This document shows, in pieces, positions 1-64,000 of a stretch of DNA of 64,000 nucleotides. The DNA is from Candidatus Dormiibacterota bacterium (GTDB lineage Bacteria; Acidobacteriota; Polarisedimenticolia; Gp22-AA2). The notes beneath the pieces were generated by a model that saw only the letters and a program-made list of their open reading frames with translations, was not told the DNA's origin and ran no database searches. The stretch spans positions 62,001 through 126,000 of the forward strand of contig DASQAT010000055.1 in NCBI GenBank assembly GCA_035635555.1, in the 5' to 3' direction. How positions within the stretch are numbered: position 1 is the first letter of the stretch; each line of letters begins with the position of its first letter. Position numbers and translations under genes: made by a program.

Positions 1-1
1 G

Positions 2-1279
2 CGCCAGATCCGCCTGGACAACGACCTCGTGGTGATCGCGCGGCCGAACCGCGCGGCGCGCTCGGTGGCCGTGCGACTGGTCCTCGAGGCGGGGGCGGCC
101 TTCGATCCTCCCGGAAGGGAAGGGACCGCGGCGCTGGTCGCGGACCTGCTGGACCGCGGAGCCGGCTCCCTGCCGGGCGAGGCGATCGCGTCGTTCTTCG
201 ACGACCTCGGCGTGGCGTACGCCGCCTCCGCGCGTCGCGACACGACCGAGATCGAGCTGCGACTCCTGTCGCGGCACCTGAGCGGTGTTCTCGAGCGGGT
301 GCGCCTCATCGCGGCGGAGCCGACGTTTCCGGAGACCGAGATCCGCCGCGAGAAGGACCAGGCCCTGACCGCCATCGCCGAGCGCGATCAGGATACCGCC
401 GCAGTGGCCGAGATGGAGCTGCACGCGGCCCTCTTCCCTCCCGGCCACCCCTACCACCACCCGCGACTGGGAACACGCGACAGCGTGACCCGCATCGATC
501 GCCCGGATCTCGCCGCCTTCCACCGCGCGCGGTACCGCCCCGGCGGGACGATCCTGTCGCTGGCCGGAGATTTCGATCCGGCGCGCGTCTTCGACCTCGC
601 GGCGAGGGTCTTCGGGTCCTGGGCCACGCCCGCTGCCCGCGGCGGAACGACCGCGCCGCCGGCGCGCGTCTCGATCCCGGATCCTCCCGCGCCCGAGAAG
701 GCCGTCGTCGTGGGCCGGTCAATCGCGGGGAAGACCCAGGCCGATATCGCGCTCGGCTTCAGGGGGCTCAGGCGCCTGGCCCCCGATCTCCCCTCGGTCC
801 TGGTCCTCAACAGCATCCTGGGGGAGTTCGGTCTGGGGGGGCGTCTCGGTAAGGCGATCCGCGATCGGGCCGGCCTGGCCTATTACGCCTACTCCCATTT
901 CACCGCGGGTCTTGGGGCGGGGCCGTTCGCGGTCCGGGCCGGGGTCGCGCCGGACGGCGTGCGGCGTGCCATCGATCTGATGCGGCGGACGATCACGCAG
1001 ATCGTGCGCCGCGGCGTCACCCCTTCCGAGCTGCGCGATTCCAGGCAGGCGCTCGCCTCCTCCATTCCCCGGCGGATGGAGACCAATCCCGAAGCGGCGG
1101 CCGTCCTCGCGGACGCCGAGTTCCACGGCCTGGGGATCGACTACCCTGAGAGACTGCCCGGTCTGATCGGGAAGGTCACGCGGAACGACGTCGAGGATTC
1201 GGCCCGGACGTACCTGACTCCGGATCGCTCGGTGCTGGTCGTGGCCGGCCCCGCGATGGAGAAGGAGGCCCTTTCATGA
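2..1279 (+). CDS. M16 family peptidase-like protein, probably non-catalytic (5' end cut)
   Basis: The frame is open to the window edge: codons before the GTG at 29 read RQIRLDNDLVVIARPNR, a typical first strand of M16 (pitrilysin/insulinase) proteins, so the true start lies upstream. The fold runs to the end, with the usual C-terminal-half motif GLAYYAYSHF. Where active members carry the zinc motif HXXEH, this protein has ALVADLLDRG, so both His ligands and the Glu are missing. Such subunits normally pair with a catalytic M16 partner, which may lie just outside the window. Its stop overlaps the next start (ATGA at 1276), so the two genes are probably cotranscribed. Family is firm; partner and substrate are unknown. 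Confidence 0.85.
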   Translation, partial: RQIRLDNDLVVIARPNRAARSVAVRLVLEAGAAFDPPGREGTAALVADLLDRGAGSLPGEAIASFFDDLGVAYAASARRDTTEIELRLLSRHLSGVLERVRLIAAEPTFPETEIRREKDQALTAIAERDQDTAAVAEMELHAALFPPGHPYHHPRLGTRDSVTRIDRPDLAAFHRARYRPGGTILSLAGDFDPARVFDLAARVFGSWATPAARGGTTAPPARVSIPDPPAPEKAVVVGRSIAGKTQADIALGFRGLRRLAPDLPSVLVLNSILGEFGLGGRLGKAIRDRAGLAYYAYSHFTAGLGAGPFAVRAGVAPDGVRRAIDLMRRTITQIVRRGVTPSELRDSRQALASSIPRRMETNPEAAAVLADAEFHGLGIDYPERLPGLIGKVTRNDVEDSARTYLTPDRSVLVVAGPAMEKEALS

Positions 1280-3024
1280 CAGGTCGGAATGTCCCGCGCG
1301 CGCTCGCCCCTTGGGCCGTCCTTTTCACAGCACTCGCCGCCGCGGGCGCCGCCCCGGCTCCCGCGCCGGTCACGAAGCCGGGCGCGCCGTCTGTCGCTGC
1401 AAAGGAAACCTACGATGTCCTGCTGCGCGGAGGGCGGATCGTGGACGGCAGCGGCAATCCGTGGTTCGCCGGAGATGTCGCGATCCGCGGCGACCGCATC
1501 GCCGCCATCGGCAATCTGAAGGACGCCGGCGCCCACCGGACGATCGACGCCCGCGGCCTGGTGATCGCCCCGGGGTTCATCGACATGCTCGGGCAGTCGG
1601 AGCTGACGGTGCTCGTCGACCCCCGGGTGCAGAGCAAGATCACGCAGGGGATCACGACCGAGCTGACCGGCGAGGGGGGTTCGGTCGCGCCGCAGACGTC
1701 CTTCACGATCGAGGACCTCCTGCCGGGTATCGCCGAGTACAAGCTCACCGTCGACTGGCGCGACTACGAGGGCTACTTCCGGCGAATCAAGGCGAAGGGA
1801 TCGGCGATCAACTTCGCCCACCTCGTCGGGGCGACCCAGGTGCGCCAGGCGGTCCTGAAGAGCGACAACCGGCTGCCGGAACCGGCCGAGCTCGAGGCGA
1901 TGAAGCGCCATGTGGCGCGCGCCATGGAGGCCGGGGCGTTCGGCCTGTCCTCGTCCCTCATCTATCCGCCGGCGAGCTTCTCGGACACGCACGAGCTCGT
2001 CGAGCTGGCGAAGGTCGCGTCCCTGTACGGCGGCATCTACGCCTCGCACATCCGCAACGAGGCGGACGACATCATCACGGCCCTGAAGGAGGCGGAGACC
2101 ATCGGCGAGCAGGCGAAGATCCCGGTCGAGGTCTGGCACCTCAAGTGCGCGGGGCGGAAGAACTGGGGGCGCATGAAGGAGGTGGTGGCGGAGATCGACG
2201 GCGCCCGCGGACGCGGGATCGACATCACCGCCGACATCTATCCCTACCCCGCGTCGTCGACCGGTCTGGCCGCGAGTCTGCCGCCGACGGCTTCGGAAGG
2301 GGGCGTGGCCCGGCTCGTGGCCCGCCTGAAGGACCCCGCCGAGCGCGCCCGCATCCGCGCCGAGGTCGAGAACCCTTCGGGAGGGTGGGAGAGCCTGTTC
2401 CACAACGTCGGGGGGCCGGACGGCGTGCTCGTCGTCGGCGTAAGGACGCAGGCGAACAAGCAGTACCAGGGGAAGAGACTGTCGGACATAGCGGCCCTGC
2501 GCGGCAAGGACCCGATCGAGACGATGTTCGATCTGCTCGTGGAGGAGAGCGGATCGGTCGACTGCGTCTACTTCGCCATGTCGGAGGACGACGTCCGCAC
2601 CGCGATGACGACCCCCTGGGTGGCGTTCAACTGCGACAACGCGGGTGTGTCCCCCGAGGGGGTGCTCGGGGCGAGCAACTGCCACCCGCGCGCCTACGGC
2701 ACGTTCCCGCGCGTCCTCGGGCGCTACGTCCGCGAGGAGAAGCTCCTGCGTCTCGAAGATGCGGTGCGCAAGATGACGTCCCTTCCCGCCCAGAAGCTGG
2801 GGCTGAGGGACCGAGGTCTGCTGCGTCCGGGGTCGTTCGCCGACATCACCGTGTTCGACCCCGGGAAGGTGATCGATCGGGCCACGTTCGACGCGCCGCA
2901 CCAGCTCTCGGAAGGGATCGTCGAGGTCTTCGTCAACGGGACCCTGGTCGTGGACCAGGGGAAGATCACCGGCCGCCTGCCCGGTCGAATCCTGCGCGGC
3001 CCCGGATACCGGCCGGCGCGCTAG
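1276..3024 (+). CDS. Secreted N-acyl-D-amino-acid deacylase-like amidohydrolase
   Basis: 582 residues. A signal peptide (residues 1 to about 25, Ala-rich) is followed by the amidohydrolase N-terminal strand with VLLRGGRIVDGSGNPWF and the D-aminoacylase-type motif IAPGFID. Family members hydrolyse N-acylated D-amino acids or related amides in the periplasm. The canonical metal-binding HXH after GFID is replaced by DMLGQSE. Later conserved His residues remain (ASHIRNEADD, EVWHLKC), as does the Asp-containing segment FNCDNAG. A subset of this family has this altered motif, so the substrate may differ from D-aminoacylase. It starts inside the stop of the M16 gene and converges, with 59 bp overlap, on the glycosyltransferase gene. 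Confidence 0.85.
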   Translation: MTGRNVPRALAPWAVLFTALAAAGAAPAPAPVTKPGAPSVAAKETYDVLLRGGRIVDGSGNPWFAGDVAIRGDRIAAIGNLKDAGAHRTIDARGLVIAPGFIDMLGQSELTVLVDPRVQSKITQGITTELTGEGGSVAPQTSFTIEDLLPGIAEYKLTVDWRDYEGYFRRIKAKGSAINFAHLVGATQVRQAVLKSDNRLPEPAELEAMKRHVARAMEAGAFGLSSSLIYPPASFSDTHELVELAKVASLYGGIYASHIRNEADDIITALKEAETIGEQAKIPVEVWHLKCAGRKNWGRMKEVVAEIDGARGRGIDITADIYPYPASSTGLAASLPPTASEGGVARLVARLKDPAERARIRAEVENPSGGWESLFHNVGGPDGVLVVGVRTQANKQYQGKRLSDIAALRGKDPIETMFDLLVEESGSVDCVYFAMSEDDVRTAMTTPWVAFNCDNAGVSPEGVLGASNCHPRAYGTFPRVLGRYVREEKLLRLEDAVRKMTSLPAQKLGLRDRGLLRPGSFADITVFDPGKVIDRATFDAPHQLSEGIVEVFVNGTLVVDQGKITGRLPGRILRGPGYRPAR

Positions 3025-4135
3025 GAGAGTGTCCGACGAGGGCTCTCAGGACCTCGAGAGTCTCCCTGCTGTTTCTTTCGACCATCTCGCGGAGCCGCGG
3101 CGCCCGCTCGGCCGCCGCCGATCTCGCCGCGGGGACGAGGGCCGCCTCGATGGCCCGCGCCAGGGCGCCGACGTCCCCCGGCCGGTAGGTCACGACACCC
3201 TCCGGGCGCGTGGGATGCTCGGAGGCGACGACCGGGACGCCCGACAGCAGCGCCTCGTGGAGCGCCATCCCGAAGCTGTCGATCCGCGAGGGACGGACGT
3301 AGACCTGGGAGCGCGCGATCACCGCCGCGCCGTCCGGAAAATCGGTGAGGACGAGGATCGCTCCATCGCCGAATCGAGCCCGCGCCTCGGCCAGGGCGGC
3401 GCGTGTCGAGGGCTCCTCGGCGAACGATCCGATCAGGATCACGACGCGGAGGGGACGGCCGCGTTTCCGAAGCTCGGCGAAGGCCGCGAGAAGCTCCTCG
3501 ATCCCGTACTGGGGGTGCAGCGCGCCGCTGCCGCTGATGACCGGCCCCGGCATCCCGAAAAAGGCCTCCAGATCGCGCGGCAGCGGGGCCCCGGGTCCGG
3601 CCGGCGCCTCCAGCAAGGGACTCATACGGCGGGCGCGCGCCCGGGGAGCCGTCCGGAGAACGGCTTCGACGATCGCGTCGCTCATGCACAACGCTCCGGA
3701 CAGACCTTCGAGCGCGCGCGACAGCCCGCGCCGCCTCCGCTCACCGAGAGCCTCCACGAACCCGGGGAACGCCCCGTCGTGGATGGCCAGCGCATACGGA
3801 ACGCGCACACACATCCGGAGGCCCCGTGCCTCCGCCGGATCGCGCCAGAGAACCTGTCGATTGTCGAGAACCAGTCGCGCCTTGTGTTTCCGCACTGCTC
3901 TCAGGACGGGGAAGGTCGACGCGCCCAGCGCCCTCCGCACAGGCCAGGTGAGCGCCCGCGCCAGGAATTCTGAGGCGGTCGTGCCCGGGCGGCCGGGATC
4001 GAGCTGCACGGCACCGGTCCCCTCCCGCCGCAGCAGATCCGTGACGCTCCTGCAATACCGGCTGACGCCGCCGATCGGCGGCTCCACCGGCCCCAGAACC
4101 AGGACCGGCGCGTTCAACGCAGGCTGCCGTCCCAT
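2966..4135 (-). CDS. GT4-like glycosyltransferase, surface polysaccharide
   Basis: 389 residues with a GT-B fold. The N-terminal half opens with APVLVLGPVEPPIGGVSRY, where the GG loop is typical of GT4 enzymes. The C-terminal half carries GSGALHPQYGIEELL and the donor-binding segment RPSRIDSFGMALHEALLSG, with the usual EX7E-like arrangement. It likely transfers a sugar from a nucleotide donor onto a lipid-linked glycan in the cytoplasm. The ATG at 4135 was chosen; a TTG at 4117 overlapping the previous stop is an alternative. It is last in a leftward operon with a GT2 enzyme and an epimerase. The 3' end overlaps the convergent amidohydrolase by 59 bp. Confidence 0.85.
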   Translation of the reverse strand: MGRQPALNAPVLVLGPVEPPIGGVSRYCRSVTDLLRREGTGAVQLDPGRPGTTASEFLARALTWPVRRALGASTFPVLRAVRKHKARLVLDNRQVLWRDPAEARGLRMCVRVPYALAIHDGAFPGFVEALGERRRRGLSRALEGLSGALCMSDAIVEAVLRTAPRARARRMSPLLEAPAGPGAPLPRDLEAFFGMPGPVISGSGALHPQYGIEELLAAFAELRKRGRPLRVVILIGSFAEEPSTRAALAEARARFGDGAILVLTDFPDGAAVIARSQVYVRPSRIDSFGMALHEALLSGVPVVASEHPTRPEGVVTYRPGDVGALARAIEAALVPAARSAAAERAPRLREMVERNSRETLEVLRALVGHSPSAPAGIRGRAGFDRAGGR

Positions 4136-5169
4136 TCCGGCTCGACGGCGAGGTCCACATCCCTCCGACCGCGCATCATGCCGGCCGGTAGAATCCGACG
4201 CGCGACTCCGCGGCAGACCCTGAAGACCCCCGCCGCCGCGCGCGTTCCCCAGGCCATCCACGAGAGCAGAAATCCGAGCCGCCCGCGCCGCAACCGCTCG
4301 GCGTACCAGATGAGGAGCGCCAGCGCCTCTCCGCGCGGAACCCGGTCGAGTCCCAGCGCCTGCGCCAGCGCCGACGGACTCCTCGCCTCGTCGATGCGCG
4401 GGAAGGCACCGCTGCCGAGCAGGACCCGCGCTCGATCGCGCAGGGACTCGGCCTCCCGGTTCTGACCCGAGTGCGGGTGGGTGATGTGGCGGAACAGCTT
4501 GACGTTGTAATAGCGGAAGTCGACACCGCTCCGGATGAGGCGGGCCATGTAATCGGTGTCCACGGCGCGGAAGGACGTATCGAGCAGACCCACCCGTTCG
4601 AGCACCCGCCGCGCCAGCACGAGCCCGAGCCCGCACTGCGTGTAGCGCAGCACGTGCGTCACGTCGTCGCGGAGATGCATCCCCGGGGGCAGGAAACGGT
4701 ACTCCACCAGCCGGGTCCGGCCGCTCGCAGGATCGAACTCGCACGCCTCTCCGCCGCACATCAGGGCATCGATCTCGGGGTGATCCTCGAGCATCGCGAT
4801 CGCCCGGCGCATGCCCTCCGGGTAGAGGTAGTCGTCGTCGCCGAGCAGCTTGATGATGCGGCCCCGCGCCATGAGAAGGCCGCGGTTGAACCCGTGGGCC
4901 TCGCCCGTGTCCGGCGCGGACACGAACTGCGTGACGATGTCCGCGTGCCGCCGCACCACCTCGGCCGTGCCGTCGGTCGAGCCCCCATCGACGATGATCA
5001 GCTCGTCGTCCGCGCCCATGAGCTCGCGGGCGTTCCGGATGGCGCGATCCAGGTGATCGGCGCGGTTGCGCGTGGACAGCACGAAGCTCACGCGCACCCG
5101 GTCCGTCCTGTTCGCCTCGCGGGCCGGTGTGTCCCAGGCCTGGGCGTCCGGGACCGGGGCGTCGCGCAT
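4114..5169 (-). CDS. Family 2 glycosyltransferase
   Basis: 351 residues. The GT-A core shows SFVLSTRNRADHLDRAI, then IIVDGGSTDGT, and the metal/nucleotide-binding DXD region LLGDDDYLYPEGM. This is a family 2 inverting glycosyltransferase, probably adding one sugar to the repeat unit of the surface polysaccharide made by this island. A GAGGAAG ribosome-binding site sits 6 bases before the ATG at 5169 and decides that start over an upstream in-frame GTG/ATG. It lies 10 bases after the epimerase stop and overlaps the following GT4-like gene, so the three leftward genes form one operon. Donor and acceptor sugars cannot be told from sequence. Confidence 0.87.
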   Translation of the reverse strand: MRDAPVPDAQAWDTPAREANRTDRVRVSFVLSTRNRADHLDRAIRNARELMGADDELIIVDGGSTDGTAEVVRRHADIVTQFVSAPDTGEAHGFNRGLLMARGRIIKLLGDDDYLYPEGMRRAIAMLEDHPEIDALMCGGEACEFDPASGRTRLVEYRFLPPGMHLRDDVTHVLRYTQCGLGLVLARRVLERVGLLDTSFRAVDTDYMARLIRSGVDFRYYNVKLFRHITHPHSGQNREAESLRDRARVLLGSGAFPRIDEARSPSALAQALGLDRVPRGEALALLIWYAERLRRGRLGFLLSWMAWGTRAAAGVFRVCRGVARRILPAGMMRGRRDVDLAVEPEWDGSLR

Positions 5170-5179
5170 GTGCGCTTCC

Positions 5180-6109
5180 TCAGAGGTTGGAATAGGGCGT
5201 CTTGAACTCGAGGACCTCGACACCACGCACCAGCTCGTCGATTCCCTGTTCCAGGGCGATCGTCGTCTTGAACCCGAGGTCGCCGATCTTCCTGTACGAG
5301 ACGATGTAGTTGCGCTTGTCGGCGTCCTGGCCGACGTCGGCGTAGTGCAGGTAGTAGTCGACCTTCGAACGGATCATCTCGCACACGTCCGCCTTGCTGT
5401 AGTTCATGTCCTCCGAGCCCACATTGTAGACCTGGCCGCGCATCTTCTGTCCGTTCTCGATGGCGAACAGGAACGAGCGGGCGATGTCATGGACGTGGAT
5501 GAAGGTCCGCATGAAGTGCGCCTCGTAGACGACGAGATAGCGCATCTTGATGGCCGTGTAGACGAACTCGTTGACCAGGAGGTCGAGCCGCATGCGCGGT
5601 GAGACGCCGAAGGCGGTGGCGAAGCGGTAGGCGACCGCGGTGCAGTGCTCCATGATGTACGTTTCGGCGGCCGTTTTCGTCTTGCCGTAGAGCGTCAGCG
5701 GCTGGAGCGGCGTGTCCTCCGTGCAGACCTTGTCGATGAGCGCGCCGTAGTTGCTGCCGGTCGAGCCGAACAGGACGAGCCGGCTCCTGCCGGCCGCGTC
5801 GGCTACCACCTTCGTGCCGTTGACGTTGACCGAGGTCGCCAGGTCCGGGTACTTGCGGCAGGCGGGAAATCCGACCACCGCCGCCAGGTGCACGACGGCG
5901 TCGCATCCCTTGAGAGCCTCGCGCACGTCGCGCTCGTCGCGCACGTCGCCGCGCACGAACTCGAAGTTCGGGTGACGCACGTTCGGCAGGAGGGTTCCTC
6001 CCCCGTACATCAGGTTGTCGAGGACCTTGACGCGGCAGCCGTTCTCCAGGAGGTGGGGCACGAGAACGGCACCGATGTACCCCGCTCCGCCGGTGACCAG
6101 GACTTTCAT
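5180..6109 (-). CDS. NAD-dependent sugar epimerase/dehydratase (extended SDR)
   Basis: 309 residues. The Rossmann motif MKVLVTGGAGYIG starts the protein and the catalytic YXXXK is present as YGKTK. A Ser-rich active-site strand (LFGSTGSNYG) and the late motif QVYNVGSEDMNYSK match nucleotide-sugar epimerases and dehydratases. It probably makes an activated sugar for the glycosyltransferases encoded directly downstream. The start is fixed by GGGGGAGGAG immediately before ATG 6109. It is first in the leftward operon; the 202-bp gap to the divergent exporter gene must hold its promoter, but I see no convincing -35/-10 pair for it. The exact sugar product is unknown. Confidence 0.88.
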   Translation of the reverse strand: MKVLVTGGAGYIGAVLVPHLLENGCRVKVLDNLMYGGGTLLPNVRHPNFEFVRGDVRDERDVREALKGCDAVVHLAAVVGFPACRKYPDLATSVNVNGTKVVADAAGRSRLVLFGSTGSNYGALIDKVCTEDTPLQPLTLYGKTKTAAETYIMEHCTAVAYRFATAFGVSPRMRLDLLVNEFVYTAIKMRYLVVYEAHFMRTFIHVHDIARSFLFAIENGQKMRGQVYNVGSEDMNYSKADVCEMIRSKVDYYLHYADVGQDADKRNYIVSYRKIGDLGFKTTIALEQGIDELVRGVEVLEFKTPYSNL

Positions 6110-6296
6110 GCTCCTCCCCCTCTCCAGATCGTCCCGTTTCAATATGGTGATTCGTTTCAGCGATTTCCAGCCCGTGGTGAGGGTCGCGCCTCGCAGCCGG
6201 CCCCTCTCCGGCTTGAAATCTCGAAGCAGGTCAATAGATTATGCACGGGCGGGCTGACGGCCCCTCGATTCGGACAGCCAGCCGGCCGCGCGGTGC

Positions 6297-6302
6297 TAGG
6301 AT
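6297..6302 (+). promoter_or_regulatory. -10 box of the exporter operon
   Basis: TAGGAT, nine bases before the ATG of the permease gene at 6312, with no Shine-Dalgarno sequence between. No good -35 was found at 16-18 bp. The arrangement suggests a leaderless or nearly leaderless transcript, as at several other genes in this window. Confidence 0.45.
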
Positions 6303-6311
6303 GCCTCCGAC

Positions 6312-7187
6312 ATGAGCGTTCCCCGGTCTTCGGTGACCACCGCATCATCGGCCGACCGGCAGGGCCGGGCGCCGCTCGTCGTCATCGAGGCGCGCCCGGG
6401 GTGGAAGGGGTTCGGACTCCTCGAGCTCTGGCGCTCCCGCGAGCTTCTGTACTTCCTCGTCTGGCGCGACGTGAAGGTGCGCTACAAGCAGACGGTCCTC
6501 GGCGTGGCCTGGGCCGTTCTGCAGCCGGTTCTTACGATGATCCTGTTCACCTTTGTCTTCGGCAGGCTCGGCGGCATGGGACGGCTCGTACAGGTCCCTT
6601 ACCCGGTCTTCGCCTACTCGGGGATTCTCCTGTGGGGCTTCTTCGCCGCGGCCGCGGGGCAGAGCTCGACGAGCCTCGTCGTCAGCAGCCATCTGATCTC
6701 CAAAGTCTACTTCCCGCGCCTCATCATACCGGTCGCCGCGGTCGGGTCCGCCCTCCCGGATCTCGTGGTCTCGAGCGTCCTGATGTTCGGGCTGCTTCTG
6801 GGATTCGGCCTGCCGCTCCCGGCGCGCGCGCTGCTCTTTCCGGTGTTCGTCGGCACGGCGATTCTGTCGGCGATCGGGGTCGGGACCCTTCTGTCGGCGC
6901 TCACGGTCGCCTATCGCGATTTCCGGTACGTGACCGGCTACCTGATCCAGACCTGGATCTTTCTCTGCCCGGTCGCCTACCCGCTCGACGCGATCCCTGG
7001 ACGCTTCAGACTCCTGTACTCGCTCAACCCGATGGTCGGGCCGATCGCCGGCTGCCGGGCGTCGCTCCTGGGAGAGACATTCCCCTGGGTTCCCATCGCG
7101 GTCTCCACGACCTCCTCGATCGTCCTGCTCCTCATGGCCCTGGCGTACTTCCGCAGCGTCGAGAGGCGCTTCGCGGACATCGTGTGA
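6312..7187 (+). CDS. wzm: ABC-2 type polysaccharide export permease (Wzm-like)
   Basis: 291 residues. After a cytoplasmic N-terminal stretch, the family signature LLYFLVWRDVKVRYKQTVLG leads into about six membrane helices. This is the ABC2 membrane subunit that moves undecaprenyl-linked O-antigen or other surface glycan across the inner membrane. The conserved loop near residue 130 (LISKVYFPRLIIPV) and the C-terminal helix pair (LYSLNPMVG) are typical. The partner ATPase follows after 13 bases. The gene is first in the rightward operon and diverges from the epimerase. Whether the glycan is O-antigen, capsule or another polymer is not visible. Confidence 0.9.
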   Translation: MSVPRSSVTTASSADRQGRAPLVVIEARPGWKGFGLLELWRSRELLYFLVWRDVKVRYKQTVLGVAWAVLQPVLTMILFTFVFGRLGGMGRLVQVPYPVFAYSGILLWGFFAAAAGQSSTSLVVSSHLISKVYFPRLIIPVAAVGSALPDLVVSSVLMFGLLLGFGLPLPARALLFPVFVGTAILSAIGVGTLLSALTVAYRDFRYVTGYLIQTWIFLCPVAYPLDAIPGRFRLLYSLNPMVGPIAGCRASLLGETFPWVPIAVSTTSSIVLLLMALAYFRSVERRFADIV

Positions 7188-7200
7188 AGGGCCCCCCGTC

Positions 7201-8499
7201 ATGACAGCGCCGATGATCCGTGCCGAGGGCGTCAGCAAGAAGTACCGCATCGGCGCGCGCGCGACGACCTACACGACCCTGCGCGAAAGCATCATGGCGG
7301 TGGCGAAGGCCCCGCTGCGCCGGCTGCGGCGGTTGTCGGGGCGGGACGGCGGGTCGCCGACCATCTGGGCCCTGGAGGACATCTCCTTCGAGGTGCGCCA
7401 GGGGGAAGCGGTCGCCATCATCGGCCGCAACGGCGCCGGCAAGAGCACCCTCCTCAAAGTCCTGGCGCGCATCACCGAGCCGACACGCGGGCGCGTCGAG
7501 CTGTTCGGTCGCGTCGGCAGCCTGCTGGAAGTCGGAACCGGCTTCCATCCGGAGCTGACCGGACGGGAGAACATCTTCCTGAACGGCGCCATACTGGGGA
7601 TGAGGCGCGCGGAGCTGCGATCCAAGTTCGACGCCATCGTCGACTTCGCAGAGATCGGACAGTTTCTCGACACGCCGGTCAAGCACTACTCCAGCGGCAT
7701 GTTCGTGCGCCTGGCCTTCGCCGTGGCCGCGCACATCGACCCGGACATCCTGCTCGTCGACGAGATCCTGGCGGTGGGGGACGCGGCGTTCCAGAAACGC
7801 TGTCTCGGCAAGATGGACGACGTCGCACGCCAAGGGCGCACGGTCCTTTACGTCAGTCATCACATGCCGTCGGTCACGCGGTTGTGCCGGCGCGGCATCC
7901 TTCTGGAGCAGGGGCGCGTCCGGATGGACGGCGACATCTTCCAGGTCACCGGGCATTACCTCAAGTCCGACCTCGGCACCTCCGCCGAGAGGCGCTGGCA
8001 TGACCCCGCGACCGCGCCGGGCGACGCCGTCGCCCGCCTCAAGTCGGTTCGCGTCCTCTGCGACGGACGCGTGAGCGACGTCGTGGACGTGCGCCGGCCG
8101 GTGACCGTCGAGATGGAGTACTTGAATCTGAAAGCGGGCGCCGTCCTGGTGTCGGGGTTCTCCTTCCTCAACGACCAGGGCGTGCATCTGTTCGTGTCCT
8201 GCGACTGGTTCGGCGAGCCGAGGAACGAGGCGCCCAAGCCGCCGGGCGTCTACCGCAGCCGTTGCGTCGTCCCCGGCAACCTGTTCGCCGAGGGGCAGGT
8301 GCGCGTCGTCGCGGAAGTGAGCACGGGTCATCCTGTCTACCAGATCCATTTTCTGGAGTACGACAGCGCCGCATTCCAGGTGATCGACAGCGGCGAGCCG
8401 GGAAGCGTGCGCGGTCGGTGGGGCCGGCCGATCCCGGGTGTGGTGCGACCCGCCCTGGAGTGGGAGACCAGCCGCGTCGGGTCGGTGGAGGCGGCATGA
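7201..8499 (+). CDS. wzt: Polysaccharide ABC exporter ATP-binding protein (Wzt-like, with glycan-recognition domain)
   Basis: 432 residues. Walker A is GRNGAGKST (residues 75-83), the ABC signature is YSSGM (163-167) and Walker B is ILLVDE (183-188). Beyond residue 250 a C-terminal beta-rich extension resembles the Wzt carbohydrate-binding domain that recognises a terminal modification of the finished O-antigen chain before export. With Wzm it forms the inner-membrane exporter. The downstream methyltransferase could supply such a terminal cap (inference). The stop overlaps the next start as ATGA at 8496. An internal ATG at 7213 is a possible alternative start. Confidence 0.92.
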   Translation: MTAPMIRAEGVSKKYRIGARATTYTTLRESIMAVAKAPLRRLRRLSGRDGGSPTIWALEDISFEVRQGEAVAIIGRNGAGKSTLLKVLARITEPTRGRVELFGRVGSLLEVGTGFHPELTGRENIFLNGAILGMRRAELRSKFDAIVDFAEIGQFLDTPVKHYSSGMFVRLAFAVAAHIDPDILLVDEILAVGDAAFQKRCLGKMDDVARQGRTVLYVSHHMPSVTRLCRRGILLEQGRVRMDGDIFQVTGHYLKSDLGTSAERRWHDPATAPGDAVARLKSVRVLCDGRVSDVVDVRRPVTVEMEYLNLKAGAVLVSGFSFLNDQGVHLFVSCDWFGEPRNEAPKPPGVYRSRCVVPGNLFAEGQVRVVAEVSTGHPVYQIHFLEYDSAAFQVIDSGEPGSVRGRWGRPIPGVVRPALEWETSRVGSVEAA

Positions 8500-9416
8500 A
8501 GACGGTCGTCGTCCTGGGCGGGACCGGGTTCATCGGTCGCAGTGTGATGCGTCTCCTCCAGGAGCGCGGCGAGCGGGGCGTTTCGCTGTCCCGCCGCGAA
8601 GGCTGCGACCTTCTGGACCTCCAGGGGCTGACGGACCGTCTCGCCGCCCTGCGCCCTCAGGCTCTCATCAACTGCGCGGCGCACGTCGGGAGCCTGCACT
8701 ACGTGAGCCGGAACGCAGCGGACGTCATCCACGACAACATGAGGATGATCCTGAATGTCTACGCCGCCCTCCGGGGCGTCTGCCCTTCTGCCGTCCTCGT
8801 CAACCCGATCTCCAATTGCTCCTATCCGGGCGAGGCGGCCGTGCAGGTCGAGTCGGAGTGGCAGAACGGCCCGGTGCACGACTCGGTCCTGGCCTTCGGA
8901 TCGACGCGCCGCATGATCCACGCCCTCGCCGCTTCTTATCAGAGACAGCACGGCGTGGGGTCGGTGAACTGGCTCGTCCCCAACGCCTACGGCCCCGGAG
9001 ACGCTTCCGACCCCGACCGGGTGCACGCCCTCAACGGCATCATCATCCGGCTGCTGCGCGCCCGCAAGGCGGGGGAGCGACGCTTCGAGATCTGGGGCAG
9101 CGGGCGACCCGTGCGCGAATGGGTCTACGTGGACGACGCCGCCCGCGTCCTGGTCGAGTCCCTCGAAGGCGGACCCCAGATCGACCCGGTCAACATCGCG
9201 CAGAAGCAGGGCCACACGATCGCCGAGATCGCCGCGCTGGCCGCGAAGATCCTGGGATACGAAGTCGAGCTGGTGTTCAACACGCGTTATCCCGACGGCG
9301 CGCCCAGCAAGATCCTCGACGACCGGCGGTTCCGTGAGAAGTTTCCCCATTTCCGGTTCATGCCGATCGAGGACGGGATCTCGCGCACCATCGACTATTA
9401 CCGGTCGGTCTCGTAG
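8496..9416 (+). CDS. NAD-dependent epimerase/reductase, GDP-fucose-synthase-like, with altered catalytic motif
   Basis: 306 residues. The Rossmann motif GGTGFIG begins at residue 8 and the overall pattern (LINCAAHVG, NVYAAL, PNAYGPGD, REWVYVDDAA) matches GDP-L-fucose synthase-like short-chain dehydrogenases. Where those enzymes have the catalytic YXXXK, this protein has F134-G-S-T-R138, losing the Tyr and replacing the Lys by Arg. The usual SSCIYP segment is SNCSYPG. It may be a binding protein, a differently wired epimerase, or inactive. Its start overlaps the Wzt stop by four bases, and it precedes the DegT aminotransferase gene. Role in sugar-nucleotide metabolism is inferred from context. 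Confidence 0.8.
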   Translation: MKTVVVLGGTGFIGRSVMRLLQERGERGVSLSRREGCDLLDLQGLTDRLAALRPQALINCAAHVGSLHYVSRNAADVIHDNMRMILNVYAALRGVCPSAVLVNPISNCSYPGEAAVQVESEWQNGPVHDSVLAFGSTRRMIHALAASYQRQHGVGSVNWLVPNAYGPGDASDPDRVHALNGIIIRLLRARKAGERRFEIWGSGRPVREWVYVDDAARVLVESLEGGPQIDPVNIAQKQGHTIAEIAALAAKILGYEVELVFNTRYPDGAPSKILDDRRFREKFPHFRFMPIEDGISRTIDYYRSVS

Positions 9417-9431
9417 GAGCCGGACGGAGCC

Positions 9432-10529
9432 ATGGACTTCTTCCACGTTCACGTATCGCCCCGATCCAGGACGCTCGCCGGCGAGGTTCTCGCTTCGGGC
9501 TGGCTGAGCGAGGGGAAGATGACGCGCCGGTTCGAGCAGGATCTCGCTGCGCGGCTCGGGATTCTCCACCCGGTCGCCGTGAACAGCGGCACGGCCGCGC
9601 TGCATCTGGGACTGGCGCTCGCGGGGGTGGGGCCGGGCGACGAAGTCATCCTCCCCCCCCAGACCTTCGTCGGCACCGGTCTCTCGGTCCTGATGCACGG
9701 TGCGATACCGGTATTCGCCGACGTCGATCCCCTGACCGGCAACCTCTCCCCTTCGGCGGTCGGGCGGGCGATCACATCGCGCACACGGGCCGTCATGCCG
9801 GTGCACTGGGGCGGTTATCCGTGCGACCTGGACGAGATCAACGCCTTGGCGAAGGAGCACGGCCTGACCGTCGTCGAGGATGCCGCCCACGCCCTCGGCG
9901 CCACCTACCGCCGCCGGCCGATCGGCGCCGTCTCACGGTTCACGGCGTTCAGCTTCCAGGCGATCAAGCACGTGACTACGGGGGACGGCGGCGCGCTTGC
10001 CTGCTCCTCCCCCGCGGATGCGCGGGCCGCGGTGGCGCGCCGCTGGTTCGGCATCGACCGCGACGCCAGCCGTCCGTCGATCCTGGGGGAGCGGGTCTTC
10101 GACATCGAGACCCTGGGATACAAGTCGCACATGAACGACCTCGCCGCGGCCGTCGGTCTCGGGAACCTGGAGGACTTCCCCGCCCGTCTCGCCCGCAGGC
10201 GGGGGACCGCGCGCCTCTATCGCGAGGCCTTCGCGAACGTCGCGGGTCTGCGGCTGCCGCCGCTTGCGGCCGATCGCGCCCACGCGTATTGGCTGTTCAC
10301 CGTCCTGGTCGAAAGGCGCGAAGATTTCATCCGCAAGCTCCAGAGCCGCGATATCCCCGCCTCGGTCGTCCATCTCAGAATCGACCGTTACAAGGTGTTC
10401 GGCGGGCTGCGCCGCGATCTCGAGGGGCAGACCTCCTACGACGAACGGCAGGTTTCGATCCCGGTGCACGAGGGACTGACCGACGACGATGTGCAGTCGA
10501 TTATCGCGGCCATCCGCTCGGGATGGTGA
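9432..10529 (+). CDS. DegT/DnrJ/EryC1/StrS-family PLP aminotransferase
   Basis: 365 residues. Family landmarks are all present: VNSGTAALHLGL near residue 50, PVHWGGYPCDLDEI, VVEDAAHALGA with the PLP-contacting Asp150, and the Schiff-base Lys179 in FQAIKHVTTGDGG. Such enzymes transfer an amino group from glutamate to a keto-sugar nucleotide, giving amino sugars for surface glycans. An SD-like CGGAG precedes ATG 9432. It sits between the epimerase-like gene and a methyltransferase gene in the rightward operon. The few members that dehydrate rather than aminate lack this Lys, so aminotransferase activity is favoured. Confidence 0.9.
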   Translation: MDFFHVHVSPRSRTLAGEVLASGWLSEGKMTRRFEQDLAARLGILHPVAVNSGTAALHLGLALAGVGPGDEVILPPQTFVGTGLSVLMHGAIPVFADVDPLTGNLSPSAVGRAITSRTRAVMPVHWGGYPCDLDEINALAKEHGLTVVEDAAHALGATYRRRPIGAVSRFTAFSFQAIKHVTTGDGGALACSSPADARAAVARRWFGIDRDASRPSILGERVFDIETLGYKSHMNDLAAAVGLGNLEDFPARLARRRGTARLYREAFANVAGLRLPPLAADRAHAYWLFTVLVERREDFIRKLQSRDIPASVVHLRIDRYKVFGGLRRDLEGQTSYDERQVSIPVHEGLTDDDVQSIIAAIRSGW

Positions 10530-10537
10530 GGAAGACC

Positions 10538-11347
10538 ATGACACGGAAGTCCGTCCGTCCCAGTGTGTTCGATCGTTACCCCCAGTTCCTCACCCTCAAG
10601 GGGCTCGTCCCCGACGAGGTGGTCGAGCGCGAGATCGGCTCGAAGGCGGCCGAATTCGAGCGGACCCTGGCGCGCGCGCGCCGGGTCATTCCCCAGGTGC
10701 GGCTGTGCGACGTCTTTCCACCGGAGATCGAACGGGGCGCGATTCGGCTCGAGAACTTCCTCGGCCACTGGGGAAACGTGTCGGTCGAGTCGGTCTGCAA
10801 GATCGGTCTCATCATCCGCTGGCTGCGTCCCCGGCGCATCCTGGAGATCGGCACGTACAACGGGATGACGACGCTGCAGATGGCGCTGAACGCGCCACCG
10901 GAGTGCACCGTCTACACCCTCGACCTGCCCGTGGGCCAGCAGCCGAGCGTCCCCTCCTCCGAGCTGGACAAGTACGTCGCCCAATCGTTCCTGCCCCGCT
11001 TCGGCACCTCCACCGGCTCCTACTTCAAGGGGCGCACCGATGTGCGGATCGTGCAGCTTCTCGGCGATTCGACGACCTTCGGCTACAACGCCTGGATCGA
11101 CGGACCGATCGATCTCGTATTCATCGACGGCGCGCACGACTACCGGACGAAGAAGATCGACAGCGAGAACGCGCTCCGGCTCCTCTCCCCGACCGGCATG
11201 ATCCTGTGGGACAATTTTGCCGACGTCTGCTGCCCCGAGGTGACCCGCTATCTGCTGGATCTGAGCGCCGACCTGAGCGTCTCTCATCTGAAAGGCACCC
11301 TGCTGGCCGTTCACCGCCGCGGCGGCCCGGGGGAGGGAGCGCCGTGA
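10538..11347 (+). CDS. Class I SAM-dependent methyltransferase
   Basis: 269 residues. The SAM-binding motif ILEIGTYNGMTTLQMAL is followed by the acidic strand VYTLDLPVG, and later by LVFIDGAHDYRTKKIDSENA, a pattern of the family 24-like class I methyltransferases often found in polysaccharide clusters. An N-terminal region of about 90 residues is not recognised. It may methylate a sugar, possibly as a chain-terminating cap read by the Wzt-like ATPase (inference). GAGGAAG at 10528-10534 decides the ATG at 10538 over an earlier ATG. The stop overlaps the GTG start of the ATP-grasp gene. Confidence 0.85.
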   Translation: MTRKSVRPSVFDRYPQFLTLKGLVPDEVVEREIGSKAAEFERTLARARRVIPQVRLCDVFPPEIERGAIRLENFLGHWGNVSVESVCKIGLIIRWLRPRRILEIGTYNGMTTLQMALNAPPECTVYTLDLPVGQQPSVPSSELDKYVAQSFLPRFGTSTGSYFKGRTDVRIVQLLGDSTTFGYNAWIDGPIDLVFIDGAHDYRTKKIDSENALRLLSPTGMILWDNFADVCCPEVTRYLLDLSADLSVSHLKGTLLAVHRRGGPGEGAP

Positions 11348-12291
11348 GGACGGTCCGCGTCCTGTTTCTGGGGGCCTCTCGTCTGGTCGGTCTCATGCGC
11401 CGCTTCCGGGCCGCGGCCGCGGCCGAGAGCGTGGCCATCGACCTGGCTTCGATCGAGGACGAGTCCCCCTGGCACGCCATCGATGCGGCGGGGACCTGCC
11501 GCGTCGTGCACGGCCCGGCCTTCGACAGCCCGGAGTTCGATCCCTTCGTCCTCCGCCTCGTCGAGGAGGGGCCGGTCGACGCCGTCATCCCCGTGATCGA
11601 TCCCGCGGTCCAGGCCGTGGCGCGCCTGTCGGAGGCGCTGCAACGGGCCGGCGCGCTTCCGATCGTGAGCCGAGCCGAGCTGTGCCAGCAGGTGTACGAC
11701 AAGGCGGAGGCGGTCCGGTTCTTCCGCTCGCACGGCGTCGCGATCCCCGACGGCCCGGCCTTCCCGCGCCTGGCGAAGCCGCGTTTCGGATCGTCGTCGC
11801 GCGACCACGTCGTGTTTCGCGATCAGGACGAGCTGACCTTCTGGAGCGCCCGCAACCGCGCGCGGGATTACGTCATCCAGCCCTTCCTTCAGGGGACGGA
11901 GTACAGCGTGGACGCCTACGTGACCCGTGACGGCCGGCTGCAGGGGGCCGTGGCGCGCGTGCGTGTCGTCGTCTCGGGGGGGGAGGTCATGGTCACCCGG
12001 ACCGAGCGGGACGAGGCGGTGCTCGACGTGGCGCGCAGGACCGCCGCGATCCCCGGCTGGTACGGCCCGCTCAACATCCAGGTCATGAAGACCGCGGCCG
12101 GTCCCTTCCTGCTCGAGGTGAACCCGCGCTTCAGCAGCGGCGTCATCTGCGCCATCGAGGCCGGTCTCGACGGTCCGCGCTTCATTCTCCGGGAGAGACT
12201 CGGCCGATCCCTTCCCGCCGGCCCGATCGAATGGCGATCCGGATTGTGCATGACCCGTTCCAGGGAGGACCACTTCGTATGGTTATCCTGA
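11344..12291 (+). CDS. ATP-grasp family ligase
   Basis: 315 residues. The layout is that of carbamoyl-phosphate-synthase-like ATP-grasp proteins: an N-terminal Rossmann-like part (RVLFLGASRLVGLMRRF), a central segment FPRLAKPRFGSSSRDHVV, and the C-terminal catalytic region with FLLEVNPRFSSGVICAIEAG supplying the Mg-binding Glu and Asn. Such proteins join a carboxylate to an amine or other nucleophile using ATP. In polysaccharide loci they often lie beside a HAD phosphatase, as here, and may decorate a sugar with an amino-acid-like group (inference). Start GTG 11344 overlaps the previous stop; its own end overlaps the HAD gene by 13 bases. Confidence 0.82.
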   Translation: MRTVRVLFLGASRLVGLMRRFRAAAAAESVAIDLASIEDESPWHAIDAAGTCRVVHGPAFDSPEFDPFVLRLVEEGPVDAVIPVIDPAVQAVARLSEALQRAGALPIVSRAELCQQVYDKAEAVRFFRSHGVAIPDGPAFPRLAKPRFGSSSRDHVVFRDQDELTFWSARNRARDYVIQPFLQGTEYSVDAYVTRDGRLQGAVARVRVVVSGGEVMVTRTERDEAVLDVARRTAAIPGWYGPLNIQVMKTAAGPFLLEVNPRFSSGVICAIEAGLDGPRFILRERLGRSLPAGPIEWRSGLCMTRSREDHFVWLS

Positions 12292-12608
12292 TCGACATCG
12301 ACGGAACGATCTGCCCCGAGGGCCCGCCCCGCGACCGTCCCCGGGCGAAGCCCCTCCCCGGCGCCGTGCAGGCCGTCAACCGGCTCACGGACGAGGGTCA
12401 CGTCGTGGTGTTGTGGACCGGCCGCGGCTGGGACGAGTACGTGGCGACGAAGACGTGGCTCGACGAGCACGGCTTCAAGTACGCGCAGATCCTGATGGGG
12501 AAGCCGATCGCCAACCTGATCATCGACGACCGGGCGCGCCGGTTCGAAGGCTGGGACAAGGACTACGTCGGCACGATCAAGCCCGGGCGCTCGAAGACCG
12601 GGACGTAG
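12279..12608 (+). CDS. Small HAD-superfamily phosphatase
   Basis: 109 residues. The N-terminal motif DIDGTICPEG is HAD motif I with both Asp residues. VLWTGRGWDEY is motif II, with the Thr, and LMGKPIANLIIDDRARRF carries the motif III/IV Lys and the acidic pair. It has no cap domain, so it probably acts on a large or phosphorylated sugar substrate. GGGAGGAC at 12263-12270 precedes the ATG at 12279, and the gene overlaps the ATP-grasp frame by 13 bases, suggesting a coupled pair. Similar short HAD proteins occur in capsule loci. It ends the rightward polysaccharide operon. Confidence 0.82.
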   Translation: MVILIDIDGTICPEGPPRDRPRAKPLPGAVQAVNRLTDEGHVVVLWTGRGWDEYVATKTWLDEHGFKYAQILMGKPIANLIIDDRARRFEGWDKDYVGTIKPGRSKTGT

Positions 12609-12637
12609 AGGCGGCGCGCCCGGCCGGGCGACCGGTC

Positions 12638-13966
12638 CTACCGCGACGCGTCGGACTGAGGCGGACCGCCGCCCGCGAACACCTCCCCGCCCTTCATGAC
12701 GAAGCGCACCCGACGTACGGCGCCGATGTCTTCGAGCGGGTTTCCCTCGACGCCGATGAGATCGGCCAGCCTCCCCGCCTCGACCGCGCCGATGCGCTCC
12801 TGCCAGCCGAGGAGCTCGGCGTCGACGAGCGTCGCCGCCTGGATCGCCTTCAGCGGGGACATCCCGTACCGGACCATCAATTCGAGCTCGCGCCCGGCCT
12901 GGGCCGGGGGGAAGTCCCCCGCGTCGCTCCCCGAAGCGATCTTCACCTTCATCCTGAGGGCGCGCTGGAACGAGTCTCGGTGGCCGTCGACGACCTTCTT
13001 CCAGGCCGGGGTCGGCGTCGTCTCGTAGGACGTCATGTAGGCGGTCAGGGTCGGGCAGTAGTACACCCCCTTGTCCAGCATCATCTTGAAGGTCGCCTCG
13101 TCGAGGAACAGCCCGTGCTCGACGGAGCGGACCCCGGCGCGCACGGCCGCCCGGGCCGCGTCGTCGCTGTAGCAGTGCGCCGACACCGGGCGGTGCCTGC
13201 GCCCCGCCTCGTCGACCAGCGCGTCCATCTCCTCCTGGGTCATGGTGACGCGCAGGTCGAGGATCTCGCCGGTCGGCGTGAACGTGCGGTAGTCGCCGTA
13301 GAACTTCAGCCAGTCGGCGCCGTTCTGGATCTGCTCGCGCACCGCCTTGCGGATCTCCCACGGACCGTCGGCGATCTGCACCCCCTTCGGCACCGTCACC
13401 TCGTGGGCGTAGCCGAGGAGGGCGTAGTTGCCGGTGGTCGAGATCGCCCGCGTCGCGACCTGCATCCTGGGTCCCGGCACGATACCGTCGGCGATGGCGT
13501 CGCGCAGATCGGCGTCGCCGTACATCGCCCCCTCGGTCTCCAGGTCGCGGATCGTCGTGAACCCCGCCAGGAGAAGGGCGCGCGCCTGCGCCGCCGCCTG
13601 CAGAGTGCGGCGCGGCAGGGACTGCTTCAGGAGCTGCACGTCGTAGTCGCCGGGCTGCAGGAAGGTGTGCGTGTGGGCGTCGACGAGGCCGGGGAGCACC
13701 GTGTAGGCCGAGAGGTCGATGACCGCGGCCCCCTCGGGAATCTTCGCGCCCCGATCGAGGACGCCTTCGATCCGATCGCCGCGGACCACGACGAGGGCAC
13801 CTTCCTTCAGGCTCCCGGTGCGCACGTCGAGGAGGCGGCCGCACCGGAGCACCGAGAGCTTCGGCGGAGCGTCCTGTTTCGGAGCGGGCGGGTTCTCGGC
13901 GGCGACCGCCGCCCACGCGACCAGGCCGGCCGCGACCCATCCGAGCAGGAGGTGTTGTGCCTTCAT
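12638..13966 (-). CDS. Secreted metal-dependent amidohydrolase (prolidase/imidazolonepropionase-like)
   Basis: 442 residues with an N-terminal signal peptide (MKAQHLLLGWVAAGLVAWA). The amidohydrolase metal motif is intact: VDAHTHTF holds the HXH, WLKFYGDYR the candidate bridging Lys, VSAHCYSDD and SVEHGLF the next His ligands, and ASGSDAGDF the catalytic Asp. Close relatives act on dipeptides or cyclic amides in the periplasm; the substrate is not predictable. ATG 13966 was preferred because the signal peptide starts there. It lies five bases after the permease stop, so the permease could import its product (inference). Confidence 0.85.
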   Translation of the reverse strand: MKAQHLLLGWVAAGLVAWAAVAAENPPAPKQDAPPKLSVLRCGRLLDVRTGSLKEGALVVVRGDRIEGVLDRGAKIPEGAAVIDLSAYTVLPGLVDAHTHTFLQPGDYDVQLLKQSLPRRTLQAAAQARALLLAGFTTIRDLETEGAMYGDADLRDAIADGIVPGPRMQVATRAISTTGNYALLGYAHEVTVPKGVQIADGPWEIRKAVREQIQNGADWLKFYGDYRTFTPTGEILDLRVTMTQEEMDALVDEAGRRHRPVSAHCYSDDAARAAVRAGVRSVEHGLFLDEATFKMMLDKGVYYCPTLTAYMTSYETTPTPAWKKVVDGHRDSFQRALRMKVKIASGSDAGDFPPAQAGRELELMVRYGMSPLKAIQAATLVDAELLGWQERIGAVEAGRLADLIGVEGNPLEDIGAVRRVRFVMKGGEVFAGGGPPQSDASR

Positions 13967-13970
13967 CGGC

Positions 13971-15782
<1,812 letters not shown>

Positions 15783-15833
15783 TCCCGGCGCACTCCACGC
15801 GTCTTTTTTGCTTGGGACTATGGAAGCGGCCGC

Positions 15834-15862
15834 ACTATACGCAACGCCCCGGAGGGTGTCAA
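15834..15862 (-). promoter_or_regulatory. Sigma-70-type promoter of the permease gene
   Basis: Reading leftward, TTGACA (15862-15857), a 17-bp spacer, then TATAGT (15839-15834); a near-consensus match. The leader to ATG 15782 is about 45 bases. The divergent molybdenum hydroxylase operon starts just to the right, with a likely -10 TAGAAT at 15875-15880. Confidence 0.75.
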
Positions 15863-15905
15863 CCGCTCTGCTGATAGAATGACTGCCTCTGCGCAGGAGG
15901 GACCG

Positions 15906-16370
15906 ATGGCGTCGTTCACCCTCACCGTCAACGGCAGGAAGGTCACCGCGGAGGCGGACCCGGCGACGCCTCTCCTCTGGGTCCTGCGGGACACGCTCGG
16001 GCTCACCGGCACCAAGTTCGGCTGCGGCGCCTCGCTGTGCGGCGCCTGCACGGTCCACCTGGACGGCCGGGCGATCCGCTCGTGCATGACACCGCTCTCC
16101 GAAGCCGCGGACAAGAGCATCACGACGATCGAGGGATTGTCCTCGAACCGCAGTCATCCGCTGCAGAAGGCCTGGATCGCCGAGGACGTGCCGCAGTGCG
16201 GCTACTGCCAGTCGGGAATGATCATGACGGCCGCGGCGCTCCTGAAGGAGAAGCCGAAGCCGACCGACCAGGAGATCGACGCGGCGCTGGGCGGGCACAT
16301 CTGCCGCTGTGGCACCTACCAGCGCATCCGCAATGCGGTCCACCGGGCCGCGAAGGGAGGCGCCCGGTGA
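15906..16370 (+). CDS. Molybdenum hydroxylase small subunit, two [2Fe-2S] clusters (isoquinoline 1-oxidoreductase alpha type)
   Basis: 154 residues. The plant-ferredoxin-type cluster is bound by C40, C45, C48 and C60 (CGASLCGAC then C). The second, helical-bundle cluster uses C98, C101, C133 and C135 (CGYCQSG and CRCGTY). This subunit passes electrons from the molybdopterin site of its partner to an external acceptor. AGGAGGG stands just upstream of ATG 15906. The gene overlaps the large-subunit gene (GTGA at 16367). There is no FAD subunit, which fits the two-subunit isoquinoline-oxidoreductase/aldehyde-oxidase type rather than xanthine dehydrogenase. Confidence 0.93.
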
Positions 16371-18547
16371 GCGCCATCCTGAACGTCAGCCGGCGAGGGT
16401 TCCTCCGAATCGTCCCCGCGGCGGGCGCGGGCCTCGTCCTCGGTCTTCGGTGGCTGGACCTGGTCGAAGCGTCCGGACCGCAGAGATCCCGGGGATCGCG
16501 GCTCGCTCCGAACGCCTTCCTGCAGATCGACCCGCGGGGCGAGGTGACCATCTGGGCCAGCAAGTCGGAGATGGGCCAGGGGGTGCGCACCTCGCTGGCG
16601 ATGATCGTCGCGGACGAGCTCGACGCGGACTGGTCGCGCGTGCGCGTCGAGCAGGCCGGGGCCGATCCGAAGTTCGGCGACCAGGACACCGGCGGAAGCT
16701 CGAGCGTGCGCACCAAGTACGGGCCGATGCGGCAGGCCGGGGCGGCGGCGCGCGCCATGCTGATCGCCGCGGCGGCCCAGACCTGGAGCGTCGACCGCTC
16801 GACCTGCCGGACGCAAAAAGGGGCGGTCCTGCATCCTCCCACCCGCCGGCGCCTCGCCTACGGAGACCTGGTCGATAAGGCGGCGTCCCAGCCGGTGCCG
16901 CAGGACGCGCCGCTGAAGGATCCGAAGGACTTCAGCCTCATCGGCAGGAGCCTGCCGCGCACCGACACGCCCCTGAAGGTGGACGGAAGCGCGGTCTACG
17001 GCATCGACATCCGGATGACCGGGCTGCTCCACGCCGCGGTCTCGCGCTCCACGGTCTTCGGAGGGAAGGTCGCCCGCTTCGACGCGGGGGCCGCGAAGGG
17101 GTCTCCCGGTGTGCGCGCCGTCGTGCCGATCTCGACCGGTGTCGCCGTCGTGGCCGACTCGACCTGGAACGCGCTCAAGGGGCGCGACCTCCTCAAGGTC
17201 GAGTGGGACGAAGGACCGGGCGCCGCCGAGAGCTCGGAGACGCTCCGGGCGGAGTGCGACGATCTGTCGCAGAAGCCAGGAAAAACTCTGCGCAACGACG
17301 GCGACGCCTCCACAGCACTCGAGAAGGCGGCGAAGAAATTCGAGGCGGTCTACGAGCTGCCGTTCCAGGCGCACGCCACGATGGAGCCGCAGAACGCCAC
17401 CGCCCACTGGCGGAAGGACCGCGTCGAAGTCTGGGCGCCGGTCCAGACGCCGAGCATGGCTCTGCCCGACATCGCGAAGGCCGCGGGGCTTCCCCAGGAA
17501 GCGATCACGCTGCACATCACGTTCCTGGGCGGCGGATTCGGGAGGCGCATCAACGCCGACTACGCCGCCGAGGCGGTCGAGATCTCGAAGGCCGTCTCGG
17601 CCCCTGTGAAGACGGTCTGGACGCGCACCGACGACCTGCAGCACGACTTCTACCGGCCCGCCTCGTTCCACAGGCTCAAGGGGGGCCTGGACGAAAAGGG
17701 ACGCATCGTCGCCTGGCAGCACCGGTACGCATCGACATCCATCCAGGCGTTCTACGATCCCGGCACTCCCCATCCCGAATCGGACGAGATCGGCGGCGCC
17801 GCCGACCTGCCGTACGCCATCCCGAACGTGCGCGTCGAGTACTCCCCGGCGAAGTCGGTCGTGCCGCGCGGCTGGTGGCGCTCGGTCGAGAGCTCGTTCA
17901 ACGCCTTCGTGGTCGAGAGCTTTGTCGACGAGCTGGCGGCCGCTGCGCATCGCGATCCGCTGGCGCTGCGCCGGGATCTCCTGGCCGGCGGCCGCAAGAT
18001 TCCCTACGAAGGCCAGACGTTCGTGCAGGACACGGCGCGCCTCCTGGGTGTCCTGAACCTGGCGGCGGCCAAGGCGGGCTGGGGCAGGCCGCTCCCGAAG
18101 GGGCGTGCCCGAGGCATCGCGGGGCACTTCTCCTTCCTGTCGTACTGCGCCCAGGTCGCCGAGGTCTCGGTCGGCAAGGAGGGGGGCGTGCGCGTCCACC
18201 GGGTCGTCTGCGCCATCGATTGCGGGCGCGCCGTCAACCCCGGCATCATCGCGGCGCAGATGGAAAGCGCCGTCGTCTTCGGGCTGACCGCCGCCCTGAA
18301 GTCCGGGATCACCATCGAAAAGGGGCGCGTCAAGGAGGCCAACTTCGACGAGTACGAGATGCTGCGCATCGACGAGATGCCGGTCGTCGAAGTGCACGTC
18401 GTCCCCAGCACCGAGCCGCCGACCGGCGTGGGCGAGCCCGGCGTCCCGGTCGTCGCGCCGGCCGTCTTCAACGCGATCTTCGCGGCGACCGGCAAGCGCA
18501 TCCGCCGCCTGCCGCTCCGGCCCCAGGACCTCGCGCAGACCGCCTGA
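16367..18547 (+). CDS. Molybdopterin-binding hydroxylase large subunit (isoquinoline 1-oxidoreductase beta type), Tat-exported
   Basis: 726 residues. A twin-arginine signal ([15 protein letters not shown]) lies at the N terminus, so the folded holoenzyme is probably exported with its small partner. Molybdopterin domains follow: [62 protein letters not shown] and the C-terminal [14 protein letters not shown] with the conserved catalytic Glu. It hydroxylates N-heterocycles or oxidises aldehydes; the substrate is unknown. The GTG start overlaps the preceding stop by four bases. No maturation factor (XdhC-like) gene is adjacent. Confidence 0.9.
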
Positions 18548-18573
18548 GCCGCGGCCGGTTGCCGGTGGCGGGC

Positions 18574-18672
18574 CTGCCGCCGCGGCGTGGCGATTTCGAG
18601 CCGCGCCATGCGAGTGACCTGGCCTCGCCTTCCCCGCGCGAGCGAGCATGAGCCACGACGCGGCGGCCCGCT
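18574..18672 (+). repeat. Palindromic intergenic element, copy A
   Basis: The core 18582-18661 shares a 31-base left arm (identical to copy C) and a right arm ending GCCACGACGC with copies B and C; the middle 20 bases differ. The ends pair: GCGGCGTGGC with GCCACGACGC (9 of 10). The pairing extends outward with GCCGCC against GGCGGC, a stem whose sequence differs in the other copies. It lies just after the hydroxylase stop and before the sirtuin promoter. Confidence 0.75.
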
Positions 18673-18701
18673 GCCCCGATGAGGGCGGTTTCCACCGGTT
18701 C

Positions 18702-18731
18702 TTGACAGTCTGCGAACCGGGTGGCTAGCAT
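18702..18731 (+). promoter_or_regulatory. Promoter of the sirtuin gene
   Basis: TTGACA (18702-18707), an 18-bp spacer and TAGCAT (18726-18731). The expected transcription start falls near 18738, so in-frame GTG 18721 and ATG 18730 lie upstream of the message. Translation must therefore begin at GTG 18763, which has GGAGGGAGGA in front. Confidence 0.65.
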
Positions 18732-18762
18732 GGGTTCTCGCAGCGACGGAGGGAGGACCGGA

Positions 18763-19488
18763 GTGGCCGCCATCTCGGCGCGTCTCAGAGAGCTGCTGGC
18801 GCGCGGGCGGCGCGTCGCGGCGCTGACCGGCGCCGGCATCTCGGCCGAATCGGGGGTGCCGACCTTCCGCAGCCTGGGCGGCTTCTGGGAGAACGAGTCT
18901 CTCGAGGACCTGGCGACGCCCCAGGGGTTCGAGCGCGACCCGAGGCGAGTCTGGACCTGGTACGACGCGCGGCGCGTCCAGGTGAGCCGCTGCGCGCCGA
19001 ACGCGGGGCACCAGGCTCTGGCGCGCTTCGGGCGGGCCCATCCCGACTTCCGGCTGATCACGCAGAACGTGGACGGTCTCCACGCGAAGGCCGGCAGTGA
19101 CGGCGTCATACTCCTCCACGGCGATCTGTTCCGGGTCCGCTGCACGAAGGAAGGGACCTCCCGGGAAGACCGGCGCATGCCGTTCCCCGAAATCCCGCCG
19201 CGCTGCGGCTGCGGGGCTCTGCTGCGTCCGGACGTCGTGTGGTTCGGCGAGGCGCTGCCGGTGGAGTCGATCCAGCAGGCCACCGAGGCCGCGAATGGCG
19301 CCGCGGTTTTCCTTTCCATCGGGACCTCGGCCCTGGTGTATCCTGCCGCGGCCCTGCCGGAGATCGCGCGCCGGAACGGCGCATACCTGGTGGAAATCAA
19401 CGTGGAAGAGACGCCCCTCTCTCCCCTGGCCGATGAAGTGGTGCTGGGGCCGGCGGCCGAGGTGCTGCCGGACCTTCTCGGAGCCTGA
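18763..19488 (+). CDS. cobB: NAD-dependent protein deacylase, sirtuin (CobB-like)
   Basis: 241 residues. The NAD pocket shows [16 protein letters not shown], then TQNVDGLH, the catalytic His119 in LLHG, and [11 protein letters not shown]. Tyr67 and Arg70 (WYDAR) form the pair that marks sirtuins able to remove succinyl and other acidic acyl groups. As in E. coli CobB, the zinc region is reduced, with C127, C148 and C150. The start at GTG 18763 is set by the promoter and SD positions. It is followed two bases later by larC, and may belong to the larC-metG-tatD transcript. The role is probably control of metabolic enzyme acylation. Confidence 0.92.
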
Positions 19489-19490
19489 CG

Positions 19491-20753
19491 ATGCGCGGAC
19501 TGTACTTCGACTGCTTCTCGGGGATCAGCGGGGACATGGTCCTCGGTGCCCTCGTGGATCTCGGAGTCGAGCCGGCCCACCTCCGCTCCCGGCTCAGAAA
19601 GCTGCGGGTCGGCGGGTACACCCTTTCGGCCTCGAGGGTGAACCGCTCCGGCCTCGCCGGGACGAAGGTGAACGTCGCGATCGCCCCGAAGCGCCAGGAG
19701 GAAAGACGTCTCAAGGACATCGCCCGGATCGTCGAAAGAAGCGGACTGTCGCGCGAGGTGCGCCGCCGGTCCATGGAGGCGTTCGAGACTCTCGTCGAAG
19801 CGGAGGCGCGCGTGCACCGCATCCAGAAAGACAAGGTGCACCTGCACGAGGTCGGGGCGATCGACGCCATCGTGGACGTCGTCGGGACGATGATCGGCAT
19901 GGAGACGCTCGGCTGGCCGCGCGTGGTCTGCTCGCCGCTGCACGTCGGGCGCGGCATGGTCACGATGGAGCACGGCACCTTCCCTGTCCCGGGTCCCGCG
20001 ACCGCGGAGATCCTCAAGGGGACGCCCACCTACGCCACCGAGGTCGAGGGGGAGCTGGTCACGCCGACCGGCGCCGCCCTGGCGACGACCCTGGCGGCCG
20101 AGTTCCGTCCCCTGCCGCCGATGCGCGTCGCCCGGATCGGTTACGGCGCGGGGACGAAGCAGTTCGACCACCACCCGAACCTGCTGCGCGCCTTCCTCGG
20201 CGACTTCCTGGACGAGCCGGTCCTGCGCGAGACGGTGCTCGTGCTCGAGACCACGATCGACGACATGAACCCGCAGCTCTACGGCCACCTGATGGAGCGC
20301 CTGTTCGCGGCCGGGGCCCTGGAGGTCTTCTACACGCCGATCCAGATGAAGAAGAGCCGGCCCGGCACGCTCGTGACCATCATCTGTCCCGAGCCGAAGC
20401 TCGACGCGGTCACGACGGTCGTCTTCCGCGAGACCACGACCATCGGCTTCCGTTACCTGCCGATGGGGCGGATCGAGCTGGCGCGACGCATCGAGACGGT
20501 CAAGACTCAGTTCGGCCCGGTCCGGATGAAGGTCTCCGTCTACAATGGCGAGGTCGTGCAGGCGACGCCGGAGTACGAGGACTGCCGCCAGGCGGCGCTC
20601 AAGGCGGGAGTCCCTCTCAAGGACGTGCAGCGGGTCGCCGCGGAGGCCTACCGCCCGCCGCGCGGGACGCCCGAAGCCATCGCGGCCTGGGCGCGTCAGC
20701 CGGTCCTGCCCGCGCGGACGCGCAAGGCGAAGCGACGTGGAGGACGAGGGTGA
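19491..20753 (+). CDS. larC: LarC, nickel insertion into the pincer cofactor of lactate racemase-type enzymes
   Basis: 420 residues in one uninterrupted frame, unlike some lactobacilli where a programmed frameshift joins LarC1 and LarC2. Landmarks are [17 protein letters not shown] at the start, [16 protein letters not shown] (metal-binding His/Glu), [13 protein letters not shown], and [19 protein letters not shown] opening the C-terminal domain. LarC inserts nickel, with CTP, into the pyridinium-dithiocarboxylate cofactor made by LarB and LarE. No larA, larB or larE is visible here, so they must be elsewhere or absent. Starts two bases after the sirtuin stop and overlaps the next gene by four bases. 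Confidence 0.92.
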
Positions 20754-21058
20754 TCTACGACAAGGTGAAGACGGGGCGGATGCTCAGGATCGTCCTGGAC
20801 GTGACGGAGGGGGCGCTGGACATCGCCACGCGGCCCGGGGGGGAGCCCGGCCTTCGAATCCCCGCGATGGAGGCCGAGAAGACGATGCGCGCCCTCGCCG
20901 CCAAGGGGGACACCGACGCCATGTACAGCGAGTATGTGCGACTGCTGAATGCGGGACAGACCTTCGGGGCGGCGCTCGAGCGCCACCATCACAAGAGTTT
21001 CGAGTCCGAGTTCTACCGTCTGTTCAAGATCTATCTGGAGCCGGGCGACCGCTCCTAG
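20750..21058 (+). CDS. Hypothetical protein of 102 residues between larC and metG
   Basis: Not recognised. It begins at GTG 20750, overlapping the larC stop (GTGA), with GGAGG at 20739-20743 as a ribosome-binding site. The protein is soluble and mixed alpha/beta: a basic start ([17 protein letters not shown]), then a Glu-rich middle, and a C-terminal helix containing ERHHHKSFESEFYRLFKIY. The three consecutive His near residue 80 could bind metal, which would fit the neighbouring nickel-cofactor gene, but this is speculation. There is no signal peptide or membrane segment. Codon use and overlap with larC support a real gene. Confidence 0.7.
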   Translation: MIYDKVKTGRMLRIVLDVTEGALDIATRPGGEPGLRIPAMEAEKTMRALAAKGDTDAMYSEYVRLLNAGQTFGAALERHHHKSFESEFYRLFKIYLEPGDRS

Positions 21059-21070
21059 CGCAGGGACGAC

Positions 21071-23032
21071 ATGGCACGCAAGTTCTATCTGACCACGCCG
21101 ATCTACTACGTCAACGACCAGCCGCACATCGGCCATACCTACACGACCGTGGTCGCCGACGTCATCGCGCGCTTCCACCGCATGCTCGGCCAGGACGTCC
21201 ATTTCCTGACCGGCACCGACGAGCACGGACAGAAGATCGAGCGCGCCGCGCAGGCGAAGGGGCTGCGGCCGATCGAGCTCGCCGACGAAGTCGTCGAGCG
21301 CTTCCGGGGGCTGTGGCGCACCCTCGGCATCACCAACGACGTGTTCATCCGCACCACCGAGGAGCGCCACCGGCGCGGCGTCGAGAAGCTGTATCAGAAG
21401 ATCGCGGCGGCCGGAGACATCTACAAGGACAAGTACGCCGGCTGGTACTGCACGTCGTGCGAGGCGTTCTATCCCGAGAGCCAGGTCGTGGACGGGCGCT
21501 GCCCGGACCAGGGGCACAAGGTCGAATGGACCGAGGAGGAGTCGTATTTCTTCCGCCTGTCGAAATACCAGGAGCCGCTCCTGAAGCATTACGCCGAGCA
21601 CCGCGACTTCGTGTTCCCCGAGTCGAGACGGAACGAGGTCGTGTCGTTCGTCCAGTCGGGGCTCAAGGATCTGTCGATCAGCCGCAGCAGCTTCTCCTGG
21701 GGCATACCGCTCCCGGGCGACCCCAAGCACGTCCTCTACGTCTGGTTCGACGCGCTCAGCAACTACATCACGGCGCTCGGCTACGGCTCCGACCGCAAGC
21801 TGTACGCGCGCTACTGGCCGGCCGACATGCACCTGGTGGGGAAGGACATCCTGCGCTTCCACGCCGTCTACTGGCCCGCCTACCTGATGTCGGCGGCCGA
21901 GCCGCTGCCGCGCCGCGTCGTGGCGCACGGCTGGTGGCTGCGCGACGCCGCCAAGATCTCCAAGTCGAAGGGAGGCGTCGTCGACCCGATCCCCCTGATC
22001 GAGGCGTTCGGTGTCGATCCGGTGCGCTACTTCCTGATGCGCGAGATGGTGTTCGGGCAGGACGCGAACTACTCGGACGAGGCGTTCATCGATCGCGTCA
22101 ACACCGACCTGGCCAACGACCTGGGAAACCTCGTGAGCCGGACGCTGAAGATGATCGAGGACTACTGCGGCGGCAAGACGCCGAAGACCGATCCGCGCTT
22201 CCGGGGGGACGAGCCGCTGAAGAAGGCGGCGCAGGACGCCGTCGACGGGTTCATGAAGGACTTCGAGGAGCTCGACTTCTCGTCGGGACTGGCGCGCGTC
22301 TGGGGGTTCATCGGACTCCTGAACCGCTTCATCGTACAGAACGAGCCCTGGAAACTGGCGCAGGATCCGGTGCGCCGCTGGGCCCTCGACTCGGTCCTCT
22401 ACACCGTTGTCGAGGGGCTGCGCATCGTGGCCGTCCTCATAGCACCGGTCATGCCGGAGTCCGCAGCCGGGCTGTGGAAGCGTCTCGGCGTGACAGGCGA
22501 CGTCACGACCGCGAGTCTCGAGCACATTCACTGGGGAGAGCTGAAGCCGGGGCGGCCGATCGCCCGCGGCGAGCCGCTCTTCCCGCGCATCGACAAGGCC
22601 GAATATCTCAAGGACGCACCCATGACCACGCCCCCCGCCCCGCCCGCAGCCGGGCCGGGCGCGCCGCAGGCCCTGCCGGCGACGACCGCCCCCGCCGCGG
22701 GCGGCGCCGAGATCGGCATCGATGATTTCGCGCGCGTCGAGCTGCGCACCGCACGGATCGTGGCCGCCGAGCGCGTGCAGGGAGCCGACAAGCTGCTCAA
22801 GCTCAGCGTGGACATCGGGTCCGAGACGCGCACCATCGTGGCCGGGATCGCGACGCGGTACGCCCCCGAGGCGCTCGTCGGCAAGACGATCGTGGTGGTC
22901 GCCAACCTCAAGCCGGCGAAGCTCCGCGGCGTGGTGTCGCAGGGGATGCTCCTCGCCGCCTCCGACGCCACCGGCCAGCCTTACATCCTGACGACCGAGG
23001 AGCCCGTCCCGCCCGGCCTGCGTGTGAAGTAG
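21071..23032 (+). CDS. metG: Methionyl-tRNA synthetase with C-terminal tRNA-binding domain
   Basis: 653 residues. Class I signatures are PHIGHTYTT (HIGH motif, from residue 19) and KISKS (residues 295-299, the KMSKS loop). A zinc knuckle region contains CTSCEAF and a later CPDQGH. The anticodon-binding helix bundle follows, and after a Pro/Ala linker (residues about 518-545) comes a Trbp111/EMAP-like OB-fold domain beginning IDDFARVELRTARI. It charges initiator and elongator tRNA with methionine in the cytoplasm. The stop shares one base with the tatD start (TAGTG). Length and architecture match bacterial MetG with the dimerising C-terminal domain. Confidence 0.97.
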   Translation: MARKFYLTTPIYYVNDQPHIGHTYTTVVADVIARFHRMLGQDVHFLTGTDEHGQKIERAAQAKGLRPIELADEVVERFRGLWRTLGITNDVFIRTTEERHRRGVEKLYQKIAAAGDIYKDKYAGWYCTSCEAFYPESQVVDGRCPDQGHKVEWTEEESYFFRLSKYQEPLLKHYAEHRDFVFPESRRNEVVSFVQSGLKDLSISRSSFSWGIPLPGDPKHVLYVWFDALSNYITALGYGSDRKLYARYWPADMHLVGKDILRFHAVYWPAYLMSAAEPLPRRVVAHGWWLRDAAKISKSKGGVVDPIPLIEAFGVDPVRYFLMREMVFGQDANYSDEAFIDRVNTDLANDLGNLVSRTLKMIEDYCGGKTPKTDPRFRGDEPLKKAAQDAVDGFMKDFEELDFSSGLARVWGFIGLLNRFIVQNEPWKLAQDPVRRWALDSVLYTVVEGLRIVAVLIAPVMPESAAGLWKRLGVTGDVTTASLEHIHWGELKPGRPIARGEPLFPRIDKAEYLKDAPMTTPPAPPAAGPGAPQALPATTAPAAGGAEIGIDDFARVELRTARIVAAERVQGADKLLKLSVDIGSETRTIVAGIATRYAPEALVGKTIVVVANLKPAKLRGVVSQGMLLAASDATGQPYILTTEEPVPPGLRVK

Positions 23033-23799
23033 TGCTCGGCGACAGCCACGCGCACCTGACCCTGGAGCACTTCGACCCGGACCGCGAGGAGGTCATCGCG
23101 CGCGCCCGCCAGGCGGGAGTCGCGAGGATCGTGACCGTCTCCTCGTTCATAGGCGACGCCTCCGCCTGCGCGGCGCTCGCGGCCCGGTACGACTTCATCC
23201 ATTTCACGGCCGGAGTGCACCCGCACGAGGCGAAGAGCTTCACGCCCGAGGCCGCCGCGGACATCAGGAGCGCCGCGACGCGCCCCAAGGCGGTGGCGAT
23301 CGGCGAGATCGGTCTCGACTACCACTACGACCTCTCGCCGCGCGACGCGCAGCGCCGGGTCTTCCGCGAGCAGATCCTCCTGGCGCGGGACCTGAGGCTG
23401 CCGATCGTGATCCACACCCGCGAGGCCTGGGACGACACGCTCATGATCCTGCAGGACGAGAACGCCGGCGACGTCGGCGGCGTGTTCCACTGCTTCTCCG
23501 GGGGAACGGAGGAGGCGCAGCGCTGCCTCGACCTCGGATTCTTCGTGTCGTTCGCCGGTCCGGTCACGTTCAAGAACGCGAAAGACGTCGCCGAGGCGGC
23601 GGCGTACGTGCCGATCGACCGCCTGTTGTGCGAGACCGATTCCCCCTACCTGACGCCGCACCCGTTCCGCGGACAGCGCAACGAGCCGGCGCGCGTCAGG
23701 CTCGTGGTCGAGAGGATCGCGGCCCTGAAGGGGCTCACGGCGGAGGCGGTCGGCGAGGCGACGACCCGGAATCTAGAAGCCGTCTTCCGCCTCGCCTGA
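23032..23799 (+). CDS. tatD: TatD-family metal-dependent DNase
   Basis: 255 residues. Metal ligands are in the expected places: DSHAHL at the start (the HXH), GEIGLDYHYD with the Glu, VIHTREAWDD, FHCFSGGTEEA and ETDSPYLTPHPFRG with the final Asp. TatD proteins are TIM-barrel 3'-5' exonucleases acting in DNA repair and oxidative damage responses. The GTG start overlaps the metG stop by one base; the metG-tatD order is common in bacteria. There is no SD right before the start because it lies in metG, so translational coupling is likely. Confidence 0.95.
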   Translation: MLGDSHAHLTLEHFDPDREEVIARARQAGVARIVTVSSFIGDASACAALAARYDFIHFTAGVHPHEAKSFTPEAAADIRSAATRPKAVAIGEIGLDYHYDLSPRDAQRRVFREQILLARDLRLPIVIHTREAWDDTLMILQDENAGDVGGVFHCFSGGTEEAQRCLDLGFFVSFAGPVTFKNAKDVAEAAAYVPIDRLLCETDSPYLTPHPFRGQRNEPARVRLVVERIAALKGLTAEAVGEATTRNLEAVFRLA

Positions 23800-23828
23800 T
23801 TGACCGCGACGGGGGCGGGGGGTAGGAT
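23800..23828 (+). promoter_or_regulatory. Promoter of the DUF2007-like gene
   Basis: TTGACC (23800-23805), a 17-bp spacer and TAGGAT (23823-23828). ATG 23835 follows only six bases after the -10 box with no SD, implying a leaderless mRNA. Confidence 0.65.
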
Positions 23829-23834
23829 GCCGGC

Positions 23835-24209
23835 ATGAGCGAAACGGGTGGAGGTCTCCTGGACGGAGCGCGCCCGGTCGCGATCGAGCCGCTGCCGCAG
23901 GAGGCGCACCTCGCCTTCCACCTGCTCGAGAGCGCCGGCATGCATCCCATCCTCGCCTACAAGGACGACAGCGGCGCGCCGCACCCGATCGACCCGGAGG
24001 AGCCGTTCACTCTCGGCAGCGGACTGATGCTTCCCGTGACGACGACGTTCGAGGTGTACGTCCCCGAATCGGAGGTCGCGGACGCCCAGCGCGTCCTGCA
24101 GGACGCCGGTCGCGCCGTGCCCGAAACGGACGAGCCGCTAGGCGCCGGGGCGGCCCAGGACGACGGTGGCGCACGATCCGCCGGTCCCGAGGGCGTTGAC
24201 CAGGACTGA
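23835..24209 (+). CDS. Small protein resembling DUF2007 (putative signal-transducing protein)
   Basis: 124 residues, soluble. A ferredoxin-like half resembles DUF2007: HLAFHLLESAGMHPILAYKD, then the C-terminal strand-helix FEVYVPESEVADAQRVLQDAG. These proteins are short and of unknown biochemical role. The tail after residue 100 is low-complexity Gly/Ala/Asp. It has its own promoter and appears leaderless. The 3' end overlaps, in convergent orientation, the last 72 bases of the degenerate ketosynthase gene. DUF assignment is by pattern only. Confidence 0.6.
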   Translation: MSETGGGLLDGARPVAIEPLPQEAHLAFHLLESAGMHPILAYKDDSGAPHPIDPEEPFTLGSGLMLPVTTTFEVYVPESEVADAQRVLQDAGRAVPETDEPLGAGAAQDDGGARSAGPEGVDQD

Positions 24210-25334
24210 GGGCAGCGGTTCCCGCCGGGCATTTCCGACCACGATATTGAGACCGAGCTCCGCGTCGGGCTGGACGAGCCCGGCGACCGGCGGGATGAAA
24301 CCCTGACGGACGGAACAGGCCGCGACCAGGAGTGCGCAGGACGAGGCGCTCCCCGACTCCCCCGTACCCCCCTTCACCGAAGTCACAGGGATCCGGCGCG
24401 CCGCCGGGCCGAGGGCCCGGAGGATCGCGCGCGTCTCGACGGCATCCAGGACCCGCGAGCCGTTGGCCCCCGCGACGACGCAGCCGATCTCCTCCGGCCC
24501 CAGCCGCGCCTGGGCCATCGCCGAGCCGATCGCCGCCGCGATCGCGGGTTCGGCGGGCCAGCGGTGGACCGGGCCCGGGGCGTGCGCCATCGACTCGCCG
24601 AGGATCTCGGCCCACGCCACGGCGCCGCGCCGTGCGGCCGCTTCGCGCGACTCCAGGACCACGAAGGAGGCTCCTTCTCCCGGGACGAAGCCGCGGCGCC
24701 CCCTGCCGAACGGCCCCGGAAAATCATCCGGGTCCCCTCGAAACAGGAGATGCAGCCGGTCCCAGGCCGCCTCGAACTCCGGCACGCGCTCGTCCGCGCC
24801 CCCCGCCAGGACGACGTCGCAGACACCGTCACGCACCAGGCCCGCGGCCGTCGCGACAGCCGCCAGGCCCGATGCCTCCATCTGACTGACGGTGAGGCTG
24901 GGGCCGCGCAGGCCCAGGAGGAGCGAGCACTGGCTCGCCGGAGCGTTCGGGACGGTGACCGGGAAGAGCAACGGGGAGACGCTTGCCGGCCCTTCCTCGA
25001 ACAACGTGGTCAGGAACGCGGTCAGCGACGCGACACCGGCGGTCATCGTGCCGGTCACCAGCCCCACCATTCCACCCGCCCCGGCGCGGAGCCCGGCCCG
25101 TTCCAGCGCCTCGAGGGCCGCGGTCGCGGCCAGACGCGAGCAGCGATCCAGCCGGCGCCAGACGTTGGGATGGAACGGACCCGATCCCGCCGTCTCCCGC
25201 ACGCGCGCGGCGCAGATCCGCCCGGACCGCTCGAGCACGGTCCTCCCCGCCACGACCCCCTCGACCAGGGCGTCGACCCCTGAGCCGAGCGGACCGATGG
25301 AGCCGCCGCCGGTGATCATCACCCGCCGGTTCAT
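24138..25334 (-). CDS. Degenerate beta-ketoacyl synthase (KS-beta / chain-length-factor-like)
   Basis: 398 residues with the thiolase fold of FabF-type synthases throughout (MITGGGSIGPLGSG, LAGGADERVPEFEAAWDRL, VETRAILRALG). All three catalytic residues are lost: the nucleophile Cys is Glu153 (VSQMEASG), the first His aligns with Gly289 (VVAGANGS) and the second His with Glu326 (VKGGTGESG). The Lys before the second His is kept (K321). This matches KS-beta or chain-length factors, which dimerise with an active ketosynthase and set product length. It ends the operon dehydratase, KS-alpha, arsenate-reductase-like, KS-beta, joined by ATGA overlaps. Confidence 0.85.
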   Translation of the reverse strand: MNRRVMITGGGSIGPLGSGVDALVEGVVAGRTVLERSGRICAARVRETAGSGPFHPNVWRRLDRCSRLAATAALEALERAGLRAGAGGMVGLVTGTMTAGVASLTAFLTTLFEEGPASVSPLLFPVTVPNAPASQCSLLLGLRGPSLTVSQMEASGLAAVATAAGLVRDGVCDVVLAGGADERVPEFEAAWDRLHLLFRGDPDDFPGPFGRGRRGFVPGEGASFVVLESREAAARRGAVAWAEILGESMAHAPGPVHRWPAEPAIAAAIGSAMAQARLGPEEIGCVVAGANGSRVLDAVETRAILRALGPAARRIPVTSVKGGTGESGSASSCALLVAACSVRQGFIPPVAGLVQPDAELGLNIVVGNARREPLPSVLVNALGTGGSCATVVLGRPGA

Positions 25335-25780
25335 GCCGGACGCTCCTCCTGCAGAAGTCCGTCGATCAGCGCGCTGATCTGCGTCTCCAGCCGATCGCGC
25401 ACCTGCCGGAACGCCTCGCGCACCGCGTCCGGCCCCCCCTCCGCGAAGGACGGATCGTAGGTCGACCAGTGCTCGTGGTGGCCTTCCAGGAGCGGAACCG
25501 GGCATTCCTGCACCGCAGAGTCGCACAGGGTGACCACGCAGTCGAACGCTCCCGGCACGTCGTCGATCCCCTTGGAGTACTGCCGGCTGATGTCGATGCC
25601 GTGCTCCTCCATCACCGCGACGGCGTGACCGACGACGAACCCGGCCGGGAAGGTCCCGGCGCTCTTCGCCTCGATGCGCCCCTTCCCGAGGTAATTCGCG
25701 AGTCCTTCCGCCATCTGGCTGCGGGCCGCGTTGCCGGTGCACACGAACAGGACGCGGATCGGCTTCGACCTCTTCTTCAT
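25331..25780 (-). CDS. arsC: Thioredoxin-type arsenate reductase-like / low-molecular-weight phosphatase-fold protein
   Basis: 149 residues. The P-loop VLFVCTGNAARSQMAEG gives the CX5R motif with Cys14. Cys86 and Cys93 (TLCDSAVQECP) keep the seven-residue spacing of the redox cysteines of thioredoxin-coupled ArsC, and HEHWSTYDPSFAEG is the matching C-terminal segment. Classic ArsC reduces arsenate to arsenite in the cytoplasm. Here it sits between two ketosynthase genes, overlapping both by four bases, with no arsenite pump or ArsR nearby. It may be an ordinary arsC caught in the operon, or a phosphatase/redox enzyme used by the lipid pathway. Confidence 0.85.
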   Translation of the reverse strand: MKKRSKPIRVLFVCTGNAARSQMAEGLANYLGKGRIEAKSAGTFPAGFVVGHAVAVMEEHGIDISRQYSKGIDDVPGAFDCVVTLCDSAVQECPVPLLEGHHEHWSTYDPSFAEGGPDAVREAFRQVRDRLETQISALIDGLLQEERPA

Positions 25781-26988
25781 GCGTCGTGCCTCTTCAGGAC
25801 CAGCGTGCCGTTGTTCCCGCCGAAGGCCGTCGAGTTCGACAGGACGACTCTCAACCGCGCCTCGCGGGCACGCGCGGGGACGCAGTCGAGGTCGCAGTCC
25901 GGCCCGGTCTCCCTGAGACCGGTGGTCGGCGGGATGAGTCCGTGGAAGAGCGACATCAGGGAGGCGAACGCCTCGATCCCACCCGCGGCGCCCAGGCAAT
26001 GCCCCACCGCCCCCTTGATCGACACGACCGGAATGCGCAGGGCGCGTTCACCGAACATCGTCTTCAGGGCGCGCGTCTCGGCCGCGTCGTTCTGCTCGGT
26101 GCCGGTGCCATGAGCGTTGACGTGATCGACGTCGTCGGCCGTCAGATTGGAGGAGGCGAGAGCCGCCCGCATCGATCGGACGAGGCCCGCTCCATTGGGG
26201 TCGGGGGCCGTGGCGTGATGCGCGTCCGACGACATGCCGTACCCCGCGATCTCCCCGTAGATACGCGCCCCGCGCCGGCGTGCCGCCTCGAGAGGCTCGA
26301 GGACCAGCAGGACGGCGCACTCCCCCAGGGACATCCCCTGGCGCTCCCGGTCGAACGGACGGCACGGCTCCGGGTCGACCAGCCGGAGTGAGTTGAAGCC
26401 GGAATAGGTCGTGCGCGACAGCGTCTCGACGCCCCCCGCCAGCACCATGTCCTGGGCGCCGCGGGCCACGAGCGAGGCCCCCAGCCCGACGGCGATCGTC
26501 GAGGAGGAGCAGGCGTTCATGATCGTCTGGACCCGTCCTGCGAGACCGAGCCGCGCCGCGATGAGATCCGCCGTCGTCGTCATGAAGAACCCGAGGGCCG
26601 ATGACGGCCGCGGGAGGCGCCCCCGGAGCCTGGCCTCGAGATAATTTTCCCCCTGCAGGAGCCCGGTGCCGCCGCCCCCGAGGATCAGGCCGGTCCCGGT
26701 CCCCCCGACGCGTGCGGGGTCGAGACCGGCGTCGGCGAGGGCCTGCCGCGCGGCCTCGACGCCGAGCCTGTCGCCGCGGGACAGGCGCGCCCGTTCCTTC
26801 CTCGTGAAATCCCCGTTCCAGCCTGTCGGGTTGATCTGCGCCGCGGTGTGCGTGCGGTCCTTCGAAGCGTCGAACAGCGTGAGCGGCCCGATCCCACAGC
26901 GCCCGGCGACGAGCCCCCGCCAGGTCTCGGCCGCCGATTCCCCCAGGGCCGAGATGACGCCGGCCCCGGTCACGGCGACCCGGCTCAT
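25777..26988 (-). CDS. Beta-ketoacyl-ACP synthase II-like (KS-alpha)
   Basis: 403 residues. The active site is complete: Cys160 in IMNACSSST, His293 in VNAHGTGT and His330 in SIKGAVGHCLGAAG. The GFGG-like C-terminal loop is present as STAFGGNNG. It condenses acyl-ACP with malonyl-ACP. Pairing with a downstream degenerate synthase resembles KS-alpha/KS-beta pairs of type II polyketide, aryl-polyene and related lipid systems more than housekeeping FabF, which normally stands beside acpP and fabG. Start and stop overlap its neighbours by four bases each. Confidence 0.92.
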   Translation of the reverse strand: MSRVAVTGAGVISALGESAAETWRGLVAGRCGIGPLTLFDASKDRTHTAAQINPTGWNGDFTRKERARLSRGDRLGVEAARQALADAGLDPARVGGTGTGLILGGGGTGLLQGENYLEARLRGRLPRPSSALGFFMTTTADLIAARLGLAGRVQTIMNACSSSTIAVGLGASLVARGAQDMVLAGGVETLSRTTYSGFNSLRLVDPEPCRPFDRERQGMSLGECAVLLVLEPLEAARRRGARIYGEIAGYGMSSDAHHATAPDPNGAGLVRSMRAALASSNLTADDVDHVNAHGTGTEQNDAAETRALKTMFGERALRIPVVSIKGAVGHCLGAAGGIEAFASLMSLFHGLIPPTTGLRETGPDCDLDCVPARAREARLRVVLSNSTAFGGNNGTLVLKRHDA

Positions 26989-27428
26989 GCAGGCTTCCCC
27001 AGGGCGATCGTGAACTCCCCTTCGGCGACGACCGCCCCGCCCGGGGGGGAGCCGGCGAGCTCGGCGACGCTGCGCACACGGATCATGTTGCCCAGGATCC
27101 CGGTGACCGAGGCGGTGATCAGAAGGCGATCGCCGGGCCCCACCCGCCGCAGAAGACGCCCCCCGTCGATCCCGACGATCATCCCCGCGCCGCGCGGTGT
27201 CTCGGAGGCGTGCGCATGGTCCTCGCCCTGTGTTTCCGCCAGAGGGATGGCCGCCTGCGCCATCGCCTCCAGCAGAAGAGAGAAGGGGTATCCTCCCCGC
27301 GGGTCGTCCCGCACCACCTCGTCCGTGGTGACGGCCTTGATGGCCGTGCTGATCCCGTGTTCCAGCTCCAGGACCACGTCGATCATCCGGAATGGGTGCG
27401 AGTGCGGCGGAACGGTCGCGTCGCTCAC
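26985..27428 (-). CDS. Hotdog-fold 3-hydroxyacyl-ACP dehydratase-like protein (FabZ-related)
   Basis: 147 residues from GTG 27428. PPHSHPFRMIDVVLELEHG matches the FabZ N-terminal strand and YPFSLLLEAMAQAAIPLA the central helix with its Glu; VGPGDRLLITASV follows. The GHFPGXPXXPG segment that carries the catalytic His in FabZ is replaced by RDDPRGG, so the His is missing. Either another residue acts, or the protein binds acyl-ACP without dehydrating it. GGGAG precedes the start. First gene of the leftward ketosynthase operon, read from a promoter at 27485-27457. Confidence 0.78.
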   Translation of the reverse strand: MSDATVPPHSHPFRMIDVVLELEHGISTAIKAVTTDEVVRDDPRGGYPFSLLLEAMAQAAIPLAETQGEDHAHASETPRGAGMIVGIDGGRLLRRVGPGDRLLITASVTGILGNMIRVRSVAELAGSPPGGAVVAEGEFTIALGKPA

Positions 27429-27456
27429 GTGCGGGTCTCCCGCGGACGGGACAGGC

Positions 27457-27508
27457 AGTTTAGACGACGGCTCCCGTCGTTGCAAGCGTCGCTCGTCTCT
27501 GGTATAAG
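27457..27508. promoter_or_regulatory. Divergent promoter pair sharing one palindromic -35 box
   Basis: TTGCAA at 27480-27485 is its own reverse complement. Rightward it is followed by 17 bp and TATAAG (27503-27508), 10 bases before the ACP start. Leftward it is followed by 17 bp and TAAACT (27462-27457), serving the dehydratase-ketosynthase operon. Both promoters therefore use the same six bases and cannot be occupied together. Confidence 0.7.
27464..27480. promoter_or_regulatory. Inverted repeat, candidate operator in the leftward spacer
   Basis: ACGACGG (27464-27470), three bases, then CCGTCGT (27474-27480): a perfect 7-bp inverted repeat filling the spacer of the leftward promoter and touching the shared -35. 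A protein bound here would block the ketosynthase operon and probably affect the ACP operon. Confidence 0.5.
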
Positions 27509-27518
27509 GACGGCCTCC

Positions 27519-27791
27519 ATGCCCGGCAACAATCATGTGCTCCACAGCGAATTGAAGCGCTTCATCGTGCGCCGGCTCCGCCTGGAGCAGGTCGACCCCG
27601 ATTCCATCCAGGACGACGCCCTCCTCGTGGGCGGCGGTCTCGACCTCGACTCGATCGATCTTCTGGAGCTGGTGGTCGGGCTCGAGAAGGAGTACGGGCT
27701 GAAGATCGCGGACGTGGCGGAGGGCCGGCGCATCCTGACGTCGGTCGACAGCCTCGCCCGATTCGTCGCCGGGCAGCGTGGCGACGCCTGA
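27519..27791 (+). CDS. Acyl carrier protein
   Basis: 90 residues. Helix I (HSELKRFIVRRLRLEQVD), then GGGLDLDSIDLLELVVGLEKEYG with Ser45 of the DSI motif as the phosphopantetheine attachment site, then a short third helix and ILTSVDSLARFV. It carries growing acyl chains for the adjacent ketosynthases. It is more basic at the N terminus than housekeeping AcpP and lacks the usual fabD/fabG/fabF context, so it is probably dedicated to this locus. ATG 27519 follows the -10 box by 10 bases with no clear SD. The stop lies within the next gene. Confidence 0.9.
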   Translation: MPGNNHVLHSELKRFIVRRLRLEQVDPDSIQDDALLVGGGLDLDSIDLLELVVGLEKEYGLKIADVAEGRRILTSVDSLARFVAGQRGDA

Positions 27792-28515
27792 GGCCGGCGG
27801 CCGCGGCGCGGCCGCCTATGTCGGAGTGATCCCGGCTCTGAACGCCTCGTCGACCATCGGACCGGTGGTGGCGGGCACTCTCCGCCACCTGCCGCGCGTC
27901 CTGGTGGTGGACGACGGATCGACCGACGACACCTCGGACCGCGCGCGCGCCGCGGGGGCCGAGGTCCTCCGTCACCCCGACAACCTCGGCAAGGGGGCGG
28001 CGCTGTGCACGGCGTTCGAGCACGTGCTCGCCGGGCGCCCGGTCGACGCCGTCATCACCCTCGACGCCGACGGCCAGCACGATCCGGAGGATATCCCCCT
28101 CTTCCTGGAATTGCACCGGAGCGCGCGTCCCTCCCTGATCGTGGGCTCGCGCGCCCGCGACTTCGCGGCCATGTGGGGACCGCGCCGGGCCATGAACCGG
28201 TTCTCGTCGGCCTCGCTGCGCATCTTCTCCGGAGTCGATCTGCCCGACTCGCAGAGCGGCTTCCGGCTGTACGATGCCGCCTTTCTCGGACGGCTTCGCC
28301 TCGTCGGGCGCCGCTACGAGGCCGAGATGGAGGCGCTGATGCGCGCCGCGGAGTGGCGGATGAAGGTCACCTCGGTGCCGATCCACCTGCGCGTCGTCGA
28401 CGGACGGGCCACGAGCCACTACCGGCCGCTGCGCGACACCGTCCGCATCGTCGACACCGTCCTGCGCCAGTGGCTGAGACGCCGCTTCGCGCGCTCCCGC
28501 CCGGACGAGCCGTGA
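27778..28515 (+). CDS. Family 2 glycosyltransferase, dolichol-phosphate-mannose-synthase-like
   Basis: 245 residues. The GT-A motifs are VIPALNASSTIGPVV, VLVVDDGSTDDTSD, LGKGAALCTAFEHVL and ITLDADGQHDPEDIP with the DXD. QSGFRLYDAAFL is typical of DPM-type GT2 enzymes, which glycosylate lipid-linked acceptors at the cytoplasmic face. There is no C-terminal membrane segment. The GTG start overlaps the ACP gene by 14 bases and its stop overlaps the radical SAM start by four. In aryl-polyene and similar lipid loci a GT2 enzyme modifies the lipid head group; the same role is plausible here. Confidence 0.88.
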   Translation: MATPEAGGRGAAAYVGVIPALNASSTIGPVVAGTLRHLPRVLVVDDGSTDDTSDRARAAGAEVLRHPDNLGKGAALCTAFEHVLAGRPVDAVITLDADGQHDPEDIPLFLELHRSARPSLIVGSRARDFAAMWGPRRAMNRFSSASLRIFSGVDLPDSQSGFRLYDAAFLGRLRLVGRRYEAEMEALMRAAEWRMKVTSVPIHLRVVDGRATSHYRPLRDTVRIVDTVLRQWLRRRFARSRPDEP

Positions 28516-29873
28516 CCGGGTCGCGCAAGATCCTGCTGATCTCCGCCTCGCACTACGAGCCTCGCGGCGGCGTGGCGCGCGTCGAGCGCTACTGGACCTC
28601 CGGGCTCACCCTCGTCCACCTCGAGGCGCTGACGCCGCGCGATTTCGTCTGCGAGCTGGTGGACGACTTCAGGCGCGAGCCGCCCCTGGAGACCGACGCC
28701 GAGCTGGTCGGCATCACGGCGATGGGGCTGCAGATCGGCCGGGCGTACGATCTGGCGGACTACTACCGCGCGCGCGGCCTGCCGGTCGTCATGGGGGGGG
28801 CGTGGGTCTCGCTCAACCCGGAGCAGGCGCTGGAACATTGCGACGTGGTGTTGAAGGGGGAGGCCGAGTACGCCTGGCCCGAGCTGCTGGCCGATTTCCA
28901 GCGCGGCGTATTCCGCCAGCGCGTCTACGAAGGGAGCCGGCAGCACGACCTGCGCGGGCTCCCCGAGGCGGACCTCGACCACCTGCCGCTCTGGCGCCCC
29001 GAGCTGATGCGCGAAAAGGTGTACCGCGACTACTACTTCCAGTTCCCTCTGTACGTCACGCGCGGCTGTCCCTTCCGCTGCGAGTACTGCTGCGTCACCC
29101 GGTTCCACGAGGCGACGTACCGCAAGCGGCCGATCGGCGAGGTGATGCGCGACGTCGACGCCATCCGCTCCAGAGGGTCCCGCAACATCCTGTTCATGGA
29201 CGACAACCCGGTCGCCGACCGGCGTTACGCGAAGGAGCTGTTCGGTGCTTTGGCCCCGAAAGGGATGCGCTGGTGCAGCCAGTGCACGATCCAGATCGCC
29301 GAGGACGAGGAGCTCCTCGATCTCGCCGCCAAGAGCGGCTGTTTTCTTCTCTCGATCGGCTTCGAAACGATCAAGCAGTCGAACCTCGACGGAATCAACA
29401 AGCCGTGGGCCCGCGCCCGCGAGTACGCGCGCCTGATCCGCCTGCTACGTCACCGCGGCATCCAGATCGTCGCCCTCATCATGATCGGCCTCGACGACGA
29501 CGATCCCGCCGATTTCGACCGCACCCTCGAGTTCCTGATCCGCCACAAGGTGCCGCTGGCGAAGTTCCACCTGCCGATCCCGTATCCCGGGACGCCGTTC
29601 TACGACCGGATGGAGAAGGAGGGGCGGATCCTGACGAAGGACTGGAGCCGCTACCACTACGGCAGCGCCGTCATCCGGCCGAAGCGGATGACGCCCGAGA
29701 TGGCGGAGCAGAAGTTCTGGGCGACCTACCACGACTTCTTCAGCATGCGCTCGATCCTGCGCCGCTTCTTCCCGCCCGCGCCGCGCAATCTCAAGATCCA
29801 GATGCACTACCTGACGGCGAACCTGATCTTCAGGAAGATGCAGCAGGCCGGGAAGCACCCCTACCTTTACTAG
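28512..29873 (+). CDS. B12-binding-type radical SAM enzyme
   Basis: 453 residues. The N-terminal half (residues about 5-130) has the Rossmann-like cobalamin-binding pattern (ITAMGLQIGRAYDLADYY, VVMGGAWVSLNPEQAL, VLKGEAEYAWPEL) but no DXHXXG His. The radical SAM domain binds its [4Fe-4S] cluster through Cys186, Cys190 and Cys193 (RGCPFRCEYCC). Relatives methylate unactivated carbons or modify lipids such as hopanoids. As part of the ACP operon it probably acts on the lipid or chain made here. The GTG start overlaps the preceding stop. The C-terminal 80 residues are basic and may contact membrane or substrate. Confidence 0.9.
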   Translation: MTGSRKILLISASHYEPRGGVARVERYWTSGLTLVHLEALTPRDFVCELVDDFRREPPLETDAELVGITAMGLQIGRAYDLADYYRARGLPVVMGGAWVSLNPEQALEHCDVVLKGEAEYAWPELLADFQRGVFRQRVYEGSRQHDLRGLPEADLDHLPLWRPELMREKVYRDYYFQFPLYVTRGCPFRCEYCCVTRFHEATYRKRPIGEVMRDVDAIRSRGSRNILFMDDNPVADRRYAKELFGALAPKGMRWCSQCTIQIAEDEELLDLAAKSGCFLLSIGFETIKQSNLDGINKPWARAREYARLIRLLRHRGIQIVALIMIGLDDDDPADFDRTLEFLIRHKVPLAKFHLPIPYPGTPFYDRMEKEGRILTKDWSRYHYGSAVIRPKRMTPEMAEQKFWATYHDFFSMRSILRRFFPPAPRNLKIQMHYLTANLIFRKMQQAGKHPYLY

Positions 29874-29880
29874 CGCAGGC

Positions 29881-30858
29881 TCAATCGAGGGCTTCGAGAG
29901 GCGCCGGCGCCGTGACGTCGCGCTCCAGGCTGCGGCGCGTCAGGGTAAGGACGGAGCGCTGCTTGATCTCGTTGAGGCAGGCGAGGATGGCGGGAACACC
30001 GAGGACGGTCGCGCCCGGCAGGAAAGCGGCGGCCGCGAGGTAGTTGATAGGGCGCATCGAGGCGCGCGTCTCCGGCGCGAGAAGGCCGGCGTAGTAGTGT
30101 CCGATTGCCCGGTAGATGTGCGACAGCAGACGCGGGAAGCCGATGGATGACGCGACGTAACGGCACTCTCCGCGACTCACGCTCGCGAGCCACTCGGCCG
30201 CCGTCCCGCCCGGCGCCAGCGTGTACGAAGAAGCGACGTGGTCCAGGACGTGCGCGTCGCTCCCGCCGACCGCCGTCTTGCGCAGGCCGAGCGCCAGGGC
30301 GAAGCGCAGCATCGCCTCGGCCACCTCGACGTGCCCCGCCGGCATCGTGCTGTTGGCGACTTCGATGTGGTCGAACAGCCCCAGGATCTCCTCCACGTAG
30401 GCGCGCGGCCGCTTCTGGAAGCGGTACGACCAGAACGGATGGTTCAGGACGAACAGCAGCCGGCGGCGACGCAGCCAGGCGACCAGGTCGTGGACGTCGC
30501 CGCGCAGGCGCTGCACCTCGCGGTGCGCCGTCTCGTTGAGGCCGAAGACGTTGACGTGCAGGCGCTGGCCGGTGTCGGGAAAGCGCGTCTCCACCTCCTC
30601 GCCGACGATGATCTCCGCCGCCCGGTCGGGCCGATCCTCCAAAAGGCTGAGGGCTCCTTCGATCGAATCGTGATCGGTGATGGCGACGTAGTCCATGCCC
30701 GCCGCCTTGGCTCTGTCGAACACGTCGGCCGGGTGCGAGCAGGAGTCGCGGGCCCGCAGGACGCGCGCGTGGCTCCAGGAGGAGTAACGGGTGTGCAGGT
30801 GCAGGTCGCAACGCCTGAGCGTCGGCGCGGGAGGCGTGTCGGAGGAGGCGTCGCTCAC
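29881..30858 (-). CDS. PHP-domain phosphoesterase-like protein
   Basis: 325 residues from GTG 30858. The PHP metal motifs are RCDLHLHTRYS (HXH), AITDHDSIEGAL, VGEEVETRF, VLNHPFW and GGSDAHVLDHV. PHP proteins hydrolyse phosphoesters such as histidinol phosphate or nucleotides. The C-terminal 70 residues (LAAAAFLPGATVLGVPAILACL) include a hydrophobic stretch that could anchor it to the membrane. The start is supported by TATCAT six bases upstream, giving a leaderless message. It is convergent with the radical SAM gene and divergent from the AMP-ligase gene. Substrate unknown. Confidence 0.85.
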   Translation of the reverse strand: MSDASSDTPPAPTLRRCDLHLHTRYSSWSHARVLRARDSCSHPADVFDRAKAAGMDYVAITDHDSIEGALSLLEDRPDRAAEIIVGEEVETRFPDTGQRLHVNVFGLNETAHREVQRLRGDVHDLVAWLRRRRLLFVLNHPFWSYRFQKRPRAYVEEILGLFDHIEVANSTMPAGHVEVAEAMLRFALALGLRKTAVGGSDAHVLDHVASSYTLAPGGTAAEWLASVSRGECRYVASSIGFPRLLSHIYRAIGHYYAGLLAPETRASMRPINYLAAAAFLPGATVLGVPAILACLNEIKQRSVLTLTRRSLERDVTAPAPLEALD

Positions 30859-30864
30859 GGCCGG

Positions 30865-30894
30865 ATGATACCCTCCCCCGTCGCGGCACGGCAA
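30865..30894 (-). promoter_or_regulatory. Promoter of the PHP gene
   Basis: Reading leftward, TTGCCG (30894-30889), an 18-bp spacer and TATCAT (30870-30865), six bases before GTG 30858. The spacing implies a leaderless transcript and supports that start over an upstream ATG at 30897. Confidence 0.55.
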
Positions 30895-30925
30895 CATCCC
30901 GTGCCGGAAAATGCCGCCGTGCCGC
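30883..30925. promoter_or_regulatory. Inverted repeat between divergent PHP and acyl-AMP ligase genes
   Basis: GCGGCACGGC (30883-30892) and GCCGTGCCGC (30916-30925) are perfect inverted repeats; a further CCGTGCC lies at 30899-30905. The left arm overlaps the PHP -35, and the right arm abuts the TATAAT of the ligase gene, so a bound dimer could control both. Confidence 0.5.
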
Positions 30926-30931
30926 TATAAT
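30926..30931 (+). promoter_or_regulatory. -10 box of the acyl-AMP ligase gene
   Basis: A perfect TATAAT, seven bases before ATG 30939, with no SD and no clear -35. An earlier in-frame ATG (30930) overlaps the box and cannot be the start if this promoter is used. Confidence 0.55.
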
Positions 30932-30938
30932 GCGCCGC

Positions 30939-32516
30939 ATGTCCGGCCCCGCGACGAGGGCACTGCACGACAGGCTCCTGGCCAGCCTCGCCTCCTCCCC
31001 GAAGAGGGAGGTGGCCCGTTTCCTGCCGGGCGGGCGGTCTCTCGACCTGGACACGTTCGAACGACGCATCCTGGGGGCCGAGCGCAGGCTCGTGCGCGTC
31101 GGCACGCCCTCGGGGCGGCCCACGGCGGTCCCCGACATCGGTCAGCTCGTCCTCCTGTCCTCCCGCAACATCGAGCCGTATCTGGTGGCGATCGCCACGC
31201 TGTGGAAGCGCGGCTTCGTGCCGATCCTGGCCGACGCCGACCTGGCGCGTGCCGAGATCGCGGACCTCGTGAGGACGTTCCGACCGGCCTTCTGCATTCT
31301 CGATCGACGGGTCGACCCGGAGGGAGGGGACACCGAGGACCTGGGGGACTCGCTCACCGGCCTGCACGCCTTCATCCCGGCGCGGCGGGGAGCGACCCGG
31401 CCGGTCTCCGGCCTTCTCGCCAACGGGACCGTCCTGCACGGCGACGCTGCGGTCGTCCGTCTGACCTCCGGGAGCACCGGACGGCCGCGCGGGATCCTGG
31501 CGACCGCCGGGCAGCTTCTCGCCGACGCGCGCCACATCACCTCGGCCGTCGGGATCAGGCCCGCCGACACGATCGTGTGCGCCATCCCGCTCGGGCATGC
31601 GTACGGCTTCGGGCACGTCCTGATGTCTCTCGTGCTTCAGGGTTCGCGTCCGATCCTGCTGGAGCAGCCGCTGCCGGCGCTGCTTCTGGAAGCGCTCTCC
31701 GGTCCCGGTCCCCTCGTCCTCACCGGCACGCCGTACCTGTTCAGCCTGCTCCTCCAGGCTGCGGGGAGGAAGAAGCTCAAGGGGCTGCGTCTGTGCCTGT
31801 CGGCGGGAGCGCCCCTGCCGGCCGACCTGTCGCGCGCCTGCAAGGACCGCCTCGGCCTGCCGATCAGGACCTTCTACGGCGCCAGCGAGTGCGGCGGCGT
31901 CTCGTACGACCGATCGCGCGACGGGATTCTCCCGGACGGCTGCGTCGGCACGCTCCTCCCCGGCGTGAACGTCACCGTGCGCGCCGAGCGCGGCGGGGAG
32001 GAAGGGGCCGGACGCCTCTGCGTCGAGAGCGACGTGGTGGCCCTCGGTTACGTTCCGGAAGGAAGTCCCGAGCTTTCGGCGGGGCGCTTCGTCACGGGGG
32101 ACCTCGGTCGCATCGACGCGGAGGGGCGTCTGCACCTCCTGGGTCGCGCCGACCGGATGATCAACGTGGGGGGCAGGAAGGTGAACCCGGTCGAGATCGA
32201 GGCGGTCCTGCGCGAGGTCCCGGGCGTGCGCCAGGTCGTCGTGTTCGGCGCGCCCGACCGTCATCGCGGCCAGATCGTCTGCGCCTGTCTCGTCGCGGCC
32301 CGCGGCGTGACGCGCGAGTGCCTCCTCATGGCCTGCGCCCCGCGACTCGCCCAGTTCAAGCTGCCGCGGCGCATCGAGTTCGTGGAGCGGATCCCGGTGA
32401 GCCCCCGCGGCAAGACCGACCGGAAGAGTCTCCTCGGCCTGGTGGCCCGTCCGCCGGACGCCCCGGCCCGGCGCCCTCAGTCACCGCGCTTCACCGCCTC
32501 CCCCCACACTTCATAG
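30939..32516 (+). CDS. Acyl-AMP ligase / AMP-dependent synthetase
   Basis: 525 residues of the adenylate-forming superfamily. Motifs in order: RLTSGSTGRPRG (phosphate-binding loop), FYGASECGG (A5), GRFVTGDLGRIDAEGRLHLL with the ribose-binding Asp, RADRMINVGGRKVNPVEIE (hinge), and PVSPRGKTDRKSL with the catalytic Lys. It activates a carboxylic or aromatic acid as an acyl-adenylate and would load it onto CoA or the ACP encoded at 27.5 kb, giving a starter unit. The 3' end overlaps the convergent acyltransferase gene by 40 bases. Confidence 0.9.
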   Translation: MSGPATRALHDRLLASLASSPKREVARFLPGGRSLDLDTFERRILGAERRLVRVGTPSGRPTAVPDIGQLVLLSSRNIEPYLVAIATLWKRGFVPILADADLARAEIADLVRTFRPAFCILDRRVDPEGGDTEDLGDSLTGLHAFIPARRGATRPVSGLLANGTVLHGDAAVVRLTSGSTGRPRGILATAGQLLADARHITSAVGIRPADTIVCAIPLGHAYGFGHVLMSLVLQGSRPILLEQPLPALLLEALSGPGPLVLTGTPYLFSLLLQAAGRKKLKGLRLCLSAGAPLPADLSRACKDRLGLPIRTFYGASECGGVSYDRSRDGILPDGCVGTLLPGVNVTVRAERGGEEGAGRLCVESDVVALGYVPEGSPELSAGRFVTGDLGRIDAEGRLHLLGRADRMINVGGRKVNPVEIEAVLREVPGVRQVVVFGAPDRHRGQIVCACLVAARGVTRECLLMACAPRLAQFKLPRRIEFVERIPVSPRGKTDRKSLLGLVARPPDAPARRPQSPRFTASPHTS

Positions 32517-33421
32517 AAGTTGAACCACTGCGTCGGGTAGTCGGTGACGAACCGCTCCACGATGCGCGCGAACGAGTCGACCGCGGCCCGCACCCCCTCC
32601 GCCCCCGACCCGACCCGCAGAGGGCCGTCCACGACGATGCGGTAGCGGGAGTGCCCCCGGATCGGCACGCAGACGGCGAGGATCGGCGCCCCGCTCGCCT
32701 GCGCCAGCGCGAACGGTCCCGACGGGAGATCGACGTCGGCTCCGAACAGACCGGCGCGCTCGCTGAGCGGCCCGAACGTCCGGTCCCCCTGGATCGCCAC
32801 GATCTCCCCGCGTCTGAGGGCCAGGAGAAGATCGAGCCCGTTCCAGGCCGACTCCCCCGCGGGCACGACGCGCACGCCGGCGCGCCGCCGCGCCTCCTCC
32901 TCGAACGGCGCCCCCCCGGAGTCCTCCGGGCGCAGGACGACGCTGACGGGACGGCCCAGGCTCGCGAGGTGCAGGAGCCCCATCTCCCAGTTTCCCAGGT
33001 GCAGCGTCAGCACGATGAGCCCTCTCCCCTCGCGCAGGAGGGCTTCGATCAGCCGTCGTGCCTCGTCCCCTCCCTCGACCCGGCGCCGCAGCGACTCGTC
33101 CGGCAGTCGTATCAGGTCGGTGTATCCCACCATGAACTTGCTGAAGTTGTAGAACAGGCCGAAGGCCAGCGCGCGCGACGCGAGCCCCGAGCGGCGAGTG
33201 GCCCGCTCCAGGTTGTGCCGGGCGGCGCGCCTCTCGTCCGGCATGGCGAGAAAGCAGATCGCCGTCGTGGCGAGGTGGATCGGCGGCCGCAGGAGGCGCG
33301 GCACTTTCGGGACGATGGCGTGGATCAGACGCCAGGAGAGTCTGCGGTTCCACCCGTGCGTGTACCAGCGCGCGGCCTGGCGCGGCCCCGGTCCGGCGCC
33401 GGACGGATCGTGACGGGGCAT
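32477..33421 (-). CDS. LpxL/HtrB-like lysophospholipid acyltransferase
   Basis: 314 residues. The HX4E active site is His141-Glu146 in LTLHLGNWEMG. GRPVSVVLRPED, then VAIQGDRTFG and the C-terminal FVTDYPTQWFNFYEVW are the standard LpxL/LpxM landmarks. An N-terminal hydrophobic segment (residues about 45-60) suggests inner-membrane attachment. Such enzymes transfer an acyl chain from ACP to a lipid. Here it may add the chain made by the ketosynthase pair to a glycosylated carrier, as in aryl-polyene loci. ATG 33421 lies seven bases after the ACT-protein stop. Confidence 0.88.
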   Translation of the reverse strand: MPRHDPSGAGPGPRQAARWYTHGWNRRLSWRLIHAIVPKVPRLLRPPIHLATTAICFLAMPDERRAARHNLERATRRSGLASRALAFGLFYNFSKFMVGYTDLIRLPDESLRRRVEGGDEARRLIEALLREGRGLIVLTLHLGNWEMGLLHLASLGRPVSVVLRPEDSGGAPFEEEARRRAGVRVVPAGESAWNGLDLLLALRRGEIVAIQGDRTFGPLSERAGLFGADVDLPSGPFALAQASGAPILAVCVPIRGHSRYRIVVDGPLRVGSGAEGVRAAVDSFARIVERFVTDYPTQWFNFYEVWGEAVKRGD

Positions 33422-33428
33422 CCGGTTC

Positions 33429-33965
33429 TCAGGCGGGCGCCAGCGTGATGTCGACGTGCAGCGACTCTTCGATCCCCTGGAGCTTCCGGCGCAGCGCCTC
33501 GAGATCGGCCGCGCGCGGCAGGTCGAAGCGCATCTCCATCTCATAGAGCGGCGTGCCGGTCGAGGCGGCCGGCTTCAGGTGCGACGTCAGCTCGAGGATG
33601 TTGCCGCCGGCGTCGGCGATGGCGCGCGCCGTGCGGGCGACGATCCCGGCCTTGTCCTCCCCCATCGTCTTCAGGCGGTACGGCCGCCCGGCGGCGGGGG
33701 ATGCCGGCCCGGCCCCCTCCTCGATCGGCTTGATGAAGATCGTCATCCCCTGCTCGTACTCCAGGTGCTTGCACGTCATGTGCAGCCGCTGCAGGAGATC
33801 GTCCCCCTGGCCGGAGAACAGGATCATGGTGGCGAACTCGCTTCCCAGGTTGATCATGCTGCTGGTCTCGAGGTTGCAGCCGAGATCGAACACCATCTCC
33901 GCCAGGTCGGCGACGATCCCGGGGCGATCCTTTCCGATGGCGGTCAGGATGAAGTGGCGTCTCAC
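33429..33965 (-). CDS. Tandem ACT-domain protein (GcvR-like regulator)
   Basis: 178 residues from GTG 33965. Two ACT domains: RRHFILTAIGKDRPGIVADL opens the first and YRLKTMGEDKAGIVARTA the second, each with the G-X-D-X-X-G-I-V signature. GcvR-type proteins sense an amino acid and regulate by protein contact, not DNA binding. A TACAAT box (33980-33975) stands nine bases before GTG, suggesting a leaderless message. It precedes the acyltransferase gene by seven bases, so the two are probably cotranscribed, though a functional tie to the lipid locus is unproven. Confidence 0.82.
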   Translation of the reverse strand: MRRHFILTAIGKDRPGIVADLAEMVFDLGCNLETSSMINLGSEFATMILFSGQGDDLLQRLHMTCKHLEYEQGMTIFIKPIEEGAGPASPAAGRPYRLKTMGEDKAGIVARTARAIADAGGNILELTSHLKPAASTGTPLYEMEMRFDLPRAADLEALRRKLQGIEESLHVDITLAPA

Positions 33966-33974
33966 GGTGGCGTG

Positions 33975-33980
33975 ATTGTA
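33975..33980 (-). promoter_or_regulatory. -10 box of the ACT-protein gene
   Basis: TACAAT reading leftward, nine bases before GTG 33965; no SD and no convincing -35. Confidence 0.4.
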
Positions 33981-34017
33981 GATCAGGACGGGCCGGCCCC
34001 GCATCCCCGAGGTGCGC

Positions 34018-34023
34018 TAAAGT
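34018..34023 (+). promoter_or_regulatory. -10 box of the DUF309-SRPBCC gene
   Basis: TAAAGT, six bases before ATG 34030; no SD and no convincing -35. Diverges from the ACT-gene promoter about 40 bp away. Confidence 0.4.
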
Positions 34024-34029
34024 CCCGGC

Positions 34030-34860
34030 ATGGACCGGAGACTGGTGCGTCTTCTCGAGGACGGGATCGTCCTGTTCGACCGCGGGCAGTTCTTCGAGGC
34101 CCACGAAGTCTGGGAGGACGCCTGGCGCCGGGCGCGCGACGAAGACAAGGTCTTTTTGCACGGACTCATCCAGGTGGCCGCGGGGTTTCACAAGCTGCAG
34201 TGCGGCCAGCCCTCGGGAACGGTGTCCCTCCTGAGCAAGGGGGTCGCGAAGCTCGCCGCGGTCCCGGCGGACGCATTCTTTCCGGAGCTGCGGTCGTTCC
34301 GCGCCTCGGTCGAATCCTGGAAGGGGGCGGCCGCGCGGATGGCCGGAAGCGGTGCTTTCGAGTACGAGGCGTCGGCCCTCCCCAGGATCCTCCCCCTCCG
34401 GGGCCATCCATTTCATTCGTACGTCCTCAGCGATATCGGAATCGATGCACCGGCGGAGCGCGTCTGGAGCGTCCTCACCCGCTTCGACACCTACCCCGAC
34501 TGGAATCCATTCATCCGCTCCGTCCGGGGCGAAGCCCGAGCCGGCGCGCGTCTCGCCGTCGCGATCCGCGCGCCGGGGGGCCGCACGGTGACTCTGCGCA
34601 CGCGAGTCCTGCGGGCCGAGGCGCGTCGCGAGCTGCGCTGGCGGGGTCGCCTCCTGCTGCCCGGGATCTTCGACGGCGAGCACGTCTTCTCGATAGCCCC
34701 CCTCGCCGCCGGCCGGGTGCGGTTCTCGCAGAGAGAGACGTTTCGCGGAGTCCTCGTCCCCGTTCTGGGTCGCGTCGTGCTCGCGGCGACGCGCGCCGGA
34801 TTCGAGGAGATGAATCGCGCGCTGAAGCGGCGCGCGGAGCAACCCACCGACCCCGCATAG
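34030..34860 (+). CDS. DUF309-SRPBCC fusion protein
   Basis: 276 residues. Residues 1 to about 110 form a DUF309 domain, with LFDRGQFFEAHEVWEDAWR and LIQVAAGFHKLQCGQPSG, a small helical bundle of unknown function. From about residue 138 an SRPBCC (START/Bet v1-like) hydrophobic-pocket domain follows: IDAPAERVWSVLTRFDTYPDWNPFIRS is its diagnostic start. SRPBCC proteins bind lipids, polyketides or other hydrophobic ligands. The fusion next to a lipid-biosynthesis locus suggests carriage or sensing of a hydrophobic product (inference). No signal peptide. Confidence 0.82.
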   Translation: MDRRLVRLLEDGIVLFDRGQFFEAHEVWEDAWRRARDEDKVFLHGLIQVAAGFHKLQCGQPSGTVSLLSKGVAKLAAVPADAFFPELRSFRASVESWKGAAARMAGSGAFEYEASALPRILPLRGHPFHSYVLSDIGIDAPAERVWSVLTRFDTYPDWNPFIRSVRGEARAGARLAVAIRAPGGRTVTLRTRVLRAEARRELRWRGRLLLPGIFDGEHVFSIAPLAAGRVRFSQRETFRGVLVPVLGRVVLAATRAGFEEMNRALKRRAEQPTDPA

Positions 34861-35005
34861 GGGGTTCCACCGAGTCTTATGAGGTGAATACCCGACTCGA
34901 CAGCAGACGAAATACCGGGTAGATAGGAGCGGTTTTCACCGGCGCGCCGACCACACACAGATCCAGCGTACCGCACGCTTCGTCTCTCGAGAGGAGGGGG
35001 CAACG

Positions 35006-38000
35006 ATGTCGACTGGATGGACGCGATCACGGCGAGGCCTTGGGCCAGACACCCGCAGGCGGCGTGGTTCGTTCCGGATCGTCCTGGCGCTGGGCTGTCT
35101 CCTGGCGGTCCCGGCGATCCTCGCCTTCGCGGTCGCGCAAGGAGGATCCCCCTCCCTGCCGGCGCGCGCCGGGATCCCGGCGCGGCAGGCGCACGATTCC
35201 GGACCGCACAAGCTGCTGATCCGCACCGACGATCGTCAGGCGCTCGAGCGTCTGGCCGCTCTCGGCGTCGTGCAGCGTCGGATCGATTACGGAACGCTCC
35301 AGCTCCTGGTGGTGGACGACCGGGCGATGCCGGCGCTCGGGGAGGCGGACCTGTCCGGCGCCGCGCTGCGCGACGATCTCGACCTCGTCGCGGTCAATCG
35401 CTGGCTCATCGATACGCGGGTGGGCGAGCCGAAGGACCTGCCGTGGGACCGCGTCGACACGCCGGGACGGTACGATCGTCAGCTCTATCTCGCGCAGCTG
35501 GTCGGTCCGGCCAAGGACGAGTGGCTCGCCGATCTCACGGCGCGCGGCGACGCCGCGATCGTGGCCTATCTCCCCAGCAACACCTACGCCCTGTTCGCGG
35601 CGCCGGCCGCCTGGCAGCGGTTGTCGCGGGAGGCGGGTCGACCCATGAGTCACGTCCAGTGGGCCGGCGCGTACCATCCCGCCTACCGGATCTCCGCCGA
35701 CTTGGAGGACGCCATCGCCCGGGACGACAAGGCGGTGGACGTGGTCGTGCAGATCGTCGAGCACGACGGCGCCGAGCGGACCGCCGCCGACCTCAAGGCG
35801 CAGGCGGCTCGGGTGCTGATGGACGACGTCAGCCTCGGCGGCATGCGCGACGTGCGCGTGCGGGTCCCCGCCCGGCTGGTCACGCGTCTGGCCGCGCAGC
35901 CCGACGTCTTCTGGATCGAGCCGTGCCTTCCGAAGATCAAGATGGACGAGCGCCAGGGGCAGATCATGGCCGGGAACCTCGACGGCACCGGCAGCCAGCC
36001 GTCCGCCCCGGGCTATCTGGCCTGGCTCGGAGGCAGAGGGTTCACGTCGAACTTCCCGTTCACCGTCGACGTGGCCGACGACGGCATCGACCGCGGCTCG
36101 ACCACCGACGTCCACCAGGACTTCAAGGACGCGGGCGGAACGTCGCGGGTCACCTACGTCCTGAACTACTCCGGCGACGCCTCGGGGGAGAGCGGCGCCG
36201 GTCACGGGAACATCAATGCCGCGATCGTCGGCGGCTACAACGACACCCAGGGGAACTCCGCCTTCGAGGACACGGCGGGCTATCAGTACGGTCTCGGGCT
36301 CGCGCCGTACGCGCGTCTCGGAGCCTCGAAGATCTTCAGCAACGCCGGCGCGTTCACCTCGACCGGCTACGCGACACTGATCGCGAACGCTTACAACAGC
36401 GGTGCCCGCATCAGCAGCAATTCCTGGGGTCTCACCGGCACGGGTGCGAACCAGTACACGACCGACTCCCGTTCCTACGACATCCTGGCGCGCGACGCCG
36501 TCGCGGGGAGCACCGGCAACCAGGAGATGACGATCGTCTTCGCCGCCGGCAACGCCGGCTCCGGAGCGAACACCGTATCGGCGCCCGGGACCGCGAAGAA
36601 CGTCCTCACCGCCGGGGCGTCCGAGAACTTCCGGCAGACCGGGACCGACGGCTGCGGCATCGCCAACACCGGGGCCGACAACGCGCGCGACATCATCAGC
36701 TTCAGCAGCCGAGGCCCGACCTCGGACGGACGGAAGAAACCCGACCTGATGGCCCCCGGAACGCACATCCAGGGTGCCGCGTCGAGGAGCGCGAACTACG
36801 ACGGGTCCGGAGTGTGCAACCAGTACTGGCCTGCGGGACAGACGCTCTACGCCTGGTCCTCCGGAACGTCCCATTCGACGCCAGGGATCGCCGGAGCCGC
36901 CGCGCTGGCCCGCCAGTGGTTCACCAACCAGGGATGGGGCAGCCCCTCCCCGGCGATGACCAAAGCGTTCCTGATGGCGACCCCGGCCTATATGACCGGT
37001 GTCGGGGCGAACGACACGCTCCCCTCGAACAACCAGGGGTACGGCCGGCTCGACCTCGGCCGCGCCTTCGACAACGCATCGAACATCCGGGTCGACGAGT
37101 CGCAGGTGTTCGGGTCGGCGGGGCAGACATACAACGTGACCGGCAACATCGCCAGCTCGTCGCTGCCGTTCCGGGTCATGCTGGCGTGGACCGACGCTCC
37201 CGGCGCCACCAGCGGCAACGCCTGGGTGAACGACCTCGATCTCGAGGTGACAATCAACGGGACCCTCTACCGGGGGAACGTCTTCTCGGGGTCGGGATCG
37301 ATCAGCGGCGGGACCGCCGACAACCGCGACAATACCGAAGCGGTGTTCCTCCCCGCCGGCACGACCGGGAGCTTCTCGATCACCGTGCGGGCCATCGGGA
37401 TCAACGGCGACGGCGTCCCCGGCAACGCCGACACGACCGACCAGGACTTCGCCCTGTTCGTCTACAACGGCACCCAGGCGGCCCCGACTCCCGACTTCAC
37501 GATCGGGGCGACACCCGCCTCGCAAACCGTCCCCCAGGGCGGCTCCACGAGCTACACCACGACCGTGACCAGCGTCAACGGCTTCAGCGCGGCGACGACG
37601 CTTTCCGTGAGCGGTTTTCCCTCCGGTGCGACCGGCTCCTTCTCGCCGAACCCGATCACGCCGCCGGCGAACGGCTCGACGAGCTCGACGCTCAGTGTGA
37701 CGACGGCGGGGACGACCCCTGCCGGGACCTACACGCTGACCATCACCGGGACGAGCGGGGCGCTGTCCCACTCCACGACCGTCTCCCTGAACGTGCAGGC
37801 GGCCGGGGGCGGGAACCAGGTCCTGACCTTCTCCACAACACCGAACCTGCCGATCCCGGACAACAGCGCCACCGGGGTCACCAGCACGATCTCGGTCGCC
37901 GGGTCCGAGACGATCACGAGCGTGAGCGTGTACGTGAACGTCACCCACACCTACCAGGGTGATCTCGAAGTGTCGCTCATCGCTCCCGACAACACGACGG

Positions 38001-38563
38001 TCCTGCTGCACAACCGCACGGGCGGCGGCACCGACAACATCGTGACGACCTACAACATCACCACACGGTCGAACCAATCCCTGACCGCGTTCAACGGGAA
38101 GAACACGTCCGGGGCCTGGACGCTGAAAGTGCGGGACCTCGCGGCGATCGATACGGGGACGCTCAACTCGTGGAAACTGGCGTTCAACGGCTACTCGACC
38201 GCCTCCCCCGGCCTGGCGATACCCGACAACAACACTACGGGTGTGACCAGCACGATCAACGTGGCGGCGACCGGTACGGTCGCCGACCTGCGCGTCCGGG
38301 TCAACATCACCCACACCTACCAGGGGGACCTGGAGGTGTCGCTCATCGGACCGGACAACACCGCAGTCCTGCTGCACAACCGCGCCGGCGGGAGCGCGGA
38401 CAACATCGTCACGGTCTATCCCGACCTGACGGCCCCGGCGCAGTCGCTCTCCGCCTTCAACGGCAAGGCGATCGCCGGCGCCTGGAAGCTGAAGGTCCGT
38501 GACCTGGCGGCGATCGACGTCGGGACGCTCAACTCGTGGGAGATCGACTTCCGGACGCCGTGA
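35006..38563 (+). CDS. Large secreted subtilisin-family (S8) protease with two C-terminal P domains
   Basis: 1185 residues. A basic N-terminal stretch and hydrophobic segment (residues about 23-45) give export; a propeptide-like region runs to about 320. The triad is Asp358 (VADDGIDRG), His400 (GAGHGNINAAI) and Ser622 (SSGTSHSTPG), with the oxyanion Asn in FAAGNAGSG. After residue 700 come a beta domain, an Ig-like domain (830-930) and two P/Homo B domains (about 945-1060 and 1068-1184). These are so alike, in DNA too, that they are a recent tandem duplication. GAGGAGGGGG precedes ATG 35006. It probably degrades external protein. Confidence 0.93.
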   Translation: MSTGWTRSRRGLGPDTRRRRGSFRIVLALGCLLAVPAILAFAVAQGGSPSLPARAGIPARQAHDSGPHKLLIRTDDRQALERLAALGVVQRRIDYGTLQLLVVDDRAMPALGEADLSGAALRDDLDLVAVNRWLIDTRVGEPKDLPWDRVDTPGRYDRQLYLAQLVGPAKDEWLADLTARGDAAIVAYLPSNTYALFAAPAAWQRLSREAGRPMSHVQWAGAYHPAYRISADLEDAIARDDKAVDVVVQIVEHDGAERTAADLKAQAARVLMDDVSLGGMRDVRVRVPARLVTRLAAQPDVFWIEPCLPKIKMDERQGQIMAGNLDGTGSQPSAPGYLAWLGGRGFTSNFPFTVDVADDGIDRGSTTDVHQDFKDAGGTSRVTYVLNYSGDASGESGAGHGNINAAIVGGYNDTQGNSAFEDTAGYQYGLGLAPYARLGASKIFSNAGAFTSTGYATLIANAYNSGARISSNSWGLTGTGANQYTTDSRSYDILARDAVAGSTGNQEMTIVFAAGNAGSGANTVSAPGTAKNVLTAGASENFRQTGTDGCGIANTGADNARDIISFSSRGPTSDGRKKPDLMAPGTHIQGAASRSANYDGSGVCNQYWPAGQTLYAWSSGTSHSTPGIAGAAALARQWFTNQGWGSPSPAMTKAFLMATPAYMTGVGANDTLPSNNQGYGRLDLGRAFDNASNIRVDESQVFGSAGQTYNVTGNIASSSLPFRVMLAWTDAPGATSGNAWVNDLDLEVTINGTLYRGNVFSGSGSISGGTADNRDNTEAVFLPAGTTGSFSITVRAIGINGDGVPGNADTTDQDFALFVYNGTQAAPTPDFTIGATPASQTVPQGGSTSYTTTVTSVNGFSAATTLSVSGFPSGATGSFSPNPITPPANGSTSSTLSVTTAGTTPAGTYTLTITGTSGALSHSTTVSLNVQAAGGGNQVLTFSTTPNLPIPDNSATGVTSTISVAGSETITSVSVYVNVTHTYQGDLEVSLIAPDNTTVLLHNRTGGGTDNIVTTYNITTRSNQSLTAFNGKNTSGAWTLKVRDLAAIDTGTLNSWKLAFNGYSTASPGLAIPDNNTTGVTSTINVAATGTVADLRVRVNITHTYQGDLEVSLIGPDNTAVLLHNRAGGSADNIVTVYPDLTAPAQSLSAFNGKAIAGAWKLKVRDLAAIDVGTLNSWEIDFRTP

Positions 38564-38595
38564 GGGAAGGGTAGCTCGCGGCGTGGATCCTCAAA

Positions 38596-38623
38596 GGCCG
38601 GGCCCCGGAGCCGGGGCCCGGCC
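38596..38623. terminator. GC-rich hairpin between convergent genes
   Basis: A perfect 12-bp stem, GGCCGGGCCCCG (38596-38607) with CGGGGCCCGGCC (38612-38623), and a 4-base loop. The leftward strand continues into TTTGAGG, so it may terminate both the protease and hydrolase messages, although there is no long T-run on either side. Confidence 0.55.
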
Positions 38624-38624
38624 A

Positions 38625-39803
38625 TCAATGCGGTGCGCGGATCGCCGCCAGCACTCGATCGAGAGCCATCTTCGGCTCCAGCTCGGGCTTGTCGTAGATG
38701 TTCCAGCCGTTGAAGACCGCCACCAGGTCGTGCTCGGGGACCACGAACAGGAACTGTCCGCCGTACCCCCAGCAGGTGGCGGCGCGCGCCCCCGCGCTTC
38801 CGTATGGCATCAGCCACCACTGGTAGCCGTAACGCACGCCGGACGCTTCCATATCCCCCGGAGTCACCCACGGCTTCAGCGATTCGGCGATCCAGGCCGA
38901 GGGGAGGATCCGTCTTCCGTTCCAGACGCCGTCGTGCAGGTACAGGTAGCCGAAGCGCGCCAGGTCCTTCCGGGACAGGTACAGCCCCCCTTCGGTGTCG
39001 GGAAGACCGGTCGGCGTGTGCTTCCAGTAATAAGTCTGAATGCCGATCGGATGGAAGATGTGCTCCTCCGTGTACGCGTCCACCTGCCGGCCCGTGGCCT
39101 TGAAGAGGATGTGGGACAGGAGCTGGCTCACGCCGCTGCTGTAGAGGAATATCTTCCCCGGCGCCTGGTCCATCGGCTGATCGATGACGTACTTCACCCA
39201 GTCGTGGCTCGCCTCCATCGCCGCGCAGGTGTTGCGCGGGTCGGTGTACGGCACCGAGTCCTCGTCCCAGTGGAACCCCGCCGTCATCGTCAGGAGATCG
39301 CGCAGCCGGATGCTCCGCTTGCGATCGTCCAGGTTGGCGACGGCGCCGGCATCGAAATACTTCAGGATCGGGACGTCGACACCCGGGATCTCGCCGCGCG
39401 CGATGGCCACGCCGATCGCCGCAGAGGTCACGCTCTTCGTGACCGACTGCAGCGTGTGCAGGTCGCTCTTCCTGAACCACGGGTGCCAGTCGGGGTCGTA
39501 GTAGTTGTACGCCCCGCGCACCGGGTCCTTCCCCTCGAACAGTTTCACGTAGTCGTTGGTGTACGTGCGGTCGAGGACGATGCGGCCGTGACGGATGACC
39601 AGCATCCCGTCGATGTACCCGTGCTGTCCCGACGCAAACTCGGAATCGAGGGAGGCCAGGGCCGCGGAGTCCATCCCCTGCTCCTCCGGCGTCGACAGGG
39701 GCCAGGCGTCGCCAGGCCAGTCAGGCTCCGATGGCCACCGGGCGCACGACAGGACGGCGACGGCCGCCAGGACACATACTTGAACGACGCGCGCGGAGGT
39801 CAC
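38625..39803 (-). CDS. Serine hydrolase lipoprotein, class C beta-lactamase-like
   Basis: 392 residues from GTG 39803. The signal peptide ends in a lipobox (AAVAVLSC), so the mature protein is probably lipid-anchored. The SXXK nucleophile is SVTK in LQSVTKSVTSA, the Tyr motif is YSSG and the third motif is GYGGQF, as in EstB and DD-peptidase-like serine hydrolases. It could act on esters, peptides or cell wall; real beta-lactamase action is unlikely without closer motifs. The start overlaps the stop of a small upstream gene (GTGA). It ends at a hairpin shared with the protease gene. Confidence 0.88.
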   Translation of the reverse strand: MTSARVVQVCVLAAVAVLSCARWPSEPDWPGDAWPLSTPEEQGMDSAALASLDSEFASGQHGYIDGMLVIRHGRIVLDRTYTNDYVKLFEGKDPVRGAYNYYDPDWHPWFRKSDLHTLQSVTKSVTSAAIGVAIARGEIPGVDVPILKYFDAGAVANLDDRKRSIRLRDLLTMTAGFHWDEDSVPYTDPRNTCAAMEASHDWVKYVIDQPMDQAPGKIFLYSSGVSQLLSHILFKATGRQVDAYTEEHIFHPIGIQTYYWKHTPTGLPDTEGGLYLSRKDLARFGYLYLHDGVWNGRRILPSAWIAESLKPWVTPGDMEASGVRYGYQWWLMPYGSAGARAATCWGYGGQFLFVVPEHDLVAVFNGWNIYDKPELEPKMALDRVLAAIRAPH

Positions 39804-40066
39804 GGCATGAATTGAGCGATGTCGCTGTCCAAGAGGGAGGCCGCGTTCCAGAGCTTTCGCAGCTCCTGGAAGTTTTCCGGATTGAAACGCGAGCGGGAGA
39901 GGCGGATCTCCCAGACCGCCTCCACGCGGGCTCCATCCTTGCGGATCCTGGTCTCCGCCGCCCAGCCGTCCCCTTCGGCGGTCGTATCCGCCGAGAGGAG
40001 GAGCGGACACGGCATCAGAATGATGGCGAGGGCAAGTTCGACGAGTACGCGACGGGCGCCGAACAT
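39800..40066 (-). CDS. Small exported hypothetical protein
   Basis: 88 residues. A clear signal peptide (residues 1 to about 27, LALAIILMPCPLLLSA) is followed by a short domain, WEIRLSRSRFNPENFQEL, that loosely resembles the last strand and helix of DUF3857 regions in transglutaminase-like proteins. It might be a remnant of a larger gene, but the frame is intact. The stop overlaps the GTG of the serine hydrolase gene, and ATG 40066 is the only good start. The function is unknown. Confidence 0.6.
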   Translation of the reverse strand: MFGARRVLVELALAIILMPCPLLLSADTTAEGDGWAAETRIRKDGARVEAVWEIRLSRSRFNPENFQELRKLWNAASLLDSDIAQFMP

Positions 40067-40351
40067 GCCCGTCAGCTTACCGAAGTGGGGGCCCCTGTGT
40101 CCATTCAGCGATGGAGTCTCCTAATGATGGTGTCCCGAGCTCCGGACAAGCTCCGCTTACCCGATGACGTGTGACGCGTAGCGGTATGCTCAGTTCGAGC
40201 CCCACCGATTCAGGTTGCACATTGTCTTCGAATGCTTAGATTTGAGTTCCGAGGAATTCCGTCAGAGAGCGAGTGTGCGGCCGACCATTCCTTCCGTCTG
40301 CCTCGAGCCCATGAAATGAGCGCCTCTTCCTTGGACGGCCTCCCATCGTCG

Positions 40352-43153
40352 ATGATTCCCTGGAGCAACCGAATTCGCAGAGCGAGCCGAGTCACGTGCG
40401 ACTATGCGCTTCAGCATCCTCCAAGCGAAGCAGGTGGAATACCACTCGGCTTCAGCCTCGTGGAACTGCTGGTGGCCATCGCCGTGTTCGCTTTGGCGAT
40501 CGCCGTGGCTCTCGCCGTATATTCCGGTGCCACACGTTCGTATCGAACCGGAGAGCAGCAGGTGCTTGATCAACAGAATGTACGTCTGGGGTTTGATCGT
40601 CTGGTTTCTGAGATTGGGTTGGCGGGGTTCAACTCGAACCCCGATGGAGACCTGACCCGTCCTGACGAACAGATCGAAGGAGCCTGGGACACCGCAATCA
40701 CATTTCGCGCGGACCTCGACTCCGATCGCTCACCTGAGAACACCGTACCCGAACTCGCCTTGGCGCCGCCGCACTACAGGATTGTGTCAATCGGGAACGA
40801 CGAGATTGTATCCTATGTGCTGGCAAAGCCGCAGCAACAGCACTCGAACAGTCTCGCTCTTCAGCTCGACGCTGATGAACCGAGATCTAAGATTCCGAGG
40901 ACCATCATCGTACCGGTCGTTTCTCTAGTTCATGATGAGCCGCCCTACACTTTGTACAGAGTGACTCTCCGGAACACAGGCGGTCTCTTCCCTTCTGCGC
41001 CTCAAGCGCCGTCCAATTTTCTATTTGAGTCCATCGCCGACAATATCCGCAGCTTGACACTCCAATACTATGATCATGAAGGACGACTGCTGAGTCCCGG
41101 CACACCTCAAGACCCCGTCGACGACATCGGCGGCGGCGATACTGGAATAGTCACCCGGGCCCGGATTCGCAGCATCAAGATTACACTGACGGGGATGCCA
41201 CCACAGGAATCCTCTGAATCGGGCAAGCACCCCGTAGGAAGGAGAGTCTCAAGAGCCGAAGGATTCTCTCTCTCTTCCATGATCACACCTGGCAACTTGG
41301 GCAGAGTCGGGATTGCTGATACCTCCACTCAAGCCCCCGTCGTCCCTAAGGCCGTTCGCGCCGTGGCCGGACACTGTCGGAGCGTATTGGTCACCTGGGA
41401 GGCCGATGAGCCCCACGACGACATCCGTGGCTTCGACATAAGATACTGGGAGAAAGGCGTCGCCTCGGAGCCGCGGACGAAAGCATTTTCTTATCCATCC
41501 GTTCAGGCTTCGGGCATTGATCACCACCTTCACGGCTATCTCACCAGCCTCACCGAGAAAGCCACCTATTGTTTTCAGGTCAGAACTCGGTTCATACCCG
41601 GGGGGCCCAGCAATTGGTCCTCGGCCTCCGCCGCTCCTTGCGTCCAAGTCACGGATGCGACGACGCCTCGTGCCCCGGTTGACCTGGTCGCAACGGGCGG
41701 GGCACCACACACTGCTTTGGCCAACCATATCGAACTCCAATGGTCACCAGTCGTGAGTAACACCATGCTGATCCCTGATGACCTAGACGTTGTCGATCAT
41801 ACGACCGTAATACGGGACCTCAACGGCTACAAGCTATACCGCGCCTCTACGCCTGGTTTCATTCCAAGCGATAGCGGCAACCTCATCGCAACCATAGGCG
41901 CCGGAACCAGCCGTTATGTTGACCATGATGTGGCAAATTGTTTGACCTATTACTATAGGCTTATCGCCGTCGACAATTGCGCCGTGACGAGCGTCGCCTC
42001 TCTCGTCGCTGAAGGACGAGCGGAGACAAGCGTTTCTCCATCAGCCCCGGTCGCTCTGACTGTCTTTCGACTCTCGGAGGACCAGACTGCCCTCTCCTGG
42101 AAACCCGTCCGTTCTGACCTTAACGGGGGACCGGTGTTTATCGATCAATACAGGATCTACCTGTATAGGAGCATTTCTGATCTTTCAACATCCAACCTGA
42201 ATCTCAAGACATTCTCGTTGCGAGCTGCGGTCGACAGTGCATCGCCTTCTTATAACGATGTCTTGGACGTGTCTGAACAGAGCGACATAATCCGTGGGTG
42301 GCAATTCTATTATGCAGTCACTGCTGCAGATCGCTGTGGAAATGAAAGTGGGAGATCAGATCCAGGCGGTCTTTCTTGCAAAGTTGAGGCGGTCCTGGAT
42401 CTTACCCCGAGGGATGGGGACTCGGGCTCCGGGATTATTCCTATGATCCTTCGTCCAGATACCCGGAGGGGATATCCGAGGGCGAGGGTTCGGGTGGTTC
42501 GCAAGGATGACCTCGACTCTGTCGTCTACGATCATCAGAGTGCAGGTGTCCCCTTTTTGTTCCCGACTTGGGATACAAGGGTCTCGGGTGCCGGAGATTA
42601 CCGAATATATTGGGGACTGACGACCGCCGAGGGGTGCAACACCTTCAGGACCACCGACTTTTTCGTCAAGTCCAGGCCGGAGGGAGGGTTGAGCACGACG
42701 ACGCCGCTGGTCATCACGACAGAGGAGAACAGGAAGCTCTCCTGGGACCTCGTCAATACTTCAGGGACCGATCTTCAGATCGTTCGGATCGACGTGAACT
42801 GGTTTTCTCTACGTCTGCCACCGAGGCTCACGTCGATCGAGTATCCGACCAGGACGACTGTCTCGAGTCTGCCCTCGGGCGGACCCCAGTCGGCTTCCGC
42901 GACCTTCGACACTACGCCGCTGCGACTGAGCCGTGAGATAAACGGACTCTGCGAGGATGAGTCCTGCCGGCTCAACATGTCGCTCGTCTGGGACGAGCCT
43001 GTCTTCAGTGGACAATCCCTATCGGCTGAACGCGTGACTGTGCACTACCATCTCAGAGACAGCACCGGACGAACCGGCGACGCAGTGCTTGTGATCTGGC
43101 CGGACATGACCATCCGAATGGCGTTGCCAATCGGTTTCAATGTCCAGGACTAG
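40352..43153 (+). CDS. Prepilin-like protein (PilW type) with fibronectin III repeats, atypical composition
   Basis: 933 residues from ATG 40352; in-frame ATGs at 40316 and 40232 are alternatives and none has an SD. The type IV prepilin signature GIPLG/FSLVELLVAIAVFAL puts the processing site 33 residues in. A PilW-like minor-pilin region follows, then several fibronectin III-like units (VPKAVRAVAGHCRSVLVTWE, APVDLVATGG, SAPVALTVFRLSED). It may cap or decorate a type IV pilus and bind a surface. Base composition and codon use are clearly AT-richer than all neighbours, and no other pilus gene is nearby, so recent transfer is likely. Confidence 0.82.
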   Translation: MIPWSNRIRRASRVTCDYALQHPPSEAGGIPLGFSLVELLVAIAVFALAIAVALAVYSGATRSYRTGEQQVLDQQNVRLGFDRLVSEIGLAGFNSNPDGDLTRPDEQIEGAWDTAITFRADLDSDRSPENTVPELALAPPHYRIVSIGNDEIVSYVLAKPQQQHSNSLALQLDADEPRSKIPRTIIVPVVSLVHDEPPYTLYRVTLRNTGGLFPSAPQAPSNFLFESIADNIRSLTLQYYDHEGRLLSPGTPQDPVDDIGGGDTGIVTRARIRSIKITLTGMPPQESSESGKHPVGRRVSRAEGFSLSSMITPGNLGRVGIADTSTQAPVVPKAVRAVAGHCRSVLVTWEADEPHDDIRGFDIRYWEKGVASEPRTKAFSYPSVQASGIDHHLHGYLTSLTEKATYCFQVRTRFIPGGPSNWSSASAAPCVQVTDATTPRAPVDLVATGGAPHTALANHIELQWSPVVSNTMLIPDDLDVVDHTTVIRDLNGYKLYRASTPGFIPSDSGNLIATIGAGTSRYVDHDVANCLTYYYRLIAVDNCAVTSVASLVAEGRAETSVSPSAPVALTVFRLSEDQTALSWKPVRSDLNGGPVFIDQYRIYLYRSISDLSTSNLNLKTFSLRAAVDSASPSYNDVLDVSEQSDIIRGWQFYYAVTAADRCGNESGRSDPGGLSCKVEAVLDLTPRDGDSGSGIIPMILRPDTRRGYPRARVRVVRKDDLDSVVYDHQSAGVPFLFPTWDTRVSGAGDYRIYWGLTTAEGCNTFRTTDFFVKSRPEGGLSTTTPLVITTEENRKLSWDLVNTSGTDLQIVRIDVNWFSLRLPPRLTSIEYPTRTTVSSLPSGGPQSASATFDTTPLRLSREINGLCEDESCRLNMSLVWDEPVFSGQSLSAERVTVHYHLRDSTGRTGDAVLVIWPDMTIRMALPIGFNVQD

Positions 43154-43176
43154 CCGTTAAGTTCTTGCCTTCACGA

Positions 43177-43205
43177 TTGACAGCACCAGCCGCCCGAGGT
43201 ATATA
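43177..43205 (+). promoter_or_regulatory. Promoter of the cobalamin-controlled operon
   Basis: TTGACA (43177-43182), a 17-bp spacer and TATATA (43200-43205), giving a start near 43212, about 40 bases before the riboswitch. A second TTGACA at 43223 has no good -10. Confidence 0.7.
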
Positions 43206-43248
43206 GAGGGCGCTTTCGTTCCTTGACATTTCGCATCGTGGGCGATCG

Positions 43249-43412
43249 TTCCGGCACCTCGCCGGGATGATTGAAAAGGGAAGGGGGTGTGAAACCCCCG
43301 CTGCCCCGCAACTGTGAGCGGTACCGAAAGCCGGAGAATCCCACTGGGAGCCTGAGGCTCCTGGGAAGGGCCGGCGAGTAGAAAGCCGCGAGCCAGGAAA
43401 CCTGCCCGCGAG
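43249..43412 (+). ncRNA. Cobalamin (B12) riboswitch
   Basis: All hallmark blocks of the B12 element appear in order: AAAAGGGAAGGGGGTGTGAA, the CCCCCGCTGCCCCGCAACTG block, CCACTGGGAGCCTGAGGCTC, CTGGGAAGGGCCGG, and the closing B12 box AGCCAGGAAACCTGCC at 43391-43406. Binding of adenosylcobalamin or a related cobamide should lower expression of the genes that follow. Downstream, CGAGG (43409-43413) can pair with CCTCG (43422-43426), or GCCTC (43421-43425) with GAGGC (43430-43434). The second hairpin buries the SD, so control is probably at translation initiation. Confidence 0.93.
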
Positions 43413-43438
43413 GATGCTTCGCCTCGAGGGAGGCTGCC

Positions 43439-44680
43439 ATGGCTCGATCCGCCCGTTTCCCCACCGCCGTCGTGATTCTGCTCGTCGCACTGTCGCGCGC
43501 GACGTCTGCACGCGCCCAGGCGACGACCGACTGCTTTCCCGACAAGATCGTTTCGTTCACCGTCGGCACGGTCAGCGCGCCACCGGCGACGAATACGTGG
43601 GAGCCGGGGATCGTCCTCGGCCCGCCCGGCGGCTCGACCCCGACGAACGGATCGCTCGCCGTCATGTCTCTGGGGCACGGCGGGCGGATCACGCTGGAGT
43701 TCACGAACAACGAGATCGTCGACGGTCCCGGTCCGGACCTCATCCTCTTCGAGAATCCGTTCTTCTGCACGTCGGTGCCGCTGAGCGACGCCGATCCGTA
43801 CAGCGTGTTCGCCGAGCCGGGAATCGTCGAGGTCAGCGAGGACGGCGTAAATTTCAGGATGTTTCCTTACGACGCCTCGGCGCTGTCGCAGGTGACCTCT
43901 TTGTGCACCGACAAGACGCTCCTGCGCCGGCTCATCGGTCTCATGGGGATCACGCCGTCCTTCATCGGCAACTGGACGGTACCGGACGATCCGCTCGTCT
44001 TCGATCCGACAGCGCCCGGAGGGGTCTCGGGGCACGGCGGGGATGCATTCGATCTCGCGACCGTCGGGCTCGCCCGGGCCCGTTTCGTGCGCATCACCGA
44101 TCCGAACCTGCCGATCGGCATTCCCGGCGCCTCGGAGGGGCTCGATCTCGACGCAGTCGCGGCGATCCATTCCCGGGCGATCCTGGACTCTGCGGAGACC
44201 GACAGCGACGGGGACGGTCTCTCCGACGAGGCGGAGCGTTACCTCTATCTCACCGACCCGGCGCGGATCGACAGCGACGGCGACGGCGTGACCGACGGAG
44301 ACGAGGCGGCCTCGTGCCGCAATCCCGCCGGAGCCGCCGCCGATCCGTTCTTCGTGCCGGTCCTCAATCTTGAGGTGGCGGATCCTTCGCCGACGGTGGT
44401 GCGCTGGAACTTCCTCGGCACCGGGGTCACCTACGACGTCATCCGCGGCGACGTCGCCGCGCTGCACGCCTCGGGCGGACTCGTCGATCTCGGTGTGGTC
44501 ACCTGCATCGAGAACGACTCGACCGATCTGACGACGCGCGGCCTGGCCGACGCGGCGGCCCCGTTCACCGGCGCGGCGTTCTTCTATCTGGTGCGCCAGA
44601 ATCCCGCCGGAAGCGGCCTGGGATACGGCTTCTCGTCCGCGCACGACCGGCGCGTCCCCGCCTCCGGCGGCTGTCCATGA
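43439..44680 (+). CDS. Secreted surface protein with calcium-binding type 3 repeats, first gene under the B12 riboswitch
   Basis: 413 residues. A signal peptide (residues 1 to about 25) is followed by a beta-rich domain with SLGHGGRITLEFTNNEIVDG, DLILFENPFF, EVSEDGVNF and GGDAFDLATVGLARARFVRI, a pattern seen in poorly described surface proteins near B12 uptake genes. Then come two thrombospondin type 3-like calcium motifs (DSDGDGLSD and DSDGDGVTDGDE) and a small C-terminal beta domain. It probably sits at the cell surface and assists capture of cobalamin or a B12-binding partner (inference). GGGAGG precedes ATG 43439. ATGA overlap with the receptor gene. Confidence 0.82.
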   Translation: MARSARFPTAVVILLVALSRATSARAQATTDCFPDKIVSFTVGTVSAPPATNTWEPGIVLGPPGGSTPTNGSLAVMSLGHGGRITLEFTNNEIVDGPGPDLILFENPFFCTSVPLSDADPYSVFAEPGIVEVSEDGVNFRMFPYDASALSQVTSLCTDKTLLRRLIGLMGITPSFIGNWTVPDDPLVFDPTAPGGVSGHGGDAFDLATVGLARARFVRITDPNLPIGIPGASEGLDLDAVAAIHSRAILDSAETDSDGDGLSDEAERYLYLTDPARIDSDGDGVTDGDEAASCRNPAGAAADPFFVPVLNLEVADPSPTVVRWNFLGTGVTYDVIRGDVAALHASGGLVDLGVVTCIENDSTDLTTRGLADAAAPFTGAAFFYLVRQNPAGSGLGYGFSSAHDRRVPASGGCP

Positions 44681-46713
44681 GCGCGCGCACCCGAGGCGGA
44701 AGGGCGGGGCCTCACGCCCTCCTCCTGCCGGCCCTGCTCGTCCTGCTCACCGGGGCGGCACGCGCGGACGATGGCGGCGCGGCGCCCAAGGGGCCGGTCG
44801 AGACCATCGAAGTCCGCGGCAGCGCCGACGACGCGGCGGTCCTGGACACGACCGCCTTCGCGACCGTGATCCGTGCGGAGGACTTCGCGGATCGGATCAC
44901 CTCGGTGCCGGAGCTTCTGCGCGATCTGGTCGGCGTGCAGGTACGCGGCCTGGGGGGCGAGTTCGCGACGGTCTCTATCCGCGGCTCCAGCGCCGAGCAG
45001 GTGATGGTGTATCTCGACGGCGTCCCCCTGAACCACGCGCTCGGAGGGGGCGTCAACCTCGCCGACCTGCCGCTCGGGCAGGTCGAGTCGATCGAGGTGT
45101 ACCGCGGATTCACGCCGGCGGGGCTGCCGGCCGCCTCGATCGGCGGGGCGGTCATGATCCACACACGCCGGCCGACAGGCGCGCCGGCCTCGACCGTATC
45201 GGTCTCGGCCGGCTCGTTCGGGTCGGGCGAGGCGATCGCCTCGGTCACAGGCGCCCGCGGGAGCGCCGACTACCTGCTCGGATTCGACTCGGCGGTGGGC
45301 CGGGGCGATTTTCTCTTCCTCGACAACAACGGCACGCCGCACGATCCCTCCGATGACGTCACCACCCGCCGCGTCAACAACGACTTCCGCCGCGGCCATC
45401 TGTCGGGCAGGCTCGCGCTCAAGAGCGGGCCGCGCAGCCGGTTCACGCTCTCCACCGACCTGCTGGCGCGCGGGCAGGGAGTTTCGGGTCTCGACTGCTG
45501 CCTGTCGCGGGACGCGCGCTATACGACTTGGCGCGTCCTGGTGCGGCCGGAGCTGGAGGTGCCCGGTCTCTTCGGCGGCCGTCTGCTGGCGCGGGCGGCT
45601 GTCGACGTCACGCGCAACCGCGAGGAGTTCGACGACCGGAACGGCCAGGGGGGCCTGTCGGGAGTGCCGGTCGACGCCATCGATCTCACCTCGTCGCTCG
45701 GGGGGGAGGCGGGATTCGTTCTGGCCGCCACGCGACGTCAGGCGATCTCCTTTCTCGCGTCGAGATCGAGGGAGACCGCCGACCTGCAGGACCGCGCCAT
45801 CCAGGGGCCCCAGGACATCGGCCGCGCGGCGCGCAACACCACGGTCGTCACGTTCGAGGACCAGGTCGCGCTCGCGGCCGACGTGCTCGTGATCAACCCG
45901 TCGCTGCGCTACGAGACGTACGACAGCGTCTACCGTCCGGGGGACGCCGGGGGGCTCGTGGCGCGGCTGTCGGGCGACGACTCCCTCACCGGGAAGATCG
46001 GTTTCCGCCTTCGGGCGGGGGACAGCGTGACTCTGAAGGGGAATTACGGCCGCTTCTTCCGGCTGCCCGATTTCATCGAGCTGTTCGGCGACCGCGGGTC
46101 GGTCGTGGGGAACCCGGCCCTCTCCCCCGAGCGTGGCAGGAGCGCCGATCTCGGGATCATCGCCGCGCGCCGGCGCTCCGCGGGCCGCCTGCGCCTGGCT
46201 CAGGTGGAGGCGACGCTCTTCGAGACGATCGCCGAAGACCTCATCCAGTTCGTCCCGCAGTCCCAGAGCATCGTGCGCGCCCAGAACATGTCCAGAGCGC
46301 GCATCACGGGGCTGGAGTTGACGTTTCTTCTCGGGCTGGGGAGACGCTTCAACGGCAGCCTGAACGTCACGCACCAGGTGCCGAGGGACATCAGCGGTCT
46401 GTACACCGACGGAAACATCCTGCCCGGCAGACCGCAGGACGAAGTGAGCGCCGGGGGTCTGCTCGAGGCGGGGCGCGGCCGCGTCTTCTACGACTTCACC
46501 TACGTCGGCCGGAATTTCATCGACACGCCGAACACCAAGAGCGAGATGCTGCCGGCGCGCTACCTGCACGACGCCGGCTACCGCCTGCGGGTCCGCCCGG
46601 GGCTCACAGCGACGTTCGAGATCAAGAACATCGGCAACGAGAAGACCTTCGACTACGCGCGCTATCCGCTCCCGGGCCGCAGCGTCGACGCGAGGATGTC
46701 GTGGGAGTTCTGA
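44677..46713 (+). CDS. btuB: TonB-dependent outer-membrane receptor, BtuB-like
   Basis: 678 residues. A signal peptide is followed by a possible TonB box (PVETIEVRG), the plug domain (ITSVPELLRDLVGVQVRGLG, VYLDGVPLN, IEVYRGFTPAGLPAASIGG) and a 22-strand barrel ending in the aromatic SVDARMSWEF. Its position in an operon behind a cobalamin riboswitch identifies cobalamin or related corrinoids as the likely substrate. It overlaps the preceding gene by four bases and the following lipoprotein gene by 13. No BtuCDF inner-membrane transporter is encoded nearby. Confidence 0.9.
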   Translation: MSARTRGGRAGPHALLLPALLVLLTGAARADDGGAAPKGPVETIEVRGSADDAAVLDTTAFATVIRAEDFADRITSVPELLRDLVGVQVRGLGGEFATVSIRGSSAEQVMVYLDGVPLNHALGGGVNLADLPLGQVESIEVYRGFTPAGLPAASIGGAVMIHTRRPTGAPASTVSVSAGSFGSGEAIASVTGARGSADYLLGFDSAVGRGDFLFLDNNGTPHDPSDDVTTRRVNNDFRRGHLSGRLALKSGPRSRFTLSTDLLARGQGVSGLDCCLSRDARYTTWRVLVRPELEVPGLFGGRLLARAAVDVTRNREEFDDRNGQGGLSGVPVDAIDLTSSLGGEAGFVLAATRRQAISFLASRSRETADLQDRAIQGPQDIGRAARNTTVVTFEDQVALAADVLVINPSLRYETYDSVYRPGDAGGLVARLSGDDSLTGKIGFRLRAGDSVTLKGNYGRFFRLPDFIELFGDRGSVVGNPALSPERGRSADLGIIAARRRSAGRLRLAQVEATLFETIAEDLIQFVPQSQSIVRAQNMSRARITGLELTFLLGLGRRFNGSLNVTHQVPRDISGLYTDGNILPGRPQDEVSAGGLLEAGRGRVFYDFTYVGRNFIDTPNTKSEMLPARYLHDAGYRLRVRPGLTATFEIKNIGNEKTFDYARYPLPGRSVDARMSWEF

Positions 46714-48254
46714 GACCGCTCCTGGCGTGCGCCGCGGCCGCCTGGCTCGCCGGCTGCGGCCCGGGAGCGCGGGCGATCGATGTCCTGCCCGGCCCGAAGA
46801 CGGCTCGTCTCGCGCCGATCTACGACGTCTCCGTGACGTTTCCCAGCACCGAGATCATCGTCTCGGGGCTGACCTACCGCGGCATCGATCTCGATATCGA
46901 GTTGACCTTCGACGACGCCTCGTTGCGGGACGACGACCCGGCCTTCGAGGCGAAGGCGCGCATCACGTCGGTCGCCGCAGGGGGCGTGCCGCAGGCGTTC
47001 GAGGCGATGCAGCCGATCGCGATCGGGGGGACGTACGGCGACGGTGTCCTGGCGACGAACCTGTTCGGGCCGATCCGCGTCGGCAACGCCGGGCTGCTCG
47101 TCGGTCTGACCGGCAGCGCCCAGGACGGAGCGCGGCGGGTGGCGGGCGCGGCCTCTCTGTTCGGTATCCCCGATCCGGGGACATTCGTGGCGGTGAAGCG
47201 CCGGCGGTACCTGGTTGCGGGGACCGATCTGCAGGGGCCGATCGGGAAAGTCGCGGTCATCTCGGTCCGCTACGACACACTCGTGACCTCCAACGACGAC
47301 GTCGAAGTGATCAGCAGCGACCCGGTGGCGCGCGTGGAGGACGGCCGGCCGTTCGTCGTCAACCGCTTCACCTTCGACAACATCCAGGGGCTCGATCCCG
47401 AGGGCTCGTTCGCGACTCTGTTCGAGCGCTCAGTCGGGAACCTGGCCAATCCTCACGACCTCGTGGTCCCGCCCCCCGGCGCCGTCGGCGACGCCGGCAC
47501 GGCGTTCGTGACACGCTACGGCGCCGCGTTCAACGACGTCGCCGTGCTGGATCTCGCGACCGGGGAGATCATCGACCGGATCGATCTCGCCCCCTACGCC
47601 AGGAACGCCGACCACCTGGCGCGCCCCGATCAGGCCCTTCTGCACGACGGTCTGATCTACGTGACGATGGAGGACGCCAACGCCTCCTTCAGCGAGTTCA
47701 TGAACGGGCGGGTCGTGGTCGTCGATCCGGTCCTGCGACAGGTGGTGGACGTCATCGACCTGGTGGGCCAGAACCCCTTCGAGTCGCTGTCGTACGCCCC
47801 CTCGACCGGCCTCATCTATGTCGGCCTGGCCGGTCTCTTCCCCGGCCGCGCCGGCCCGCTGCCCGTCCTGAGCGGCGGCATCGAGACGATCGACCCGATC
47901 ACCCGCAGGGGCGGCGGTCTGCTCGTCGATGACGACGACCTGGGAGGGAACGTCTCCGCCGTCGCCGTCCACTCGGCGACGCGCGGCTACTGTGTCGTCT
48001 CCGACGCCTCGTTCCACAACTACGTCAAGATGTTCGATCCGACGACCGGCGAAATTCTGGGGACGATCTTCGACAGCGCCGGCGAGATCGCCTCGATCGA
48101 GACCGACGGCGACGGCTTCCTCCTGGTCGCCGACAGCAACTTCTTCACGCCCCGTGTCCTGATCTTCAACGCCGAGACCGGTGGTCTGGTCGCCGCCCTG
48201 CCGGCGCGGCTGCCGCCGTTCTCTTTCGCCATTCTCACAAGGAGCCTGCCATGA
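46701..48254 (+). CDS. Beta-propeller lipoprotein (YncE/NHL-like), candidate BtuG-type B12 partner
   Basis: 517 residues from GTG 46701, with GAGG at 46692-46695. The signal peptide ends in a lipobox (AAWLAGC), so the protein is lipid-anchored, perhaps at the cell surface. The N-terminal 200 residues form a beta domain; from about residue 240 repeated blades follow: AFNDVAVLDLATGEIIDRID, GRVVVVDPVLRQVVDVID and VKMFDPTTGEILGTIFD. In Bacteroidetes, BtuG is a surface lipoprotein propeller that hands B12 to BtuB. The same arrangement here suggests a similar role, without proof of homology. ATGA overlap with the next gene. Confidence 0.8.
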   Translation: MGVLRPLLACAAAAWLAGCGPGARAIDVLPGPKTARLAPIYDVSVTFPSTEIIVSGLTYRGIDLDIELTFDDASLRDDDPAFEAKARITSVAAGGVPQAFEAMQPIAIGGTYGDGVLATNLFGPIRVGNAGLLVGLTGSAQDGARRVAGAASLFGIPDPGTFVAVKRRRYLVAGTDLQGPIGKVAVISVRYDTLVTSNDDVEVISSDPVARVEDGRPFVVNRFTFDNIQGLDPEGSFATLFERSVGNLANPHDLVVPPPGAVGDAGTAFVTRYGAAFNDVAVLDLATGEIIDRIDLAPYARNADHLARPDQALLHDGLIYVTMEDANASFSEFMNGRVVVVDPVLRQVVDVIDLVGQNPFESLSYAPSTGLIYVGLAGLFPGRAGPLPVLSGGIETIDPITRRGGGLLVDDDDLGGNVSAVAVHSATRGYCVVSDASFHNYVKMFDPTTGEILGTIFDSAGEIASIETDGDGFLLVADSNFFTPRVLIFNAETGGLVAALPARLPPFSFAILTRSLP

Positions 48255-49135
48255 CGCTCGCACGCCGCATCGAGCACCCTGTCCGGAGCACCGCGCTCGG
48301 AGTCGTTCTCGTCCTCGTCGCCGCCGCCTCGCTGTCCCCCCTGTCCGCCCAGATGGTGGAGAGGTTCGACGCCGACCCGCTCACGGGACAGAGCAGGAAC
48401 ATCTTCATCGGCGAGGGGGACGTCGCCTCCCGCTTCACCTTCCTCGCGGACGAGCCGTCGCACTTCCCGGGCGACCATGACGGGACGCTGCGGGTCGTCT
48501 ACGACACGACTCTGCCGACGGCGCGCCTGTCGACCTCGACCGGCCAGGTGTTCTCTCTCGATGCCGACTTCGACTTCGGCGCGATCCTGACGATCCGCTC
48601 GCAGGGATACTTCGCCGACCCGAACGGGTTCTCCCAGATCGCCTTCGGCCTCTGGAACGCCGCACGGACCGGGCTGAATCGCACGGCCTTCCCTTCGGAC
48701 AGCTTCGACCTGGTCGAGTTCGACTACTTCCCGAACGTGACGGCGTTCGGCGGGCCGTTCGTGTCCCCCTCGGTGTTCGGTGGGAACGTCGGGGACAACG
48801 CCTTCTTCAACTTCGCGTTCAACTCGGCCGAGACGACGCTTCCGCTCGACGTGCCGCTTCTGGTGCAGTGCCACTACAACGCCGCGCTGCGCCGGCTCAA
48901 CGTCGGCGTGAGTCGCCATCTCAGGTCGCTGATCTTCGAGCGCATCGGCGCCGCGACCGTGACGGTCGATCTGTCGCGGATCGACCCCACGTTCCTCGTG
49001 AACACCGCCGGGATGGCGGCGTACTTCGAGGGGTACCCCTCGATCCACGCCGTCGTCGACTACGATCTGCTGTTCACCGGGCCGCTGCCGTCGCCGTGGG
49101 GCATGGCCAGGACCCGTACGACGCCTGCGCGATGA
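48251..49135 (+). CDS. Exported protein of unknown function, last gene of the B12-controlled operon
   Basis: 294 residues, not recognised. A signal peptide (residues about 12-33, ALGVVLVLVAAASLSPLSA) leads into an all-beta domain of lectin-like or jelly-roll character: DFGAILTIRSQGYFADPN, FDLVEFDYFPNV and ALRRLNVGVSRHLRSLIFER. The C-terminal IHAVVDYDLLFTGP closes the domain, and the tail is basic. It starts in the stop of the propeller gene, so it is cotranscribed with the receptor. It may be a further surface component for corrinoid capture. Confidence 0.75.
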   Translation: MTLARRIEHPVRSTALGVVLVLVAAASLSPLSAQMVERFDADPLTGQSRNIFIGEGDVASRFTFLADEPSHFPGDHDGTLRVVYDTTLPTARLSTSTGQVFSLDADFDFGAILTIRSQGYFADPNGFSQIAFGLWNAARTGLNRTAFPSDSFDLVEFDYFPNVTAFGGPFVSPSVFGGNVGDNAFFNFAFNSAETTLPLDVPLLVQCHYNAALRRLNVGVSRHLRSLIFERIGAATVTVDLSRIDPTFLVNTAGMAAYFEGYPSIHAVVDYDLLFTGPLPSPWGMARTRTTPAR

Positions 49136-49196
49136 CGGACGGTGTCTCCGGGCCGCGCGCGCCTGGAGCGCGGATCTCCTGAATGCGAGGTGCGGC

Positions 49197-49886
49197 GTGT
49201 GGGAACGCGAAGCGCTGCTGCGGATTGACGACGACGCGCGATCGCGCGTGCGCGCCGGCGTGATGCACGCCTCGCCGGTCGCGGTCGGCCCGGCCGGCGA
49301 GGCGCTCGTCGCCGAGATGGAGACGACCGCCTCCGCCCTGCTGTCGGCGCACGCCGGTCAAGCGCCCGGCGGGATCCCCGGTCTCGCGGCGGCGCGCGAT
49401 CTGTACCGCGCCTTCGGGATGGACCCGACGCACACACGCCCCTCGTCGGAGGCGCTCCTGCGCCGCGTCCTGCAGGGGAAGGGGCTGCCGCGCATCCTGA
49501 ACGCCGTGGATCTCTGCAACCTGTGCGCGCTCCGCTTCCTTCTGCCGATCGGCCTGTACGACGCCGACCGCGTCGATCCGCCTGTGACCCTGAGGCGCGG
49601 CCGCCCCGGGGAGACATACGCCGGCATCCGCAAGGACGAGGTCCACCTGGAGGGACGGCCGGTGCTCGTCGACGCACAGGGGCCGTTCGGGAACCCGACC
49701 TCCGACTCCCTGCGCACGTCGGTCACGCCGTCGACCCGCGCGCTGGTCATGGTGATCTTCGCGCCGTCCGGCTACGCGGCGGACGCGCTGAAGGAGCACG
49801 TCCTCGAAGCGGGGGCAGGCGCGACCCGTCACCTGGGCGACACGGCCGCGGTCGTCACGTCGTGCGACCTGGTCCCGGGCGAATGA
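49197..49886 (+). CDS. B3/B4-domain protein (phenylalanyl-tRNA synthetase beta-like fragment family)
   Basis: 229 residues. The fold is that of the B3/B4 editing domain of PheRS beta as a stand-alone protein: PGLAAARDLYRAFGMDPTHTRPSSEALLRR, then GLPRILNAVDLCNLCAL and FGNPTSDSLRT, the usual conserved blocks. Stand-alone B3/B4 proteins may edit mischarged tRNA or bind amino-acid-like ligands; the role is not established. GTG 49197 has GAGG seven bases upstream. It lies 61 bases after the B12 operon and converges on the YceI gene. Confidence 0.82.
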   Translation: MWEREALLRIDDDARSRVRAGVMHASPVAVGPAGEALVAEMETTASALLSAHAGQAPGGIPGLAAARDLYRAFGMDPTHTRPSSEALLRRVLQGKGLPRILNAVDLCNLCALRFLLPIGLYDADRVDPPVTLRRGRPGETYAGIRKDEVHLEGRPVLVDAQGPFGNPTSDSLRTSVTPSTRALVMVIFAPSGYAADALKEHVLEAGAGATRHLGDTAAVVTSCDLVPGE

Positions 49887-49899
49887 CCCGGGCGGGCGG

Positions 49900-50553
49900 T
49901 CAGCGCCCTTTCTTGGGAGCGGGGCTCGGCGCCGGCTTGGGCATCTCCTTCGCCGCATCGATGTTGATCGTGATGTCGACGTCGTCCCCCAGGACGGCGC
50001 CGCCCCCTTCGACCACGTCGTTCCAGGCCACGCCGAAGTCCTGCCGGTTGATCCGGGTGTGCGCCTCGAAGCCGCCGCGGTATCCGCCGCCGTAGCCGGG
50101 GCCGAAGCCGAGGACATCGACGTCGAGCACCACCGGCTTGGTGGTGCCTCGGATGGTCAGGTTGCCGGCGACCTGCAGCTTGTTCGGCGCGACCTGCTTC
50201 ACCGACACGGACTGGAAGGTGATCTTCGGGTTCTTGGCGACGTCGAAGAAGGCGTCGCTGCGCAGGTGCTTGTCGCGCGCCGGCTCGTTGGTGTCGACGC
50301 TGCCGGCATCGATCGCCACCTGCACGGTGCTCTTGGTCCAGTCGTCCCGGTCCATGACGATCTTCCCCTCGAGCTTGGTGAACCGCCCCGGCACCCGGCT
50401 GAACAGGTGCCGGATGGAGAAGGTGACGGCGCTGTGGGCCGGATCGATCGCGTACGTCTCGGGGGCGGCGACGGCCGGTGTGACGGCCAGGCCCAGGGCC
50501 GAGACGGCGAAGGCACCCAGTGCCAGGTTGCGGACGGCGTTGAATCTGTTCAT
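49900..50553 (-). CDS. YceI-family periplasmic lipid-binding protein
   Basis: 217 residues. A signal peptide (FAVSALGLAVTPAVA) is followed by the lipocalin-like YceI barrel: YAIDPAHSAVTFSIRHLF, GRFTKLEGKI, VAIDAGSVDTNEPARDKHLRSDAFFDV and the C-terminal VVLDVDVLGFGPG. YceI proteins bind long polyprenoid molecules such as ubiquinone precursors in the periplasm. A Lys/Pro tail (PKPAPSPAPKKGR) is added here. It appears to be a single-gene unit. Confidence 0.93.
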   Translation of the reverse strand: MNRFNAVRNLALGAFAVSALGLAVTPAVAAPETYAIDPAHSAVTFSIRHLFSRVPGRFTKLEGKIVMDRDDWTKSTVQVAIDAGSVDTNEPARDKHLRSDAFFDVAKNPKITFQSVSVKQVAPNKLQVAGNLTIRGTTKPVVLDVDVLGFGPGYGGGYRGGFEAHTRINRQDFGVAWNDVVEGGGAVLGDDVDITINIDAAKEMPKPAPSPAPKKGR

Positions 50554-50651
50554 CGTCGTGCATCCTCCTTGTGGGGGCGGGAATACTACAACAGCCCTGC
50601 CCGGTTGAACAGGCGCTCTTCAGACGGTCGCCGCGGCGGCGAGGTTTCGGC

Positions 50652-51389
50652 TCAATTCAGGTGGCGTCCGCCGTCCACACGGAGACATTCGCCAGTGACG
50701 AACCCGGTCTCGACCATAAACAGCACCGCGCGGGCTATCTCCTCCGGGCCGCCCCAGCGTCCGAGCGGGGTCACGCGGCGCACGGCGCGATCGGCCTTGG
50801 CGCTGAACCCCGGCGGCTTGAGGATCGGTCCCGGTGCGACGGCGTTCACCAGGATCTCGGGGGCCAGCTCCAGCGCCAGGCTCTCGGTGAGGCCGATCAC
50901 GGCGGCCTTGGCGACGTAGTACGGCAGGTAGCCGCGGTAGCGCGGCCGGCCGCTGCGCGGCAGCCAGTCGGCGAACAGGACGATCCGCCCCGCTCCCGCC
51001 TTCTTCATCAGCGGCGCCGCCTGCCGCGCCAGGTGGAAGGCGCTCGCCAGATCGACGTCCAGGTTGGCGCGGAAGGAGCGCTCGTCGATCTTCGCGAACG
51101 GCACGCGGTCGTACACCGACGCCATGCAGACGAGGATGTCGGGGCCGCCGAGCTTCGCCTTCACGGCCCGCACCGCCGCGGCCGCCCCCGACGCCCTCGA
51201 CAGGTCCGCCTTGACGATCAGGGAGCGCGACCCGAGCGAGCGCACCCGCCCGGCCGCCTCTTCGGCGCTCGCGCGCGACCGGTTGTAGGTGAGGGCGACG
51301 TGGCAGCCGCGCCGGGCGAGTGCTGTGGCGACTTCCTGCCCGATGCGGGCGCCTCCGGCGATCAGCGCCACGCGGTCCTTGGGATCCAT
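50652..51389 (-). CDS. Short-chain dehydrogenase/reductase
   Basis: 245 residues. The cofactor motif is altered (ALIAGGARIGQEVATALA), as in pteridine-reductase-like SDRs; VCMASVYDRVPF, then YYVAKAAVIGL with the catalytic Tyr and Lys and ILVNAVAPGPI complete the fold. TGECLRVDGGRHL is the usual C-terminal. It probably reduces a carbonyl with NADPH; the substrate is unknown. ATG 51389 lies eight bases after the amidase stop, so it is the last gene of the group of leftward genes from 55.7 to 50.7 kb. Confidence 0.88.
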   Translation of the reverse strand: MDPKDRVALIAGGARIGQEVATALARRGCHVALTYNRSRASAEEAAGRVRSLGSRSLIVKADLSRASGAAAAVRAVKAKLGGPDILVCMASVYDRVPFAKIDERSFRANLDVDLASAFHLARQAAPLMKKAGAGRIVLFADWLPRSGRPRYRGYLPYYVAKAAVIGLTESLALELAPEILVNAVAPGPILKPPGFSAKADRAVRRVTPLGRWGGPEEIARAVLFMVETGFVTGECLRVDGGRHLN

Positions 51390-51397
51390 GCGCAGCC

Positions 51398-52861
51398 TCA
51401 GGAGACGGGGGGTGGCGCGGCCGCGCCCGCCGCCGCCGTCCCGGTGGCGTGCGCCCCCGCGGCGCCGTCGATCGGCGGCCGCTTCAGGTGCCACGAGGTG
51501 ATCCCCTGGAAGAAGCGGGCGAGGGAGATCCCCTTGTCCTCCTCGAAGGCGGAGGTCATCGCGGTGAGGCTGGCCGGCATTCCGTCGGCGCCGAAGCCGC
51601 ACGGCACGGCGATCGCCGGCAGGCCGCACAGGTTCCCCGCGCCGCCGACCGGATCGGACCAGGCGATCTCGTTGAAGTCCTTGTCGAGCGGGAAGGCGGT
51701 GTATCCCTCCCCCGGATAGAGCAGGACGTCGTAGCGCGCGAAGAGATCGGCCATCGCTTTCTGGCACACCGTGCGGACGCGCTGCGCCTTGACGAAGTCG
51801 GGACCGCTCACCGCCCGCGCCACCACGAACGCCAGCGGCGCGTCCGGGCTGACGAGCTTGCGGGCCCCGCCCGACGCATGGAGATCTTCGAAGGCGGTCG
51901 CGACCTCGGCCGTGAGGACGATCGAGGCGGCCGCCTCGAACGGGAGGTCCGGGAGCTTCGCCTCCTCGAGACGCGCGCCGGCGCGCCGCAGATCGTCCAG
52001 GGCGGCGAGGAACGCCTTCTCCACCGACTTGTCCCCCTGCTTCTGGAAATCGAGGCGCAGCCAGCCGATCTTCATCTTCTTGACTGCGGCCGGGTCCGAG
52101 GGCGGGGCCGGCTTCTCGTCGGCGGAGTACGGGTCCTCCGGATCGTGTCCCTGGATCCGCTCGAGGACGATCTCGCAGTCGCGCGCCGAGCGCGCCATCG
52201 GCCCGAGCTTGTCGAGCGTCCACGACAGCGCCATCGCCCCCTGTCGCGACACGCGGCCGAAGGTCGGGCGCAGGCCGGACACGCCGCAGAACGACGACGG
52301 GCAGATGATCGAACCCCAGGTTTCCGACCCGATGGCGAACGGCACGAGGCCGGAGGCGACGGCCGCCCCCGAGCCGGAGGACGAGCCGCAGGTCCAGCGA
52401 TCGAGTCCCCAGGGATTGTGCGCCGCGCCCTGCAAAGAGGACTCCCCCTTCGAGTAGCCCAGGCCACCGGCCAGCTCGATCATGGCCAGCTTGCCGAGGA
52501 GGACCGCGCCCGCGGATTCGAGCCGCCTGACGATCGCCGCGTCACGGTCGAACACCTGGTCTTCGTAAGGCTTCGCCCCCCAGGTCGTCCTGGTCCCTTT
52601 GGTCGCGACCAGGTCCTTGACGCCGTACGGGATGCCGTGCAGCGGCCCGCGATCCTTGCCGGCGGCGATTTCGCGCTCGGCCTGCCTGGCCTGCCCGAGG
52701 GCGAGGTCGGCCGTGACCGTGGCGAAGGCGGAAAGCTTCGGGTTCAATCTCTCGATGCGCGCGAGATACGCGCGGGTCAGCTCGACCGGAGAGACCTGCC
52801 GGGCCCGCACCATCTTCGCCAGGTCGGTGACCGGCTTGTACAGGACCTCGTCACCGAGCAT
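51398..52861 (-). CDS. Amidase signature-family hydrolase
   Basis: 487 residues. The Ser-cisSer-Lys triad is in place: GIPYGVKDLVATKG (Lys), TCGSSSGSGAAVASGLV (cis-Ser) and GSETWGSIICPSSFCGV (nucleophile Ser). The last differs from the usual GSDTGGSIR. It hydrolyses amides, and could be a stand-alone amidase rather than GatA, since no GatB or GatC gene is adjacent. It overlaps the Tat-signal gene by 11 bases and precedes the dehydrogenase by eight. Substrate unknown. Confidence 0.9.
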   Translation of the reverse strand: MLGDEVLYKPVTDLAKMVRARQVSPVELTRAYLARIERLNPKLSAFATVTADLALGQARQAEREIAAGKDRGPLHGIPYGVKDLVATKGTRTTWGAKPYEDQVFDRDAAIVRRLESAGAVLLGKLAMIELAGGLGYSKGESSLQGAAHNPWGLDRWTCGSSSGSGAAVASGLVPFAIGSETWGSIICPSSFCGVSGLRPTFGRVSRQGAMALSWTLDKLGPMARSARDCEIVLERIQGHDPEDPYSADEKPAPPSDPAAVKKMKIGWLRLDFQKQGDKSVEKAFLAALDDLRRAGARLEEAKLPDLPFEAAASIVLTAEVATAFEDLHASGGARKLVSPDAPLAFVVARAVSGPDFVKAQRVRTVCQKAMADLFARYDVLLYPGEGYTAFPLDKDFNEIAWSDPVGGAGNLCGLPAIAVPCGFGADGMPASLTAMTSAFEEDKGISLARFFQGITSWHLKRPPIDGAAGAHATGTAAAGAAAPPPVS

Positions 52862-53195
52862 GGGGCCGCCTCGTCCTGAGTGCCGTGAACGTGCCGCTCG
52901 GCGGGACGTCGTTGGTCAGCTTGAAGTCGCGGATCTCCTTGAGCGACTGCTCAAGCTGCGCCACCTGCTTCCTGACCTTGCGACGCTCCTCGCCCGTGAG
53001 CCCTTCCTCGTCGCGGGCCAGGAACCGCCCGAGGGCCGAGTCCTCGGGCTCGGGCGTCGGCGACGGGGCCGGATCCTGCGCGGCGTGCGCCTCCCTGATC
53101 CCGAACAGCGATCCGAGCCGTGCGACCGACGCGGCGAGCGCCAGGACGGGTGCTCCGACGACGGCGCCGGCGACGGCCCTGCGCGACAGCTTCAT
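52851..53195 (-). CDS. Small Tat-exported hypothetical protein
   Basis: 114 residues. The N terminus is a twin-arginine-type signal (MKLSRRAVAGAVVGAPVLAL, with SRR before a hydrophobic run) ending near AHAAQ. The rest is a short, charged helical region (EERRKVRKQVAQLEQSLKEI) that could form a coiled coil. GAGGGGAC precedes ATG 53195. It overlaps the amidase start by 11 bases, so the two products may work together in the periplasm, perhaps as chaperone or cofactor protein (inference). Not recognised by family. Confidence 0.7.
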   Translation of the reverse strand: MKLSRRAVAGAVVGAPVLALAASVARLGSLFGIREAHAAQDPAPSPTPEPEDSALGRFLARDEEGLTGEERRKVRKQVAQLEQSLKEIRDFKLTNDVPPSGTFTALRTRRPHAR

Positions 53196-53203
53196 GTCCC
53201 CTC

Positions 53204-53779
53204 CTATTTTTCCGACACCCGCTTCACGAACTCGCCGGTGGTCGTGTCCACCAGCACCGTCTCCCCCCCCTCGAGGTAGACGGGAACTCTGATCTGCGTG
53301 CCGTTCTCGAGGGTCGCCGGCTTCGTCACCTTGCCGCTCGCCATGTCGGAGCGGCCGCCCGGTCCGGTCTCGGTGACCCTGAGCTCCACGAACTGAGGCA
53401 GCTCGATGCCGACCACGTTCCCCTGGAACACGATCGAGCGCAGCGTGACCCCTTCCCGCAGCCAGCGCACGGTGTCCTGCATCATGGAGCGGTCGAGATG
53501 GAACTGCTCGAACGATTCCTCGTCCATGAAATGGAACGCGTCGCCGTCGGCGTACATGAACGTGATCTTGCGGCGCTCCAGGTCCGGCTCCTCAAACTTC
53601 TCGCCCGACTTGAACGTCATGTCGAGCACCTGGCCGGTGATGACGTTCCGCCCCTTGATCCGCACCAGGGTTGCCGAGCCGCGCGCGGACGGAGTCTGCA
53701 CGCTGTACTCGATGATGATGTAGGGCTGTCCCTCCACCTGGATCGCCAGCCCCCTCTTGAAATCCGAGGTGGTCAGCAT
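53204..53779 (-). CDS. efp: Elongation factor P with an EfpL/YeiP-type loop
   Basis: 191 residues with three domains: a KOW-like domain I (FKRGLAIQVEGQPYIIIEY), an OB domain II and domain III ending LVDTTTGEFVKRV. EF-P rescues ribosomes stalled at polyproline. The tip loop reads TPSARGSATLV, with Arg33 in a loop one residue longer than E. coli EF-P's PGKG; this matches EfpL (YeiP) rather than Lys34-type EF-P. No modification enzyme gene (earP, epmA, ymfI) is adjacent. It shares one base with the methyltransferase stop and precedes the Tat-signal gene by eight bases. Confidence 0.93.
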   Translation of the reverse strand: MLTTSDFKRGLAIQVEGQPYIIIEYSVQTPSARGSATLVRIKGRNVITGQVLDMTFKSGEKFEEPDLERRKITFMYADGDAFHFMDEESFEQFHLDRSMMQDTVRWLREGVTLRSIVFQGNVVGIELPQFVELRVTETGPGGRSDMASGKVTKPATLENGTQIRVPVYLEGGETVLVDTTTGEFVKRVSEK

Positions 53780-54489
53780 CAGGGCGTCTCCGGCCGGAAG
53801 ATCAGAAAATAGTGGTACGGCAGGAAGGTCTTTTCGTCCGCCAGGCCGAAGCCCGCCTGCTTCATCTCGTCCACCACGAACTCCCTCGGCAGCTTGTGCT
53901 CCGGCGGCGGCCCCACCGGCAGCGGCCGCTTGTGGAAATCGATGATCACGATCCTCCCGCCGGGGGCGAGGACCTCCTTCATCCTGTGGAAGTAACGCAC
54001 CCGGTCGTCGATGTGGTGATAGGTGTCGACGACCAGCACGCAGTCGGCGCGGCCGGGGGGCACGAACGGCTCCTGGGGCAGGGCCAGGACCGGCACGACG
54101 TTGGCGGTCCCCTCCTGCAGGGCGCGCTCGCCGAGGTGGCGCACCATCTCAGGCTCCGTGTCGATCGCAAGGACCATCCCGCCGGGAGCCACCGCTTTCG
54201 ACAGACGCTTCTCGAAGTAACCGGTGCCGGCGCCGAGGTCGGCCACGATCTGCCCCGGCTTGAGGCCGAGGGCCAGCACCACCTCCTGCGGCTTCTGCCA
54301 CTCGTCCCGCTTCGGGTCGTCGAAGATGCGCGTCCACTTCTCGACCCCCTTGAACGGCTCGTGGGAGGTCGCGTCATGCGGTGACTGCGTCGACTGCGCC
54401 GTCGCCGGCGCGTTCCACGCGGCCGCGCCGGCCAGGAGACCGAGGAGCGCCGCCAGCAGCAGCGGGCGCCGCGCTCTCCTGCCCCTCAT
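53779..54489 (-). CDS. Exported class I SAM-dependent methyltransferase-like protein
   Basis: 236 residues. A signal peptide (LLLAALLGLLAGAAAWNAPATAQ) precedes an otherwise ordinary methyltransferase: VADLGAGTGYFEKRL is the SAM site, AIDTEPEMV the acidic strand, CVLVVDTYHHIDD motif II and GGRIVIIDFHKRPLP motif III. An export signal on a SAM enzyme is odd because SAM is cytoplasmic; it may be retained as a membrane-anchored enzyme facing inward, or the domain may have another role. ATGA overlap with the M20 peptidase gene and one-base overlap with efp. Confidence 0.85.
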   Translation of the reverse strand: MRGRRARRPLLLAALLGLLAGAAAWNAPATAQSTQSPHDATSHEPFKGVEKWTRIFDDPKRDEWQKPQEVVLALGLKPGQIVADLGAGTGYFEKRLSKAVAPGGMVLAIDTEPEMVRHLGERALQEGTANVVPVLALPQEPFVPPGRADCVLVVDTYHHIDDRVRYFHRMKEVLAPGGRIVIIDFHKRPLPVGPPPEHKLPREFVVDEMKQAGFGLADEKTFLPYHYFLIFRPETP

Positions 54490-55745
54490 CCCTGCTTGTC
54501 GTTGGCGATCTCGAGCGCCAGGTTGGCGAGGCTGCCCGCGAAGGTCACGAGCTGCTCCACCTCGATCTCCTCGTTCGGCTGGTGGTACGTCGCCTCGTCT
54601 CCGGGGGACCAGCCGACCGCGTCGACTCCCATCAGCACCAGGTCCTTGGCGAAGGTGCCGCCGCCGCTGCCGACGACCTTGGCGTCGGGCGCGTGCCTCA
54701 GGATCCGCTTCACGATCGGCGCGTCCGGCGACACCTCGCAGGGCTTCGCGTCCTGCAGGATTTCCACGGCGAATTCCGCCGCCGCGACCTCGCCCGGCCC
54801 CCAGATCGATTCGCCGGCGATCACCTGGATCTCCTGGCGGATCCCTTCGGCCGTCTGTCCCGGGACGTAGCGGATGTCGAGCGTCGTCTCGCAGTCGGCC
54901 GGCACGGCGTTCGGGGCCACCCCGCCCCGCACCAGGCCGACGTTGATCGTCGGCCCGCCCAGGACCGGATGGGCGCGGTAGCGCAGCCTCACGTTCTGCA
55001 GGGCGACGAGGAAGCGGGCCATGGCGTTGATCGCGTTCACCCCCTTGGCCGGCTCCATGGCGTGCGCCTGCTTGCCGCGCGTCTTCACCTTCAGGAGAAC
55101 GCGCCCCTTCTCGGCGACGTTGATCTCCTTCATGTTGCCGGCGATGTCGGGGATGACCGCGTCGGTGCAGTGGATGAGCCCCTGCTCGATGAGGTACGGA
55201 AGCCCCACTCCGACGCCGACCTCCTCGTCCCCGACCGCGCCGAAGGTGAACGCTCCCTGGATCCGGTCGGCGTGCGTGTTGAGGATGCGCAGCGCCGCGA
55301 AGGCCGCGACGAGCGGCCCCTTGTCGTCCAGGACACCGCGTCCGTACAGCTTGCCGTTCTTCTCGAACGGCTCGAACGGCTTGAACTTCCAGTCCGAGGG
55401 GGCGCCGCTCGGCACCGTGTCGGTGTGCAGCAGGACCAGCATGTGCCGGTATCCCGGCAGCCCCTTGCCGACCGTCGCCAGAAGACAGTCGCGGCCCGGG
55501 ACCTTGGCGTGCGTCGTGTACCGCACGCCCATCTTCTTCAGCTCCTCCGCCAGGACCGCGACGACCTTCCCCTCCTGCCCCGGCGCCGTCATGCCGTCCG
55601 GACCGCCGCCGGGGAAGTCCTCCGGGAAGTAGTTCACCGTGCGCTCGCGGCAGACCCGTATCGTGAGGTCGACGATGAAGGAGCGGAGGGTCCGCGCCTC
55701 CTCGAGCGACACCCGAGGATCGGGAAGAGAGGTACCGGCTGTCAT
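54486..55745 (-). CDS. M20-family metallopeptidase (ArgE/DapE-like)
   Basis: 419 residues. The di-zinc site is visible: LLHTDTVPSG (His, Asp), GRGVLDDKGP (bridging Asp), VGDEEVG (catalytic Glu and ligand Glu) and a C-terminal TYHQPNEEIEV (final His). A dimerisation domain sits between (KGRVLLKVKTRGKQAHAMEP). It probably removes an acyl group or cuts a dipeptide. ATG 55745 was preferred over an upstream ATG because a TTGATC-N17-TAGGCT promoter ends 10 bases before it. First gene of the leftward run to 50.7 kb. Confidence 0.92.
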   Translation of the reverse strand: MTAGTSLPDPRVSLEEARTLRSFIVDLTIRVCRERTVNYFPEDFPGGGPDGMTAPGQEGKVVAVLAEELKKMGVRYTTHAKVPGRDCLLATVGKGLPGYRHMLVLLHTDTVPSGAPSDWKFKPFEPFEKNGKLYGRGVLDDKGPLVAAFAALRILNTHADRIQGAFTFGAVGDEEVGVGVGLPYLIEQGLIHCTDAVIPDIAGNMKEINVAEKGRVLLKVKTRGKQAHAMEPAKGVNAINAMARFLVALQNVRLRYRAHPVLGGPTINVGLVRGGVAPNAVPADCETTLDIRYVPGQTAEGIRQEIQVIAGESIWGPGEVAAAEFAVEILQDAKPCEVSPDAPIVKRILRHAPDAKVVGSGGGTFAKDLVLMGVDAVGWSPGDEATYHQPNEEIEVEQLVTFAGSLANLALEIANDKQG

Positions 55746-55755
55746 GGTGGGCGAG

Positions 55756-55784
55756 AGCCTACCCCAGGATTCCGCCCGGATCAA
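55756..55784 (-). promoter_or_regulatory. Promoter of the M20 peptidase gene
   Basis: Reading leftward, TTGATC (55784-55779), a 17-bp spacer and TAGGCT (55761-55756), then 10 bases to ATG 55745 without an SD; leaderless or nearly so. Confidence 0.6.
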
Positions 55785-55827
55785 GGCGCCAGCCCCTGAA
55801 ACCCTCTATCGTCGCGGGCGGCGTGCG

Positions 55828-55920
55828 GCCGCAGCGGCGTGGCTCATGCTCGCTCGCGCGGCGTAGTGGGAGCCCTGCCGGCGCGCCTGGCGCGGCTCGA
55901 AATCGCCACGCCGCTGCGGC
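55828..55920 (-). repeat. Palindromic intergenic element, copy B
   Basis: The reverse-strand copy of the same element; core 55834-55914. GCGGCGTGGC pairs perfectly with GCCACGCCGC, whereas copies A and C have one G-A mismatch. The outer stem is TGCGGC against GCCGCA, different from A and C but still paired. It lies in inverted orientation to copy C. Confidence 0.75.
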
Positions 55921-56060
55921 TCGCCCGCCGCCATGACCGAGAGCACCGCCGGGTACTGCCTTTGGATCCGTGAGCCGAATTTCGAGCAGTACGCACACCT
56001 TGAAGATCCTTGCAAAGAATTCCGCTCTGGCTCGTGGAGAGAATTCCGGCGGTGCGGGGA
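55921..56060. other. Spacer between inverted copies B and C
   Basis: Part of a 427-base stretch (55746-56172) without a gene. No convincing coding frame is seen. It contains two GAATTCCG sites about 25 bases apart and is AT-richer than its flanks. With copies B and C inverted, the whole unit could form a large cruciform or be a small mobile unit. Confidence 0.4.
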
Positions 56061-56161
56061 CGGACACACCGCGGCGTGGCGATTTCGAGCCGCGCCATGC
56101 GCGTGAGCCGAGCATCGTCTAACCCGCGCGAGCGAGTATGAGCCACGACGCTGTGTGTCCG
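56061..56161 (+). repeat. Palindromic intergenic element, copy C
   Basis: Core 56071-56151, whose 31-base left arm is identical to copy A. The outer arms GGACACAC (56062-56069) and GTGTGTCC (56153-56160) pair over at least eight bases and are unrelated in sequence to the outer arms of A and B. It lies 12 bases after the end of the RDD gene. Confidence 0.78.
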
Positions 56162-56172
56162 GCCCCTCGGGC

Positions 56173-56943
56173 TCAGGAGGGCCTCCCGGGGATCGTTCGG
56201 AAGACGATGTCGACGACATTGCGGACGTACTGCTCGTCGGCGATTCCTTCGGTGGCGTCGGGGGGAAACTCGACAAGGGCGCGGAAATGCGCCGCTATGT
56301 CGCGGAACAGATCGACGCGCGCCCGCGGGGCCAGCCGGTCGCGGCGCAGGAGCGCCTGCAGGGCCAGGGCGGCCTCCTCCGGGGTGACGCGGTGGCGCAG
56401 GCGCGCCGCGAGGACGGAGTGGCCGCGCAGCGAGTTGTATTTGCCGGCCAGGACCTGATCGAGATCCGGCTCCTGGACCGGCGGGGTCCTGACCACCACG
56501 GTGTTGGCGGCGTAGTCGCCGAGGCGCTGGGCGCGGCGTGACACCAGGAGGGCGGCGCCACCGACCATGTAGAAGACCGGCAGGGCGTCCACGAAGCGCA
56601 GGAGGTTGCGCACCACGATCTGGCTGAAGGTCAGGCGCAATCCCTGCTCGTCCAGGACGCGCAGCTTCAGGAGGCGTTTCCCGAGGGTCTGCCCGCGCCA
56701 GAACCACTCGGTGACGATGCCGTAGCCGATCGAGACGGCGAAGTAGGCGAGGGTCGCGAACGCGGCGGCGATGTCGACGCTGAAGACGCCCATCCACCCG
56801 GCCAGGCTCGCCGCCAGGCCGCCGATGGCCGAGATGCAGGCCAGGTCCACGAGCCACGCGAGAAAGCGCGACACCGGCCCCGCCAAAGGCAGGGTGAAGA
56901 GGATCCCCTCCGGCGTGCGGATGCGCAGCCGCCCGCTCTTCAC
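56173..56943 (-). CDS. RDD-family membrane protein
   Basis: 256 residues. The RDD domain spans residues about 18-160: RFLAWLVDLACISAIGG has the Arg and the Asp pair typical of the first helix, WFWRGQTLGKRLLKLRVLD follows, and LRFVDALPVFYMVGG is the last helix. Three to four membrane segments are predicted. The C-terminal 100 residues are cytoplasmic and helical (RHRVTPEEAALALQALLRR). RDD proteins are poorly understood; some act in ion exchange. It ends the leftward MoxR operon and overlaps the SpoIIM-like gene by four bases. Confidence 0.87.
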   Translation of the reverse strand: MKSGRLRIRTPEGILFTLPLAGPVSRFLAWLVDLACISAIGGLAASLAGWMGVFSVDIAAAFATLAYFAVSIGYGIVTEWFWRGQTLGKRLLKLRVLDEQGLRLTFSQIVVRNLLRFVDALPVFYMVGGAALLVSRRAQRLGDYAANTVVVRTPPVQEPDLDQVLAGKYNSLRGHSVLAARLRHRVTPEEAALALQALLRRDRLAPRARVDLFRDIAAHFRALVEFPPDATEGIADEQYVRNVVDIVFRTIPGRPS

Positions 56944-57932
56944 GCCGCCGTCCTGCCGGATCGCGCGAGGAACAGCGACAGCAGGGCGGCCTCGAGGATC
57001 CCGAACCCGATCTTGAGCGAGTAGGGCAGGACCGGCTCGTGATACTGGGACAGGAACGCCTCGACGAACCCGGCCCAGACGAGGAGCGCCGCCACCCCTC
57101 CGACGAGCGCCCCGACGTCCGGCAGGACGCCCCGCAGCCGCGACTTGAGGGGCGTGCGGTCCCCCCAGCCGATCAGCGCCGAGGCCAGGACCAGCCCGGC
57201 CTGTCCCGCGATGAGGAAGGCCGGTATCTCCGCCGCGCCGTGCGGCAGGAGCCAGCCGAGGAGGAACTTCGTCTGCCCGTCCCGCACGTAGTCGAGCACG
57301 ACCGCCCCGAGCGAGACGCCGTTGTAGAAAAGGAGGATCGAGGTTCCCAGACCCCAGGTCATGCCGAGCGCCAGGCAGAAGATCGCCACCTGCGTGTTGT
57401 GCGTCATCAGGGCGGCCGAGAACGTCGACTTCGACCCGCGCAACCGATCGCGCAGCGAGCCCTCCTCCCTCCGCACCCGTTCGAGGGGGCTCTCGCGCAG
57501 ATCGGGGAACGGCATGAGGGCGCTCTTCGCCTCCGCGTCGAGCACGACGGCGGCGCCGCCGAGGATGCCGCCGCCCAGCGTCAGAAGCACCGCGACCGAG
57601 AAGGCCCGGGCGTGCGCGCGGAAGGCGCGCGGAAACGTGACGGCGAAGAAGCGCCAGGGGGTGAAGCGGTGCGGGCGCAGGCGTGTCTCGTGGATCTCCC
57701 CGTACGCCCGCGACACGAGCGACTCGAGGTAGCGCCTTATCTCCGGCTCGGCGGAGAAGGTCGCCACGCGTGCCAGGTCGGCCGAGGCGCGCTGGTAGAG
57801 GAGGTGCAGGCGCAGCAGGCCGTCGAGATCCGAGCGTTTCGCGCTGTCGGATTCCAGGCGCTTGAGGGCCGCCTCGAGCTCGAGCCAGCGGGGTCGCTCG
57901 GCCTCGATGAAGCGCTGCAGATCGATGATCAC
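56940..57932 (-). CDS. Stage II sporulation protein M-like membrane protein (DUF95)
   Basis: 330 residues from GTG 57932. An N-terminal cytoplasmic helical region (DLQRFIEAERPRWLELEAAL) is followed by five or more membrane helices with MTHNTQVAIFCLALGMTWG and LGWLLPHGAAEIPAFLIAG, the SpoIIM/DUF95 hallmarks. In non-sporulating bacteria these proteins occur with MoxR and DUF58 genes, as here, with no known role in spores. It overlaps the DUF58 gene by four bases (GTGA) and the RDD gene by four. Confidence 0.87.
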   Translation of the reverse strand: MIIDLQRFIEAERPRWLELEAALKRLESDSAKRSDLDGLLRLHLLYQRASADLARVATFSAEPEIRRYLESLVSRAYGEIHETRLRPHRFTPWRFFAVTFPRAFRAHARAFSVAVLLTLGGGILGGAAVVLDAEAKSALMPFPDLRESPLERVRREEGSLRDRLRGSKSTFSAALMTHNTQVAIFCLALGMTWGLGTSILLFYNGVSLGAVVLDYVRDGQTKFLLGWLLPHGAAEIPAFLIAGQAGLVLASALIGWGDRTPLKSRLRGVLPDVGALVGGVAALLVWAGFVEAFLSQYHEPVLPYSLKIGFGILEAALLSLFLARSGRTAA

Positions 57933-59254
57933 AGGACCTGCCGTCTCTTCACGCCCACATAGCGCGTCACCAGGTCGGCGCTCAGGGTCTCGCGATCCAG
58001 GAGCATGAATGTCGCGCCGCACGTCTTGAGGACCTGCGCCAGTTCCTGCAGGTCGTGCCAGATGATGTGCCCGGCCAGGGCGCGGTACAGGTCGTCGGAC
58101 GACGCGACGGCCGGGTCGGAGAACACAGGGCGTGCCCCCGCGGGTCGCAGCATCCCGACGAGGACGAGGTGGTGCCGGCCCAGGACCTGAAGCCCCTTGA
58201 TGAAGCTCTCGGCCAGGACCGCGTCCCCGAGGTCGGTCAGGAACAGGAGAAGCGCACGCCGCCGCAGCCGCAGGCGCAGGAACGCGGCGAGATCCTCGAA
58301 GTCGGGCGTGACGATCCGCGGCGCGAGCGTGTAGATCGCCTCGCGGCAGGCGTCGTAGTGCGCCTTGCCCCGCCCCGCGCGCAGGAAGGAGAGCACGCGA
58401 TCGCTGAACGCCACGAGGCCGAACAGATCCCCCTGGCGCTCCGCGGCCAGGGCCAGGACCAGGGCCGAGGTGATGAAGCGCTCGAGCGCCGCGCCGGGCG
58501 GCGTCCCCGAGACGCGCGCCGACAGGCGCGATGCATCCAGCACGACGTAGACCTCCTGCGTGCGCTCGATCTGGAACACCTTGGTGACCGGAAGCCCCCG
58601 CTTGGCCGTCGCCTTCCAGTGGATGTCGTCGAAGCCGTCTCCCGGGATGTACTCCCGCAGCTTCTCGAAATCGCGCCCCTTGCCGACCTGCCGCTGCGCG
58701 TGCACCCCCAGCCCGCCGCGGCGCAGGAACAGGGCGGCGACGTTCCGTCCCTCCGACATGAGATTCGGGTAGACGCGCAGCTCCGAGCGGGACGGGGATC
58801 TCCGGCGCACGTCCCAGAACCCCAGGGGGGAGGTGTCCTCCAGATGCCCGCCGCGCAGGACGTGCCTGCCCCGGCGGCGCGGCGTGCAGGACCAGACGAG
58901 TCGCGACACGAGCACCCCCTCGGGCAGCTCGGCGAGACGGTCGTCGTCCGGGGTCGTGATGTCGGGCGGGAACTCCAGGCCGATGCGCACCCGTCGTCCG
59001 CGGCGGGACTCGTTCCTGACGAGGACCTCCAGGGTCCCCGGGCGATCGACCGTCAGGCGCGCGAGCGCCGGCAGCTCGACGGCGACACCGCGGAGCCGCC
59101 CCCGCGAGGCGAGGGCGTCGACGGCCGCCACCAGCACGAACGCCGCGAAGATTCCGAATGCGGCGGTCGAGGCCGGCGGCCCCGCGGCGGCGAACGCCAG
59201 CGGCACCGCGAGCGCTGTGGTCCACGCGAACAGTCTCGGACGCGGGACGATCAT
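57929..59254 (-). CDS. DUF58 protein with VWA-like domain (MoxR partner)
   Basis: 441 residues. Two N-terminal membrane helices (WTTALAVPLAFAAAG and FGIFAAFVLVAAVDAL), then a beta region and the DUF58 signature VGKGRDFEKLREYIPGDGFDDIHWKATAKRG spread over residues about 190-220. EVYVVLDASRLSA starts a von Willebrand A-like domain with a partly kept MIDAS (DXS). DUF58 proteins are thought to work with MoxR ATPases in protein maturation or stress response. It begins 10 bases after the MoxR stop. Confidence 0.9.
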   Translation of the reverse strand: MIVPRPRLFAWTTALAVPLAFAAAGPPASTAAFGIFAAFVLVAAVDALASRGRLRGVAVELPALARLTVDRPGTLEVLVRNESRRGRRVRIGLEFPPDITTPDDDRLAELPEGVLVSRLVWSCTPRRRGRHVLRGGHLEDTSPLGFWDVRRRSPSRSELRVYPNLMSEGRNVAALFLRRGGLGVHAQRQVGKGRDFEKLREYIPGDGFDDIHWKATAKRGLPVTKVFQIERTQEVYVVLDASRLSARVSGTPPGAALERFITSALVLALAAERQGDLFGLVAFSDRVLSFLRAGRGKAHYDACREAIYTLAPRIVTPDFEDLAAFLRLRLRRRALLLFLTDLGDAVLAESFIKGLQVLGRHHLVLVGMLRPAGARPVFSDPAVASSDDLYRALAGHIIWHDLQELAQVLKTCGATFMLLDRETLSADLVTRYVGVKRRQVL

Positions 59255-59264
59255 GGGGCCGCGG

Positions 59265-60230
59265 TCATCTCGGCACCGCCACGTCCTGCAGGATCCGGCC
59301 GATGACCTCCCCCAGCGCGAGCCCCTCGATCTCGAATTCCGGACGCAGGATGATTCGGTGCTCGAGGACAGCGTAGGCCATCGTCCTGATGTCGTCGGGC
59401 GTGACGAAATCCCGTCCGTCGAGGGCGGCGTGCGCGCGGCTGGCGAGGAGGAGCGCCTGCGTGGCGCGCGGGCCGGCGCCGACGAGAACCGATTCGTGCT
59501 CGCGCGAGCGCCTCACGATGTCCACGACGTAGGCCAGGAGATCCTCGCGCACGGTGAGCGTCTCGAGCGACCTGCGGAGCCCCTCCAGGACCCCGGGGCC
59601 GACGACCGCCCGCACCTTGCCGGCCGCGAGCGTCCCCTCGGGCGACTCGTCCGACAGCGTCCGCCGGGCCAGCGCCAGCTCCTCCTCGCGTTCCGGACAC
59701 CCCATCGTGATCTTCAGCATGAAGCGGTCCTTCTGCGCCTCCGGCAGCGGGTACGTCCCCTCGTACTCGATCGGGTTCTGCGTGGCGAACACGGTGAAGC
59801 CGTCAGACAGGCGGTGGGTCTCGCGATCGATCGTGACCGTCCTCTCCTGCATCGCCTGCAGGAGCGCCGATTGAGTCTTGGCCGGCGCGCGGTTGATCTC
59901 GTCCGCCAGGAGGAAGGTCGTGAAGATCGGACCCCGGATGAGCGCGAACTCGCCGGTCTTGAGATTGAAGACGTTCGTCCCGGTGATGTCGGCGGGCATC
60001 AGGTCGGGAGTGAACTGGATGCGGCCGAACTCGCATCCGAGGACGCGGGCGAGCGTGCGCACCAGGAGCGTCTTGGCGACGCCGGGCACCCCCTCGACGA
60101 GGGCGTGGTGCCCCGTGAAGATGGCGATGAGCGCCCGGTCGATCGCCTGGTCCTGCCCGATGATCACCTTCCCCACCTCGCCCCGCGCCTCCTTGAGGAC
60201 GTCCAGGAGCGTGCCGCCGTCAACGTTCAT
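59265..60230 (-). CDS. MoxR-family AAA+ ATPase
   Basis: 321 residues. Walker A is GVPGVAKT (LVEGVPGVAKTLLVRTLA), Walker B is LLADEINRAP, sensor 1 is FATQNPIEYEGTYPLPEAQKDRF, and GPRATQALLLASRAHAALDGR is the C-terminal lid. MoxR ATPases act as chaperones, inserting metal or remodelling partner complexes, usually with VWA/DUF58 proteins encoded next to them. Start ATG 60230 lies within the DUF4350 gene (11-base overlap). It is the third gene from the right of the core MoxR cluster. Confidence 0.95.
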   Translation of the reverse strand: MNVDGGTLLDVLKEARGEVGKVIIGQDQAIDRALIAIFTGHHALVEGVPGVAKTLLVRTLARVLGCEFGRIQFTPDLMPADITGTNVFNLKTGEFALIRGPIFTTFLLADEINRAPAKTQSALLQAMQERTVTIDRETHRLSDGFTVFATQNPIEYEGTYPLPEAQKDRFMLKITMGCPEREEELALARRTLSDESPEGTLAAGKVRAVVGPGVLEGLRRSLETLTVREDLLAYVVDIVRRSREHESVLVGAGPRATQALLLASRAHAALDGRDFVTPDDIRTMAYAVLEHRIILRPEFEIEGLALGEVIGRILQDVAVPR

Positions 60231-61428
60231 AGGTGACCTTCATCTCCTGCAGGGTCCGGCTGATGCGCCGGTAGCCTTCGACCGGATCGGCCGCTTCCTC
60301 GGTCATCCTCTCCAGGGCCGCGACCAGGTCCGGCCGGCGCCTCTGGAAGGTCCTGTTCCACACCGTCCGGCAGACGCTCATGACGTCGGAGGCCGGGATC
60401 CCTCTCCTCAGGATTGTCACGAGCCCCGCCGCGGCGTCGCGACCGGTCACGGCCTCACCGGTCCCAGCGTCCTTCTCCTCGCGCGGCGGGAGGAACGGGA
60501 CCGAGGCGCGCCACACGAACAGGACGGCGGCGAGCAGGATCGCGGCCACAGAACCGTGCAGCCCGTAGCGGCGCATGAGCGAGGCGACGCCCTGCCGATC
60601 GACGACGCCGAGATGCGTCTCGTCGAACACGACGGTGCGGTTCGTTCCGACGAGCCAGGAGACGAGCGGTCCCTTCGGATCCCGGCTCAGCGACTCGTTG
60701 CTCAGGACGAACGAGTCGGCCGACAGGACCAGGCTCCCCCTCCCGAGATGTCTCTCGATGAGGACCGGCCGCCCGGCGCGGACATAGATCACCCTCCAGT
60801 CCGCCGCCAGATCGGTGAAGCAGAGCGTCGTGTGCCACGGCAGCGTTTCAGGAAGGTCGGGAGCGACGGACGGCCCGGACGCGCGGCGCGCCACGTCGGC
60901 CACCGGCTCGTGATCCTCGTCCTCGGGCAGCGGCGCATGCTCCACCTTGAAGCCGAGGATTCTGTTGAACGTCTGACGCCTGGGCTGGTCCAAGACCGGG
61001 TCGTCATCCGCCGGAGGCTCGAGGCGCGTCTTGTCCGTCTCGTCCTCCTTCGCCGACTTCGCGTCGCCGACCGGCGCCACGGCGATCACCGCGCGCGCCC
61101 CCTGCCGGACGAGCGCCTCGATCTCCAGGTCGTCGTCGGAGGCGTCGGAGTCGAGATGGAGCGGCGATGCCCCCAGGAGGAAGAGCGTCTCGTCGGGATC
61201 CTCCCACAGGTGGCTGAGCGGCGCGGTGTTTCTGCGCACACGCAGCCCGTCGATCTCGCGCAGCCCCTCCATCAGGATGCGGGCGCCGAAGGGATCCGAG
61301 CGCAGCGTCGAGTAGCGTGCGTAGACGTCTCCCTGCGCGGCGCGCAGGGCCAGGAGCCGCGCCACGCCGAGGCCGAGGACGCCCAACAGGGCGAGGAGCA
61401 TCCCCGCCTGCAGCCTACTCCTGAGCAT
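60220..61428 (-). CDS. DUF4350-containing membrane protein
   Basis: 402 residues. An N-terminal membrane helix (MLLALLGVLGLGVARLLAL), a periplasmic or extracytoplasmic domain with YARYSTLRSDPFGARILMEGL and VLIERHLGRGSLVLSADSFVLSNESL, then a second helix (SVAAILLAAVLFVWRASV) and a cytoplasmic tail. DUF4350 proteins commonly stand between MoxR and DUF4129 genes. An acidic linker of about 45 residues (residues 125-170) is probably disordered. Overlaps both neighbours (14 and 11 bases). Confidence 0.88.
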   Translation of the reverse strand: MLRSRLQAGMLLALLGVLGLGVARLLALRAAQGDVYARYSTLRSDPFGARILMEGLREIDGLRVRRNTAPLSHLWEDPDETLFLLGASPLHLDSDASDDDLEIEALVRQGARAVIAVAPVGDAKSAKEDETDKTRLEPPADDDPVLDQPRRQTFNRILGFKVEHAPLPEDEDHEPVADVARRASGPSVAPDLPETLPWHTTLCFTDLAADWRVIYVRAGRPVLIERHLGRGSLVLSADSFVLSNESLSRDPKGPLVSWLVGTNRTVVFDETHLGVVDRQGVASLMRRYGLHGSVAAILLAAVLFVWRASVPFLPPREEKDAGTGEAVTGRDAAAGLVTILRRGIPASDVMSVCRTVWNRTFQRRRPDLVAALERMTEEAADPVEGYRRISRTLQEMKVTYER

Positions 61429-63049
61429 GGGCCTGCATCCTCTGGAGATTGGCGGTGACGATCCGCACGGTCTCGACCGTCGCCTCGTGACGGCCGTACC
61501 AGACCCGCTCGAACTGCGTCACGCTGTCCGCGAACGGCGCGCCCAGGTCCGGCCCGCCGCGCCCTCGACGGCGCAGCTCGGCCTGGTAGTCGCGGTTGGA
61601 CTTGAACCGGGCCAGCGTCAGGAGGCCGCGCGCCGCGAGGAGCGACAGGCAGGCCAGGTACAAGGCCCGCACCGCCGCGCGGAGGTCCCCCTGACGGCTC
61701 AGCTCGCGCGCGAGATCGATCCATCTCTCGGCCGGCAGGTCCGCGGCCGAGCCGTCATCGACCGACACGTCGGGGATGGCCGGCACCGCCTCCGCGATCG
61801 TGACGTCCGGTGACGCAGCCCTTCTGCGCGATCGCCAGAAGAAGAGGGCGGCGGCGCAGGCCACGGCCGCCAGCAGGATCGCCAGGAGTCCCTGGACCGA
61901 AGTCAGCCAGCCCATCCCCTCGCCGGTTCTCCCGTCCGGGCGGGCGCGACGACCCGCGAGCCGCACCAGCCTCTCCATCAGGTCTGCGATCCATCCGAAG
62001 AACGACTTGAGCGCGGTCAGGGTCGTGTCGGCGACGTCCTCGAAGAAGCGTGCCAGGATCCCCTTCTTCTCCTCCGGCAGCGGCGCCTCGGGCCTGCGCC
62101 AGTCGAACTCGCGTCTCCGGATCACCTGCCGGATCGCGCGATCGATCTCGTCGGCCGGCAGGTTCCGCGAGGGGGCCGCCGGGCCCGTCCCCGCGACGGA
62201 CCAGCCGGAGGTGAAGCCCCCCGCGTCGAGGGCGAGAAGCAGGAGGATGATGGCGGCCGCGCGCCGCGGCGCCTTCGAGACAGAGCGCAGATCCGACCTG
62301 AGATCCTCGCCGGTCGTCAGCGAGTCCCCGTGAAAGCAGCGCACGGCATACGCCGCCTTCGTGACGGGGGCCACCGCCAGATAGGTGAGCCCCCAGGCGA
62401 TCAGGAAGAACGTCGTGTTGAAGAGGGCCGCGGGGCTGCGGCTGAAGGCGGTCTCGATCCCGAACAGCGTCCTGAGCAGGAAAGGGGTCATGAAGATGGC
62501 GGCCGACACGTTGAGGAAGACGAAATATCCCAGCAGGAACAGGATCAGGAGGATCGCGTGGTTCTGCCGCGGCCAGAGCGCCGCGTGCCGCCTGGCCGCC
62601 GCGGCGTCGCCGGTGACGGCGAGGCTCTGATAGAAGGCGTAGGCCCAGCCGTACGGCAGCAGGATGAAACCGGCGAACGGCAGGACGAAGAGGGAGGTCG
62701 GCTGCAGCGCCGCCTGCGTCAGGAGGTGCCGGGCCCACCCGGAGGGCGGGAGCGGCTCCGGACGTCCGGCCAGCCGTCGCCGCAGCGCGCGCGCGCAGAC
62801 GGCCTGCCAGGACTTCATCCAGACGTAGAGCACGGCCAGGAGGAGCGCGTCCTCGGCCACGTGGCGGCGCGCCAGGGCGCTCCGTCCCATGTCCATCCAG
62901 AAGAACAGGAATCCGAGGACGAACGGCACGCTCCCCACGTAGAACGACAGAAGCACCCCGGCCGGTGCTGTGCGGAGAAGGTGGAACGATTCGTCGAGGA
63001 CCTCGATCGCCCCCGGGGATGGCACGGCCCCGCCGGACCCGCGTCTCAT
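61415..63049 (-). CDS. DUF4129-containing multi-pass membrane protein
   Basis: 544 residues. The N-terminal half has about six membrane helices (VLLSFYVGSVPFVLGFLFFW, LFVLPFAGFILLPYGWAYAF, ILLILFLLGYFVFLNVSAAI). After residue 280 a soluble stretch with KKGILARFFEDVADTTL precedes another helix, and the DUF4129 domain is at the C terminus (RALYLACLSLLAARGLLTLARFKSNRDY, then FERVWYGRHEA). DUF4129 is a transglutaminase-associated helical domain. ATG 63049 overlaps the zinc-ribbon gene stop (ATGA). Confidence 0.88.
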   Translation of the reverse strand: MRRGSGGAVPSPGAIEVLDESFHLLRTAPAGVLLSFYVGSVPFVLGFLFFWMDMGRSALARRHVAEDALLLAVLYVWMKSWQAVCARALRRRLAGRPEPLPPSGWARHLLTQAALQPTSLFVLPFAGFILLPYGWAYAFYQSLAVTGDAAAARRHAALWPRQNHAILLILFLLGYFVFLNVSAAIFMTPFLLRTLFGIETAFSRSPAALFNTTFFLIAWGLTYLAVAPVTKAAYAVRCFHGDSLTTGEDLRSDLRSVSKAPRRAAAIILLLLALDAGGFTSGWSVAGTGPAAPSRNLPADEIDRAIRQVIRRREFDWRRPEAPLPEEKKGILARFFEDVADTTLTALKSFFGWIADLMERLVRLAGRRARPDGRTGEGMGWLTSVQGLLAILLAAVACAAALFFWRSRRRAASPDVTIAEAVPAIPDVSVDDGSAADLPAERWIDLARELSRQGDLRAAVRALYLACLSLLAARGLLTLARFKSNRDYQAELRRRGRGGPDLGAPFADSVTQFERVWYGRHEATVETVRIVTANLQRMQAHAQE

Positions 63050-63381
63050 GGAGGGCCCGGCACGCCCGTACCGCGGGACGTCTCGTGGAAGGCGTCGGGG
63101 AGCGACGACAGGAATTCGCCCACCATGTAGAAGAAGAACCACGCGGCGAAGATCCCGACGAGGATCTGGCCCGCGCGCGCGACCGCCTGGAACGACTTCC
63201 GCCCGCGCTCCGCCCCGGCCCCGGCCAGGCGCCCGAGGCAGGCGGCGCAGATCGCCCGATCGCCGTGCTCGGTGACGCACTCCCGGCAGAAGAACCGGCG
63301 GCACTCGGGGCAGCGCGCCGCCGCCTCCCGCCGCGCGTGCACGACGCAGCGTGCCCGGGTCAGGTCGGGAGCGTCTGCCAC
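63046..63381 (-). CDS. Small zinc-ribbon/B-box membrane protein
   Basis: 111 residues from GTG 63381, with GAGAGGG before it. The N-terminal half binds zinc: RARCVVHARREAAARCPECRRFFCRECV with a CX2C pair, a second CX2C pair (CRRFFCREC, AICAACLG) and His residues, a B-box-like arrangement. One membrane helix follows (GQILVGIFAAWFFFYMVG). Similar small proteins occur in front of DUF4129 genes; the zinc domain probably faces the cytoplasm and recruits a partner. It overlaps the upstream gene by 22 bases. Confidence 0.78.
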   Translation of the reverse strand: MADAPDLTRARCVVHARREAAARCPECRRFFCRECVTEHGDRAICAACLGRLAGAGAERGRKSFQAVARAGQILVGIFAAWFFFYMVGEFLSSLPDAFHETSRGTGVPGPP

Positions 63382-63998
63382 GTGTTCCCTCTCGTCGAAG
63401 CGAGACGTCTGTGCAGCAGAAGGCCCCAGACACCGAGAGTCAGCCAGCCGAGGCTGCTCAGGAACGCCGACACCTTGTAAAGGGAGTTGCTCCGTACCCG
63501 CTCGATGATCGCCAGGGGGGTGAGGGCTCCGGTCTCCAGCATCTTGAACACCATCACAACACCCGTGACGATCCCGAGGGTCATGATCGCCACCTCGAAT
63601 CCGAACGCGGTCCACGCGAAGGTCTTGATCGACGCCGGCAGATCGCTGTGGTGCTGGCGGGCCAGGGCCGCGACCAGGCAGGCCATGCGGCCGAGAAAGA
63701 CCACGCTGAGCGCCACGCTCAGCACGACGTGGAAATAGAGAACCGGGACCACACCCGCGACCGCCGAGAACAAAAGAGCGTAAGCCAGCGCTTCGTGCGC
63801 CCGCCCCGTGTCGTGCCGCGTCGTGCGCTCCCGGCCGACGATGGGCGGCTGCGCGGCGACGGGCGGTGCCGTCGCGGAGGGCGCGGCCGCGGGCGTGAAG
63901 CCCTCCAGATCGGCAGCCTCCCGGGCGCGGGCCAGCCTGTCGTCGGGCGTGAGCGTCCCTTGCTCCAGCTCGATGTGCGTGCGAAGACGTTCGAGCAC
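63360..63998 (-). CDS. Multi-pass membrane protein, probably cut by the right edge
   Basis: At least 212 residues; a GTG at 63998 is the first visible codon, and the frame is open to the window edge, so the true start may lie outside. A charged N-terminal part (LERLRTHIELEQGTLTPDD) and a Pro/Ala linker are followed by four membrane helices: EALAYALLFSAVAGVVPVLY, VVLSVALSVVFLGRMACLV, AWTAFGFEVAIMTLGIVTG and LSSLGWLTLGVWGLLL. Not recognised by family. First visible gene of the leftward MoxR operon. Confidence 0.7.
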   Translation of the reverse strand: MLERLRTHIELEQGTLTPDDRLARAREAADLEGFTPAAAPSATAPPVAAQPPIVGRERTTRHDTGRAHEALAYALLFSAVAGVVPVLYFHVVLSVALSVVFLGRMACLVAALARQHHSDLPASIKTFAWTAFGFEVAIMTLGIVTGVVMVFKMLETGALTPLAIIERVRSNSLYKVSAFLSSLGWLTLGVWGLLLHRRLASTRGNTWQTLPT

Positions 63999-64000
63999 GC

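Follow-up and report, generated by a model that had tools for sequence, protein, structure and literature searches.

Background

What is made by a ten-gene locus in which a ketosynthase pair is found together with a B12-type radical SAM enzyme and an arsenate-reductase-like protein? Few kinds of biosynthetic gene cluster are as widespread in bacteria as the aryl-polyene type. The locus lies in a 64,000-nucleotide stretch of DNA, referred to as the window (G000:C55:62001-126000), from an Acidobacteriota metagenome-assembled genome (MAG) of 4.28 Mb in 59 contigs. The original prediction for this DNA, made from its sequence, named ten proteins and proposed a membrane lipid or polyene carrying a radical-SAM modification, for example a methylation. 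The identity of the envelope anchor of aryl polyenes (APEs) was still unsettled in a 2021 genetic study (PMC8253772), and a radical SAM enzyme locked to the glycosyltransferase of an APE-type pathway would offer a handle on the chemistry of the sugar and anchor. The hosts of the locus are uncultured soil Acidobacteria, and searches of the open-access literature returned no account of an aryl-polyene locus with a radical SAM enzyme.

Organization of the locus

Profile matches and coordinates confirmed every one of the ten predicted proteins in its place. They are given below in window positions, with gene starts placed by hand, followed by an adjoining ACT-domain gene.

24138-25334, minus strand: KSβ, full-length degenerate ketosynthase partner (PF00109, E 1e-28; alignment, tree)
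25331-25780, minus strand: ArsC-like protein with the LMW-PTP/thioredoxin-coupled arsenate reductase fold (PF01451, E 5e-21; arsC_pI258, E 3e-30, under cut-off; PDB arsenate reductases)
25777-26988, minus strand: KSα, active-type ketosynthase (PF00109, E 2e-37; PF02801; motifs, tree)
26985-27428, minus strand: dehydratase (DH)-like hotdog protein, ApeP-type (NCBIfam FabZ, E 5e-14, under cut-off; alignment with ApeP, ApeI and FabZ; AF2 model)
27519-27791, plus strand: acyl carrier protein (ACP) with GLDLDSIDLL (PF00550; NF006617, 64 bits; aligns with ApeE)
27778-28515, plus strand: GT2 glycosyltransferase, polyprenyl-phosphate-sugar-synthase-like (PF00535, E 4e-20; PpgS/AglJ-like; ApeJ alignment)
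28512-29873, plus strand: radical SAM enzyme (rSAM) with a predicted N-terminal B12-binding domain (PF04055, Radical_SAM, E 3e-20; PF02310, partial, E 2e-8; CPFRCEYC)
29881-30897, minus strand: PHP-domain (CehA/McbA-like) metallohydrolase (PF02811; NF038032, 79.7 bits against a cut-off of 80)
30930-32516, plus strand: AMP-forming acyl/aryl ligase with a putative ApeH-like role (PF00501, E 3e-38)
32477-33427, minus strand: LpxL-like acyltransferase (PF03279, E 7e-23; tblastn match to the C-terminal half of ApeJ, 24%)
33429-34004, minus strand: ACT-domain protein, directly upstream of LpxL (PF13740/PF01842; also beside the site in G006)

The ten genes are flanked by tatD-DUF2007 on one side and ACT-DUF309 on the other. 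The ACT-domain gene is probably on the same transcript as the LpxL-like gene, its membership of the locus being uncertain. Starts and stops overlap by four bases at DH/KSα, KSα/ArsC, ArsC/KSβ and GT2/rSAM, which argues that DH-KSα-ArsC-KSβ and GT2-rSAM are real coupled operons. The DH gene appears to begin at a GTG with GGAG upstream, a position that is conserved in relatives. An open reading frame listed from 25742, in which KSβ would be a 534-aa fusion, was rejected; its N-terminal part is arsC read in another frame. Relative to the congener G001, pN/pS was 0.25-0.59 across all ten genes, being lowest for rSAM (0.25; housekeeping metG, 0.26) and highest for KSβ (0.59), and the genes are therefore taken to be coding and under purifying selection.

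A ketosynthase pair of the polyene type

A maximum likelihood tree of 43 rows, with FabF rows included and FabB absent, placed KSα in a clade that also contains E. coli ApeO and KSα proteins from many Acidobacterial clusters of the same class (support 99/97), leaving the FabF rows outside. KSβ and its degenerate counterparts from class-wide Acidobacterial polyene-type clusters grouped in a single clade (98/99). Neither ketosynthase grouped with FabF in this tree, a check that had been named with the original prediction, and a housekeeping FabF origin of both was ruled out. The predicted pairing of an active with a degenerate ketosynthase was borne out by motif alignment. KSα keeps the Cys, both His and the Lys, and its active site is intact in six genomes; in KSβ the active-site Cys and the second His are each replaced by Glu and the Lys is kept, a pattern conserved in relatives and shared by the majority of KSβ rows from the class-wide clusters.

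One gene, ArsC, separates KSα from KSβ. Among solved structures, KSα matches the ketosynthase of 6kxd (E 1e-69), which we take to be Iga11 of ishigamide biosynthesis. The locus shares a full-length degenerate partner with such highly reducing type II PKS pairs (Iga11-Iga12) but has no dedicated ketoreductase (KR), and its other partner genes and its organism differ. KSβ is 398 aa long with both thiolase halves present, compared with 240 aa for ApeC of CFT073; ApeC of aryl polyene clusters is a half-length protein (PMC8358021).

Common features with the APE clusters of E. coli CFT073 and Xenorhabdus are the ApeO-related KSα, a degenerate KS partner, an ApeE-like ACP, an AMP ligase, an ApeP-type DH without the His, and a GT2 and an LpxL-like protein that correspond to the two halves of ApeJ (toolkit and gene roles from PMC8253772). 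The locus differs in its full-length KSβ, in the additional B12-type rSAM, ArsC and PHP genes, and in being without KR (ApeQ), ApeI, ApeR, thioesterase and MMPL/LolA/LolB export genes.

Polyene-type clusters of the same Acidobacterial class (G024, G026, G006, G008 and others) have ACP-KSα-KSβ-GT2 or parts of it in that order, a divergent AMP ligase, LpxL and, in some, PHP. They differ from the locus in having no rSAM orthologue, and two carry a chorismatase. In G024, the cluster additionally encodes KR, MMPL, a methyltransferase, LpxL and a DH protein in which ApeI-like and ApeP-like halves seem to be fused.

Reductive steps and export

The protein predicted to be dehydratase-like has a FabZ fold in its model but is without the catalytic His of FabA/FabZ. 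An AF2 model (pLDDT 78) matched FabZ folds with a TM of about 0.7. In all seven family members the catalytic His is absent and the Glu is kept (LLLEAMAQ). This is the pattern of E. coli ApeP, and ApeI has the opposite one (His kept, Glu missing), from which it follows that only the ApeP-type half is kept at the locus.

No SDR or His-bearing hotdog protein, and hence no ApeQ-type KR or ApeI-type subunit, was found in the window between 23.8 and 35 kb. Likewise, ApeR, a thioesterase and the export genes MMPL and LolA/LolB were absent from the locus; MMPL is found in the clusters of relatives. The original prediction that the set has no ketoreductase or enoyl reductase was correct for the locus. 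With only an ApeP-type half and no KR, the DH partner and the KR must come from elsewhere, and a KR as well as a His-bearing FabZ are encoded in a separate PKS cluster on contig C26 of this genome.

This second, fuller type II PKS-like cluster (G000:C26:124.5-138.3 kb; L082:4575-18302) encodes two LolA-like proteins, an ASPIC/UnbV FG-GAP protein, TPR, DUF1702 and DUF1302 proteins, three ketosynthases (one degenerate), a short open reading frame in the ACP position, the FabZ and KR, and an ABC transporter with a MacB/FtsX permease. The UnbV/DUF1702 pairing is unusual next to an aryl-polyene-like KS set.

The missing KR, ApeI and export genes could indicate an aryl-polyene cluster that is degenerating and will eventually be lost, and the pN/pS of KSβ, the highest of the ten, its broken reading frame in the MAGs G003 and G004 and the damaged rSAM and GT2 genes of G005 would fit such an account. 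However, no ratio reaches 0.6 and that of rSAM is like that of metG, the KSα active site has been maintained, and the frame breaks, like the G005 deletion, may be assembly errors. Decay is thus very unlikely.

Starter and anchor

GT2 aligns with the N-terminal half of ApeJ, and the C-terminal half of ApeJ, or ApeD, is the counterpart of the LpxL-like acyltransferase. For ApeJ, a role in linking the polyene to a glycolipid anchor has been put forward (PMC8253772). Regarding the starter, FkbO/Hyg5-type chorismatase, the one 4-HBA source searched for, was found in no rSAM-carrying genome, so an aryl starter is hypothetical at the locus. Such a chorismatase lies beside KSα/KSβ in two clusters (G006:C196 and G008:C58), pointing to a hydroxybenzoate-type starter in these two. 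Among the host genome and its 11 nearest relatives, eight have rSAM without chorismatase, two have the reverse and two are without full rSAM or chorismatase; the two genes never occur together in this small sample of related genomes.

Conservation in relatives

The comparison genomes are fragmented draft assemblies, most or all of them MAGs. The complete set is syntenic in three members of the same genus (G001, G003 and G004). In G007, from the same family, it is split over two contigs and PHP was not seen. All but GT2 and most of rSAM is present in G005, where rSAM residues 3-55 are all that remains and the two genes are damaged together. In three genomes of a sister family (f2: G009, G010 and G011), only AMP ligase-ACP-GT2-rSAM was found together. 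Co-conservation, the other check named at the outset, was consequently found for the ten-gene set in the genus and less completely in one Acidobacteriota family, and at the order level was confined to the AMP ligase-ACP-GT2-rSAM linkage.

Within the family, gene order says little about function, because the flanks (metG, tatD and ACT) are syntenic too. Rearranged contexts are stronger functional evidence, and two families preserve the ACP-GT2-rSAM order although its genomic surroundings differ between them. The rSAM block of G009 and G011 lies beside formiminotransferase/GCS2-type genes, and that of G010 is split over two contigs. In G009 and G010, the KS pair lies at another position, accompanied by an LpxL-like gene and an AMP ligase, and the annotation of G009 places a halogenase-like FAD enzyme next to the pair; the KS pair and rSAM operon of the sister family thus occupy separate loci, each with its own AMP ligase. 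The G008 genome as a whole keeps AMP ligase-GT2 with no rSAM orthologue. In G006 (own family), the same site has DH-ArsC together with a halogenase-like FAD enzyme, ACP and AMP ligase and no KS pair, GT2 or rSAM, a full KS cluster with chorismatase being on another contig.

These arrangements raise the alternative that two pathways lie side by side, with DH-KSα-ArsC-KSβ making an acyl product, ACP-GT2-rSAM and the AMP ligase forming an independent glycolipid-tailoring unit, and their adjacency reflecting shared ancestry and general synteny. Besides the separate loci of the sister family, in which the rSAM operon has no KS genes, the retention of the KS half in G005, the G006 site and the synteny of the flanking genes are all compatible with this. 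In the host's own family (f1), however, the locus has a single ACP and a single AMP ligase, located with both halves. The contiguity of ACP-KSα-KSβ-GT2 in the class-wide clusters links GT2 and ACP to the KS pair. We regard two independent pathways as rather improbable, and a single pathway is preferred.

The radical SAM enzyme

The CxxxCxxC motif of rSAM reads CPFRCEYC, and its B12-binding match is partial and just over the cut-off. The best profile matches, BchE (95 bits against a cut-off of 481) and HpnJ (87.7 against 577.6), are far under their cut-offs, and therefore rSAM belongs to no named family. The ladderane-rSAM profile likewise gave a weak match far under its cut-off, and an AF2 model of rSAM (pLDDT 47) was too poor to use.

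B12-type radical SAM enzymes include non-methylating ones, such as BchE. According to the original prediction, a cobalamin radical SAM enzyme would C-methylate the polyene or acyl chain. The predicted B12-type N-terminal domain agrees with this, and known cobalamin radical SAM enzymes are mostly methylases (PMC13142503). Against it, the best, though weak, family matches BchE and HpnJ do not methylate, and rSAM is translationally coupled to GT2, not to the KS genes. Chain methylation is accordingly considered possible but unlikely.

The coupling of rSAM to GT2 recalls HpnI-HpnK-HpnJ, in which the radical SAM enzyme forms the cyclitol ether once a glycosyltransferase and a deacetylase have done their work (PMC12583986). 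In both cases a glycosyltransferase would precede a radical SAM enzyme acting on a membrane lipid; at the locus, however, no deacetylase or hopanoid genes were seen, and the HpnJ match is weak. The GT2/rSAM overlap points to the sugar as substrate at least as well as to the chain, and by this analogy a late tailoring step with GT2, possibly on the sugar, is ranked slightly above chain methylation.

The enzyme has a narrow distribution. A genome-wide scan of 84,980 species, based on the rSAM alignment and using the patterns FMDDNPV and MRWCSQC only, by which distant forms could be missed, returned four loci, all in Acidobacteria. The nearest named relatives found are 'Acidobacteria bacterium isolate gp22 AA3/AA4' plus two further MAGs of Acidobacteria, the named relatives being of group 22. 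Among 396 Acidobacteriota genomes searched, orthologues (at least 70%) were found in no family beyond the host's own and its sister family. The next-best homologues (about 40%, other Acidobacteriota) were rejected as representatives of the same system, with no sign of an ACP or AMP ligase nearby. Elsewhere in the Acidobacteriota, at L155 (G269:C5) and L156 (G267:C2), divergent genes for B12-type radical SAM enzymes stand four in a row, about 30-36% identical to rSAM.

The ArsC-like and PHP-domain proteins

C14, R20, C86, C93 and D109 of the ArsC-like protein are invariant in six genomes. The CX5R loop, the CX6C pair and the Asp are shared with thioredoxin-coupled arsenate reductases (pI258, B. 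subtilis, 8p5n); unlike those enzymes, this protein is encoded inside a PKS operon, and its score against NCBIfam arsC_pI258 (105 bits against 174) is under the equivalog cut-off. Neither ACR3 nor ArsB was found in any genome with the full locus (ArsP, ArsJ and ArsK were outside the search), and a role for ArsC in a resistance operon was rejected on this basis. Why a PKS operon should include an arsenate-reductase-like protein when known arsenic exporters are missing is a testable question.

A genuine arsenate reductase could serve a pathway that builds an arsenic-containing polyketide lipid, with rSAM forming the As-C bond. The invariant catalytic residues, the position of arsC between KSα and KSβ and the exporter result would accord with this, the last within the limits of an ACR3 and ArsB search. 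On the other side, ArsC stays with DH in G006, at a site without GT2 and rSAM, and does not accompany rSAM in the sister family; a convincing ArsM match was found in the host genome and none in G001, G003, G004, G005 or G007. Little speaks for an arsenolipid, which we consider extremely improbable. Since ArsC remains beside DH in G006, a link with acyl processing seems more likely for it than one with rSAM. PHP homologues occur in some related clusters, and it is proposed that ArsC and PHP provide accessory reductase and hydrolase functions.

Proposed pathway

We hypothesize, with a probability of roughly 0.6, that the locus is a reduced, family-specific aryl-polyene-like (highly reducing type II PKS) lipid locus in which rSAM acts late with GT2. 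The AMP ligase would load an aryl or acyl starter onto the ACP, and KSα with its degenerate partner would extend it with malonyl units, as in the family to which the pair belongs. For β-keto processing, a KR and a His-bearing dehydratase may be borrowed from elsewhere in the genome, with the local DH as the ApeP-like half-site. The LpxL-like enzyme and GT2 would then couple the chain to a glycolipid anchor, the role proposed for ApeJ/ApeD, after which the GT2-coupled rSAM might remodel the sugar added by GT2, as HpnJ does after HpnI/HpnK, or alkylate or rearrange the chain.

The absence of KR, ApeI, ApeR, thioesterase, MMPL and LolA, the lack of an FkbO/Hyg5-type chorismatase in rSAM-carrying genomes, the full-length KSβ, the split loci of the sister family and the position of rSAM outside named families count against this reading. 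The original proposal of a membrane lipid or polyene is upheld as far as a polyene/lipid-type type II PKS locus is concerned (KSα with ApeO, degenerate KSβ, APE toolkit genes), and as a whole it is partly supported. Because a GT2-linked rSAM and an ArsC-like protein are added to a stripped-down APE relative, the product is probably an unusual membrane-anchored molecule that is not yet isolated.

Neighboring genes

Just beyond the locus, an S8/P-domain protease is encoded at 35006-38563. G003 is the only relative in which PHP and rSAM are separated by an inserted S8 protease gene, its 1,395-aa product having carboxypeptidase-regulatory and CBM domains (L073:3961-8148). On the other side, a LarC-type nickel insertion protein (19491-20753) is followed by a short open reading frame and MetG; this arrangement is syntenic in relatives and has no evident link to the locus. 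The GC content of the window falls to 0.57-0.60 at 40001-44000, compared with about 0.70 around it, and this region contains a 973-aa open reading frame whose product has a type IV pilin-like N-methylation motif and an fn3 domain, a TSP3-repeat protein and then a TonB-dependent receptor.
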